DNA from: Bacillota bacterium
GTDB lineage: Bacteria > Bacillota > Clostridia > Oscillospirales > Feifaniaceae
Direction: 5' to 3'
DNA: 41,391 nt
Assembly: GCA_030705925.1 (NCBI GenBank)
Contig: JAUZPM010000012.1
Location: forward strand, 1-41,391
The notes beneath the pieces were generated by a model. The model was not told the origin of the DNA, made no database searches, and saw only the letters and a program-made list of their open reading frames with translations. The translations under genes were made by a program, and so were the position numbers. Positions 1 to 41,391 of the stretch are shown here, in pieces (positions within the stretch are counted from its first letter, which is position 1; each line of letters starts with the position of its first letter).

Positions 1-985
1 CCGGTGAAAGCGTTCCCGAACTCAGCACAAGCGCTGATAGCTCATTATTTGAAGATGCCGCCCTTGTCACTTTAACAGTATATGTTTTCGTCGAGTTGTT
101 TTCAGCGGTTACTACGATTGTAACAGTATTGTCCCCGACTGAAAGCAAAATAGCTCCGGACTGATTGCCGCTTAAAACTGCCGTATTATTTACAGTGATA
201 CTTTTATATTTTGAGTCTGCCGCGACAGGGGTAACGTTTAAGCTTGTCTCACTGTTTGAGACTGAGGCAGTGTAAGATGTCGTATCAGATAAAAAGGCGG
301 GCGATAGCATTCCTGCACTAAGCGTCAGACCTGACAAATTCGCATTGGAAGAAAGCTCAGGAACCTGTGAATCCTGACGCGTGACCGTAACAATATAAGT
401 TTTAACGGTGTCATCTTCAGCTGTTACAACTATCGTTACAGTGTTAGAGCCGACATTTAGCGAAACAGGCAGCGATGTATTTCCGCTGAGCACTGAATAG
501 CTATTTATTGTTATTCCTTTATATTTCGGGTCAGCCGCAATCGGAGTGAACGCAACAGATGAAACGCCGTTTTCAACTGTTACGCTGTATGCTGTGGCAT
601 CAGCTGAAAATCCGGGTGAAAGTATTCCTGCACTCAATGCCAAGCCAGACAGATTAGCGTTGCTGGACTTTACCGGAGGAGCAGCCTGTCTTGTTACTGT
701 TATAGTATAAGTTTTCGCCGTTCCGTCCTCTGCTTTTACGAGCACCGCGAGAGTGTTTGCGCCCTCTGCCAAAGCGATAGCAGATGATGCTGTCCCGGAT
801 TTCAAACCAGAACCGTTTACCGTCATCCCAGAAATTTTAGTATCATTTGGCACAGCTGTAACAGTGACGGAGTCAACACTGTTTTCTACTGCTGCCGTAT
901 ATGTATAAACCGTCTTTGAAAAATCAGGAGATAGAGTGCCCGCACTTAAAACAAGTGACTTCAGCGTGGCATCTGAAGATTCAAC
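1..985 (-). repeat. Tandem cadherin-like domain repeats within the SLH gene
   Basis: Three full units and one partial unit of roughly 305-315 bp are visible, at about 985-675, 672-358, 357-49 and 48-1 (read on the minus strand). They correspond to PF12733-type beta-sandwich domains of about 100 residues. The units have diverged at DNA level but keep the same opening (Leu-Ser-x-Leu-x-Leu-Ser-x-Gly) and closing (Lys-Thr-Tyr-x-Val-Thr-Val-Thr-Arg) signatures. The array continues beyond the window. Confidence 0.8.
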
Positions 986-2344
986 GCTTCCTCCACCGCC
1001 TCCGCCGCCTCCGAAGCCGCCACCTCCGCCTCCGCCGGAGCTGCCTGAATCTGAAGATGGCTCTTTTATTGTTTTGCCCTCGGACCCGCCTGTGTATGTA
1101 TCGTCTCCTACCTTTACGCTCTTATTAGGATCAAGTGAAAGCGAATCAGGATATTTTTCAAACGATGTGTTTTCACCCTTTACGGTCGCACTGGTGATTT
1201 TTCCGTTTCCCGCGATCTTCACGCCGTCTGACATTACCGCCAGAGAATCAACCGTGCCGTTTATTGTAAGATTCGTTTCAGAGCCGTCTGTTACAAGACT
1301 TTCAACCGAACCTTTTACGGTCACCTTACTTCCGGGGTCAGTCAGTTCAACATTGCTGATGTTTCCGTCGATTATTACGTTGTTTCCTATTCTGACCGGA
1401 GTGTCGAATGTGCACTTAGAAAAATATACCCGAACATCGCTCGACTGTTTTGAGGCATATAATCCAGTTGCGGTCACATCGTTAAGATTGACCGTGCTAG
1501 TACCGCCTCCCTTGATGATAACATCACTCGATAATTTAGTGCCTTGCAGCGTAACCTCACCGTCACCGACGCCTTCTGTTATGTAAACGCTGCCGTCGAC
1601 AAACATGCCCCCAAGTTCTACACTAGGCGTATTTATAACTACATTCCCCTTGATGTTGTTATTAAAAGTGCCTTTTTCGGTAACGATCATAGCAATGATA
1701 TTATTTATGATAGTGATTGCCTCAGCTCTTGTAAGTCCGCTGTCACCGTGAAAATTTCCGTCATCCTTGCCGCCGATATAGCCGTTTACCGCAAGCGCCC
1801 TAACGCTGTCAGCCGACCAGCCCGGCATCAACCCGTCATCTGAAAAACTGGACTTATAGTCACCGCTTACTGACAGCATGAAAGCGCGAGCACATAACAC
1901 AGCCGCCTCATATCGGGTAATACTTTTGTCAGGCTGCGCATACCCGTTATCACCATATAATATTCCCGCTTTGCTCAGTTTCAAGATAACATCATGATAC
2001 CAGCTGCCACTGCTGACATCAGCATAATTCTCATTGCCGATTGTCTGATACTTCATGATTGCATCAAGTATCTTTGCAAACTGCGCGCGGGTCAGCAAAT
2101 CATCAGGTTTGAACGTGCCATCCGGAAATCCGCCAAGCACGCCAAGGCTACTCCATTTTTCTATCTGTTTTTCAGCCCAATGCCCCTTGGTATCACTAAA
2201 GCACTTGTCAACGCTTCCGACTACTCCGCTCGTATCATAAAATGAATCGACCGGAAGATGCGCAAATGCGTCGATCGGCATTAAAGACAGCAATAAAAAA
2301 AACGTCAGTAAATACGCTGTCGCCCTTTTGATTATTATATTCAT
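1..2344 (-). CDS. S-layer homology protein with cadherin-like repeats (N-terminal part, cut by window edge)
   Basis: The reading frame is open on the minus strand from an ATG at 2344 to the left edge (781 codons), so the C-terminus is missing. Translation shows a signal peptide (residues 1-28, ending AFA), three SLH domains (about 48-97, 107-156 and 167-218; e.g. GHWAEKQIEKW, FPDGTFKPD, LTRAQFAKIL), and a threonine/asparagine-rich region with short beta-helix-like repeats (about 225-415). A glycine-rich linker follows (about 433-453), then three cadherin-like beta-sandwich repeats (each starting like NANLSGLxLSAGxLSP and ending KTYTVTVTR) and the start of a fourth. SLH domains normally bind pyruvylated secondary wall polymer, so the protein is probably anchored on the cell surface with the repeats extended outward. 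The GAGGAGAG ribosome site sits just upstream of the ATG. The ligand and the C-terminal domains cannot be seen. Confidence 0.9.
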   Translation of the reverse strand, partial: MNIIIKRATAYLLTFFLLLSLMPIDAFAHLPVDSFYDTSGVVGSVDKCFSDTKGHWAEKQIEKWSSLGVLGGFPDGTFKPDDLLTRAQFAKILDAIMKYQTIGNENYADVSSGSWYHDVILKLSKAGILYGDNGYAQPDKSITRYEAAVLCARAFMLSVSGDYKSSFSDDGLMPGWSADSVRALAVNGYIGGKDDGNFHGDSGLTRAEAITIINNIIAMIVTEKGTFNNNIKGNVVINTPSVELGGMFVDGSVYITEGVGDGEVTLQGTKLSSDVIIKGGGTSTVNLNDVTATGLYASKQSSDVRVYFSKCTFDTPVRIGNNVIIDGNISNVELTDPGSKVTVKGSVESLVTDGSETNLTINGTVDSLAVMSDGVKIAGNGKITSATVKGENTSFEKYPDSLSLDPNKSVKVGDDTYTGGSEGKTIKEPSSDSGSSGGGGGGGFGGGGGGGGSVESSDATLKSLVLSAGTLSPDFSKTVYTYTAAVENSVDSVTVTAVPNDTKISGMTVNGSGLKSGTASSAIALAEGANTLAVLVKAEDGTAKTYTITVTRQAAPPVKSSNANLSGLALSAGILSPGFSADATAYSVTVENGVSSVAFTPIAADPKYKGITINSYSVLSGNTSLPVSLNVGSNTVTIVVTAEDDTVKTYIVTVTRQDSQVPELSSNANLSGLTLSAGMLSPAFLSDTTSYTASVSNSETSLNVTPVAADSKYKSITVNNTAVLSGNQSGAILLSVGDNTVTIVVTAENNSTKTYTVKVTRAASSNNELSALVLSSGTLSP

Positions 2345-2378
2345 GATTACTCTCCTCAAAACTTTTGCATTTGGTTTA

Positions 2379-2407
2379 AATATACAATATTAATATACTT
2401 AATTCAA
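2379..2407 (-). promoter_or_regulatory. Probable sigma-A promoter of the SLH gene
   Basis: On the minus strand, TTGAAT (2407-2402) and TATATT (2384-2379) are separated by 17 nt. The ATG is 35 nt downstream of the -10 box, with a good ribosome site between them. This is a near-consensus vegetative promoter judged by eye only. Confidence 0.55.
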
Positions 2408-2460
2408 CAGCTTTAAGGATAATCTATAAATCCATTATCCGATTTGTGAAATATAAACAA

Positions 2461-2491
2461 AAAAGCAACTGCCTTTTAAGCAGTTGCTTTC
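2461..2491 (-). terminator. Intrinsic terminator of rpmE
   Basis: An 11-bp perfect inverted repeat (AAAGCAACTGC / GCAGTTGCTTT) with a 7-nt loop lies 12 nt past the rpmE stop. A T-run follows it on the minus strand. Confidence 0.85.
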
Positions 2492-2503
2492 AACCTGATA
2501 TGA

Positions 2504-2707
2504 TTATTTATCAAGACCGAATCTCTTCTTGAATCTTTCAACACGACCGCCGGAATCAATAAGTTTCTGTTTACCGGTATAAAAAGGATGGCACTTTGAG
2601 CAAATATCAACCTTAAGATCCTGTTTTGTGGATGAAGTTTCGATCACCTCGCCGCACGCACATTTGATTGTTGTCGGCTTATAGTTCGGATGGATTCCTT
2701 CTTTCAT
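2504..2707 (-). CDS. rpmE: 50S ribosomal protein L31
   Basis: This 67-residue protein is a full-length L31 and sits on the surface of the large ribosomal subunit near the central protuberance. It starts MKEGIHPNY and ends in a basic helix (ERFKKRFGL). It carries the zinc-ribbon cysteines C16, C18, C36 and C39 (CAC and CSKC), so this is the zinc-containing form (RpmE, not YtiA/RpmE2). That form can act as a zinc store and is usually replaced by the cysteine-free paralogue under zinc starvation. The AGAGGTG ribosome site precedes the ATG, and a strong terminator follows the gene. It appears to be a single-gene unit. Confidence 0.97.
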
Positions 2708-2748
2708 TCACATTCACCTCTTTTCGAACATTTCACATAGCAAATGAT

Positions 2749-2777
2749 ATATTAACATAGTTTATCAAAAAAATCAA
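2749..2777 (-). promoter_or_regulatory. Possible promoter of rpmE
   Basis: On the minus strand, TTGATT (2777-2772) and TAATAT (2754-2749) are 17 nt apart. Each box matches the vegetative consensus at 4 of 6 positions. The placement, 42 nt before the ATG, is reasonable, but the region is AT-rich and chance matches are likely. Confidence 0.4.
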
Positions 2778-2789
2778 CATTTTTTTATT

Positions 2790-3566
2790 TTATGAGCCTG
2801 ATGATTTGTAATGCCGCACCCCTAAACGCCACAATGCATAGCAGGGAATGGCAAATGGCAGGGCACAGAAAGGAAGCAGGATGTATAAAATATTCGTGCT
2901 GCGCCCCGTAAGATATAAAAAAGGGTAATACTGCACCAGTGCAAGAGGCACAGCGTATGTCAGAAATTTAAGCACTCCGCGTCCATATACAGAAATCGGA
3001 TATGCGCCGAATTCCCGTCCGCCGTCGGTGAAAATATTCATGAATTCCAGCCCCTCGATCGTGAAAAAACAAAGTCCTGCATATAAAAGGAAAAGTGAAG
3101 CAAACAGGACAGCGGCGCCTGCAATCATCAAAACGACAGTAAGTATCTTATCCCACGTCCAGTCGACTCCAGATGCGAAAACGGCATATACCAGTACTAT
3201 TATTGCCTGAAAAAGCCTGCCGAGTCTTGAAAATTCTATTCGTGATGCCAGCACCTGCATTATTTCGTTTCGCGGCCGTAAAAGCACCCTGTCGAATTCG
3301 CCCTTTGAAACCATCGAGCCGAAGGTGTCAAATCCTCTTGCGAAACACTCCGAAATCGTAAAACCCATCAAAACCGTCGAATAGCAGAGCATCACCTCCG
3401 AAAAAGAGAAGCCGTTCACGCTATGGAACCTTGAGAACATGAAATATATCCCCAAAAAAGCCGAAAATGCGACAAGGAACTGCCCTAAAGCCATCATAAA
3501 AAACGATGCTTTATACTGCATCGCAGACCGAAGCTGTATTGCAAAATATTTAAAATAAAGTTTCAT
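2790..3566 (-). CDS. ABC-2 type transporter permease (DUF990/PF06182-like)
   Basis: This is a 258-residue integral membrane protein with about six hydrophobic segments (near residues 20-45, 57-78, 115-132, 138-165, 195-215 and 225-250). The opening MKLYFKYFAIQLRS and the cytoplasmic segment KGEFDRVLLRPRN are typical of the ABC-2 permease family paired with a BcrA/YbhF-like ATPase. It is the last gene of a three-gene unit (ATPase, permease, permease), only 3 nt after the previous gene. The two permeases probably form a heterodimer for export. The substrate is unknown, since such exporters handle peptides, lipids or drugs. Function is inferred from family only. Confidence 0.85.
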   Translation of the reverse strand: MKLYFKYFAIQLRSAMQYKASFFMMALGQFLVAFSAFLGIYFMFSRFHSVNGFSFSEVMLCYSTVLMGFTISECFARGFDTFGSMVSKGEFDRVLLRPRNEIMQVLASRIEFSRLGRLFQAIIVLVYAVFASGVDWTWDKILTVVLMIAGAAVLFASLFLLYAGLCFFTIEGLEFMNIFTDGGREFGAYPISVYGRGVLKFLTYAVPLALVQYYPFLYLTGRSTNILYILLPFCALPFAIPCYALWRLGVRHYKSSGS

Positions 3567-3569
3567 ATC

Positions 3570-4373
3570 CTATCCCCCCTGCACTACGACACGAGTCAAA
3601 GCCTTTTTCATCAAAAGCCAGCCGCCGATTGTCATAGCCGCCGCCCAGAATATTTGAAGTGAAAGGCTTATCACAGCGTCACTGCCCGAAATGTTTCCGC
3701 AGTAGATCCTGAGCGGCACGTTCTGCATCGACGCAAAGGGCAAAGCCTCGAACACCTGGCGTATGCCGTCCGGCAAAAAAGGCAGCGGGACTATTCCGCC
3801 CGACAGCAGTTCGACGGCGGAGGTTGCAAGTATCCTTATGCCCTGTGGTGACATTGTGTAAAAGGTCGAAATATAAATAAGCATGCAGAATGCGACCGCC
3901 ACAAGAAGCCCCAGTAACAAGGACGGTATAAATAAAATTGCAGCTGTTACGCCTGACGGAAGCGAGAGCCCGTAGGGCGCGGGCAGCAGAGATGAAACGA
4001 CAAGGACTGGGACACAGCGCAGAAAAGCTCTAGACATGCGAGCGGCCATGTTTCTGGCAAACCACATGCCGTAAAGATCCGCCGGGCGGCAGAGCTCATA
4101 GGCGACGCCCCCGTCGGTTATCAGCGTAAAAATATCCGTCTCCATGAGCCATGTCATAAAGAGGGTCAAAAACGCCTGCTGAAGCCAGATATAGCTTGAA
4201 AGCTGTTTGAATCCCATCGGGAATGCGTCTGGGTTCGACTTGTAAAACGCATGAAAGAGCAGGATATTCATAAAGCCCCAGGCAAACTGGGTCGCGACCC
4301 CCGCCCATGCGGCGGCACGGTATTGAAGACCGCTTATGAACCTCATCTTAAAAAAGGAATAGTACTTTTTCAT
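3570..4373 (-). CDS. ABC-2 type transporter permease (second half of the pair)
   Basis: This 267-residue membrane protein belongs to the same family as its downstream neighbour and has the same layout: an N-terminal MKKYYSFFKMRFISGLQYR, six hydrophobic segments, and a loop with ITDGGVAYELCRPADLY that matches the GEFDRVLLRP loop of the partner. The ATG overlaps the stop of the ATPase gene (ATGA at 4370-4373), so translation is probably coupled. It very likely forms the membrane channel together with the 2790-3566 product. Confidence 0.85.
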   Translation of the reverse strand: MKKYYSFFKMRFISGLQYRAAAWAGVATQFAWGFMNILLFHAFYKSNPDAFPMGFKQLSSYIWLQQAFLTLFMTWLMETDIFTLITDGGVAYELCRPADLYGMWFARNMAARMSRAFLRCVPVLVVSSLLPAPYGLSLPSGVTAAILFIPSLLLGLLVAVAFCMLIYISTFYTMSPQGIRILATSAVELLSGGIVPLPFLPDGIRQVFEALPFASMQNVPLRIYCGNISGSDAVISLSLQIFWAAAMTIGGWLLMKKALTRVVVQGG

Positions 4374-5344
4374 ATATGATACTCCCGGTAGAGGTTAAGC
4401 ACCATCTCCTCCGCCGTCGCACCCGAAACGGAAATGTCGCTGACCGATAAACCCTCCGAGAGTTTTGAGATCGCCTCAGACATAGTAAGAAATCCGCTGT
4501 CCACCTCGACGGTTATCCGTCCCCTCTCCTCGCCGATGAGGGTAAGACCATGCGAAAGGCTCGGCTCGCCGCCGGAATACTCAATCGTAAGACGGCTGTT
4601 GCCACAAAAGCGCTCTTTGAGGTTTGCAAGCGGCCCATCAAGTAGTATTCGCCCCTTGCCGATAAGCAGTATTCGCTCGGCAAGTGCCTCGATATCCTGC
4701 ATGTCGTGCGTCGTAAGTATAACAGTCGTTCCTTTTTCCTTTCTGAGAGTTAAGACGAACTCTCTTACCGCAAGCTTTGAAACGGCGTCAAGCCCGATCG
4801 TCGGCTCGTCGAGAAAAAGAATACTAGGGCTGTGGAGCAGTGAAGCCGCGATCTCGCACCGCATACGCTGACCCAGTGAAAGCTGGCGCGCGGGCGTTTT
4901 CAGCAGGGTTTCGAGATGCAATAGGCTGCACAGCATATCAAGGTTCTTTTCGTATTCTTTTTCGGGCACCTTGTAGATATCTCTTAGAAGCTCGAAGGAA
5001 TCGATGACGGGTACATCCCACCAAAGCTGTGAACGCTGACCAAAAACGACGCCGATGTTTTTGACATGCTCTATCCGTTCTTTCCACGGCACCCGCCCGT
5101 TTATCACGCATGTTCCGCTGTCGGGGTGGAGTATGCCGCTCATTATCTTGATCGTGCTGCTTTTTCCCGCGCCGTTAGGCCCTATGTAGCCGATGATCTC
5201 CCCGTCGTCTACCGTGAACGTGATGTCCCGCAGAGCCTCAACAGTCTCCGTCTGCCTGTGAAAAAGCGCTTTTGTAGCAGCTTTAAAGCCCGCTTCACGG
5301 CGGGACACCTTAAAGCTTTTGCTGATATTCTCAAGTTTGATCAT
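4370..5344 (-). CDS. ABC transporter ATP-binding protein of the ABC-2 exporter
   Basis: This 324-residue ATPase has all the catalytic motifs of an ABC protein: Walker A GPNGAGKSS (55-63), signature LSLGQ (155-159), Walker B ILFLDEP (175-181) and the switch histidine in TTHD (H213). It is longer than a minimal ABC domain, with about 85 extra C-terminal residues that may be regulatory. It drives export through the two permeases encoded just downstream. The gene lies 9 nt after addA, so it may be transcribed with addBA. That linkage is probably one of transcription and not of function. Confidence 0.92.
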   Translation of the reverse strand: MIKLENISKSFKVSRREAGFKAATKALFHRQTETVEALRDITFTVDDGEIIGYIGPNGAGKSSTIKIMSGILHPDSGTCVINGRVPWKERIEHVKNIGVVFGQRSQLWWDVPVIDSFELLRDIYKVPEKEYEKNLDMLCSLLHLETLLKTPARQLSLGQRMRCEIAASLLHSPSILFLDEPTIGLDAVSKLAVREFVLTLRKEKGTTVILTTHDMQDIEALAERILLIGKGRILLDGPLANLKERFCGNSRLTIEYSGGEPSLSHGLTLIGEERGRITVEVDSGFLTMSEAISKLSEGLSVSDISVSGATAEEMVLNLYREYHI

Positions 5345-5353
5345 TTTACCCTC

Positions 5354-8300
5354 TTAAAGTCTTATCTCCTTTCCGAGATAAAAGGAGTATATGTATTTTT
5401 CATCCGCGCCCCTGCCCGTCGTCTCCTTCAAGGCGTAATCATAAAGCTCAAGCTGGACGCGGTATTTATCTATAAATTCCGCCTCTGTTTTTGCAAAATC
5501 GGTCTTAAAGTCGACAAGTATCTGCTTTCCATTCTCTTCAAATACGCAGTCTATGACCCCCTGTAGGATGATAGATTCGTCGATCGGCTCGGCAATATCT
5601 TCCCCTGTTATCGGTTTAAGCTCCGACACCGGCATTAATATGCTGAACTTCTTTTCACGAAACAGCCTGCCGCTTTTCATAAGTCTTTTGCCAAAACCGC
5701 TTTCGGCAAAAGACATTATCACTCCGATATCCACGGCTTCCTTCTGCTCTTCCGTTATATACTGCCCCATGTAGAGCCGCGAGAGCTCTTCTTTGACGCT
5801 CTTCGCATCTGAAAATCTGGAATAATCGGCATACTGCATTACCGAATGAAGCGCCGTTCCACGTTCAGCCGCCGTAAGCTTTCTAGCCTCCGTTATAAAG
5901 CGGGGGCGCTCAAACGCGATCTCTCTCGGCATCGGCGTGACCGAGCTTTCGACATCTTCTTCCTCAGTCATTTCTATAAGTTTCTTTATTTTCGTAACAG
6001 TGAGCTTTGTGGTCGTATGTGCCTCAGCCTCGTAAGGGTATACAAAATCGAGCCTTTGTTTTATTTCGTCCTCAAGAGCATAAGCGTCATATTCCGCTTT
6101 TTCAAATGTCTTTGTCTTTACGTTTTCCGGCGTTTCCGGCTTAGTTATCCTTACCGTGAAAAGCGAATCGTCCGTAACAGGCTCATACAAGGCGCCGCCA
6201 GCGTCGCAAAGCACCTTGCCGCACGGGTGATGCATAAGAGCGCTTATTATCCAGTGACCGTGACTGCCGCACTTGCGAAGATGGAAGGGCAACACCGCCC
6301 CGTTTGCCTCTGGGGAATAGTTAAACAGGTTTGCCCTAGGCGGGGCAGTCATCGTGATTATTAGCCTCTCTTTCGCGCGGGTCATCGCAACATAGAGTGT
6401 GCGCAGCTCTTCCGACAGCATCTCCGCCTCGTTTTTGAGCTTTGCGGCACGGCGCGCGAAAGTGTCGAACTCGACCATCCTGTCAAGATCCCGCAGCTTA
6501 AAACTCAGCCCCAGCGTCTTGTCTATTATCATAAAATTATTGAGATCCATTTTGTTAAAGCCGTGGGATGTATCTGCAAGAAAGACTATCGGAAACTCAA
6601 GCCCCTTTGATTTATGGAAGGTCATTATCCTCACAACGTCGCTGTTTTCGGAGAAAGCCTTGACGGACGGGATATCAGCTTCAGCCTGCTTCACACGCTC
6701 GATATAGCTGTTGAAATTGAATATTCCTTTAAACTCCGTTTCCTCAAACCTCTGAGCGTAGTCGTAAAGCAGGCGCAGGTTTGCCCGTTTAAGCTCGCCG
6801 TCCGTAAGCGCCCCCACGGCGTTCAGAAAGCCCGTGTCCTCGTAAATATAGTAAATCAGCCTGTCGACGCCCATGCTGCCGGCATATATCCGGTACTGCT
6901 CAAGCTTGTCGATGAAACTCTGACAGTGGCCGTCTCCGTTTTCCGCCGCTTTCACCACAGTGTCGTAAAAGGGTGCATCCATGTCGCACAGCCGAATCCT
7001 TGCAAGCTCGTCTGGCGTGAAACAGAATATCGGCGAGCGCATGACCGAGATAAGGTGCGTATCCTGAAGCGGATTATCTATCACCTGCAAAAGGGACAGC
7101 ATGACCGAAACCTCGCTTCTTCTGAAAAAGACGCTTGCCGTGTCGCTGTAGGTCGGTATGCCGTGCTCGCCCAGTACCCTTTCGAGAACAGCACACCGAC
7201 TGCTCAAACTGCGCATAAGAATCACGATATCACGGTAGCCTGCGGGTCTTAGCTCTCCGGTATTTTTATCATACACCTTTGTTCCGCTTTGAATAAGGCG
7301 CTGAATCCTCGCCGTGATATGGGCGCACTCTTTTTCAAACCGCTCGTCCGAGCTTGAGTCGCCGCCCTCTTCTTCGCAGTCGAGTATATCCACTTCCACG
7401 GGCATGTCGTCTTTGCAGTCGTAATAAGCCGCGCCAAAGCGCAGGCTTTCGACAGCGTCATAATCGACCTCGCCGAGGGTGCGGCTCATCGTCGTTTTGA
7501 ATATGAAGTTTGCCGCGTCTATTATGCACTTCCGGCTTCTGAAATTCGCCGCAAGGGACAGTTTTGCCCTGTCGTTATCCGTGCCGTCCATATCGGGATA
7601 GAGGTCTTTTTTCTGCATGAATATCTCCGGACACGCCTGTCTGAAACGGTATATGCTCTGTTTGACGTCTCCCACCATGAAAAGGTTGCCCTCGCCTCGG
7701 GATACGGCTCTAAAAATAACGTCCTGTATCTCGTTTGTATCCTGATACTCATCGACGAATATCTCCTCGAACTTTTTTGACATTTCTTTCGCGATATCCG
7801 TCTTTTCATAGCCGTTTTCGGTCTTTACCGCTAGAAGCCTTAAAGCGAAATGCTCCATATCGCTGAAATCGAGAAGCCCCTTTTCAAGCTTTGCCTTTGA
7901 AAACCTCGCCTTGAAATCGGACAGTATGCCGAATATGACTTTTGCGGCGGCATGCATGTCTGAAAAGTCATTTTTTATCTCTTCAGCTTTAAAGGAGAAC
8001 AGCTCTGTTACTTCTTTTATGATTTTCTTATATATTTCTCTTCCGTTTTTCACGTATTCTTTTGCGTTTTCGTCTATGCCCTTCTTTCGCGGTAAGCTGT
8101 CAAACCCGAAAGCCGTGAATGCGGCGGCGGCTTTGTCATAGCTTAAGCCACTTTGCAGGGCATTATAGAGGTCGGAAAGCTTTTCGCTGTCGCAGCTAAG
8201 CAGGTCTTTATAGATTGCACCCGCGTCGGGAAGCGTCGCTGTCAAATGCCCACACAGGCTTAATGCGTATGAGAGCGCCTGTTTTGCATAATCCATAACC

Positions 8301-8950
8301 GCTTTTCCATGAGGAGTCGAAAGCGGCTCGCAAAGGGCATATCGTTCAAGATCAATGCAATAGCCTTCAAGCGCATCGAGCGGCTCTGGCAATGATTCTA
8401 TCGCTTTTCTTACTTTCCAGAGCGTATCGACAAAACCGTTGTCATGTTTTGTTCCGCTGAACAGATCCACCGCTTTTGCGAAATCGCTGTCCTCGCCGTT
8501 TTTCTGATACCACTCCTCCAGCACATCCTCCATGATCTCGTTTGAAATAAGACCTATCTCGTTTTCATCGCCCACTCTGTATTTGGGCGGCAGGTTCAAA
8601 CGCTGGAAATTTTTCTTGATTACATCTATGCAAAAGCCGTGCACTGTGTCGATATGCGCTCTGCCTATACGTATCAGCTGATTTTGAAGGTGCCTGTCCG
8701 ACGGTCTTTGCGCAATTTTTTCATATATCGCGGTGCTTATCTTCTCACGCATTTCCGATGCCGCCGCATTCGTGAAGGTCACTATAAGGAAATCGTCTAT
8801 ATTTGCGGGATCTTTTTCATCGGTGACACGCCGTATGATTCTCTCTACAAGGACGGCGGTCTTTCCGCTTCCAGCCGCCGCAGAAACGAGCAGGGTCCTT
8901 CCCCTGTCGCTTATCGCTTTGCTTTGCTCGTCAGTCCATTTAACGCCCAT
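5354..8950 (-). CDS. addA: ATP-dependent helicase/nuclease subunit A
   Basis: AddA is the helicase and 3'-strand nuclease subunit of AddAB, the Gram-positive counterpart of RecBCD. The enzyme resects double-strand breaks to Chi and loads RecA. Visible UvrD-family motifs are Walker A AAAGSGKTAV near the N-terminus, VDEYQDTN (motif II), GDVKQSIYRFR, NFRS, the HKSKGLEFPIV motif V region and YVAMTRAKERL (motif VI). The C-terminal nuclease domain has GTALHSVMQ, GVIDCVF, VDFKTD and QLELYDYAL, so both activities look intact. I place the start at the ATG at 8950 (1198 residues): GAGGGG lies 7 nt upstream, whereas TTG codons further up lack a ribosome site. It overlaps the end of addB by 11 nt. Confidence 0.96.
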   Translation of the reverse strand: MGVKWTDEQSKAISDRGRTLLVSAAAGSGKTAVLVERIIRRVTDEKDPANIDDFLIVTFTNAAASEMREKISTAIYEKIAQRPSDRHLQNQLIRIGRAHIDTVHGFCIDVIKKNFQRLNLPPKYRVGDENEIGLISNEIMEDVLEEWYQKNGEDSDFAKAVDLFSGTKHDNGFVDTLWKVRKAIESLPEPLDALEGYCIDLERYALCEPLSTPHGKAVMDYAKQALSYALSLCGHLTATLPDAGAIYKDLLSCDSEKLSDLYNALQSGLSYDKAAAAFTAFGFDSLPRKKGIDENAKEYVKNGREIYKKIIKEVTELFSFKAEEIKNDFSDMHAAAKVIFGILSDFKARFSKAKLEKGLLDFSDMEHFALRLLAVKTENGYEKTDIAKEMSKKFEEIFVDEYQDTNEIQDVIFRAVSRGEGNLFMVGDVKQSIYRFRQACPEIFMQKKDLYPDMDGTDNDRAKLSLAANFRSRKCIIDAANFIFKTTMSRTLGEVDYDAVESLRFGAAYYDCKDDMPVEVDILDCEEEGGDSSSDERFEKECAHITARIQRLIQSGTKVYDKNTGELRPAGYRDIVILMRSLSSRCAVLERVLGEHGIPTYSDTASVFFRRSEVSVMLSLLQVIDNPLQDTHLISVMRSPIFCFTPDELARIRLCDMDAPFYDTVVKAAENGDGHCQSFIDKLEQYRIYAGSMGVDRLIYYIYEDTGFLNAVGALTDGELKRANLRLLYDYAQRFEETEFKGIFNFNSYIERVKQAEADIPSVKAFSENSDVVRIMTFHKSKGLEFPIVFLADTSHGFNKMDLNNFMIIDKTLGLSFKLRDLDRMVEFDTFARRAAKLKNEAEMLSEELRTLYVAMTRAKERLIITMTAPPRANLFNYSPEANGAVLPFHLRKCGSHGHWIISALMHHPCGKVLCDAGGALYEPVTDDSLFTVRITKPETPENVKTKTFEKAEYDAYALEDEIKQRLDFVYPYEAEAHTTTKLTVTKIKKLIEMTEEEDVESSVTPMPREIAFERPRFITEARKLTAAERGTALHSVMQYADYSRFSDAKSVKEELSRLYMGQYITEEQKEAVDIGVIMSFAESGFGKRLMKSGRLFREKKFSILMPVSELKPITGEDIAEPIDESIILQGVIDCVFEENGKQILVDFKTDFAKTEAEFIDKYRVQLELYDYALKETTGRGADEKYIYSFYLGKEIRL

Positions 8951-11900
8951 CGCCGCACCCCTCAACAATCTGCCAGAATTCGTCTGCCGTCATCTGCGGA
9001 AGCGCCCGCTCTTTCGACTTGTCGAACTCGAACCTGCACACATCCGCCATCTCGCAGAAATCACAGCTGTTAAGCGCTCCGCATCGATATGGATCGACGG
9101 CAATCTTCCCCTTTCTGATCTCGGATATGAGTTCTTTAAGCTTACTTCCCGTAAAATCGCGCAGCGCCCCGAGCCGTTGGAGCGTCGCAATGTTTGCCTC
9201 TTTTTTTGATATCATATCAAATGCGCCCGTTCTGTCCATCGCGCTTAAAATTTCATCATCGTTTATTAGAATGCCTGTGCCCCTGTTTTGCTTTTTGCGC
9301 TCCTTGTCAAGCTTATCCTCGTCGATATCACGGCTGTCTGCCTTCACCGTCTCAAGCACAACGGGCGAATATACTATCCCGGCAGGCACTATCTCTTTGC
9401 CGTAACGCTCTTTCCCGTTCTGCCACAGTGCAAAAAGGTAAAGTATCATTTGAAGCCCTATGCCGCAGTACAGCTCGTTGTATTTGAGCGTTTTCCTGCC
9501 CGTTTTGTAATCCACGATCTTGACATACAGCTTCCCGTCTTTTTCATAGCCGTCGACACGGTCGATCTTGCCGCAGACCGCTATCCCCTCGTTTCTGTCG
9601 ATTACAAGTGGTGAAACAGAGCCGTCCCTCCCGACCTTAAGCTCAAAATCGATAGGTTTAAAGTCACTGTTGTCAAGCTCGTATATAAGATTTGCGGCAT
9701 AGCTGTACAGAATCTTTGAAAGGCGGCGGAATAGGTGGGTAAATCTTGCCGACCGCTCGTTGAAATCGGGCAGAGCCTCCTTTATATACTGTTCAATAAG
9801 AGCATCTATGCTCTCCCTAATCGGAAAGTCCTTCCCGGAGGATATATACTGCTTTACGAGGTTTTCTATCACGTAATGCATGAAGGTGCCTGTTTCAAGC
9901 GCGTCGAATTCGTTCTCCGAACGGGGTTTCAAATTCAGTCCGTACTGGCAGAAATAGCTGAATTTGCATTTTGCGAATTTTTCTAGGCTCGTCGGCGAAT
10001 CGGTGCGCTTTTCATATAGTTTTTTTGCGGTGTCGCCGCTAATCGGCTTAAGAGCGCCCCTCATATTTTCGGCTGATGAAAGTATCTCTTCCCTGCGGTT
10101 TTGATAATATGGGTCGCCGTCAAAAAAGCTGTCAAGCAAAGTGCGCATGCCGTCCTCCGGCGGCAGCGTCAGGTAAAAGTCGAAAGCGGCTTTTTTGCCC
10201 TCTAGCCTATCAAACCGTGAAATCTCGCCGGTAAGCTCCGCCTCGTCGAGATAAGTTATCGTAAGATCGCTGAATATGTGTTTAAGGGTCGTAATGAAAT
10301 ATGATGGCTTTTTGCCCTTTCCGCGCGTGTCGCTTTTGGGAAAGGTTATCGTAAGAGCGCCGCTTGCGGCAGTGAAGGCTGTATAGGCGTAATACCTCTC
10401 TGCAAAAAGCTGTTTTTCTGTGGTGGGTGCAAGTGTTATGCCGAGCTTTTCAAGCTCTTCCTTCTCATCGTCCGTAAAAAGCCCGCCGTCAAAGCCGCCT
10501 TTAGGAAAGTCGCCCTCGCACATGCCAATAAGAAAAGCATGCTTCACGCCTCCCACCATGCTCCTGTCCGATGTTGCAAGCGTCACCTGGTCGAGGGAAG
10601 TCGGTATCACGCCGATCTCGGTATTTGAGAGCATCAGTTTCAGTATCTCGGCATACCGCTGGGGACGTATCGGCTCGGTCACCGCAAGCGCCATCTGGTC
10701 AAGCGCGGAGATAAAAGCCCGCCAAAGCTGTTCATATTCAGACACCATATCGTCACGGTGCTGACTGTGAAGCTTTTTAGCGATCTCTTTTATCTTCTGC
10801 GGCACATGCTGGCTTTCGCACAGATCGTATATCGCCGCGGAGATCGTTTTGGCGTCTGTTGAGGCTAATTCTTCCTTAAGCTTTTTAAGAGGCGCTACCG
10901 CCTTCCTTTTTAGTTCGTTTATCTTTTCAAGGCGGCTTTGAGCGTCGTCGTCAAGGGCTCTGTTGAACCCATCTGGGTGGAATGTCCAATCTCTCCCGTC
11001 AGTCCACCTGCTCCCCTTTATCTTCCAGGCATAGACATAGTTTTCAAGCTCGTCTACCTCCCGATTTGAAAGCTCAGTCAGCCCCGACTTGAGATACGTA
11101 AAAACATTATTGTATGTAAAACCGTTCAAAACGCAGGAAAGGGCGGCAAACACCATCATAAGCACCGGATTTGTAAGCATGTCCCTTTTTGTATCTATGA
11201 AAACGGGGATGTCATACTTTGAGAAAACGGATTCTATAATGCCGTTATAGCCTTCAAGGCTTCTTCCGATCACCGCGAAATCCCGAAAGCGCATGCCGTC
11301 AAGCCGCACCATTTTAAGTATCCTGCGTGCTATGAAATCCACTTCCGCATAGGGGTCTGCGGCGCAGAAAACGGAAACGTCGCAAGCCTTCTTTTTAGCT
11401 CCCGTTCCCGAATAATCGAAAAGATTTTGTTCTATCAGCCTTATATCCTCCGAGAAAGCGTCAGCCTTTGCAGAGAGGTATTCTGGCTTTTGAAGGGGCA
11501 CCCCCGCATTTTTCGCAGATTTTAATACGCGGCGCACCATCCTGTTTATATCGCCGAAAAGCTCGCCATCACCGCACTTTTCGATATCGTCGCTGCAGAC
11601 TGAAAAAACCGATTCTTTCGCCTGCGTTATAAGCTGTTCTGTCACCGCCATACGCTGAGGGGTAAGCGTCGTAAAACCGTCAAAATATATATGATATCCC
11701 GAAAAAAGCCGCTTTTCTGAAAGGATACTGGCAATCTCCATCAGATCGTCCTGTGAGTCTGCAAATCGGCTTTCGAGCTTTGCGCAGTAAGTCTCGTAAA
11801 TCATCGCGAGATCTGCTGTTTTATTTTTAAGCGTCTCATTCCCGATTGAATCGGTAAGCCCATAAAGCGAGCGCGCGTCTACATTGTATGACTTGAATTC

Positions 11901-12275
11901 CCCCGCAAGCTGCAAAAGCTTGTCCACAAGCTCTGGATATGCGGCGGTATTGCGGTAGGTTTGAAGGTTTTTGCTCACTTCATCAAGCGCCTGCGCCATA
12001 AAGATATACCGTCCCTCAGGCGTTATGTAACGCTTGGCAAGCCCCCCCGTAATCGAAAAAAGATACTGAGGCAGCCGTTTGAAATTCAGTACAGTTACTT
12101 TATCGGCAAGCCTGTTTCCAAGCTTTTCGAGCACTTCACGCTCTTTTGAGGCTGTGAACTGTTCAGGCACAAGAAGCAGCAGCCTGTCCTCTCCCGCCGC
12201 CGCAAGCTTATAAATTTCATTTAATATGTATTCACCTGTTCCGCTTCCGGCTCTCCCCGCAACAATCCTTACCAT
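8940..12275 (-). CDS. addB: ATP-dependent helicase/deoxyribonuclease subunit B
   Basis: AddB is the inactivated-helicase, Chi-scanning and 5'-strand nuclease subunit of AddAB. The nuclease motif is visible (DRVDGYE, VKIVDYKTG), and so are the four iron-sulphur cysteines: one in CKFSYFCQYG and a cluster near the C-terminus (CGALNSCDFCEMADVC). The start chosen is the ATG at 12275 (1111 residues), giving the expected MVRIVAGRAGSG opening. The frame stays open for 23 more codons upstream, but that stretch is unlike the family. Oddity: the P-loop reads GRAGSGTGE where most family members have GRxGSGKT/S, so the catalytic lysine is absent. AddB helicase activity is already vestigial in the family. 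The gene is immediately followed by addA. Confidence 0.94.
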   Translation of the reverse strand: MVRIVAGRAGSGTGEYILNEIYKLAAAGEDRLLLLVPEQFTASKEREVLEKLGNRLADKVTVLNFKRLPQYLFSITGGLAKRYITPEGRYIFMAQALDEVSKNLQTYRNTAAYPELVDKLLQLAGEFKSYNVDARSLYGLTDSIGNETLKNKTADLAMIYETYCAKLESRFADSQDDLMEIASILSEKRLFSGYHIYFDGFTTLTPQRMAVTEQLITQAKESVFSVCSDDIEKCGDGELFGDINRMVRRVLKSAKNAGVPLQKPEYLSAKADAFSEDIRLIEQNLFDYSGTGAKKKACDVSVFCAADPYAEVDFIARRILKMVRLDGMRFRDFAVIGRSLEGYNGIIESVFSKYDIPVFIDTKRDMLTNPVLMMVFAALSCVLNGFTYNNVFTYLKSGLTELSNREVDELENYVYAWKIKGSRWTDGRDWTFHPDGFNRALDDDAQSRLEKINELKRKAVAPLKKLKEELASTDAKTISAAIYDLCESQHVPQKIKEIAKKLHSQHRDDMVSEYEQLWRAFISALDQMALAVTEPIRPQRYAEILKLMLSNTEIGVIPTSLDQVTLATSDRSMVGGVKHAFLIGMCEGDFPKGGFDGGLFTDDEKEELEKLGITLAPTTEKQLFAERYYAYTAFTAASGALTITFPKSDTRGKGKKPSYFITTLKHIFSDLTITYLDEAELTGEISRFDRLEGKKAAFDFYLTLPPEDGMRTLLDSFFDGDPYYQNRREEILSSAENMRGALKPISGDTAKKLYEKRTDSPTSLEKFAKCKFSYFCQYGLNLKPRSENEFDALETGTFMHYVIENLVKQYISSGKDFPIRESIDALIEQYIKEALPDFNERSARFTHLFRRLSKILYSYAANLIYELDNSDFKPIDFELKVGRDGSVSPLVIDRNEGIAVCGKIDRVDGYEKDGKLYVKIVDYKTGRKTLKYNELYCGIGLQMILYLFALWQNGKERYGKEIVPAGIVYSPVVLETVKADSRDIDEDKLDKERKKQNRGTGILINDDEILSAMDRTGAFDMISKKEANIATLQRLGALRDFTGSKLKELISEIRKGKIAVDPYRCGALNSCDFCEMADVCRFEFDKSKERALPQMTADEFWQIVEGCGDGR

Positions 12276-12352
12276 TTCCTTCACCGCCTTATAATCATTA
12301 ATTGTATTATAAACAGCGTAGATATTCAAGAAGCGAAACACCAATAAAAATA

Positions 12353-12379
12353 AGCGTTCAGGTTTAATCCATGAACGCT
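12353..12379 (-). terminator. Terminator after the DUF2089/membrane protein pair
   Basis: An 8-bp inverted repeat (AGCGTTCA / TGAACGCT) with an 11-nt loop lies about 50 nt after the stop at 12428. A TTATTTTTATT tract follows on the minus strand. It separates this pair from addB. Confidence 0.65.
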
Positions 12380-12427
12380 CGATATATGCCCTTGCTTCTC
12401 TATTTTCAGAAATGGCATCTTAATTTT

Positions 12428-12739
12428 CTATAAATCCTGAATATTCATTTTATCTATTTCGCTGTTTTTCTTGTTTTTCGTCCTGAAGTCATAATACATC
12501 AAAAGCATGACTGCTGTAGGCATATTGCATACAATAAGCAAAATCACGGATGCAACGAATGCCCAAAATGAAAAACCGTTCCAGAAAACTTTAATAAAAT
12601 TTGGGATGCTTATCAAAATTGAAATGATTAAACTGATTGCCGGTAAAACGAGTCCCGCATACTTGTACTTTTTAAGAAATATTTGAATGATAACCATCGC
12701 TATAAAAATAAAACCTATTACCAATAAAATTGAGCCCAT
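12428..12739 (-). CDS. Small multi-pass membrane protein of unknown function
   Basis: This 103-residue protein is almost entirely hydrophobic, with three to four predicted membrane segments (about 3-21, 27-47, 55-75 and 70-85) and a short charged C-terminal tail (RTKNKKNSEIDKMNIQDL). I do not recognise a specific family. It starts 5 nt after the DUF2089 regulator, and the pair is framed by a promoter upstream and a terminator downstream, so it is most likely the regulator's target or partner. A role as a membrane sensor or envelope-stress effector would fit but is a guess. Confidence 0.7.
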   Translation of the reverse strand: MGSILLVIGFIFIAMVIIQIFLKKYKYAGLVLPAISLIISILISIPNFIKVFWNGFSFWAFVASVILLIVCNMPTAVMLLMYYDFRTKNKKNSEIDKMNIQDL

Positions 12740-12744
12740 AACAA

Positions 12745-13041
12745 TTACTCCTTTTTTGTCTTTTTGTATTCAGAAATCAAAATTTTCGCAGTCCCGAAAT
12801 CAATATTTTCATTGACCGCAAGCCTTTTCACAAGCGAAATATAAGGGTCGTTGTCAGTATCCTCTCCAATCTTTATTTTTTGGATAAGCCTGTCAAGCCG
12901 CAGGCGTACTGTCGGATATGTTACTTTATATTCCCCCGCAACTTCTTTAAGGGACCCTGAAGCAAGCAAAAATTTTTTTACAAACGTCAAATCCTCTTCA
13001 TCTAGATTTGCCATCCATTCTGGCACGATCTCAATCGGCAT
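12745..13041 (-). CDS. DUF2089-family helix-turn-helix protein
   Basis: This 98-residue protein opens MPIEIVPEWMANLDEEDL and contains FVKKFLLASGSLKEVA followed by a helix-turn-helix-like stretch YKVTYPTVRLRLDRLIQKI (about residues 38-57), the hallmark of the DUF2089 family. Members are thought to be DNA-binding regulators, often next to small membrane proteins. Many have an N-terminal zinc ribbon, which is absent here. The AGAGGTGATCGG ribosome site precedes the ATG. The promoter region carries four AATATTA boxes, which could be its own operator. Confidence 0.8.
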   Translation of the reverse strand: MPIEIVPEWMANLDEEDLTFVKKFLLASGSLKEVAGEYKVTYPTVRLRLDRLIQKIKIGEDTDNDPYISLVKRLAVNENIDFGTAKILISEYKKTKKE

Positions 13042-13058
13042 CCGATCACCTCTTTAAC

Positions 13059-13133
13059 AATATTAAGCATATCATTTAATTTTATTAAAGTCAATATTAA
13101 ATTTATTTTTAATATTATTGCATGTAAATATTA
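13059..13133 (-). promoter_or_regulatory. Promoter with four AATATTA boxes upstream of the DUF2089 gene
   Basis: On the minus strand, TTGACT (13094-13089) and TATGCT (13071-13066) are 17 nt apart, a good vegetative promoter. AATATTA occurs at 13059-13065, 13093-13099, 13111-13117 and 13127-13133. One copy abuts the -10 box, one overlaps the -35 box, and two lie upstream. The arrangement suggests an operator, but the whole stretch is very AT-rich. Confidence 0.5.
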
Positions 13134-13144
13134 ATTAGAAATAA

Positions 13145-13171
13145 AAAACTGCCTTTTTAACAGGCAGTTTT
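13145..13171 (-). terminator. Terminator after the TauE/SafE gene
   Basis: The inverted repeat AAACTGCCT / AGGCAGTTT around a short loop is followed by T-rich sequence on the minus strand and lies 17 nt past the stop at 13188. It probably ends the whole glp transcript. Confidence 0.8.
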
Positions 13172-13187
13172 TATTCTAAACGCTCTA

Positions 13188-13550
13188 TTATTTACCGAAC
13201 AGCATTTTGACCGACATCAGCAGCATAAAAACAGCAAAGCCTTTTTTGAGTATTTCATCTGGAATATGCTGCACGATTTTTCCGCCTAGCATAGCTCCTA
13301 TCAAAACAGTTATGCATATTAATATAGCTGCTTTTAAATCAACATTGCCCTTTTTATAATATTCAAGAAAAGCCAGTATCCCGACAGGAGGAAGGAGAAC
13401 CGCTAAAGATGTGCCTTGAGCCTTGAGCTGGCTGAAACCGCAGATGTAAATCAGCGCAGGAACAATTATGATGCCGCCGCCGATCCCGAAAAAGCCGCTG
13501 AGAATGCCGGCAAGCAAACCAACAGCAATAAAAATTAAAGCATTCGTCAT
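13188..13550 (-). CDS. TauE/SafE-family membrane protein, half-size
   Basis: This 120-residue protein matches one half of the TauE/SafE (DUF81) family of anion exporters and permeases. Its GLLAGILSGFFGIGGGIIIVP opening is the family signature, followed by LKAQGTSLAVLLPP and four hydrophobic segments. Full-length members have about 250 residues and two such halves, so this one would have to dimerise or pair with another half. No second half lies next to it. The start is the ATG at 13550, with GAAGGAAA upstream; a TTG seven codons earlier is in frame but less likely. The substrate is unknown. It is the last gene of the glp unit. Confidence 0.8.
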   Translation of the reverse strand: MTNALIFIAVGLLAGILSGFFGIGGGIIIVPALIYICGFSQLKAQGTSLAVLLPPVGILAFLEYYKKGNVDLKAAILICITVLIGAMLGGKIVQHIPDEILKKGFAVFMLLMSVKMLFGK

Positions 13551-13588
13551 GTTTCCTTCATTGCCTTTCAAGAAAATATATTTATATA

Positions 13589-14578
13589 TTAATCAAAGTA
13601 AATCGGATTTGTAAATAAGATTAAGCTTTCTCCCCGGTAAGCTGAAATTCTGTAAAATTTTTTGTTGGCATCGACTAGCAATTCACCTGAAACCTTACCG
13701 TTTTCCGCATTGTATGTATTCAATACCCCGTCAGCGGTGATAAGCATGACTTTATCGCCCTGTTTTAAACCGGTAACGCTGAATTTCAGCTTGGTATTCG
13801 GCATGGCTATCACTGAATCACCCATAACGCTTCTCCCATACTCAAGCGTCGCACCAGGTCCCCCTGCAGTAAGCGAGACATAGTTATGTCCATCACTCAC
13901 ACTCTCGAGTATGCCGCTTGCCGTTTTTTCTTTAACTAACACGCAGTTGACCGGAGAACGCCCTGTTGTGCCTTCGTGTGTGTCGCTTCCGCCTGTCACA
14001 GGTATTTTTCGGCCTTTTGCAAGCTCGCCCTGCCAAAAATCCATCGCTTTTTTATCGTCGTCAGTATAAACTCCGTTCCAGACCTCGATCATATCGTAAT
14101 TGCCGATAAAACCAAGATCCGGGCTCCAGTAATACTTCGGATCAAATGGATGATTGATTTGAACGAGAGCGCCCATGCTCTTTGCGTCAGCGTAATACAC
14201 CGGCCATAGTTCATTTGCATTATCTTTTGTAATATATTTCAACAGCGGATGAACAATACCAAGAATGTTAGCATGTCCAGCGCCCTGTTCCATTGTCTGC
14301 TCCATCCCCGGGATCAGGATGATGCCGCTTTTTTTGTATTTTGGTATTTCATCGTTCTGAGACACGATATTATGATCGGTAAGTGCAATGAAATCGAAGC
14401 CATCTTCCTTTGAATATTTGATGGTATCCGCAATACTGTACACTCCGTCATAACTGAATTTTGTATGAACGTGAAGATCTCCTTTGAGCAGAAAATATCC
14501 ACTGGTTTTTCCTGCGCACGACGAAAAAAGCGCCAGAGCCGCAAATAATAACCCCAGTATTAATATTTTCCTTTTCAT
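13589..14578 (-). CDS. PHP-domain lipoprotein (secreted metal-dependent phosphoesterase-like)
   Basis: This 329-residue protein starts with a lipoprotein signal (MKRKILIL... LFSSC, Cys21), so it should sit on the outer face of the membrane. The PHP metal-binding motifs are intact: GDLHVHTKFSYDG (about 33-45), ALTDHN, GMEQT, QINHPF and GGSDTHE. PHP enzymes hydrolyse phosphoesters with a cluster of two or three metal ions. A C-terminal beta-rich region of about 90 residues follows. The gene begins 1 nt after glpP. The ATG at 14578 is chosen because it opens the signal peptide; the longer frame upstream only reads through glpP. In this setting the substrate may be a glycerophosphodiester, but this is inference. 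Confidence 0.88.
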   Translation of the reverse strand: MKRKILILGLLFAALALFSSCAGKTSGYFLLKGDLHVHTKFSYDGVYSIADTIKYSKEDGFDFIALTDHNIVSQNDEIPKYKKSGIILIPGMEQTMEQGAGHANILGIVHPLLKYITKDNANELWPVYYADAKSMGALVQINHPFDPKYYWSPDLGFIGNYDMIEVWNGVYTDDDKKAMDFWQGELAKGRKIPVTGGSDTHEGTTGRSPVNCVLVKEKTASGILESVSDGHNYVSLTAGGPGATLEYGRSVMGDSVIAMPNTKLKFSVTGLKQGDKVMLITADGVLNTYNAENGKVSGELLVDANKKFYRISAYRGESLILFTNPIYFD

Positions 14579-14579
14579 A

Positions 14580-15146
14580 TTATACCGTCCACAGCTCGCT
14601 TCTGCCGGTTGAAACTGCAACAGCTCCGGCATTGAGTGCAGAGATAACATCATCTTTAGTTGAAACCATGCCGCCTGCAATGATCGGAACCGATGTATGT
14701 TTTGCGAATTCGCTTATAACACGCGGTATGATTCCGGGCATGAGCTCAATCATATCTGGTTTAAGGCTGTCCGCAGTACGGATGCCGGTTTCAAAGGATT
14801 GGTTGTCTATCATAAAAATGCGTTGAATAACAAACGTTTTATCACTTAAATGTTTGATCTGGGCAGTTCTTGTCGTTATTATGCCGTCAGGCTGTATATT
14901 ATTAATAATAAAGTCAACAGCTTTATTGTCACGTCCCAGCCCCTCAAGCAGGTCAATATGCAAAATCGCGTTTTTTCCGCTGTTTTTTATCTTGTTGATA
15001 AGTCTTCCAACATTCAATATATCAGCATTCAGCACAAATATATTGGATACAGGCGACAAAAGCGCGGCATCTAAATGTTCCTCATTGCGTACAGCGGCAA
15101 TTATGGGATTTTGACCGAAACTATCTCTGATTCTCTTCTTTTCCAT
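14580..15146 (-). CDS. glpP: Glycerol-3-phosphate-responsive antiterminator
   Basis: This 188-residue protein is a full-length GlpP. The family has a TIM-barrel-like fold, binds glycerol 3-phosphate, and in Bacillus stabilises or antiterminates glp leader mRNA. Recognisable stretches are NPIIAAVRN, IFVLNADILN, HIDLLEGLGRD, DGIITTR, IELMPGIIPRV and the phosphate-binding end PIIAGGMVSTKDD...GAVAVSTGRSELW. It sits in the middle of the operon it probably controls. Leader hairpins in front of the glpA-like gene and of the araM-like gene are its candidate targets. The ribosome site is GGGGG, 9 nt before the ATG. Confidence 0.93.
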   Translation of the reverse strand: MEKKRIRDSFGQNPIIAAVRNEEHLDAALLSPVSNIFVLNADILNVGRLINKIKNSGKNAILHIDLLEGLGRDNKAVDFIINNIQPDGIITTRTAQIKHLSDKTFVIQRIFMIDNQSFETGIRTADSLKPDMIELMPGIIPRVISEFAKHTSVPIIAGGMVSTKDDVISALNAGAVAVSTGRSELWTV

Positions 15147-15150
15147 TTTT

Positions 15151-15525
15151 TTAATCCCCCAATGTTAAATTTGATGTGGCAATTACATTGACTCCGGTCC
15201 CTAAAATGTCCTTTAAAACGACCTCTCCCACTCTAACAGGCGCTTTCAATGTAATTTTATTTATCTCTCTCATGGCGTCAAATAGAATCGCCTTAGGAAT
15301 GGGCTGTTCCGTTCTCACCGGAATTACCCTTGCTCCTCCGTCCGTTAGCACTTTTACAGTAGTGGTAAGCGTTCTGACCGGAGTCAGCACTTCGCTTCCC
15401 GCATACTTTTCACCGCGGCGACAGCTGTTGCCGGTAATACTCTCAACTTTACCGTCTTCAAGAACAACTGTGATCTCACAGCCGACCGGGCATATGATGC
15501 ACGGCAGTTTTCTGATCTCTCTCAT
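15151..15525 (-). CDS. DUF1667 cysteine-motif protein of the glycerol-3-phosphate oxidation set
   Basis: This is a 124-residue protein of the DUF1667 family. The N-terminal CxxCxxxC motif (C9, C12, C16) plus a further cysteine in NSCRRG suggests an iron-sulphur cluster or metal site, similar in shape to the N-terminal cluster of molybdopterin enzymes. The family is nearly always encoded next to a GlpA-like oxidase and a second FAD oxidoreductase, as here. It probably acts as the electron-transfer subunit of an anaerobic glycerol-3-phosphate dehydrogenase. It lies 2 nt after the oxidoreductase gene, with a GGAGGG ribosome site. The exact role is inferred from gene order. Confidence 0.87.
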   Translation of the reverse strand: MREIRKLPCIICPVGCEITVVLEDGKVESITGNSCRRGEKYAGSEVLTPVRTLTTTVKVLTDGGARVIPVRTEQPIPKAILFDAMREINKITLKAPVRVGEVVLKDILGTGVNVIATSNLTLGD

Positions 15526-15527
15526 AT

Positions 15528-16796
15528 TCAGCCCTCCACAGCTTCTACCCTGAATGTAATGTCATTGTTCAGTTTGCGCAGTTTATCATACGGAAGATCC
15601 ACATGTTCCATTTCACCTGGCGCGACAACCGGCTTTTTGGCAAGATAAAGCGTATTATCACCTGATTCGATAACTACCCGTACATTACGGTAAATATTGT
15701 CGACCCTAAAGTAAAAACGCTGTTTCTTGTCGCCTTCAGGAAGTGGAAGTTCAAGGCGTTGGGGAACAATATAGCGAACACGTCCGCCAGCCTTTGTATG
15801 GATCACCTGTTTAGACTGAAGCTTGATGCCATCAATGAATGCTGCAGCGTTAGCGCCTGCTGTTGCTGCCTCAGCTGTGACATTATCTACAAGGTCATGC
15901 ACATGAAGGATATTTCCCGCGGCAAAAACCCCGGGAACAGAGGTCTCAAGAAACTCGTTCACCACAGCGCCTCCGGTTACAGCGTCAAGCGTGATACCGG
16001 CAGACTTGGCAAGCTCATTTTCAGGAATCAGACCCACTGACAATAGTAGTGTATCACATTCAACGTATTCTTCGCTACCCCTAATCACATTTCTTTTTCC
16101 ATCAACTTTTGCGATCGTAACGCCGGTCAGCCTATCTTTGCCGTGAACCTCCACAACTGTTGTGGAAAGCTTAAGCGGTATGTCAAAATCATCGAGGCAC
16201 TGAACGATATTCCGTTTAAGCCCGCCTGAATAAGGCATTACCTCGCAAACCATTTTTACCTTTGCGCCCTCCAGCGTCATACGGCGTGCCATGATAAGCC
16301 CTATGTCCCCCGACCCAAGGATTACGACTGTTTTGCCGGGCATATATCCTTCTATATTTACGAATTTTTGAGCCGCTCCCGCTGTGAATATGCCTGAAGG
16401 TCTTTCACCGGGTATATTGAGCGCGCCGCGTGTTCTTTCTCGGCATCCCATTGCAAGAACAATAGCTTTCGCCTGGATTTTATACTGCCCCTTTTCGGGA
16501 TTTACAACAGTGACTTTCTTGTCTGAAGTCATGTCTATTGCCATAGTGTCTGTGCGTATATCTATTTTTCTTTCTCTCGCCTTTTCAATAAAACGCCAGG
16601 CGTATTCGGGGCCGGACAGTTCTTCGTTAAACACATGAAGACCGAATCCGTTATGAATACACTGTTTCAGTATGCCGCCGGCATCTGTTTCACGGTCTAT
16701 AACGATCATGCTGCGGATACCGCTGTCATATGCGGAAATCGCGGCTGCAAGCCCTGCCGGTCCGCCGCCCAGAACCAGTAAATCAGTTTTTTCCAC
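15528..16796 (-). CDS. NAD(P)/FAD-dependent oxidoreductase, second subunit of the glycerol-3-phosphate oxidation set
   Basis: This 422-residue flavoprotein has an N-terminal FAD-binding Rossmann motif (LVLGGGPAGLAAA), a second nucleotide-binding fold (VILGSGDIGLIMARR) and the late FAD motif (SVPGVFAAGNI), the layout of pyridine-nucleotide-disulphide oxidoreductases. I place the start at GTG 16796, 4 nt after GGGGGGAT. The frame is open up to 16835 but then overlaps the previous gene without a ribosome site. It probably passes electrons from the GlpA-like subunit to NAD or another carrier. It differs from E. coli GlpB, so I give no symbol. Confidence 0.88.
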   Translation of the reverse strand: MEKTDLLVLGGGPAGLAAAISAYDSGIRSMIVIDRETDAGGILKQCIHNGFGLHVFNEELSGPEYAWRFIEKARERKIDIRTDTMAIDMTSDKKVTVVNPEKGQYKIQAKAIVLAMGCRERTRGALNIPGERPSGIFTAGAAQKFVNIEGYMPGKTVVILGSGDIGLIMARRMTLEGAKVKMVCEVMPYSGGLKRNIVQCLDDFDIPLKLSTTVVEVHGKDRLTGVTIAKVDGKRNVIRGSEEYVECDTLLLSVGLIPENELAKSAGITLDAVTGGAVVNEFLETSVPGVFAAGNILHVHDLVDNVTAEAATAGANAAAFIDGIKLQSKQVIHTKAGGRVRYIVPQRLELPLPEGDKKQRFYFRVDNIYRNVRVVIESGDNTLYLAKKPVVAPGEMEHVDLPYDKLRKLNNDITFRVEAVEG

Positions 16797-16807
16797 AACT
16801 ATCCCCC

Positions 16808-18244
16808 CTATTTGGATCGACCCGTGAGAATCCACGAATCTTTACCTTTTTTTGTGATCTTATCCTGCGTTACACCCAGTTCACGTGCAAGTATGTCGAC
16901 GACCGAAGGTCCGCAGAAACCGCCCTGACAGCGTCCCATGCCTGCTCTAGTGCGCCTTTTAACGCCGTCCAGCGTTCTTGCTCCCACATTTCTGTGAATC
17001 ACATCAACGATTTCCGCCTCGCTGACCTTCTCACAGCGGCATATTATTTTTGCATAAAGCGGATTTTCAGCACATGCTGCTTTAAGCTTTGCCTCGTTCA
17101 TGTTAACAAACCGTTTGACAGGACGGCGAATAGGATTGAACTCGGAATTTTTAGACAGTTTAAGTCCCTGTGCCCTCAGGATTTTAACGGCATATTCAGC
17201 AATTGCAGGTGCCGCGGAAAGACCTGGCGATTCTATTCCCGCAACATTTATGAAATGTGAATGGACATGTGAAGCCTCGATTATGAAATCCCCTTTTGGA
17301 ACCAGAGTTGCCCGAAGCCCGGCAAAGGATGTGATCACATCCCGAAAATTCAGATCAGGCAAAATACGCTTTGTCTGTTCCAGGACATGTCCTATCCCCT
17401 CAGAAGTCGTCGCCTTGCTTTCTTTATCGTCAACATCCTCAGCGGTAGGTCCCACCAGAAGGTTGTGTTCAACAGTGGGTGTTACAAGAATGCCCTTGCT
17501 GAGAGCGTTCGGAAGCTGGAAGATCGTGTGTTTTACAAGTGTTCCTGCCGATTTGTCCATGAGCATGTATTCGCCCCGTCTGGCACGGATATGAAACGAA
17601 TTATCACCGATCATTGACGCTATGCTGTCAGCATATACTCCTGCGGCATTTACAATATATCTGCACTCAATAGTTCCTTTTTCAGTTGATATACTGAATA
17701 TACCCTTTGAATAATCGATAGCTTCAACAGCTGTTCCAAGCATGACCGTAGTGCCGTTGTCCGCCGCATTTTCGCTTGCCGCAATCGCAAGCTCATAAGG
17801 ACCTACTATAGCAGAAGTTTTTGCATAAAGCGCAGCATACACTTCTTTTGAAAGATTTGGTTCTAAGGCTCTTGCTTCCAAACCTGATATTATTGATAAC
17901 CGTTCGATGCCGTTTTCTATTCCTCTTTCATACAGCGCCTTGAGCTTTGGGTAAAGCTCTTCCTCAAGACACAGAACAAGCGCCCCGTTGTTTTTATATT
18001 CTACGTCAAGCTCTTTTGCAACCTGTTCCATCATCATGCTGCCCTCGCGATTGAGTATCGCTTTCAGCGTGTGAGGTTCAGCGTCGAACCCGGCATGGAC
18101 AATTGCAGAATTTGCAGCTGTAGTGCCCATCGCAACGTCGTCTTCCTTCTCGATCAAGCAGATAGATACGTTGTACCTTGACAGTGCTCTTGCAGTCAAA
18201 GCGCCGACTACCCCTGCACCTATGATTGCAACATCATATACCAT
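16808..18244 (-). CDS. GlpA-like FAD-dependent glycerol-3-phosphate dehydrogenase with [2Fe-2S] C-terminal domain
   Basis: This 478-residue protein is a DAO-family oxidase: the N-terminus YDVAIIGAGVVGALTAR binds FAD, AANSAIVHAGFD is typical of the GlpA/GlpD/L2HGDH group, and GLRATLVPKGDFIIE lies before the late FAD motif. The last 90 residues form a BFD-like [2Fe-2S] domain with cysteines in ICRCEKV and GRCQGGFCGP, as in anaerobic GlpA. It should oxidise sn-glycerol 3-phosphate to dihydroxyacetone phosphate. 2-hydroxyacid oxidation is the main alternative, but glpP and DUF1667 next door favour glycerol phosphate. It is the first gene of its unit, with AGGAGG 7 nt before the ATG and a long leader carrying a terminator hairpin. 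Confidence 0.88.
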   Translation of the reverse strand: MVYDVAIIGAGVVGALTARALSRYNVSICLIEKEDDVAMGTTAANSAIVHAGFDAEPHTLKAILNREGSMMMEQVAKELDVEYKNNGALVLCLEEELYPKLKALYERGIENGIERLSIISGLEARALEPNLSKEVYAALYAKTSAIVGPYELAIAASENAADNGTTVMLGTAVEAIDYSKGIFSISTEKGTIECRYIVNAAGVYADSIASMIGDNSFHIRARRGEYMLMDKSAGTLVKHTIFQLPNALSKGILVTPTVEHNLLVGPTAEDVDDKESKATTSEGIGHVLEQTKRILPDLNFRDVITSFAGLRATLVPKGDFIIEASHVHSHFINVAGIESPGLSAAPAIAEYAVKILRAQGLKLSKNSEFNPIRRPVKRFVNMNEAKLKAACAENPLYAKIICRCEKVSEAEIVDVIHRNVGARTLDGVKRRTRAGMGRCQGGFCGPSVVDILARELGVTQDKITKKGKDSWILTGRSK

Positions 18245-18391
18245 ACAAAACCTCCTAATAATTTTTCTGTCGCATCTAGTTGCGTCATTATTGAAGTTTC
18301 ACAGGATTACTTAAAATAGCATTAACCCTGTATTGTCTGGTTTGAGCATTTCCATTATTATTTTCTCTAAAGTCTATAAACAAATGCAAAA

Positions 18392-18441
18392 AGAGCCGTG
18401 ACAAAAAGCAGCACAAACGTGATGATTTTTGCTACGGCTCT
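18392..18441 (-). terminator. Leader attenuator hairpin before the glpA-like gene
   Basis: On the minus strand AGAGCCGT (18441-18434) pairs with ACGGCTCT (18399-18392). An inner CAAAAA/TTTTTG stem lies between them, and TTTTTGCATTTG follows. The hairpin lies between the predicted promoter (18473-18501) and the first gene (18244), so transcripts must pass it before reaching glpA. This is the classical position of a GlpP-controlled terminator. It could also stop read-through from the isomerase gene upstream. Confidence 0.7.
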
Positions 18442-18472
18442 AATTCTCTCGCCATATATTAAGTTCACTATT

Positions 18473-18501
18473 ATTATATACACAATTTTAAAATGTGTCA
18501 A
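18473..18501 (-). promoter_or_regulatory. Sigma-A promoter of the glpA-like operon
   Basis: A perfect consensus is present on the minus strand: TTGACA (18501-18496), 17 nt, TATAAT (18478-18473). The expected transcript start is near 18466, leaving a leader of about 220 nt before the ATG at 18244. Confidence 0.85.
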
Positions 18502-18544
18502 CCCATATTCGCAAATTCCAGTATTAACAATTCATCCCACTAAA

Positions 18545-19435
18545 TTATTTATCGGCAAGCGACAGACAATACATGCCGATATCATAAGAAAACTTAGCGG
18601 CTTCATCCTTCAATACGTCAGGCATCCTGTCGTTAAGCCCGTGGATCTCATATGTAAAGTCTCCCTCATAACCAATCTGTTTTAAAACCGGCATGATCTT
18701 TTCCCAGTTTACTGTTCCGAAAAAGGGCGGCAAGTGAGCGTCGTGATTTGCCCTGTTGTCATCAACATGTGTAGCTTTCAGGCGTTTTCCTATACTCAGC
18801 AGTGAAGCGCACTGGTCGTTATACATAAGGTTGCCGTGACCGAAATCCCAGCATATCTGAACGTCTTTATCGTTAAACGAATCCACAAGATCTATCAGTT
18901 CTTCCGTTGTCGCGGTATATCTGCGCTTCATTTTTTGAGGTGAAAATTCAGCCATGTTCTCTATGGCAATGCCCACATTATGCTTCTTTGCAAATTCAAT
19001 AACAGATGAATAAAATTCATGATTCGTCTTTTTGCTCTGTGCATTATCGTGCTGATTATTGACTACATCGGTAATAGCATGCAAGATCGCCCATTTTACA
19101 CCCAGTATACTGCTTGCAATTATCGAACGCTCTGTCAGCGTCATAAACTGCTCCATTGTAACTATTTCTCTTCCGTTAGGATAAAAGCAATAGATGGGCA
19201 GGTGCGATTGGGTAAACTCCATTCCAAGGCTGTCGCTCTCCTCACGCAGGCGCAGGATATAATCTTTCCAGTTTTCCTCATTCAAAACATTATAGATTTC
19301 GAGAACCGGGCAGAAATTAGCGTCCATGACTCTGAAACCGGCTTTGTGGCAGCGGTGCAAGCATTCGATATACGGTGTATATTCTTCGCTAAATCTTTTC
19401 ATTCCGAAAAGATTGGTTGATGTTGATAAACGCAT
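18545..19435 (-). CDS. Sugar phosphate isomerase/epimerase (xylose-isomerase-like TIM barrel)
   Basis: This 296-residue protein belongs to the AP-endonuclease-2/xylose-isomerase-like TIM-barrel superfamily. Candidate metal ligands are visible in order: IAIENMAEF (Glu), CWDFGHGNL (Asp, His), HVDDNRANHDAHLPP (His, Asp) and TYEIHG (Glu). Members isomerise or epimerise sugars, inositols and related polyols, and sequence alone does not give the substrate. It follows the solute-binding protein gene across a terminator-like hairpin and probably closes the uptake unit. The setting suggests a compound related to glycerol phosphate or a glycosyl-glycerol. GAGGG lies upstream of the ATG. Confidence 0.8.
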   Translation of the reverse strand: MRLSTSTNLFGMKRFSEEYTPYIECLHRCHKAGFRVMDANFCPVLEIYNVLNEENWKDYILRLREESDSLGMEFTQSHLPIYCFYPNGREIVTMEQFMTLTERSIIASSILGVKWAILHAITDVVNNQHDNAQSKKTNHEFYSSVIEFAKKHNVGIAIENMAEFSPQKMKRRYTATTEELIDLVDSFNDKDVQICWDFGHGNLMYNDQCASLLSIGKRLKATHVDDNRANHDAHLPPFFGTVNWEKIMPVLKQIGYEGDFTYEIHGLNDRMPDVLKDEAAKFSYDIGMYCLSLADK

Positions 19436-19471
19436 TTTTTATGACCCTCTCACTCAAAAATTTTCAAAAGC

Positions 19472-19502
19472 AGAGCCGGACAGAAAGATTCCATCCGGCT
19501 CT
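19472..19502 (-). terminator. Intercistronic hairpin after the solute-binding protein gene
   Basis: A 9-bp perfect stem (AGAGCCGGA / TCCGGCTCT) with a 13-nt loop lies 7 nt after the stop at 19510, and TTTTGAAAATTTTT comes slightly later on the minus strand. It is probably a partial terminator or mRNA stabiliser that keeps binding-protein mRNA more abundant than the isomerase message. Its outer stem shares AGAGCCG / CGGCTCT with the glpA leader hairpin. Confidence 0.65.
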
Positions 19503-19509
19503 AATCTGA

Positions 19510-20904
19510 TTATTTCTCAGGATTTGATTTTGCGTAATCCGAAAGTAAGGTATTGCACTTTTCGGTTATATTTTTAATTGTTGTGTCTATATCCTGTTTG
19601 CCCTCAGAAAGGCTTACGATATTATCTATTTCAGCTGCTTTAAAATCATCATAGGACGGAACCCAAGGCTCCTGCATATATTCATAGCCCTTAGAATCAC
19701 TCAAAATATTCAGAGGAATCTGTGATTTAGGATCAGAAGAAAGGAAATCTTTAAGTGCCTGATTATTATAAGCATCATTGTTAAGGGGATAATATCCCGT
19801 CTTAATGAACCAGTTAGCGCAAACATCAGGAGTGGTCAGGTATTTTTCGAACTCCCAAGCGGCATCAAGAGTCTTTTCGTTTCCGCGGTTAAGAAGGAAT
19901 ATTGCAGAGCCGCCGATAGCTGTTCCGGGGTTGCTCTCTGCATTTACGCGTGGAAATTTCGCGATACCTATGTCGATCTTCTTTGAAGGATCAGATGCGT
20001 TAGTGACCTGATTCTTCTCAAGAGTTCTAAGCTGAACCATAGATTCTGTATACATTGCAGTGCCCTTTGCCTCAAAGCTTGTGCGTGGGCTTGTATCCAT
20101 ACAGTCAAGGGCACCGGTGTCGATGACCTTTTTCCATTCTGTCAAGAAGGTCTTCATTGTCCCTTCAGTGTCAAATATGACTTTTGTAGGAAGTCCGGCA
20201 CGGCCGTCTTCTTTTTCAGTCTGGAAAGTCTTTGTCTTCTGCATAGGTATCCAAGAGGATAACTGATAGATGCCCGGCTGTGTGGAAATACCATAGCGTG
20301 TGATCTTCGCTCCGTCTTTTTTCATAAGCTTTTTTGCATAATCAGCCAAATCCGCTATAGTAACAGGTGGTTTTTCTGGATCAAGTCCTGCCTCTTTGAA
20401 CATATCCTTGTTATAGTATAGAACGATAGATGAGTTTGAAAGCGGAAGACCAAGCAGTTTGCCCTTGTAAGTAACTGCCTGAAGAGCATTTTTATTGAGT
20501 TTGCTCATATCGATGCTCTTATCTTTTGCTATCATGTCATCAGCCCATACAACGTCTGGCGATTGCTTAATATCAAACGCACCGTTTGAATTCAAATGGA
20601 TGATATCAGGATAGTCGCTTTTAATTCCAGCCTGAAGCGCAGCCTTCATTTTTGTTGAAGTGTCTGTATAGCTGCCCTGAGCTATAACCTGAACATTGAT
20701 GTTCTTCTCTTTTCCGACAGTATTGTTGAAATCTGCGGCAATGCTGTTTAAAACATCAAGTGTTGCTCCGGACAAAGCTGTCCACATAGTAACTGTGGTA
20801 ACCCCGCCGGTTGTAGTGGTCGCGCCTTCATCCTTGCTTCCGCATGCGGTAAACAGTGTTACTATCAGCGCGGTTGCAAGAACAAGTGAAATGATTTTTT
20901 TCAT
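19510..20904 (-). CDS. ABC transporter solute-binding lipoprotein (UgpB-like, family 1)
   Basis: This 464-residue protein starts with a lipoprotein signal (MKKIISLVLATA...LFTAC) and has the typical family-1 binding-protein elements: VTMWTALSG near the N-terminus, DIIHLNSNGAF, NKDMFKEAGLDPEKPP, GTAIGGSAIFLLN and AAWEFEKYLTTPDV. It captures a sugar or sugar-like ligand outside the membrane for the two permeases encoded just upstream. G3P or a glycerophosphodiester (the UgpB ligands) fits the neighbourhood, but sugars are equally possible for the family. The ATG at 20904 is chosen because GGAGG lies 9 nt upstream; the TTG two codons earlier is too close to that site. Confidence 0.9.
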   Translation of the reverse strand: MKKIISLVLATALIVTLFTACGSKDEGATTTTGGVTTVTMWTALSGATLDVLNSIAADFNNTVGKEKNINVQVIAQGSYTDTSTKMKAALQAGIKSDYPDIIHLNSNGAFDIKQSPDVVWADDMIAKDKSIDMSKLNKNALQAVTYKGKLLGLPLSNSSIVLYYNKDMFKEAGLDPEKPPVTIADLADYAKKLMKKDGAKITRYGISTQPGIYQLSSWIPMQKTKTFQTEKEDGRAGLPTKVIFDTEGTMKTFLTEWKKVIDTGALDCMDTSPRTSFEAKGTAMYTESMVQLRTLEKNQVTNASDPSKKIDIGIAKFPRVNAESNPGTAIGGSAIFLLNRGNEKTLDAAWEFEKYLTTPDVCANWFIKTGYYPLNNDAYNNQALKDFLSSDPKSQIPLNILSDSKGYEYMQEPWVPSYDDFKAAEIDNIVSLSEGKQDIDTTIKNITEKCNTLLSDYAKSNPEK

Positions 20905-20962
20905 AACCAACAGCCTCCATTCAAAGATTTAATTTTTATTATGCTCATTATTGTTAACATAA

Positions 20963-21835
20963 TCAGCCTGTAACAGATCCCGCCGTGATACCGCGAACAA
21001 GATTCCTCTGGAAGAACAGGAATATGAATATTGACGGTATTAGAATTATAGCAATACCCGCGAAAACAGGCGCCTTGCTCGGATTTTCAGGGAATGACAG
21101 CATAGTTATTCCGACCTGAACCGTTCTCATCATCGGCTTATCTGTGACAAGCAGAGGCCATAGATAAGCGTTCCATAAACCAACAAATGAAGAAATACCG
21201 AGTGAGGTGATAACCGGTTTGGATACTGGAACGCATATCTGCGTGTAAAACCTGAAGCTTCCGCACCCGTCGATCATTGAAGCTTCACGCAGCGAACCGC
21301 TGATCGTCATGAAGTTTTGGCGGAACATGAAAATATGTGTCGCGGAAACAAAATATACGATCATTATTCCCATATAGGTATTACGCAGATGCATATGTGT
21401 AACAGTAAGATAATTTGAAATAAGAAGCGCATCACCAGGTATCATCATAGTTCCAAGCACTGCAAAAAATAAAAATTTCTTGCCTGCATAATCAAAAAAC
21501 GAGAATGAAAACGCGGCCATCGTTCCGATTATCAGACGTATGAGTGTTCCAATGCCGGCAATGATAAGTGAGTTGAGCATAAAACGCGGAATGTATGAAT
21601 GGAACAAAACTGTATTGAAGTTTTCAAGGTAGGCGAATGACTGTGGAAGTATGGTCGGCGGATACTGGTCAAAGACAGCGTCGTTTTTAAAGCCGCCCAT
21701 AAATGCATAAAAAATTGGGAATACGATTATGCATCCGATTGCGAGATTGATTAAAGAAGAGATGTACGAACGAAAACCCTTTTGCTTTGCTTCGGCATAG
21801 TAATTTGCTTTTTTCCTAAGTTTTTCAGAACTCAT
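20963..21835 (-). CDS. ABC sugar/glycerol-phosphate transporter permease (UgpE/MalG-like)
   Basis: This 290-residue inner-membrane protein has about six membrane segments and the binding-protein-dependent permease EAA-like loop (REASMIDGCGSFRFYTQICVP, about residues 190-210) that contacts the ATPase. Other family marks are NSLIIAGIGT and GLWNAYLWPLLVT. The ATG overlaps the stop of the preceding permease gene by 4 nt, so the two are translationally coupled. It forms the channel with the 21832-22791 product. Confidence 0.92.
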   Translation of the reverse strand: MSSEKLRKKANYYAEAKQKGFRSYISSLINLAIGCIIVFPIFYAFMGGFKNDAVFDQYPPTILPQSFAYLENFNTVLFHSYIPRFMLNSLIIAGIGTLIRLIIGTMAAFSFSFFDYAGKKFLFFAVLGTMMIPGDALLISNYLTVTHMHLRNTYMGIMIVYFVSATHIFMFRQNFMTISGSLREASMIDGCGSFRFYTQICVPVSKPVITSLGISSFVGLWNAYLWPLLVTDKPMMRTVQVGITMLSFPENPSKAPVFAGIAIILIPSIFIFLFFQRNLVRGITAGSVTG

Positions 21836-22791
21836 CCGTAAAACACCCCTTTCTTTTCATATGCGAAGTTGAAGAAAACGAAAATAAAGGTGAGTAAGAA
21901 CGCAAGTATGCTCACCGTTGCGCCGAGAGCATAGTTTGAGCTCTGGAAACCTGAAGAATAGATATAATAAATAAGCGAAGTTGTGGTCTTGTTAGGTCCG
22001 CCGCTTGTAAGAATAAGCATCGGAGACGAAACCATAAGTGAACCGATAGTGCAGGTGCAGAATACAAAGAACAGCGTTGGAGATATTATAGGAAGCGTCA
22101 CATGCCAGACCTTCTGAAAAGCGTTTGCACCTGCAAGATCAGCATTTTCGAGAAGATCATTCGGAACGCCCCTTACGGCAGCAAGCAGCAGCATATAATG
22201 GAAACCGACCCCCGCCCATACGGCAAGGAATACAAGAGAAGGCAATGCATATGTCTTGTTTGCAAGCCAGTTGATATCTGTTTTATTTGACATAATACCA
22301 AGCATGTTCAGCCAGTAATTCACAAGACCTACTTTCGGATTATACAGCTGTTTAAATATCAGCGCAGCGGCAGACATTGACACAGCCATAGGCATTGCAT
22401 ACATAGTCTCATAAACGCTGGAAAAAAGCCTCTTTCTGTTTGCAAGCAAAGCAAGACAAAGCGGAACAACCACCGCAAATGGCAGCTCCATTGCCGCATA
22501 CTTCAATGTAACGATTAAAGCGTTTATGAAGTCCTTACTTTTAAAGACATTTAAATAGTTTTCAAAACCGATAAATTCTCTGATGTTTCCCCTGACGTCA
22601 ACTCGGCTTAACGAATACGCAATTGTTTTTACAAACGGGTAGTATGAAAACATGATTATAAAAACAAATACAGGCAAAAGGAAAAGATACGGCTCGAGAA
22701 CTTTGTGAAGCGGCTTCGGTTTTTTGCGAGGAATCGGCTTTCCGCTCGGACCGATTATCATTTTCCCACGCCCGCGTACTGCTGTTGTCAT
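21832..22791 (-). CDS. ABC sugar/glycerol-phosphate transporter permease (UgpA/MalF-like)
   Basis: This 319-residue permease opens with a basic cytoplasmic stretch (PSGKPIPRKKPKPLHK) and then LLPVFVFIIMFSYYPFVKTIAYS, the usual start of the UgpA group. The EAA loop appears as ENADLAGANAFQKVWHVTLP, and six membrane segments are seen. AAGGAGGG lies 6 nt before the ATG. No ABC ATPase gene lies in this cluster, so the transporter must borrow an MsmX/UgpC-like ATPase encoded elsewhere. Confidence 0.92.
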   Translation of the reverse strand: MTTAVRGRGKMIIGPSGKPIPRKKPKPLHKVLEPYLFLLPVFVFIIMFSYYPFVKTIAYSLSRVDVRGNIREFIGFENYLNVFKSKDFINALIVTLKYAAMELPFAVVVPLCLALLANRKRLFSSVYETMYAMPMAVSMSAAALIFKQLYNPKVGLVNYWLNMLGIMSNKTDINWLANKTYALPSLVFLAVWAGVGFHYMLLLAAVRGVPNDLLENADLAGANAFQKVWHVTLPIISPTLFFVFCTCTIGSLMVSSPMLILTSGGPNKTTTSLIYYIYSSGFQSSNYALGATVSILAFLLTFIFVFFNFAYEKKGVFYG

Positions 22792-22846
22792 TAAAAACCC
22801 TCCTTACCTCAAAATATTTATAAAATTATTCTCTCACTCTAAATAC

Positions 22847-23653
22847 TTACAGGATAGGCACCATATCCCCTACCCCGCCGAATACAAAGCTGGCTTTAAA
22901 CTTGTTCTGCTCATTGTATTCTTTTTCTGAAGTTTCTCCGGATAAAACAAGAATCGAAGAAATCCCGGCATTGGCCCCGATTGCAATATCGGTGTATAAT
23001 CTGTCTCCTACCATTGCGATCTCTTCTCTTTTTACTCCGTACTTGTCAATAACACTGTCGACCATCCCCTTTGTCGGCTTTCCTATCACAAGCGGAGCAA
23101 CACCTGTTGCGGCTTTGAACATTTCTATCATTGCGCCGGTGTCCGGCATGAATTTATCACCGGGCAGCGGACAGTTGAAATCCGGATGAGTTGCAACGAA
23201 GGGAACCCCTTCCCTTAAATAATCACAGGCAACCCAAATCTTTTCATAAGTGAGTGTCTGGTCAAAACCAAGAACTACGAAATCCGGCTTGCCGCCTCTG
23301 CCTTTAACAAGTTTAATACCCTCTTTTTCAAATGACTCTTCAAGGTCAGGCGTTCCAAGCAGATAAACAGAGGGATTTTTCTTTTGCCTTTTTAAATAAA
23401 TAATAGTTGCATCGCCTGAAGTGAAAACATCCTCCGTTGTAGCCTTTATCCCAAGACGGTTAAGTTTTTCAACATAAGTTTTCTTGTTTCTCGATGAGTT
23501 ATTTGTCAAAAATATGTATTTTTTCCCTTGCTTTTTAACCTGATTTAAAAACTCCATTGCTCCGGGAAGCAACTCGTCTCCGAGATAGATGGTTCCATCC
23601 ATATCAAGCATAAAAAATCTAAGAGTTGAAAATTTATTTAAATCGTTTGTCAT
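22847..23653 (-). CDS. HAD-IIA family sugar/glycerol phosphate phosphatase (NagD/AraL-like)
   Basis: This 268-residue protein has all HAD motifs: FMLDMDGTIYLG (nucleophile Asp and acid Asp), FLTNNSSR (motif 2), the lysine in IGKPTKGM (motif 3) and MVGDRLYTDIAIGANAG (motif 4). The cap is the C2a type of the NagD group. These enzymes dephosphorylate small sugar phosphates, glycerol phosphates or p-nitrophenyl phosphate with broad specificity. The pairing with an AraM-type dehydrogenase repeats the araL-araM order of Bacillus subtilis. It may dephosphorylate glycerol phosphate or detoxify a side product. The gene starts 11 nt after the dehydrogenase gene, with AAGGAAG as ribosome site. Confidence 0.9.
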   Translation of the reverse strand: MTNDLNKFSTLRFFMLDMDGTIYLGDELLPGAMEFLNQVKKQGKKYIFLTNNSSRNKKTYVEKLNRLGIKATTEDVFTSGDATIIYLKRQKKNPSVYLLGTPDLEESFEKEGIKLVKGRGGKPDFVVLGFDQTLTYEKIWVACDYLREGVPFVATHPDFNCPLPGDKFMPDTGAMIEMFKAATGVAPLVIGKPTKGMVDSVIDKYGVKREEIAMVGDRLYTDIAIGANAGISSILVLSGETSEKEYNEQNKFKASFVFGGVGDMVPIL

Positions 23654-23664
23654 GGTTAACTTCC

Positions 23665-24939
23665 TTATCCGTTATATTTATATGAAAAATTAGCAATAAG
23701 ATCAGACATACGCAGCACCGTAAGCCTGCGTCTTACATATCTGCCGTAAACTATACCTTTCTCAACAAGATCGTCTTCGACATGGGCCTCAAATGGCTCT
23801 GTCGCCGCATGAGCTGACTTAAGAATAGCCTTGATTTCATTCGATGACGGCAGATCGAGAAGTATCTTTCTCACTTCAGGCCACACTGCTTTTAGTCTCT
23901 CAGTGTCGACCTCATCAAGCGGATCAGGGGTGTTTTCATGTATAATACCAGCTGCAAGCGCGTCACCGAAAGCTTTTTTTATATCAGCGACCTGAAACGG
24001 CTTTGATGCTGTAACGATCGTTTCAAGCTGCGCGATCCTGTGGTAGTAGTCGGCAACGATTCCTTCGGCTATTCCGACCTTTTTGCCGTGAAGCTCCTCT
24101 TTGATTCCGTCACGTAAGAACATCATCTCCCAGAAATGAGAGATATGGTGTTCCGCGGCAGATGCGGGTCTGGAATTTCCGGCAAGCTGCATAGCAACTC
24201 CTGAAATAACCAGTGCTTCCATCAGTGATCCCGCCGCCTCAGGCTCATTTGTTGAAACCTTGTCGGCGAGATCTTTGCATTTATTTACGGCTTTGACAGT
24301 AAGATCAGCAATTGCATTACAGTAATATTCGCCTGTTACTAGGTTTGCGATCTTCCAGTCTGCAAGAGAGGTATATTTCCCCATAATATCGGCAAAACCG
24401 GCAGCCTTAAGTCTGATAGGCGATCTTCCCAAAATATCACAGTCTGCAAATATGCCTACTGGCGATTTGCCCGGATGCGTGTTTTTAAATCCGTTTTCAG
24501 TGATTGCTGAAACAGTTGATGCAAACCCATCCATTGATGGAGCGGTAGCGAATATGGCATAATCAATGCCCTTCTTGAACGCGGTCAGACGGCTCATGTC
24601 ATTGATCGATCCTGTTCCTACCGCAAGGATAGCCCCGGCGTCAGCAGATTCTACCATAATCTGCTCCTGCGCTTCACTCGTAGCATTATGCATATCATCA
24701 TAAAGCGTCATAGAGATTTTGAATCCGGCTTTTTCAAGTGAAGGGATCAGCCCGTTAGATGCGGAGAGAGTATTCTCATCAGCCACAACGTGAAGTCTGT
24801 CAGGAAAACCGAGTTCTCTTAGCATATTGCCCATGTTATGTACAGCTCCGCTGTAGATCTCCACTTTCTTTAGCGATACGGTGTGTTCCCTTCCACAGGG
24901 ACATCCCTTTAAATCGGTTAATAGTGCTTGCAGATCCAT
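23665..24939 (-). CDS. sn-glycerol-1-phosphate dehydrogenase (AraM/EgsA type)
   Basis: This 424-residue protein belongs to the iron-containing alcohol dehydrogenase-like group that includes archaeal EgsA and Bacillus AraM. The NAD-binding loop (AVGTGSINDMSR), the FATAPSMDGFAS segment and the metal ligands (Asp near the middle, AEHHISHFWE and LHGKKVGI) are present. AraM interconverts dihydroxyacetone phosphate and sn-glycerol 1-phosphate, the enantiomer opposite to GlpA's substrate, and uses Ni2+ in Bacillus. It could make G1P for heptaprenylglyceryl phosphate or oxidise imported G1P. Its place as first gene of an uptake operon favours oxidation. GGAAGGAAG precedes the ATG. Confidence 0.9.
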   Translation of the reverse strand: MDLQALLTDLKGCPCGREHTVSLKKVEIYSGAVHNMGNMLRELGFPDRLHVVADENTLSASNGLIPSLEKAGFKISMTLYDDMHNATSEAQEQIMVESADAGAILAVGTGSINDMSRLTAFKKGIDYAIFATAPSMDGFASTVSAITENGFKNTHPGKSPVGIFADCDILGRSPIRLKAAGFADIMGKYTSLADWKIANLVTGEYYCNAIADLTVKAVNKCKDLADKVSTNEPEAAGSLMEALVISGVAMQLAGNSRPASAAEHHISHFWEMMFLRDGIKEELHGKKVGIAEGIVADYYHRIAQLETIVTASKPFQVADIKKAFGDALAAGIIHENTPDPLDEVDTERLKAVWPEVRKILLDLPSSNEIKAILKSAHAATEPFEAHVEDDLVEKGIVYGRYVRRRLTVLRMSDLIANFSYKYNG

Positions 24940-24984
24940 TTGATTCTTCCTTCCATTTGCATAAAAAATGCGTATTACGCCAAA

Positions 24985-25046
24985 AAAGAGATTCCCTAAT
25001 AGACGTCATAGATGGCGAACTACTCACAAAACTCAGAAATCTCTTT
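24985..25046 (-). terminator. Leader attenuator hairpin before the G1P dehydrogenase gene
   Basis: On the minus strand AAAGAGATT (25046-25038) pairs with AATCTCTTT (24993-24985) around a 44-nt loop, and the 3' arm runs into TTTTTT. The hairpin begins about 7 nt after the predicted transcript start and ends 45 nt before the ATG, so it looks like a transcription attenuator. GlpP is the obvious candidate regulator because it is encoded in the same island. Confidence 0.6.
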
Positions 25047-25059
25047 GCGGTTAAATTCA

Positions 25060-25089
25060 ATTATATATTCATATGTCAAATAAGGTCAA
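25060..25089 (-). promoter_or_regulatory. Promoter of the araM-ugp uptake operon
   Basis: On the minus strand, TTGACC (25089-25084) and TATAAT (25065-25060) are separated by 18 nt. The expected start is near 25053, giving a leader of about 115 nt. A second TTGACA lies inside the spacer but is too close to the -10 box. Confidence 0.7.
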
Positions 25090-25357
25090 CAAATTGTTAT
25101 AACTATGTAAAATGAAAATTTACCATAAAACTTGTACAAAAGTTTTTGTATCGATTTGTCATAATGATAATATAAATTCGCACTAAAATCAAGAGTTTAT
25201 TAATATTTTTTTAATTATATTGTGCACTATGCCCAATTAATCTATTTATATCGCTAATTATATGCCAAATTATTGTGTAAAAATGGCAAGTAACGTTTTA
25301 TGCAATATTAATAAACGTATTAAAAAATTGTCCAGAATCATCCCAATATGGAAAAAA
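25090..25357. other. Gene-free, very AT-rich spacer
   Basis: This 268-bp stretch between the uptake operon promoter and the htrA terminator has no credible reading frame on either strand. I see only short AT-rich partial inverted repeats (for example TGCCA...TGGCA near 25262-25287). It might hold upstream activator or catabolite-repression sites, but I find no clear cre-like element. Confidence 0.6.
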
Positions 25358-25385
25358 AATAAGGGACATTATATTGTCCCTTATT
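25358..25385 (-). terminator. Strong terminator of the regulator/kinase/htrA operon
   Basis: An 11-bp perfect stem (AATAAGGGACA / TGTCCCTTATT) with a 6-nt loop is followed on the minus strand by TTTTTTTT. It lies 27 nt after the htrA stop. Confidence 0.92.
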
Positions 25386-25412
25386 CTTTGTGTTTAGCTA
25401 TGTTACTATGTT

Positions 25413-27080
25413 CTATTGTGCTTTCGTCGGCTTAGCTTCGCTTAACAAAATATCAACGTTATAGCTTTTTCCTGCTCTATATACTTTAAGCGTAACCTTA
25501 TCGCCAGCTTTTAATTTATCCTTTTCGGTATTGAGTTCTTCAATAGATTTAATCTCTTTTCCGTTTATAGCGGTAATAATATCACCGTTTCTGATACCTT
25601 TTGTATATGCATCAGATGTCGGATCAACCTGCATTACGTAGACTCCGAGAGGCATGTTGAAGTATTGCATCGACTCATCAACGGTCTGACCGCTGATGCC
25701 AATAAGAGGTCTGCCTGTAATATAACCGTTTTTGATAAGTTCATCAACTACCGGTTTTGCAAAATTAATCGGGATTGCGAATCCAAGGCCCTCATAAGAC
25801 GACTGTGTTATTTTAACGGTGTTTATTCCTATAACCTGACCTGCCGGATTAACCAGAGGTCCGCCGCTGTTTCCAGGATTGATAGATGCATCTGTCTGAA
25901 TAAGTTCAACCACTCGCCCATTTAAAGAAATTTCTCTTTTATCACCGGAAATAACGCCCTCAGTCACAGAGCTGAATAGTTCCATTCCCATAGGATTACC
26001 GATTGCCATTGCTGCCTGTCCTACTTCTATCTTATCAGAATCTCCAAATTCAGCTGGCTTTAGGTCTTTCGCGTCGACTTTGATAACCGCAAGGTCTGTC
26101 TGAGTATCCTGTCCGATAATTTGAGCTGGATATTCCTTTTTGTTAAAATCAACTACTTTTATATTCTGTGCATTTTCAATAACATGCGCGTTAGTTATTA
26201 TATATCCTTCTGCAGTCATAACGATGCCTGAACCTGAGCTTTGTGTTCCCACTCCCTGGTCAGTGCTGGTGCAAAGAACTCCAACAACCGATGGACGAAC
26301 TTTTTTAGCAATGTCAACGCTGTTCAAACTGCTTCCGCTTGAGGAGGTACCTGTCGGAGCATTCTCGTTGATACTAAGCGAAGGACCGTTTGAATTTTTT
26401 GCATTCTTGTTTGAATCGCTTGCAGCCGTCCCCGGTGTCTTAGCTGTTGGCAGTTTGTTGCCTCTTACCGAAGCAATTATTGCTGTAACGCTGACAGCAA
26501 GCAGGCATAATGCGATAAATATACCTATTGCAATAGAAAATATTGCAAGACCGCTTTTCTTCTTTTTAGGTGGAATATTTGCCTGGTTATATGAATTTGC
26601 GGGATTATATGAATAGGTATATCTTGGCATACCCTGAAAGTCGTTCGGCGTTTCCCCGTTCCCGCCGGTTTGAGCATTATTAGTGCCGCCATTTACTGAA
26701 CTATAATTGTAATTGCTGTTCTGATTTACTCCGTTTACGTTTTCATTATTCTGTTTTTCACCTTCCACCGCATTGTCAGCTGCGTTAAATGGTGCCCCAC
26801 CGTAGTTCAGGCTGTTGCTTACGGGGGTATTGTAATTCATGTTGATGCCGTTTATCGGTTCGCCATTGTTAGTCACTCTGCTCGCATTGTCGACGTTAGC
26901 ATCAACATTCTGAGCAGGACTCTCAACCGATTCAGGCGTTTTGGCGCCACCTGTTTTTTCCTCTGAAGGATTATTGCCTGTGCCGTCCGTAACTGTGTAG
27001 TCCCCCGTGTCCATCACTTTGTTTTCGTCGGGACGGTCAGCTTCGTTTTCTTTTTCGTTATTATCAAACTCGTTATACAT
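25413..27080 (-). CDS. htrA: HtrA/DegP-like serine protease, membrane-anchored
   Basis: This 555-residue protease has a long Asn/Gly-rich cytoplasmic N-terminus (1-170), a Lys-rich stop and one membrane segment (177-205), then an extracytoplasmic trypsin-like domain. The catalytic triad is complete: His299 (TNAHVIEN), Asp329 (TQTDLAVI) and Ser405 (NPGNSGGPL). A single PDZ domain follows (about 455-550, with GVYVMQVDPTSDA and GDIITAINGKEI). HtrA degrades or refolds misfolded exported proteins. The ATG at 27080 has AAAGGAGG 8 nt upstream; a longer frame exists but overlaps the kinase gene. It lies 1 nt after the kinase gene, which implies shared control by that two-component system. Confidence 0.95.
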   Translation of the reverse strand: MYNEFDNNEKENEADRPDENKVMDTGDYTVTDGTGNNPSEEKTGGAKTPESVESPAQNVDANVDNASRVTNNGEPINGINMNYNTPVSNSLNYGGAPFNAADNAVEGEKQNNENVNGVNQNSNYNYSSVNGGTNNAQTGGNGETPNDFQGMPRYTYSYNPANSYNQANIPPKKKKSGLAIFSIAIGIFIALCLLAVSVTAIIASVRGNKLPTAKTPGTAASDSNKNAKNSNGPSLSINENAPTGTSSSGSSLNSVDIAKKVRPSVVGVLCTSTDQGVGTQSSGSGIVMTAEGYIITNAHVIENAQNIKVVDFNKKEYPAQIIGQDTQTDLAVIKVDAKDLKPAEFGDSDKIEVGQAAMAIGNPMGMELFSSVTEGVISGDKREISLNGRVVELIQTDASINPGNSGGPLVNPAGQVIGINTVKITQSSYEGLGFAIPINFAKPVVDELIKNGYITGRPLIGISGQTVDESMQYFNMPLGVYVMQVDPTSDAYTKGIRNGDIITAINGKEIKSIEELNTEKDKLKAGDKVTLKVYRAGKSYNVDILLSEAKPTKAQ

Positions 27081-27081
27081 A

Positions 27082-28524
27082 TTAATTTCCTCCTTTTTCA
27101 TTTTGAGCAGAAAGCGGAAGTGTAAAAACAAATTCGCAGTATTCATTCTCAGTTGAATTGACCGTAATTGTTCCTCCCTGCTTTTCTATTATCGTCTTTG
27201 TAATGTAAAGTCCAAGTCCGATACCCTTTGAATCCAGCCCACGCGATTTATCTGATTTGAAAAATCGGTCAAACACAAACGGCAGATCCGCCGCACTTAT
27301 GCCAATCCCTGTATTGCGTACGGAAATGCGCGCAAGTTTATCGGTTTTATCAATCGAAATGGTAAGCATACCGCTCTGGTATGAAAATTTCACAGCATTA
27401 TCAATTAGATTATATATTACCCTGTGAGTGGCATCTATATCCGCGTAAACCCGCACTTCTTCTTCAGGCATATTGATTTTAAGCTTCATATCCTTAGAAA
27501 CGACGCGGTTTTCAAAGTTAATAAGAACCCGTCTTATACTTTCACATATATCGTAATCTTCCAAGTTGAACTTTTCGTTGTCCGATTCAAGTTCTGAGAC
27601 ATCAAGCAAAGTTCTGGTAAGCCGGGCTAGTCGTTTTGTTTCATCCGAAACGATAGTGAGGTAATAGCCATACTGTTCCTGCGGTATCGTTCCGTCAATC
27701 ATCCCATCGATAAATCCAGAAATACTTGTCATAGGCGTTCTTAAATCATGAGAAACATTTTGCAGGAAGCTTTTGCGCATACCCTCCAGATGGGCAAGCG
27801 AGTCTGCCATATGGTTGAACGCGCCGGCAAGCTCTGATATTTCATCGTTACCGGTCACGGAAATTCGAGTGTCAAAGTTTCCTTTTGCATAGCTTTTTGC
27901 AGCTCTGCTCATCTCGTTAAGGGGCTTCACAAGCTGTCTTGTAAGCATAAACATGAGTAAAAATGTAAGCATCAGTGCTACAAGCGACGCCACGAAAAAG
28001 ATTTTCATAAGCGCTGTAATAAGTTCCGAATATCCGCCGGCGGATGTCGAAATAAATATTGCGCCCACGCTTTGCCCCTGTAAATTCTGAATTGGCACGC
28101 CCATCGAAAATCTTCTTGAATTATATAAAGAGTCAAGCGTTCCGACTTCGCGATATTGCTCTGAGTTTGTTATCTTATCCATTATGCCCTGTCCTATATG
28201 GGCATTGTAACGCAGGATATTGACATCTGTCGAATAAACAGCAGTGCCCGTTGCGTCAACTATTGTGATAACGGCATCTGAAGCCTTTGCCAAAAGGTCG
28301 ATCGAGGAATAGTAAAGAGGCTGCATGTTTTTAGTAATCTGGTCAGTATATAATGCCTGTGCCAGACCGCTTGTGATCTGTAGATTTGAAGTCATTGTGT
28401 TTTGTTTTTCAGCTATTACATAGCGCTGTGTGAACACCAACAATAAACACCCTAAGAAAAGATAACTTGCAAGGATTATTACCATAGATGTTACAACATA
28501 TTTGGTAAACAAGCGTTTAAACAT
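27082..28524 (-). CDS. Sensor histidine kinase of the htrA operon (CssS/BaeS-like)
   Basis: This 480-residue kinase has a membrane segment at about 10-32, an extracytoplasmic sensor region (35-170), a second membrane segment (174-194), a HAMP linker (195-250), the HisKA dimerisation helix with His259 in QNVSHDLRTPMTSISG, and a HATPase domain with N box (NLIDNAVKFS), G1 (VRNTGIGI), F and G2 (SKGIGLGLYI) motifs. It autophosphorylates His259 and passes the phosphate to the regulator encoded just upstream. Its linkage to htrA suggests it senses secretion or envelope stress, as CssS does in Bacillus; this is an inference from gene order. Confidence 0.93.
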   Translation of the reverse strand: MFKRLFTKYVVTSMVIILASYLFLGCLLLVFTQRYVIAEKQNTMTSNLQITSGLAQALYTDQITKNMQPLYYSSIDLLAKASDAVITIVDATGTAVYSTDVNILRYNAHIGQGIMDKITNSEQYREVGTLDSLYNSRRFSMGVPIQNLQGQSVGAIFISTSAGGYSELITALMKIFFVASLVALMLTFLLMFMLTRQLVKPLNEMSRAAKSYAKGNFDTRISVTGNDEISELAGAFNHMADSLAHLEGMRKSFLQNVSHDLRTPMTSISGFIDGMIDGTIPQEQYGYYLTIVSDETKRLARLTRTLLDVSELESDNEKFNLEDYDICESIRRVLINFENRVVSKDMKLKINMPEEEVRVYADIDATHRVIYNLIDNAVKFSYQSGMLTISIDKTDKLARISVRNTGIGISAADLPFVFDRFFKSDKSRGLDSKGIGLGLYITKTIIEKQGGTITVNSTENEYCEFVFTLPLSAQNEKGGN

Positions 28525-28526
28525 TT

Positions 28527-29219
28527 TTACTCGAGCACCTCAAATTTATAGCCGACGCCCCAAACAGTTTTAAGTTCCCATTTTTTAGAGACTCCCTCAA
28601 GTTTTTCACGAAGCCTCTTAATATGAACGTCGACAGTCCGTGAATCCCCGAAATAATCAAATCCCCAAACCTCGTCTAACAGCTGGTTACGGGTGTAAAC
28701 CTTGTTAGGGTTGCTGGCGAGATGATACAAAAGCTCCATTTCCTTTGGCGGCGTGTCGATTGTTTTCCCCGCGACCTTCAGCTCATAATTCGTAAGGTTG
28801 ATATCAAGATTTTCATATATCACCTCTTTTATCTCATTTTCCTTCTTTTCATTGTTAGTGCGGCGCATAACAGCTTTGATTCGTGCAACAGCTTCCTTTG
28901 TATCAAAAGGTTTCGAGATATAATCGTCGGCACCAAGCTCAAGTCCGAGCACTTTGTCGAATGTGTCACCCTTTGCTGATATCATAATAATAGGAACCTG
29001 AGAAGTTTTCCTTATTTCCTTGCACACCTGCCATCCGTCAAGCTTTGGCATCATTATGTCAAGCAGCACAAGATCAATTTTATTCTGCTTGAACAGATCC
29101 ACAGCTTCCTGTCCATCATTGGCTATAATAACAGAGTACCCTTCTTTTACGAGATAGATACGCAAAAGTTCGCATATATTCTTATCATCATCGCAAACAA
29201 GGATTTTATAACTCTCCAT
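28527..29219 (-). CDS. OmpR/PhoB-family response regulator of the htrA operon
   Basis: This is a 230-residue, full-length OmpR-type regulator. The receiver domain has acidic residues 10-12 (CDDD), phospho-acceptor Asp54 (LLDIMMP), the switch Ser in MISAKGD and the conserved Lys in ISKPFD. The winged-helix domain covers about 130-228 (ELLYHLASNPNKVYTR, SRTVDVHIKRLREKL, VWGVGYKFE). It is the first gene of the operon, 2 nt before the kinase, with GGGGGCG upstream of the ATG. It probably activates its own operon, including htrA. Confidence 0.95.
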   Translation of the reverse strand: MESYKILVCDDDKNICELLRIYLVKEGYSVIIANDGQEAVDLFKQNKIDLVLLDIMMPKLDGWQVCKEIRKTSQVPIIMISAKGDTFDKVLGLELGADDYISKPFDTKEAVARIKAVMRRTNNEKKENEIKEVIYENLDINLTNYELKVAGKTIDTPPKEMELLYHLASNPNKVYTRNQLLDEVWGFDYFGDSRTVDVHIKRLREKLEGVSKKWELKTVWGVGYKFEVLE

Positions 29220-29323
29220 TTAATTTCGCCCCCTTTATTTATCTTAAAAACTGTTGCCCTGACATTTAAATTGTTTTATAATTTTAAAAGATATCGAGGG
29301 TTAACGGTTTTTCTATTTCAATT

Positions 29324-29352
29324 ATTATATATTATTTTTTCGAAATCGTTAA
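29324..29352 (-). promoter_or_regulatory. Promoter region of the regulator/kinase/htrA operon
   Basis: On the minus strand, TTAACG (29352-29347) and TATAAT (29329-29324) are 17 nt apart. The -35 box is weak (4 of 6), as expected for an activated promoter. The motif GTTAACG/CGTTAAC occurs both in the -35 region and again near 29300 (GGTTAACGG), so it could be a regulator site. Confidence 0.5.
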
Positions 29353-29389
29353 CAAAATATAAATTTTTGTAAAACATAAGGAGATATGT

Positions 29390-30484
29390 ATGAAACTTGG
29401 AATAGTCGGCCTCCCAAACGTCGGTAAGAGCACACTTTTTAACGCAATAACAAATGCAGGAGCGGAATCTGCTAATTATCCTTTCTGTACAATAGAGCCG
29501 AATGTCGGTGTCGTTACAGTTCCGGATGAAAGGCTTGATGTCCTTTCAAAAATGTACAATCCCGCCAAAGTCACTCCGGCTATAATCGAGTTTGTCGATA
29601 TTGCGGGGCTTGTTAAGGGCGCTTCCAGGGGCGAGGGTCTTGGAAACAAGTTTTTGTCCCATATCCGAGAGGTTGACGCGATCGTTCATGTCGTCCGCTG
29701 TTTTGAGGACGGCAATATAACGCACGTTGACGGAAGCATCGACCCGCTACGCGATATGGAAACAATAAATCTTGAGCTTATCTTTGCCGATATCGAAATG
29801 CTTGAGCGCAGGATCGACCGCACGAAAAAAGCGCTGAAAGGTGACAAAAAGCTTGAAATAGAGCTCGAGTTATATGAACGCGTTCACGCCGCGCTGATGA
29901 ATTCCCTTCCGGCGCGCAGCGTTGAATATACCAAAGAAGAAAAGGATATAATGAATCAGGTATCTCTTCTGACATCAAAACCAGTGGTATATGCCGCTAA
30001 TATGAGTGAAGAGGACTTCAGAAACAACATAGATAATAACAAGCATTATCTCGCGCTAAAAGCGCAGGCTGAAAAAGAGGGAGCTGAGGTGCTTCCCATC
30101 TGCGCTCAGATAGAAGAGGAGATAAGTGAACTTGGCGATGAGGATAAGGCGCTTTTTCTCGCCGACTTAAACTTAAAACAGTCGGGTCTTGATCGTATGG
30201 TGCGTGTCTGCTATTCTCTGCTGGGGCTTATAAGCTATCTAACAGCTGGTGAAAAAGAAGTGCGCGCGTGGACTGTGGAAAAAGGAATGAAAGCGCCGCA
30301 GGCCGCAGGAAAGATACACTCAGATTTTGAGCGTGGATTTATCCGTGCCGAGATCGTAGCTTATAAAGATCTTATCGAATGCGGCTCAATCGCAGCTGCT
30401 AAGGAAAAAGGTCTTTATCGAAGCGAAGGCAAAGATTATATTATTGAGGACGGAGATGTAGTACTGTTCAGATTCAACGTCTAA
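29390..30484 (+). CDS. ychF: Redox-regulated P-loop ATPase/GTPase YchF (Obg superfamily)
   Basis: This is a 364-residue, full-length YchF/EngD, a ribosome-associated nucleotide hydrolase implicated in translation and stress responses and usually preferring ATP. G motifs are clear: G1 GLPNVGKST (7-15), the YPFCTIEPN switch, G3 DIAGLVKGAS and the NMSEED segment in place of a classical NKxD. A C-terminal TGS-like domain follows (LISYLTAGEKEVRAWTV, HSDFERGFIRAEIV, CGSIAAAKEKGLYRSEGKDYIIEDGDV). AAGGAGATATGT precedes the ATG. It opens a dense plus-strand gene run. Confidence 0.97.
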   Translation: MKLGIVGLPNVGKSTLFNAITNAGAESANYPFCTIEPNVGVVTVPDERLDVLSKMYNPAKVTPAIIEFVDIAGLVKGASRGEGLGNKFLSHIREVDAIVHVVRCFEDGNITHVDGSIDPLRDMETINLELIFADIEMLERRIDRTKKALKGDKKLEIELELYERVHAALMNSLPARSVEYTKEEKDIMNQVSLLTSKPVVYAANMSEEDFRNNIDNNKHYLALKAQAEKEGAEVLPICAQIEEEISELGDEDKALFLADLNLKQSGLDRMVRVCYSLLGLISYLTAGEKEVRAWTVEKGMKAPQAAGKIHSDFERGFIRAEIVAYKDLIECGSIAAAKEKGLYRSEGKDYIIEDGDVVLFRFNV

Positions 30485-30494
30485 AGGAGGCCGC

Positions 30495-31220
30495 ATGAAA
30501 AGCGGAGTTAAACGCATAGAACTTCTGGATATTGCCCGAGGCACAGCCCTTATTTTAATGATGGTTCACCACGGCATGTATGATCTTATCGCATTCTATG
30601 GATTTAACTTCCCTATTTTAAATACACTTTTCTTTTTTGTCCTGCAATTCATATTTTCAGGTCTTTTCATCTTTATTTCAGGCTCAACGTCATTTTTTTC
30701 ACACAGCAATTTCAGGAGAGGGATATATTGTCTTGCTGCTGGTCTCGTTGTAACGGCTGCATCTCTTATCGCAGATCCGTACGAACCGATTTATTTCGGT
30801 ATTTTGCAGATGATCGGTACATCAATAATTATTTTCGCGCTTCTTGAGAAACTTCGGATTAACATCACTGGTAAATATTCCTTTTTTGTGTGGACAAGCC
30901 TGTTCTTTTTGAGTTATTATATATACAGAAATGCTCCTTTTGTTGATAGTCCTTATCTTTTTATCTTCGGGTTAACTACAATAACGTTTACAGCCGCGGA
31001 TTATTTCCCGCTCTTCCCTTACGTCTTTCTGTTTTTTGCAGGTGCTTCCGCAGGACGAATATTTGTGCGTGGCGAGATGCCCCGCTGGTTTTATTCGTCC
31101 AAACCCGTCCCGGTGGTAAGCTTTTTTGGCAAGCATTCGATTTGGGTATATCTTCTGCATCAGCCTGTACTACTTATCTTATTTTCTCTAATTTTCAGAC
31201 ACCCATTCTGGCTTAAGTAA
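30495..31220 (+). CDS. DUF1624 / heparan-alpha-glucosaminide N-acetyltransferase-like membrane protein
   Basis: This 241-residue membrane protein has about seven hydrophobic segments. The start RIELLDIARGTALILMMVHHGMYD has the Arg-Gly and His-His residues of the DUF1624/HGSNAT acyltransferase group, whose members move acetyl groups across the membrane onto amino sugars. KHSIWVYLLHQP near the C-terminus is also typical. It is followed by two glycosyltransferase-type genes, so it may acetylate a cell-surface glycan. AAAGGAGG precedes the ATG, 10 nt after ychF. Confidence 0.83.
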   Translation: MKSGVKRIELLDIARGTALILMMVHHGMYDLIAFYGFNFPILNTLFFFVLQFIFSGLFIFISGSTSFFSHSNFRRGIYCLAAGLVVTAASLIADPYEPIYFGILQMIGTSIIIFALLEKLRINITGKYSFFVWTSLFFLSYYIYRNAPFVDSPYLFIFGLTTITFTAADYFPLFPYVFLFFAGASAGRIFVRGEMPRWFYSSKPVPVVSFFGKHSIWVYLLHQPVLLILFSLIFRHPFWLK

Positions 31221-31233
31221 AGGAAGTGACGTC

Positions 31234-31962
31234 ATGCTCTCTCTTGTTATCCCGATGTATAACGAGGAAAAACGTATCGCGGATACTATAGAAAAATGCA
31301 TAGAAAAGAGCCGCGAGGTAAAAGGCGGCCTTGAAATAATCATAGTAAACGACGGAAGCACCGATCAAAGCCTTTCGGTTGCACAGAAATATTCAGGATT
31401 CAACACAACGGTTTTGTCCTATAACAAGAATCAGGGCAAGGGGCAAGCCGTTAAAACAGGCGTTCTTGCCGCCAAAGGCGATTTAATAGCCTATACCGAC
31501 GCCGACCTTGCTTATGGGCTTGGCATGCTGTCTGATGCCTTAGAACTCTATTATAAATCAAAAGCGGATATCGTCATCGGCAACAGACATATCCACCCGG
31601 AATCCCTAAAAAAATACACGCCAATACGCCGGGCTGCTTCACTAACTTTTTCTTTTATGCTCCGCCGCGTTCTTGGTTTAGGTTTTGATGACTCACAGTG
31701 CGGTTTCAAACTATTTTCTGCTGAAGCTGCAAAAAAGATATTCAGTGAAGTGACCGTCAAGGGTTACGCATTTGATTTTGAAGTCCTAATGATAGCCGAA
31801 AGGATGGGCTATAAGATCGAGGAGATCGCGGCTGTAATACTTAACCACGGTACTTCAAGCGTTCATGTGGTACGTGATTCCTATCGTATCCTGCGCGATG
31901 CCGCGTCAGTTCGCCGCTCAGTCGAGCGAAGATTTCCCGCAAAAGGTGGATCTGACATATGA
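31234..31962 (+). CDS. Family-2 glycosyltransferase (dolichyl-/polyprenyl-phosphate sugar synthase-like)
   Basis: This 242-residue protein has the GT-A fold of GT2: LSLVIPMYNEEKRI, EIIIVNDGSTDQS, NQGKGQAVKTGVLAAKGD, the metal-binding AYTDADLAY and DDSQCGFKLFSAEAAKKIF. This pattern belongs to the DPM1/dolichyl-phosphate glucose synthase branch, which loads a sugar onto polyprenyl phosphate on the inner membrane face. No membrane segment is seen. It overlaps the next gene by 4 nt (ATGA), and that gene encodes a large membrane protein that may use the lipid-linked sugar. Confidence 0.9.
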   Translation: MLSLVIPMYNEEKRIADTIEKCIEKSREVKGGLEIIIVNDGSTDQSLSVAQKYSGFNTTVLSYNKNQGKGQAVKTGVLAAKGDLIAYTDADLAYGLGMLSDALELYYKSKADIVIGNRHIHPESLKKYTPIRRAASLTFSFMLRRVLGLGFDDSQCGFKLFSAEAAKKIFSEVTVKGYAFDFEVLMIAERMGYKIEEIAAVILNHGTSSVHVVRDSYRILRDAASVRRSVERRFPAKGGSDI

Positions 31963-33590
31963 CCAGAAAGAACATAAAAAATCCTTACATACCACTGTTT
32001 CTGCTCTCTTTTTCGATGGTCGTGCTCCGTTATGTCTATTTCGGATTTACATATTATCCACAGCTTGACGATTATATCCAATACCACAATTACGCCTCTT
32101 TCAACAGTTCTTTTTTCGAGCTTGCACATAAATTGGGGCTTTTTGCCGCACGTCCTATTTCCGGAAGTCTTGATTATCTTTTATGGTCTCATTTTTGGGG
32201 AAAACTTATTATAGCTGTCACAATCCTGTCCGTATTGTATGCGATAAGCGGACTTATTTTTTATCATATTTTTTATAAAAAACTGCACCTGACAATTGTA
32301 TTTTTAGTGTTCTACTGCCTGTTCCCGCTCAATATCGAAGGCACTTACTGGGTATCTGCTTCGTCTAGGGTGGTGGGTGGTCTGTTTTTCGCCGCGCTGT
32401 CGGCATTTTACTTTGATAGATACTCTGAGAGAATAACAACTAAAAACATACTACTTGTCATGCTGTTTCAGCTGATCTCGTTCGGCTTTTACGAGCAGAC
32501 TATGCCGCTTACTGCGGTTTTGTTCTTTGTTCTCTCGCTCTATTCTTCCAAAAAGCTCAAAACACTAATAACCGGCGTGTTAGCAACTGTTTTGAACGCC
32601 GGGATATATTTCGGTTTTACGATGTTTTTCAAAAACAGCAGCCTGTACGATGGAAAACTCACTTATGCTTTTCCCGTAAACAGGTATTATTTCGAAGATC
32701 TGTTCCCACGGCTGCTGGATCAGCTTAGATCGGTTTTTATAAGCGCGCCTGTCGCTTTATACACCACCGGCTTTAAACGCGGAATGGACATTCTAATTAA
32801 AAAGCCGAACACACTATTTTTGCTTGGTCTTATCTCGCTCTGCATAATTGTATATATAATGTCAGTACGATCTGGTCATCAAAAAAATCACACTCGTATC
32901 CATTCTGTTGCACTTTTGTGCGGAATTTTTATTGCCGCGCTGCCGCTTCTCGTTTTCTTTATCGCCGCAGAGCCTTGGGTATCTCTGCGGGGCGCGGTTA
33001 TGAGCTTTCCCGGTCTTGCTATAACTGCTTCGGCTTTGGTTTCACTCGTCTCCCCGCTTTTCAAAAAGCATGGCGGCATTTTCACTGCATGTGTTTGCAC
33101 AGCCCTCTGTTTCATATTTACAGTTGCCGGAGTCAGCGAGGTTTCTGATTACAAAGACACATTCTCAAACGACAACAAAGTAGTTAACGCTATAACTGGC
33201 GAGCTTAAAAAGTACGGCGAGGATCAGAATGCCGTAATACTTAACGTCCGCCCTTCTTACCTTAAAGAACAGAATTATTCTTACCATGAACATATACACG
33301 GAGTGACCGAAAGCGACTGGGCGCTGACAGGCGCAGTTCAGGCAGCGGCGAATAAGCCTGATGTGCCGTTCATTACGCCAATCGCTCCCAATGCGCCAAT
33401 ATATGAACCATATGATAAATTTGGAGAGTATAACCTCTCATATATACTTACAGATGACTTCAAACTGATACGGCTTGAGAAAAAAATCCAGTCTGACGGA
33501 ACCGTTTCATTCTATAATAACGGCAGACTTACTGCAAAAATTACGGAAGACAACAACGGCAAACGCGTACTGGTTAAAGTAAAGGACTGA
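31959..33590 (+). CDS. Large multi-pass membrane protein, probable GT-C-type glycosyltransferase
   Basis: This 543-residue protein has about ten to eleven hydrophobic segments followed by a soluble C-terminal domain of about 130 residues. Near the N-terminus is a paired acidic motif (YPQLDDYIQYHNY, about residue 40), and RPISGSLDYLLWSHFWG follows. GT-C enzymes such as the GtrII group carry an acidic pair in the first external loop and use polyprenyl-phosphate sugars. It is translationally coupled to a polyprenyl-phosphate sugar synthase, which supports this reading. I cannot assign a family with certainty, and the acceptor is unknown. Confidence 0.7.
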   Translation: MTRKNIKNPYIPLFLLSFSMVVLRYVYFGFTYYPQLDDYIQYHNYASFNSSFFELAHKLGLFAARPISGSLDYLLWSHFWGKLIIAVTILSVLYAISGLIFYHIFYKKLHLTIVFLVFYCLFPLNIEGTYWVSASSRVVGGLFFAALSAFYFDRYSERITTKNILLVMLFQLISFGFYEQTMPLTAVLFFVLSLYSSKKLKTLITGVLATVLNAGIYFGFTMFFKNSSLYDGKLTYAFPVNRYYFEDLFPRLLDQLRSVFISAPVALYTTGFKRGMDILIKKPNTLFLLGLISLCIIVYIMSVRSGHQKNHTRIHSVALLCGIFIAALPLLVFFIAAEPWVSLRGAVMSFPGLAITASALVSLVSPLFKKHGGIFTACVCTALCFIFTVAGVSEVSDYKDTFSNDNKVVNAITGELKKYGEDQNAVILNVRPSYLKEQNYSYHEHIHGVTESDWALTGAVQAAANKPDVPFITPIAPNAPIYEPYDKFGEYNLSYILTDDFKLIRLEKKIQSDGTVSFYNNGRLTAKITEDNNGKRVLVKVKD

Positions 33591-33597
33591 TAGGGAA

Positions 33598-35061
33598 ATG
33601 AACAACAACACAACACAGAATTACACAATGCTGTGCGATTTTTATGAGCTTACAATGGGAAATGGCTATTTTCAGAGCAACATAGGCAATAAGATCGTAT
33701 ACTTTGACGTATTCTTCAGGGACATCCCAGACGGCGGCGGCTTTGCAATCGCCTGCGGGCTTGAACAGGTCATCGATTACCTTGAAAACCTCAAATTCGA
33801 TGACGAAGATATCGAATACCTTAAAAGCAAGAATACCTTCAGTGAAGATTTCTTAAATTACCTCAAAAACTTCAATTTCGAATGTGACGTTTATGCAGTG
33901 CCTGAGGGCACGCCTATTTTTCCGGGTGAGCCGATACTTACAGTACGTGGTCCTGCCATACAGGCTCAGCTTGTCGAAACCTTCCTGCTTTTGACCCTTA
34001 ACCATCAAAGCCTTATCGCAACAAAGGCAAGTCGTATTGTTCGCGCCGCAAAAGGCAGAGCTGTCAGCGAATTCGGCTCACGCCGGTCACAGGGGCCTAG
34101 CGCCGCAATTCTTGGTGCACGCGCGGCTTATATCGCTGGATGCAGCGGCACGGCGTGCACAATAACCGATCGTCTTTACGGAGTGCCCGCTTCCGGCACG
34201 ATGGCGCACTCTTGGGTTCAGATGTTTGACAGCGAGCTTGAGGCGTTCAAGGCTTACGCAAGACTTTACCCCTCAAATACGATACTGCTTGTCGACACCT
34301 ATAACGTCTTAAAGAGCGGCATTCCAAACGCAATTAAAGCATTCAACGAAGTCATCCTGCCACTGGGGCTTCGTCCTAAGGGCATCAGGATAGACTCAGG
34401 TGATATAACATATCTTTCACGCCGTGCCCGCAAAATGCTGGACGAGGCAGGATTCAATGATTGTCTTATTTTTGCCTCCAACTCGCTTGACGAATACATC
34501 ATCCGCGACACGCTGGAACAGGGCGCATATATCGACGCGTTCGGCGTAGGCGAGCGCCTTGTCACATCAAAAAGCGATCCGGTTTTCGGCGGAGTGTACA
34601 AGCTTGCCGCAGTCGAAAATGACAAGGGTGAAATCATCCCCAAAATTAAGATCAGCGAAAATGTGACCAAGATCACAAATCCGCATTATAAAAAGCCCTA
34701 CCGCCTCTTTGAACGGGACACCAACAAGGCAATTGCCGACCTTATCTGTGTTTACGACGAGGTTGTCGACGATACTAAGCCGCTTGAAATATTCGACCCG
34801 GACTATACATGGAAGCGTAAGACCTTAATGGACTTTTACGCTGTCCCCCTTCACAAACAGATATTTGAAAAGGGAAAGCTTGTTTACAAACAGCCAAATA
34901 TTGAGGAGATCAGGAATTACTGTCTTTCCGAAATAGACAAGCTGTGGGATGAAGTGCTGCGTTTTGACAATCCACACCGCTTTTATGTCGACCTGTCCGA
35001 AAAGCTCTGGGACATAAAACAGCAGCTTTTAAAGCAGTTTGGCCAGAATACTCAAAAATAA
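33598..35061 (+). CDS. pncB: Nicotinate phosphoribosyltransferase
   Basis: This 487-residue enzyme converts nicotinate, PRPP and ATP to nicotinate mononucleotide in NAD salvage. It shows the family opening MLCDFYELTMGNGYF, FDVFFRDIPDGGGF, the EFGSRRSQGPSAAILGAR active-site stretch, ASGTMAHSWVQMF with the conserved His, and the phosphate-binding region GIRIDSGDITYLSR plus FASNSLDEY. The length fits the Firmicute-type enzyme. It lies 7 nt after the membrane protein gene, so it is co-transcribed but probably functionally unrelated to it. Confidence 0.96.
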   Translation: MNNNTTQNYTMLCDFYELTMGNGYFQSNIGNKIVYFDVFFRDIPDGGGFAIACGLEQVIDYLENLKFDDEDIEYLKSKNTFSEDFLNYLKNFNFECDVYAVPEGTPIFPGEPILTVRGPAIQAQLVETFLLLTLNHQSLIATKASRIVRAAKGRAVSEFGSRRSQGPSAAILGARAAYIAGCSGTACTITDRLYGVPASGTMAHSWVQMFDSELEAFKAYARLYPSNTILLVDTYNVLKSGIPNAIKAFNEVILPLGLRPKGIRIDSGDITYLSRRARKMLDEAGFNDCLIFASNSLDEYIIRDTLEQGAYIDAFGVGERLVTSKSDPVFGGVYKLAAVENDKGEIIPKIKISENVTKITNPHYKKPYRLFERDTNKAIADLICVYDEVVDDTKPLEIFDPDYTWKRKTLMDFYAVPLHKQIFEKGKLVYKQPNIEEIRNYCLSEIDKLWDEVLRFDNPHRFYVDLSEKLWDIKQQLLKQFGQNTQK

Positions 35062-35101
35062 TACCGCATACATTATATATTTGCGAGGAAACGGGGAACA
35101 A

Positions 35102-35836
35102 ATGCACGGAATAGGTACAATTGTAAACGCGGGGGCTATAATAGCATGCTCGCTTTTGGGGCTTACGGTCAAAAAGGGTCTTCCGGAAAAAATGAAGACC
35201 TCGCTTATAGACGCAATGGGGATAGCTGTCGCCTTCATCGGCATTTCCGGAACGCTTTCCGCCAGCTTTCACGCGCAAGCATCCGGGGTGATCTCATCCG
35301 GCGGCATACTGCTTCTTATTTTATCACTTGTGATAGGAACAGTGATCGGCGAGCTTTTAAAACTTGACATTTTGTTCGAAAGAGTAGGAAACGCTCTCGG
35401 AGCAAGGCTCTCACGGGGAAGCGGAACCAATTTTTCATACGGATTCGTAAACGCCACCATCATCTTCTGCGTCGGGGCAATGGCAATCGTGGGCTCGATA
35501 CAGGACGGGCTTGCCGGAGATCCAACGACCCTCTATGCAAAATCCGTGCTAGACGGCATAATGTCCTTCATCCTCGCCTCTGCATATGGCGCTGGAGTTA
35601 TGCTCTCAGCCGTAGCTGTATTTCTTTATCAGGGCGCTATTACGGTATGTGCCGTGTTTTTCAAGCAGTTTGCAACAGATGCGCTCATGTCCCAGACCTC
35701 GATGGTAGGCTCAGCTCTGATATTCTGTATCGGTATCAATATGCTCGGAATCAAAAAAATTAACGTTGCGAACATGCTTCCGGCGGCTTTCATTCCAATG
35801 ATTTATGCTATGATAAGAGGACTTCTTAAAATATGA
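35102..35836 (+). CDS. DUF554 family membrane protein (YdfK-like)
   Basis: This 244-residue membrane protein of the DUF554 family has about seven hydrophobic segments. It opens MHGIGTIVNAGAIIACSLLG and includes GTVIGELLKLD, a GSIQDGL segment and IGINMLGIKKINVANMLPA. The function of the family is not established; a transport role is often assumed. The ATG at 35102 is chosen because GGGGA lies 6 nt upstream and it gives the standard family N-terminus; the in-frame TTG at 35039 lies inside pncB and is unlikely. It overlaps the next gene by 4 nt. Confidence 0.9.
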   Translation: MHGIGTIVNAGAIIACSLLGLTVKKGLPEKMKTSLIDAMGIAVAFIGISGTLSASFHAQASGVISSGGILLLILSLVIGTVIGELLKLDILFERVGNALGARLSRGSGTNFSYGFVNATIIFCVGAMAIVGSIQDGLAGDPTTLYAKSVLDGIMSFILASAYGAGVMLSAVAVFLYQGAITVCAVFFKQFATDALMSQTSMVGSALIFCIGINMLGIKKINVANMLPAAFIPMIYAMIRGLLKI

Positions 35837-36330
35837 GCCGAGAAACAGCCTGTGCTTTCACGGGACACCGTCCCGACAAATTCAAATTCGGGTACGACTT
35901 TGACAGCCCGTTATGCTATGAGATACGTGATCGAATACATAGTGCAATAGAATATGAAATTTTGAACGGCATAACTCATTTTATAACAGGTATGGCGCTT
36001 GGTGTCGACATGTGGGCGGCAGCCGAGGTGCTGACGCTTCGCCGTGAATATCCGCAGATAACGCTCGAAGCCGCCATTCCCTGCCCCTCTCAGGCAGACA
36101 AATGGTCAAAACATATGCGTACAGAATATCAAAGCATACTTGAGCGATGCGACAAAAAGACGGTAATAAGCCCCGTTTATATGCCCGGCGTCATGCAGAT
36201 GCGAAACCGTTATATGGTTGATAACTCATCCGTGCTCATTGCAGTTTACAATGGCACGTCCGGCGGAACTCAGAACACCATAGCCTATGCGCTTTCAAAA
36301 GACCTGCGTGTCGTCGAAATTTCATGTTAA
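35833..36330 (+). CDS. SLOG-superfamily protein (DUF1273, YpsA-like)
   Basis: This 165-residue protein has the typical opening CAFTGHRPDKFKFGYD, the glycine-rich loop HFITGMALGVDMWAAAEVL and the closing YNGTSGGTQNTIAYAL of the YpsA/DUF1273 branch of the SLOG (SMF/DprA-LOG) fold. SLOG proteins bind nucleotide-like ligands; YpsA affects cell division in Bacillus. Its role here is unknown. The start overlaps the stop of the DUF554 gene (ATGA), so it is translationally coupled. It ends the plus-strand run that began with ychF. Confidence 0.9.
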   Translation: MSRETACAFTGHRPDKFKFGYDFDSPLCYEIRDRIHSAIEYEILNGITHFITGMALGVDMWAAAEVLTLRREYPQITLEAAIPCPSQADKWSKHMRTEYQSILERCDKKTVISPVYMPGVMQMRNRYMVDNSSVLIAVYNGTSGGTQNTIAYALSKDLRVVEISC

Positions 36331-36337
36331 AAAAAGA

Positions 36338-36366
36338 TTGACAATGATGTTAAGTTATGTTAAAGT
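36338..36366 (+). promoter_or_regulatory. Promoter of the leuA T-box leader
   Basis: TTGACA (36338-36343), 17 nt, then TAAAGT (36361-36366) preceded by TG one base upstream (extended -10). The -35 box is perfect and the -10 box is weak but extended. The transcript should begin near 36373, just before the T-box. Confidence 0.7.
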
Positions 36367-36384
36367 TAGAATACTAATCAAATA

Positions 36385-36652
36385 TTTAAACACTTTGAAG
36401 AGGAATAGTAGGCATTCATTGCAGACTTAAGAGAGCTGTTGGTTGGTGTGAAACAGTGTCTAAGCGAGCGCTGAACTCACCTCGGAGTGGCTCACTGAAC
36501 AAAGTAGGCGCAGTCGGATGCCGTCCGTTATTTCGGCTGGGTATCGGTTTTTATGACCCGTACCTTAAAGTGTGTTCCTTTTGGAACAAACAAGAGTGGT
36601 ACCGCGGAAGTTACGTCTTTCGTCTCTTATGAGGCGAAGGGCGTTTTTTTAT
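36385..36652 (+). promoter_or_regulatory. T-box riboswitch, leucine specifier, controlling leuA
   Basis: The leader has the classic parts of a T-box. Stem I carries AGAGAGCTG...GGTGTGAAACAG (about 36430-36456), and the specifier region GAACTCACC has CTC (Leu) at 36476-36478. The 14-nt T-box core AGAGTGGTACCGCGG lies at about 36593-36607, and the terminator is at 36613-36649. Uncharged tRNA-Leu should pair its anticodon with CTC and its acceptor end with the UGGN bulge, favouring antitermination and leuA expression under leucine starvation. A leucine specifier before a leucine-biosynthesis gene is internally consistent. Confidence 0.95.
36613..36649 (+). terminator. T-box terminator hairpin
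   Basis: A 14-bp stem including G-U pairs (ACGTCTTTCGTCTC with GAGGCGAAGGGCGT) around a TTAT loop, followed by TTTTTTT. It is mutually exclusive with the antiterminator that contains the GGTACCGCGG core just upstream. Confidence 0.9.
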
Positions 36653-36695
36653 TGCAATTAATTATATTTACATATTGAAAACGGAGGTAATACGT

Positions 36696-38357
36696 ATGAA
36701 AAACTACACAAGATACACACAGTATATGCCCATCAGACTTGCCGACCGCACGTGGCCTGATAAGCAGATCGAAAAGGCGCCCATTTGGTGCAGCGTCGAT
36801 CTCCGTGACGGCAATCAGGCGCTTGAGGTTCCTATGAATCTTGAACAAAAGGTTGATTTTTTCAAATTTCTTGTCAAAATGGGTTTTAAAGAAATTGAAG
36901 TCGGCTTTCCCGCCGCTTCTGACACTGAATATATTTTTACCCGTACTCTTATCGAACAAAACCTGATCCCCGACGATGTCACCATACAGGTATTGACGCA
37001 GTCGCGTGAGCATATCATCCGCAAAACCTTTGAGGCATTAAACGGCGTAAAACATGCGATCGTCCATCTTTACAACTCAACCTCTACACTTCAGCGTGAT
37101 GTCGTATTTTGCAAGGATAAACCCGAAATCACAGCCCTTGCGGTATCCGGAGCAAAACTTATTCGTGAGCTTGCAGAAGAATACGGCAGCGAGCGGTTCG
37201 TTTTTGAATACTCCCCCGAAAGTTTCACCGGCACTGAGCCGGACTATGCAGCCGAAATATGCAACGCAGTCATAGACGTCTGGAAGCCGACGGCAGATAA
37301 AAAAGTCATAATCAACCTGCCCTCAACCGTTGAAATGGGAACACCAAACATCTATGCGGATATGATCGAATATATGTGCCGCAATATCAAAAACCGTGAG
37401 AACGTTCTGATCTCGCTCCATGCTCATAACGACCGCGGCTGTGCGGTTGCGGCATCTGAGCTCGGCATTCTCGCCGGCGCTGATCGTGTCGAGGGCACGC
37501 TTTTTGGAAACGGCGAGCGCACAGGAAATGCCGACATCATGAATATCGCAATGAATATGTACACTCAGGGAATCGACCCGTGCCTTGACTTCTCCCACAT
37601 TGACAACGCTGTCGAAATATACGAAAAATCTACCAATATGAGCGTTCACCCACGCCATCCGTATGCAGGTTCGCTTGTTTTCACCGCTTTTTCCGGCTCG
37701 CATCAGGATGCGATAAACAAGGGCATGAACAAAATGAAAGAGCATCCCGACCGATGGGAAGTCCCCTATCTTCCGATCGATCCTGTGGACGTTGGCAGGA
37801 ATTACGACCCGATCATCAGAATAAACAGCCAGTCCGGCAAGGGCGGAGTTGCATATATTCTCGAACACAGCTACGGTCTCCATGTGCCTAAAATCATGCA
37901 GCAGCATTTTAGTTCAATCGTCACCCGCGTTTCCGACAGTCAGAACAAAGAGCTGCTTCCGGAAGAGATATATCATCTGTTTGAAAATGAATATATCAAT
38001 CTTTCAAACCCGATAGGCTTTGAAAGCTACGCTGAGGGTGAAACCGAGGGCGACGACAGTACAGTCAATGCAGTTATAACCGTAAACGGTGAAAAGAAAA
38101 ACATCAGCGGCTGCGGCAACGGTATTCTGAGCGCATTCTGCAAAGCGCTGATGAACGAGTTCGGCATTACATTTGAGGTCACAAACTACAGCGAACATTC
38201 TCTCGAATACGGCTCAAAATCCAGAGCTATTACCTATATGCATATCTCGGGTGCTGACGGTTCTTCTTTTTACGGTGCCGGCGTTTCGGGCAGCATAAGC
38301 AAATCTTCCATCAAAGCTGTCGTCAGCGCGGTAAATAAAATGATGCAGACAAAATAA
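36696..38357 (+). CDS. leuA: 2-isopropylmalate synthase
   Basis: This 553-residue enzyme condenses acetyl-CoA with 2-oxoisovalerate in the first committed step of leucine synthesis. It belongs to the longer (yeast-like, LeuA type 2) form: it opens MKNYTRYTQYMPIRLADRTWPD, has the catalytic CSVDLRDGNQAL with the metal-binding Asp, VHLYNSTS, and the metal-binding HAHNDRGC. The C-terminal leucine-binding regulatory domain covers about 435-553 and mediates feedback inhibition. The start is the ATG at 36696, with CGGAGG 9 nt upstream; a TTG seven codons earlier overlaps that site. Expression should be set by the leucine T-box just upstream. No other leu genes follow. Confidence 0.96.
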   Translation: MKNYTRYTQYMPIRLADRTWPDKQIEKAPIWCSVDLRDGNQALEVPMNLEQKVDFFKFLVKMGFKEIEVGFPAASDTEYIFTRTLIEQNLIPDDVTIQVLTQSREHIIRKTFEALNGVKHAIVHLYNSTSTLQRDVVFCKDKPEITALAVSGAKLIRELAEEYGSERFVFEYSPESFTGTEPDYAAEICNAVIDVWKPTADKKVIINLPSTVEMGTPNIYADMIEYMCRNIKNRENVLISLHAHNDRGCAVAASELGILAGADRVEGTLFGNGERTGNADIMNIAMNMYTQGIDPCLDFSHIDNAVEIYEKSTNMSVHPRHPYAGSLVFTAFSGSHQDAINKGMNKMKEHPDRWEVPYLPIDPVDVGRNYDPIIRINSQSGKGGVAYILEHSYGLHVPKIMQQHFSSIVTRVSDSQNKELLPEEIYHLFENEYINLSNPIGFESYAEGETEGDDSTVNAVITVNGEKKNISGCGNGILSAFCKALMNEFGITFEVTNYSEHSLEYGSKSRAITYMHISGADGSSFYGAGVSGSISKSSIKAVVSAVNKMMQTK

Positions 38358-38369
38358 TCTTAACACACA

Positions 38370-38399
38370 GAATATTATAACCCCCTCCCCGCATATATT
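38370..38399 (+). promoter_or_regulatory. Predicted sigma-E promoter of spoIIID with internal C-rich element
   Basis: GAATATT (38370-38376) and CATATATT (38392-38399), 15 nt apart, resemble the sigma-E consensus (KMATATT, 14-15 nt, CATACAMT; the -10 box matches 6 of 8). SpoIIID is a classic sigma-E target. Inside the spacer, CCCCCTCC (38381-38388) is exactly complementary to GGAGGGGG (38419-38426), which forms the ribosome site of spoIIID. Confidence 0.55.
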
Positions 38400-38431
38400 G
38401 TGGTAAGACACGTAAAGAGGAGGGGGTTTGT

Positions 38432-38686
38432 TTGAAGTTATCGCTTGACAGACGGGCAGTGGAGCTTGGCCTTTATATCGTTGAGCACGGCGCGACGGTG
38501 AGGCAGGCGGCGCAGGTTTTTGACGTTTCCAAAAGCACCGTCCACAAGGACGTCACCGACAGGCTGTTTTACATAAACCGCGCATTGTATACGCAGGTTC
38601 AAAAGGTCCTTAACGTGAACAAAAATGAACGGCACATACGTGGTGGTATAGCCACAAAAAATAAGTATCTGAAAAAGAAAATATAA
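38432..38686 (+). CDS. spoIIID: Sporulation transcription factor SpoIIID
   Basis: This 84-residue protein is a full-length SpoIIID, the mother-cell DNA-binding regulator that represses or activates many sigma-E genes and helps switch to sigma-K. The helix-turn-helix (TVRQAAQVFDVSKSTVHKDV, about 23-42) and the basic C-terminal tail (NERHIRGGIATKNKYLKKK) are both present. The start codon is TTG, with a very strong AGGAGGGGG ribosome site 5 nt upstream. The gene marks the organism as an endospore former. It stands alone, convergent with the anti-sigma gene. Confidence 0.96.
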   Translation: MKLSLDRRAVELGLYIVEHGATVRQAAQVFDVSKSTVHKDVTDRLFYINRALYTQVQKVLNVNKNERHIRGGIATKNKYLKKKI

Positions 38687-38743
38687 AATAGGCAAACCTA
38701 CAAAAGCAAAAGAGACACCATAAAAAGCAAGCTTAACGCCAAA

Positions 38744-38785
38744 AAACGCCTCATTCCCAATAAACTTTTTGGGAATGAGGCGTTT
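38744..38785 (-). terminator. Terminator between spoIIID and the anti-sigma gene
   Basis: A 17-bp perfect inverted repeat (AAACGCCTCATTCCCAA / TTGGGAATGAGGCGTTT) with an 8-nt loop. On the minus strand TTTTTT follows the stem, so it mainly ends the sigma/anti-sigma operon. It may also stop spoIIID transcription on the plus strand, though the T-run there is short. Confidence 0.9.
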
Positions 38786-38802
38786 GCTTGTGTGTAATAA
38801 TA

Positions 38803-39846
38803 TTATTCGGCTTGCTCAAGAGGGAATGTAACTCTCCAGTTCCCCCACGTTAACATATCTGAAGTATTGAAATCCCCATAAAGTGTATAGTTTTTGATCT
38901 CTTCTCGCGGAATATCGAACACATATTCACAGTAGTCGATTCTGCCCTGCTCTTCATATTTGTTCGCAAAGTATATATTACAATTACAGTTTACAGTATT
39001 GCCATTGACATCCTTCAAATAGAAAGAACCATGATTGTCTTTTTTCAAGCGATCGCCAAGTCCCATTTGTATATGAAGCATACCCCCAATATAGCCTATG
39101 TCAGTCACGCCAATATCATCCACAGGCGATCCGTAAATTGCTTCTGACGGTTTAAGAACAGTTGCTTTGCCTTTATTCGTATACCTTTCATAATCTTTTC
39201 CTCCGCCTCCCATTGCGTTTACATTTTTGGTGTCTTCTGCAGCTGTAACCGACGAAAGATCTATCGGAATCCTGACATCACTGTAATTCTTCTTATGACT
39301 TAAAAACTTTTTTACGGAAAAAGTGATTTTATCGCCCGCTATCTTTTTGTTTTTCCATTCAGTAATTGAAATCAAAAAGGTCGCGGTTTTTGTTTTTTCA
39401 TCGTAATTAACAAACTGACATGAAGCTGAACTGTCAAACGGGCGGTTTATGGAGTAGCTGTCGAATAAATCCGTAGTATCGTCAATGCGGTCCTTTGATA
39501 AATCCTGCATTGTTATATAAATTTCGGCTACATTTCCGTGGATATAAGCAGATAACACTTCCATTTTAATACCATTGTCCTCATCAGATTTCTGTACTGG
39601 CGCAAAAAGCTGGGCTATTCCAGGCGAAACCGTATAAATAAGTTTATAGATCGGTTCTACCTTTGCCGCAAGCGCCGGGACAGTCAGAGACATGCATATG
39701 CAAACTGCTATGACGGCCGCCACCGGTCTATAAAAGAATGAAATCTTTCTTTTGCTGCTAATATGTGCTGATTTCAAAACGCCGCACAACAATTCATCGC
39801 CCGGATGAACTTGATCAATCATATGTTTATATTTTTCTTTAAACAT
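38803..39846 (-). CDS. DUF4179-like anti-sigma factor, single-pass membrane protein
   Basis: This 347-residue protein has a short cytoplasmic N-terminus (1-38, likely sigma-binding), one membrane segment (about 39-61, RPVAAVIAVCICMSLTVPALAAK) and a long extracytoplasmic beta-rich region. This is the layout of the DUF4179 anti-sigma family encoded next to ECF sigma factors. The start overlaps the end of the sigma gene by 8 nt. The external domain probably senses an envelope signal and releases the sigma factor, by analogy with known sigma/anti-sigma pairs. Confidence 0.85.
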   Translation of the reverse strand: MFKEKYKHMIDQVHPGDELLCGVLKSAHISSKRKISFFYRPVAAVIAVCICMSLTVPALAAKVEPIYKLIYTVSPGIAQLFAPVQKSDEDNGIKMEVLSAYIHGNVAEIYITMQDLSKDRIDDTTDLFDSYSINRPFDSSASCQFVNYDEKTKTATFLISITEWKNKKIAGDKITFSVKKFLSHKKNYSDVRIPIDLSSVTAAEDTKNVNAMGGGGKDYERYTNKGKATVLKPSEAIYGSPVDDIGVTDIGYIGGMLHIQMGLGDRLKKDNHGSFYLKDVNGNTVNCNCNIYFANKYEEQGRIDYCEYVFDIPREEIKNYTLYGDFNTSDMLTWGNWRVTFPLEQAE

Positions 39847-40330
39847 CGAAATCCTCCTTTAACATATTTTTAAGCAATGCTCTCGCACGGGTGAGCTGTG
39901 TTCTCACCGCAGAATTTTTTCGGTTTAATGCTTGACTGATTTCAGCAAGCGACATATCTTCATAGTAAAACAGGTGTATAACCTCACGGTATTTTTTCGG
40001 CAATTGCCGCAATTCATTATTAAGGTTTATGTCGTCTTTTGTTTCAAAAGGAATGGTTTCTGTCAAAGGTTCGGTTTTTCTTTTCCATGCAGAATTCCAT
40101 AACTTAATAGAACAGTTTATCGTAACCCTGATAAGCCACGCTTTGCGATGCTCTTCATTTTCAAATACTGGCTGCTTTTTAATATACCGCATGAAAACTT
40201 CCTGGAATACTTCGTCGGCATCACTTTTCGTTCCTGTGCGAGCGAAAGCAAGACGGTAAACCATATCGGCATAAAACTTTATAACATTATCTGCGCAATC
40301 ATCCTTAAGTAATGATTGTGATTTCAACAT
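39839..40330 (-). CDS. ECF-type RNA polymerase sigma factor
   Basis: This 163-residue protein has sigma region 2 (FYADMVYRLAFARTGTKSDADEVFQEVFMRYI, about 21-52, with the DADEVFQEVF motif) and region 4 (LPKKYREVIHLFYYEDMSLAEISQALNRKNSAVRTQLTRAR) with a helix-turn-helix. It lacks regions 1 and 3, as ECF sigma factors do. The downstream overlapping gene encodes its probable anti-sigma partner. GGGAGG lies 6 nt before the ATG. The regulon is unknown. Confidence 0.94.
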   Translation of the reverse strand: MLKSQSLLKDDCADNVIKFYADMVYRLAFARTGTKSDADEVFQEVFMRYIKKQPVFENEEHRKAWLIRVTINCSIKLWNSAWKRKTEPLTETIPFETKDDINLNNELRQLPKKYREVIHLFYYEDMSLAEISQALNRKNSAVRTQLTRARALLKNMLKEDFDV

Positions 40331-40448
40331 TCAAATCCTCCCTTCACTACAAACACCCCTGAGGTAAGGAAAATGCTACATAAATATTTAAATAATTTAT
40401 TTATCACAAAGTTTTCAATGTGAAGATCATTAAGCAATAAATAAAAAA

Positions 40449-40491
40449 AGTGCAGTTTTGACAACTGGGTTTAAGTTATCAACACTACACT
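40449..40491 (-). terminator. Terminator of the GGDEF/EAL gene
   Basis: On the minus strand, AGTGTAGTGTTGATAAC pairs with GTTGTCAAAACTGCACT over 17 positions with one mismatch and two G-U pairs. The loop is 9 nt, and TTTTTTTATTTATT follows. It starts 18 nt after the stop at 40509. Confidence 0.85.
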
Positions 40492-40508
40492 ATTGTATAT
40501 TATAATTT

Positions 40509-41391
40509 TTATTCAGCCAAATCAAGAATATTGCCGTGCGATCTTATAAAAGGAAACACTTCCTCATATGCCATCGGCTTGCCGAATAGGAAGCCCTGAC
40601 CCATCGTACAATTCATGCGTTTTAATTCTTCAAATTGCATACGAGTTTCAATACCTTCGGCTATGACCTTCATATTGAATGTATCTGCAATCTCAATCAT
40701 TTTTTTGACTATAATGTTGCTTCGTATATCCTCTATCTCGTCAATAAGCGATTTATCAAATTTAAGGGTATCTACATTCAATTTCATCACCGCAAGCAGG
40801 TTTGAATAGCCCTTTCCGAAATCGTCAAGCATAAGTCTTATTCCAAGCTCGCTTAGTGCAGTGATAACATCCTTTGCCCTGGAAAACGATTCAATGAAAG
40901 CAGTTTCAGTTAGTTCTACCATCAAAGAATTTGTAAATATCTTATATCGTTTAAGCAGTTTTTCAATTTCAGGTATAAACTCCTGATTCATGAACGAAAT
41001 CGGTGAAACGTTTACAGATATGCCTGTTCTGATACCCATATCCTGAAAAACCGCAAGCATCTTGCACGCGCCTGCCATCGCGCTCTTATCAACTTCCCAA
41101 ATGACATTGTTGTCTTCCGCAATTTTTATGAATTCTTCAGGGGCGATATAGTCGTTCCCGTCTACGACCCGGCACAGAGCCTCGAAAGCGACAAGCTCGC
41201 CCGTCTGAATGTTAAAATATGGCTGATAGTGCAGTTCAAAACTGTTGTTTTTAATTGTTTTCTTTAAAACATCAAGAACATGTGCTTTCCTATCTATTTC
41301 AGCCAGGTTATCCTGTTTAAATTCAAAGTATGTGTTCTTACCGAGTTTTTTTGCTGTATAAAGTGCAGTAGTCACAAGGTCAAGCACGCCC
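40509..41391 (-). CDS. Cyclic-di-GMP phosphodiesterase (EAL domain) with upstream GGDEF remnant, cut by window edge
   Basis: The frame is open to the right edge, so the N-terminus is missing; the GTG at 41387 is internal. The first visible residues (TTALYTAKKLGKNTYFEF) are the C-terminal end of a GGDEF domain. An EAL domain follows with the catalytic residues in place: EALCR, NVSPISF, ELTETAFIE, LDDFGKGYSNL, LKFDKSLI, VIAEGIET and GQGFLFGKPM. It should hydrolyse c-di-GMP to pGpG, with effects on motility or surface attachment. Whether the GGDEF part is active, and what sensor domain precedes it, cannot be seen. Confidence 0.92.
   Translation of the reverse strand, partial: GVLDLVTTALYTAKKLGKNTYFEFKQDNLAEIDRKAHVLDVLKKTIKNNSFELHYQPYFNIQTGELVAFEALCRVVDGNDYIAPEEFIKIAEDNNVIWEVDKSAMAGACKMLAVFQDMGIRTGISVNVSPISFMNQEFIPEIEKLLKRYKIFTNSLMVELTETAFIESFSRAKDVITALSELGIRLMLDDFGKGYSNLLAVMKLNVDTLKFDKSLIDEIEDIRSNIIVKKMIEIADTFNMKVIAEGIETRMQFEELKRMNCTMGQGFLFGKPMAYEEVFPFIRSHGNILDLAE

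Follow-up and report, generated by a model that had tools for sequence, protein, structure and literature searches.

Directly behind glpP, the gene of a glycerol-3-phosphate responsive antiterminator, the genome of a Bacillota bacterium of the family Feifaniaceae (assembly GCA_030705925.1) carries a gene for a PHP-domain protein with an export signal. The locus raises the question of what such a metallohydrolase may do, at the cell surface, in an operon of glycerol-phosphate metabolism. The window analysed here is the whole stretch of 41,391 nt of contig JAUZPM010000012.1, named C12 among the contigs of this 95% complete genome.

The PHP gene and its export signal

The glpP gene (PF04309, 201.9 bits) occupies positions 15146-14580 of the minus strand, and the PHP gene, encoding 329 amino acids, runs from 14578 to 13589 on the same strand. 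It begins 1 nt past the end of glpP, as the earlier note had stated. The ATG at 14578 is the best start codon; the alternative TTG at 14680, given in the ORF list, would overlap glpP. The ATG was preferred over this longer frame because the signal peptide is then N-terminal and a partial Shine-Dalgarno sequence, GGACGG, is present 6 nt before it.

The encoded protein starts with MKRK and a hydrophobic segment; LFSSC, which contains Cys21, comes next and is followed by the PHP domain. Its N-terminus, MKRKILILGLLFAALALFSSC21 (14516-14578, minus strand), was judged by eye to be a signal of the Sec/lipoprotein type. The lipobox-like LFSSC passes a PS00013-like pattern and fails a stricter, G+LPP-like one, F being a non-standard letter at position -3. 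The solute-binding protein encoded in the same island (LFTAC) has the same F at -3 and gives the same outcome with both patterns. By its sequence, the PHP protein is probably lipid-anchored on the outer face of the cytoplasmic membrane, where Cys21 would carry the lipid.

The earlier note regarded the export itself as remarkable, PHP enzymes being mostly cytoplasmic. This argument loses its force, since exported relatives are known and the same genome encodes five giant exported ones. According to the available text of PMC5460133, Sb-PDE of Sphingobium is made with a signal peptide, and the N-terminal sequence determined on the purified protein is consistent with its cleavage; CehA-type carbamate hydrolases also carry signal peptides (PMC8292978, available text). 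Ten matches to NF038032 were found in the genome studied here at E 0.001. Five of them lie in giant proteins of 2405-3617 aa (L210-L214, on contigs C10, C17, C1, C4 and C38), four over the cut-off. A signal peptide was recognised by eye in the giants whose N-terminus is covered (L210 is cut at its start), and among the three scanned with Pfam, all three have lamin-tail domains and two have S-layer homology domains. The export of the PHP protein is by itself unsurprising.

Metal site and family of the PHP protein

By its sequence, the protein is a CehA/McbA-type metallohydrolase. It matches NF038032 (CehA/McbA family metallohydrolase) with 185.4 bits against a cut-off of 80 (1.7e-54, profile positions 4-315 of 315). 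The sole Pfam match at E 0.001 is PF02811 (44.1 bits against a gathering score of 26.4, E 3.5e-11); PF03009, the GDPD/GlpQ family, is not matched. Nine metal ligands, H36, H38, D44, H69, E93, H102, H143, D199 and H201 (HxH, D, H, E, H, H, DxH), are invariant in the alignment of the PHP protein with nine relatives, and they correspond to the nine given for No-PDE in the available text of PMC11656708. The earlier description of a lipoprotein with an intact metal-binding set thus stands for the ligands and the export signal, while the lipobox fits only one of the two patterns.

The protein shares with the CehA/McbA family the full-length domain match over the cut-off, the ligands of its relatives and the existence of exported members. 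It differs in being short, a putative lipoprotein, devoid of the N-terminal domain of its nearest relatives and encoded in a glp operon. To our knowledge, proteins of the CehA/McbA type are common, and the natural substrate is known for a minority of them. The activity reported for CehA and McbA themselves is the hydrolysis of carbamate esters (PMC8292978, available text), which the family assignment does not imply for the PHP protein.

Organisation and probable regulation of the glp operon

The PHP gene is the fifth of six genes in one predicted transcription unit of the minus strand, glpA-glpB-DUF1667-glpP-PHP-tauE, with gaps of 11, 2, 4, 1 and 38 nt (glpB read from GTG 16796 and tauE from ATG 13550). 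The names in this island were given by resemblance, because most equivalog-level matches lie below the curated cut-offs. The glpA gene (16808-18244) encodes an FAD glycerol-3-phosphate dehydrogenase-like protein with a BFD domain (NCBIfam matches below cut-offs). Profile matches identify a glpB-like pyridine-nucleotide-disulphide oxidoreductase (15528-16796) and a DUF1667 protein (15151-15525). The last gene, tauE (13550-13188), encodes a half-length protein of the TauE/SafE family (PF01925, profile positions 127-237 of 237), and a terminator-like hairpin detected by a hairpin scan follows at 13172-13144. The PHP gene is therefore not the last of the unit; it lies inside a tight glp unit and not at its edge.

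A sigma-70-type promoter, identified by consensus match only (TTGACA-17-TATAAT, 12/12), lies at 18473-18501 on the minus strand. It is the sole 12/12 site listed in the region 12700-25500, where 35 sites were found against 27.4 expected in shuffles. The leader of about 220 nt that follows folds well, with 2 of 200 shuffles folding equally well (z -2.32). At its start lies a strong intrinsic-terminator hairpin (AGAGCCGT...ACGGCTCT, then five T; 18392-18441, minus strand, -23.7 kcal/mol), the likely target of GlpP antitermination. As far as anatomy is concerned, this is the layout of the GlpP-controlled promoters of Bacillus, a promoter followed by a conditional leader terminator (PMC7086022, available text).

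The same anatomy is frequent in the class. By a crude measure, a terminator-like hairpin matched by at most 1 in 20 shuffles was present in 25 of 29 glpA regions; this count takes in the window and omits two more loci of insufficient length. A hairpin of -17 kcal/mol or better precedes 44 of 49 glpA genes, compared with 36 of 246 control genes from the same loci; this measure does not distinguish a leader terminator from the terminator of the preceding gene, a background that the control genes share. The 49 glpA genes were those with GlpA as the best island match that are preceded by a gap of 100 nt or more, and the controls were other unlabelled genes. The promoter, the terminator hairpin in the leader and this class-wide contrast make co-expression of the PHP gene under GlpP well supported by sequence, as the earlier note had supposed in placing the PHP gene under joint control with glycerol-phosphate genes. 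We infer from the same features that GlpP acts on the glpA leader. No further copy of this leader was found in the genome.

The neighbouring EgsA-Ugp unit and the proposed function

A second unit, of the same orientation, is located upstream of the glp unit. It begins with the gene of an EgsA/AraM-like glycerol-1-phosphate dehydrogenase (23665-24939; NF002022 183 bits, below the cut-off of 413 bits; PF13685 91 bits), followed by genes for a HAD-IIA phosphatase (22847-23653, profile match), for a UgpB-like solute-binding lipoprotein with two UgpE- and UgpA-like permeases (19510-22791, NCBIfam matches below cut-offs) and for a TIM-barrel protein of the AP-endonuclease-2 type (18545-19435, profile match), which is sugar-phosphate isomerase/epimerase-like. 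No importer ATPase gene was seen in this unit. Its leader contains a weak hairpin with a T-run (24986-25046) that is no better than shuffles (z -0.23), and no site shared between the glpA and EgsA leaders was found, 699 of 1000 shuffles scoring as high.

The enzyme and importer genes at 24939-19510 form the same set as the ara-type EgsA/AraM, HAD-IIA and ABC importer module, as in araLMNPQ of B. subtilis. The window copy differs in lying beside glp genes and in having importer parts that best match UgpB, UgpA and UgpE. The AraM protein of B. subtilis, a homologue of EgsA, has glycerol-1-phosphate dehydrogenase activity (PMC5059525, available text). A second EgsA/AraM-like gene is present in the genome studied here (L188:8112-9371, contig C51), its product being 44% identical to that of the window. 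Further along the window, a T-box leader (36386-36630, 137 bits), the only Rfam match, lies upstream of an isopropylmalate-synthase-like gene (36675-38357; HMGL-like, IPMS_D2, LeuA_dimer).

Taken together, the two units point, tentatively and with somewhat less than an even chance, to an exported, GlpP-controlled PHP hydrolase acting on a glycerol-phosphate (di)ester. In the presence of glycerol-3-phosphate, GlpP would let the polymerase pass the leader terminator before glpA, and the six genes from glpA to tauE would be transcribed as one. Outside the membrane, the metal site of the PHP protein would cleave a glycerol-phosphate (di)ester, e.g., deacylated phospholipid head groups or fragments of teichoic acid, and the glycerol phosphate set free would enter through the neighbouring Ugp-like importer. 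Inside the cell, sn-glycerol-3-phosphate would be oxidised by GlpA, GlpB and the DUF1667 protein, and sn-glycerol-1-phosphate by EgsA; the pairing of GlpA/GlpB with EgsA suggests that both enantiomers arrive. The export signal, the intact metal site, the place in the unit and the leader anatomy are the solid, sequence-based part of this proposal, whereas the glycerol-phosphate substrate and the preference for a diester over a monoester are the part to which the lower confidence applies.

Relatives of the PHP protein and their gene neighbourhoods

With the PHP protein as the query, matches were obtained in 1 of 8 genomes of the family (the protein itself), in 3 of 245 genomes of the order at 1e-20, in 5 of 391 genomes of the class at 1e-30 and in 2 of 398 genomes of the phylum at 1e-25. 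The samples are not independent of one another, as they overlap, and the genome studied here is part of every one, which leaves seven relatives from other genomes (L062-L066, L220 and L221), 33-39% identical according to the search tables. By BLAST, the nearest relatives have 28-37% identity; only these identities were used, as the tree of 14 domains was weakly resolved (L220, L006, L007, L009, L010 and L146 were not included, of which L009, L010 and L146 had no domain match or too short a one). The PHP proteins returned by a contig scan with the single PHP protein were all short or distant, and scans of viral sequences gave nothing of use.

In the stretches examined, none of the seven relatives has glp genes beside it. 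Their neighbours are of another kind: YdjC and an MFS_2 transporter in L062 and L063, MFS_2 and a GH38 alpha-mannosidase in L065, and GH38 (Pfam) with sugar-type ABC permeases, recognised by their match to the island permeases, in L220 and L221; the neighbours in L064 and L066 have no clear theme. GH38 mannosidases thus adjoin three of the seven sampled relatives. Among plasmids, 62 records match the PHP protein, and of the three examined, L001 and L002 have GH38 genes, while in L003 the PHP gene follows an ABC importer. Cytosolic-looking CehA-type PHP genes accordingly occur beside GH38 alpha-mannosidases both in clostridia (L065, L220 and L221) and on two Rhizobiaceae plasmids (L001 and L002), which hints at a glycan-related substrate for such genes.

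These neighbourhoods favour a different reading of the window protein, as an exported enzyme that would hydrolyse a phosphoester linked to a glycan or sugar, or another ester, descended from the carbohydrate-linked branch of the family and placed among glp genes by a lineage-specific accident or by a shared carbon-source timing. The GH38, YdjC and MFS_2 genes, the sugar-type ABC permeases near L003, L220 and L221, and the absence of glp genes beside every relative all speak for it. However, all seven relatives have an extra N-terminal domain that the window protein lacks, and none shows an N-terminal signal peptide by eye. The low identity makes a transfer of substrate weak, and the position of the gene in the interior of a closely packed glp unit also speaks against this reading. 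We consider this reading unlikely, albeit one to be taken seriously.

Comparison with characterised PHP enzymes

Whether the reaction would be that of a diesterase or of a phosphatase cannot be read from the sequence, nor can the choice between glycerol phosphate and glycan. The best solved relative of the PHP protein is 3E38 (phmmer 3.8e-4; profile 1.9e-14; Foldseek 1.1e-12 with a TM of about 0.5, obtained with a structure model of moderate confidence: pLDDT 66.4, pTM 0.61, seven rows). In the available text of PMC11656708, 3E38 is the only solved homologue named for Sb-PDE and No-PDE, both of which are called true diesterases. Because of this shared homologue, diester cleavage appears by analogy to be within reach of the branch to which the PHP protein belongs.

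The likeness to these two Sphingomonadaceae enzymes consists of the PHP fold, the nine equivalent ligands and, for Sb-PDE, the export signal, and it rests on the ligand list and on 3E38. The substrates tested with them are flame-retardant and other synthetic diesters, and the pocket residues are not conserved. When aromatic residues were introduced at two leaving-group positions of No-PDE, the activity shifted towards monoesters (PMC11656708, available text). V72 and D146 are the counterparts of the No-PDE positions 96 and 206, at which 3E38 has aromatic residues, as counted from the ligands without structural alignment, and the relatives vary at both, so that the pocket residues do not assign the PHP protein to either activity.

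The protein might also be an exported phosphomonoesterase that removes the phosphate group of organic phosphates outside the cell, such as glycerol phosphate or nucleotides, and supplies phosphate or glycerol. PMC11656708, as far as its text is available, describes PHP proteins as known above all for their roles as phosphatases and components of polymerases and assumes 3E38 to be a phosphatase. However, dephosphorylating glycerol-3-phosphate outside the cell would run counter to an operon for its import and oxidation, and among the island proteins covered by the Pfam and NCBIfam profile scans none resembles a phosphate-starvation gene product. On balance, this possibility appears improbable. 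That the protein is Sec-secreted and not lipid-anchored, or exported yet without catalytic activity, serving in binding or as a structural element, is very unlikely: the non-standard letter at -3 of the lipobox and the moderate structure model would allow it, but the nine metal ligands are kept and the solute-binding protein of the island shares the F at -3.

The glycerol-phosphate (di)ester hydrolase proposed above would belong to a small group. Among 623 homologues of Sb-PDE, a function is known for Sb-PDE alone, and the non-nuclease PHP enzymes counted as cutting phosphodiesters are Elen0235 and Sb-PDE/No-PDE (PMC11656708, available text); the PHP domains of PolX also cut diesters, those of DNA (PMC6616362, available text). 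In our literature searches, PMC5460133 was the only publication found that joins a PHP domain with a glycerophosphodiester. Among the matches listed, none described a glp-linked PHP lipoprotein, and none was found that joins a PHP domain with alpha-mannosidase and a phosphodiester, or a CehA metallohydrolase with a lipoprotein. If the proposal is true, the PHP protein would join these few enzymes and tie their chemistry to a natural nutrient.

Genes next to glpP in other genomes and the relation to GlpQ

The genomic setting of glpP was compared within the class, where glpP exceeds the cut-off in 130 of 391 genomes. The comparison comprised 125 neighbourhoods, one per genome, leaving out the genome studied here, the fragmentary G132 and G284, two unplaced genomes and second copies; glpP was recovered by tblastn in all 125 and typed by ORF picking in 119. 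A CehA-like PHP gene was found in one locus, L074 (longer stretch L222) of G390, in the order glpP, PHP, glpA, glpB, DUF1667. Its product (L222:8814-10181) scores 69.9 bits, below the NF038032 cut-off of 80, and has no signal peptide by eye. PHP proteins of another kind are encoded directly upstream of glpP in three loci (L146:4165-4929, L152:5587-6351 and L172:4382-5233), the genomes of which belong to one family; they are small, and the two scanned (those of L146 and L172) are nearest to the nucleoside-bisphosphate phosphatase/RNase AM models, below the cut-offs.

The search was also made from the side of EgsA. A match to it was present in 43 genomes, from which 20 neighbourhoods were drawn, one of them being the second copy of the genome studied here. 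No PHP gene lies beside EgsA in any of the 20; one (L197:1-611, G200) contains a GDPD-like frame whose N-terminus is hydrophobic. A recurrent link between glpP and PHP was rejected, as nothing beyond one distant case was found and the ORF-based counts were confirmed by tblastn. The earlier note had proposed recurrent linkage to glp genes as its own test, and the outcome, 0 of 7 relatives, one distant case in 125 glpP loci and 0 of 20 EgsA loci, speaks against it. The glp-linked exported PHP arrangement is so far a singleton in the samples, and this makes the case for a dedicated replacement weaker.

This replacement concerns GlpQ, for which the earlier note suggested the PHP enzyme as a non-homologous substitute. 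Its remark that no GlpQ-type phosphodiesterase is present nearby holds: there is no PF03009 match within the window, and the one in the genome, on contig C10, is a DUF4996-type protein in which no signal peptide was recognised by eye. GlpQ of Bacillus subtilis, a GDPD protein of the GlpP regulon, is a GlpP-controlled diesterase acting on wall polymers, analogous to the role proposed for the PHP protein, but it belongs to another family, whose profile PF03009 the PHP protein does not match. In the available text of PMC7086022, lipoteichoic acid is built of sn-glycerol-1-phosphate and wall teichoic acid of sn-glycerol-3-phosphate, and intact lipoteichoic acid is not hydrolysed by GlpQ. Since the island pairs GlpA/GlpB with EgsA, an enzyme that had taken over the GlpQ job, as an exported GlpP-controlled glycerophosphodiesterase unrelated to GDPD, might release sn-glycerol-1-phosphate from lipoteichoic acid or from the head group of phosphatidylglycerol. 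Such a takeover seems quite doubtful. The idea is a reasonable one insofar as a GDPD gene fills the slot after glpP in two of the 125 other loci, whereas the arrangement with PHP does not recur.

GDPD (PF03009) genes occur in three of the 125 glpP loci. In L166 (the same as L223) and in L157, the GDPD gene is the immediate neighbour behind glpP, and in L133 it lies two genes past it. The first two loci (L223:2943-8077 of G180 and L157:55-3666 of G014) have the order glpA-glpB-DUF1667-glpP-GDPD-HAD-IIA, the latter from glpB on, its glpA lying beyond the contig end, and GDPD overlaps glpP as called. They resemble the window in the same order through glpP with a phosphodiesterase family next. The difference is that their GDPD proteins have no signal peptide by eye, so that, as a precedent for an exported enzyme, they are not strictly comparable.

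In 30 of the 119 typed loci, glpA and glpB lie upstream of glpP (L157 is excluded, as its contig ends before glpA). The gene after glpP in these sets encodes HAD-IIA in eight, EgsA in one, GDPD in one and other proteins, some of them far away, in 17, and three have none. By these counts, the slot tends towards glycerol-phosphate enzymes and, counting L157, twice a phosphodiesterase family, not the CehA-type PHP. A PHP member within a regulated glycerol-phosphate operon, in the slot held by GDPD in two other genomes, provides a concrete and testable guess at its substrate.
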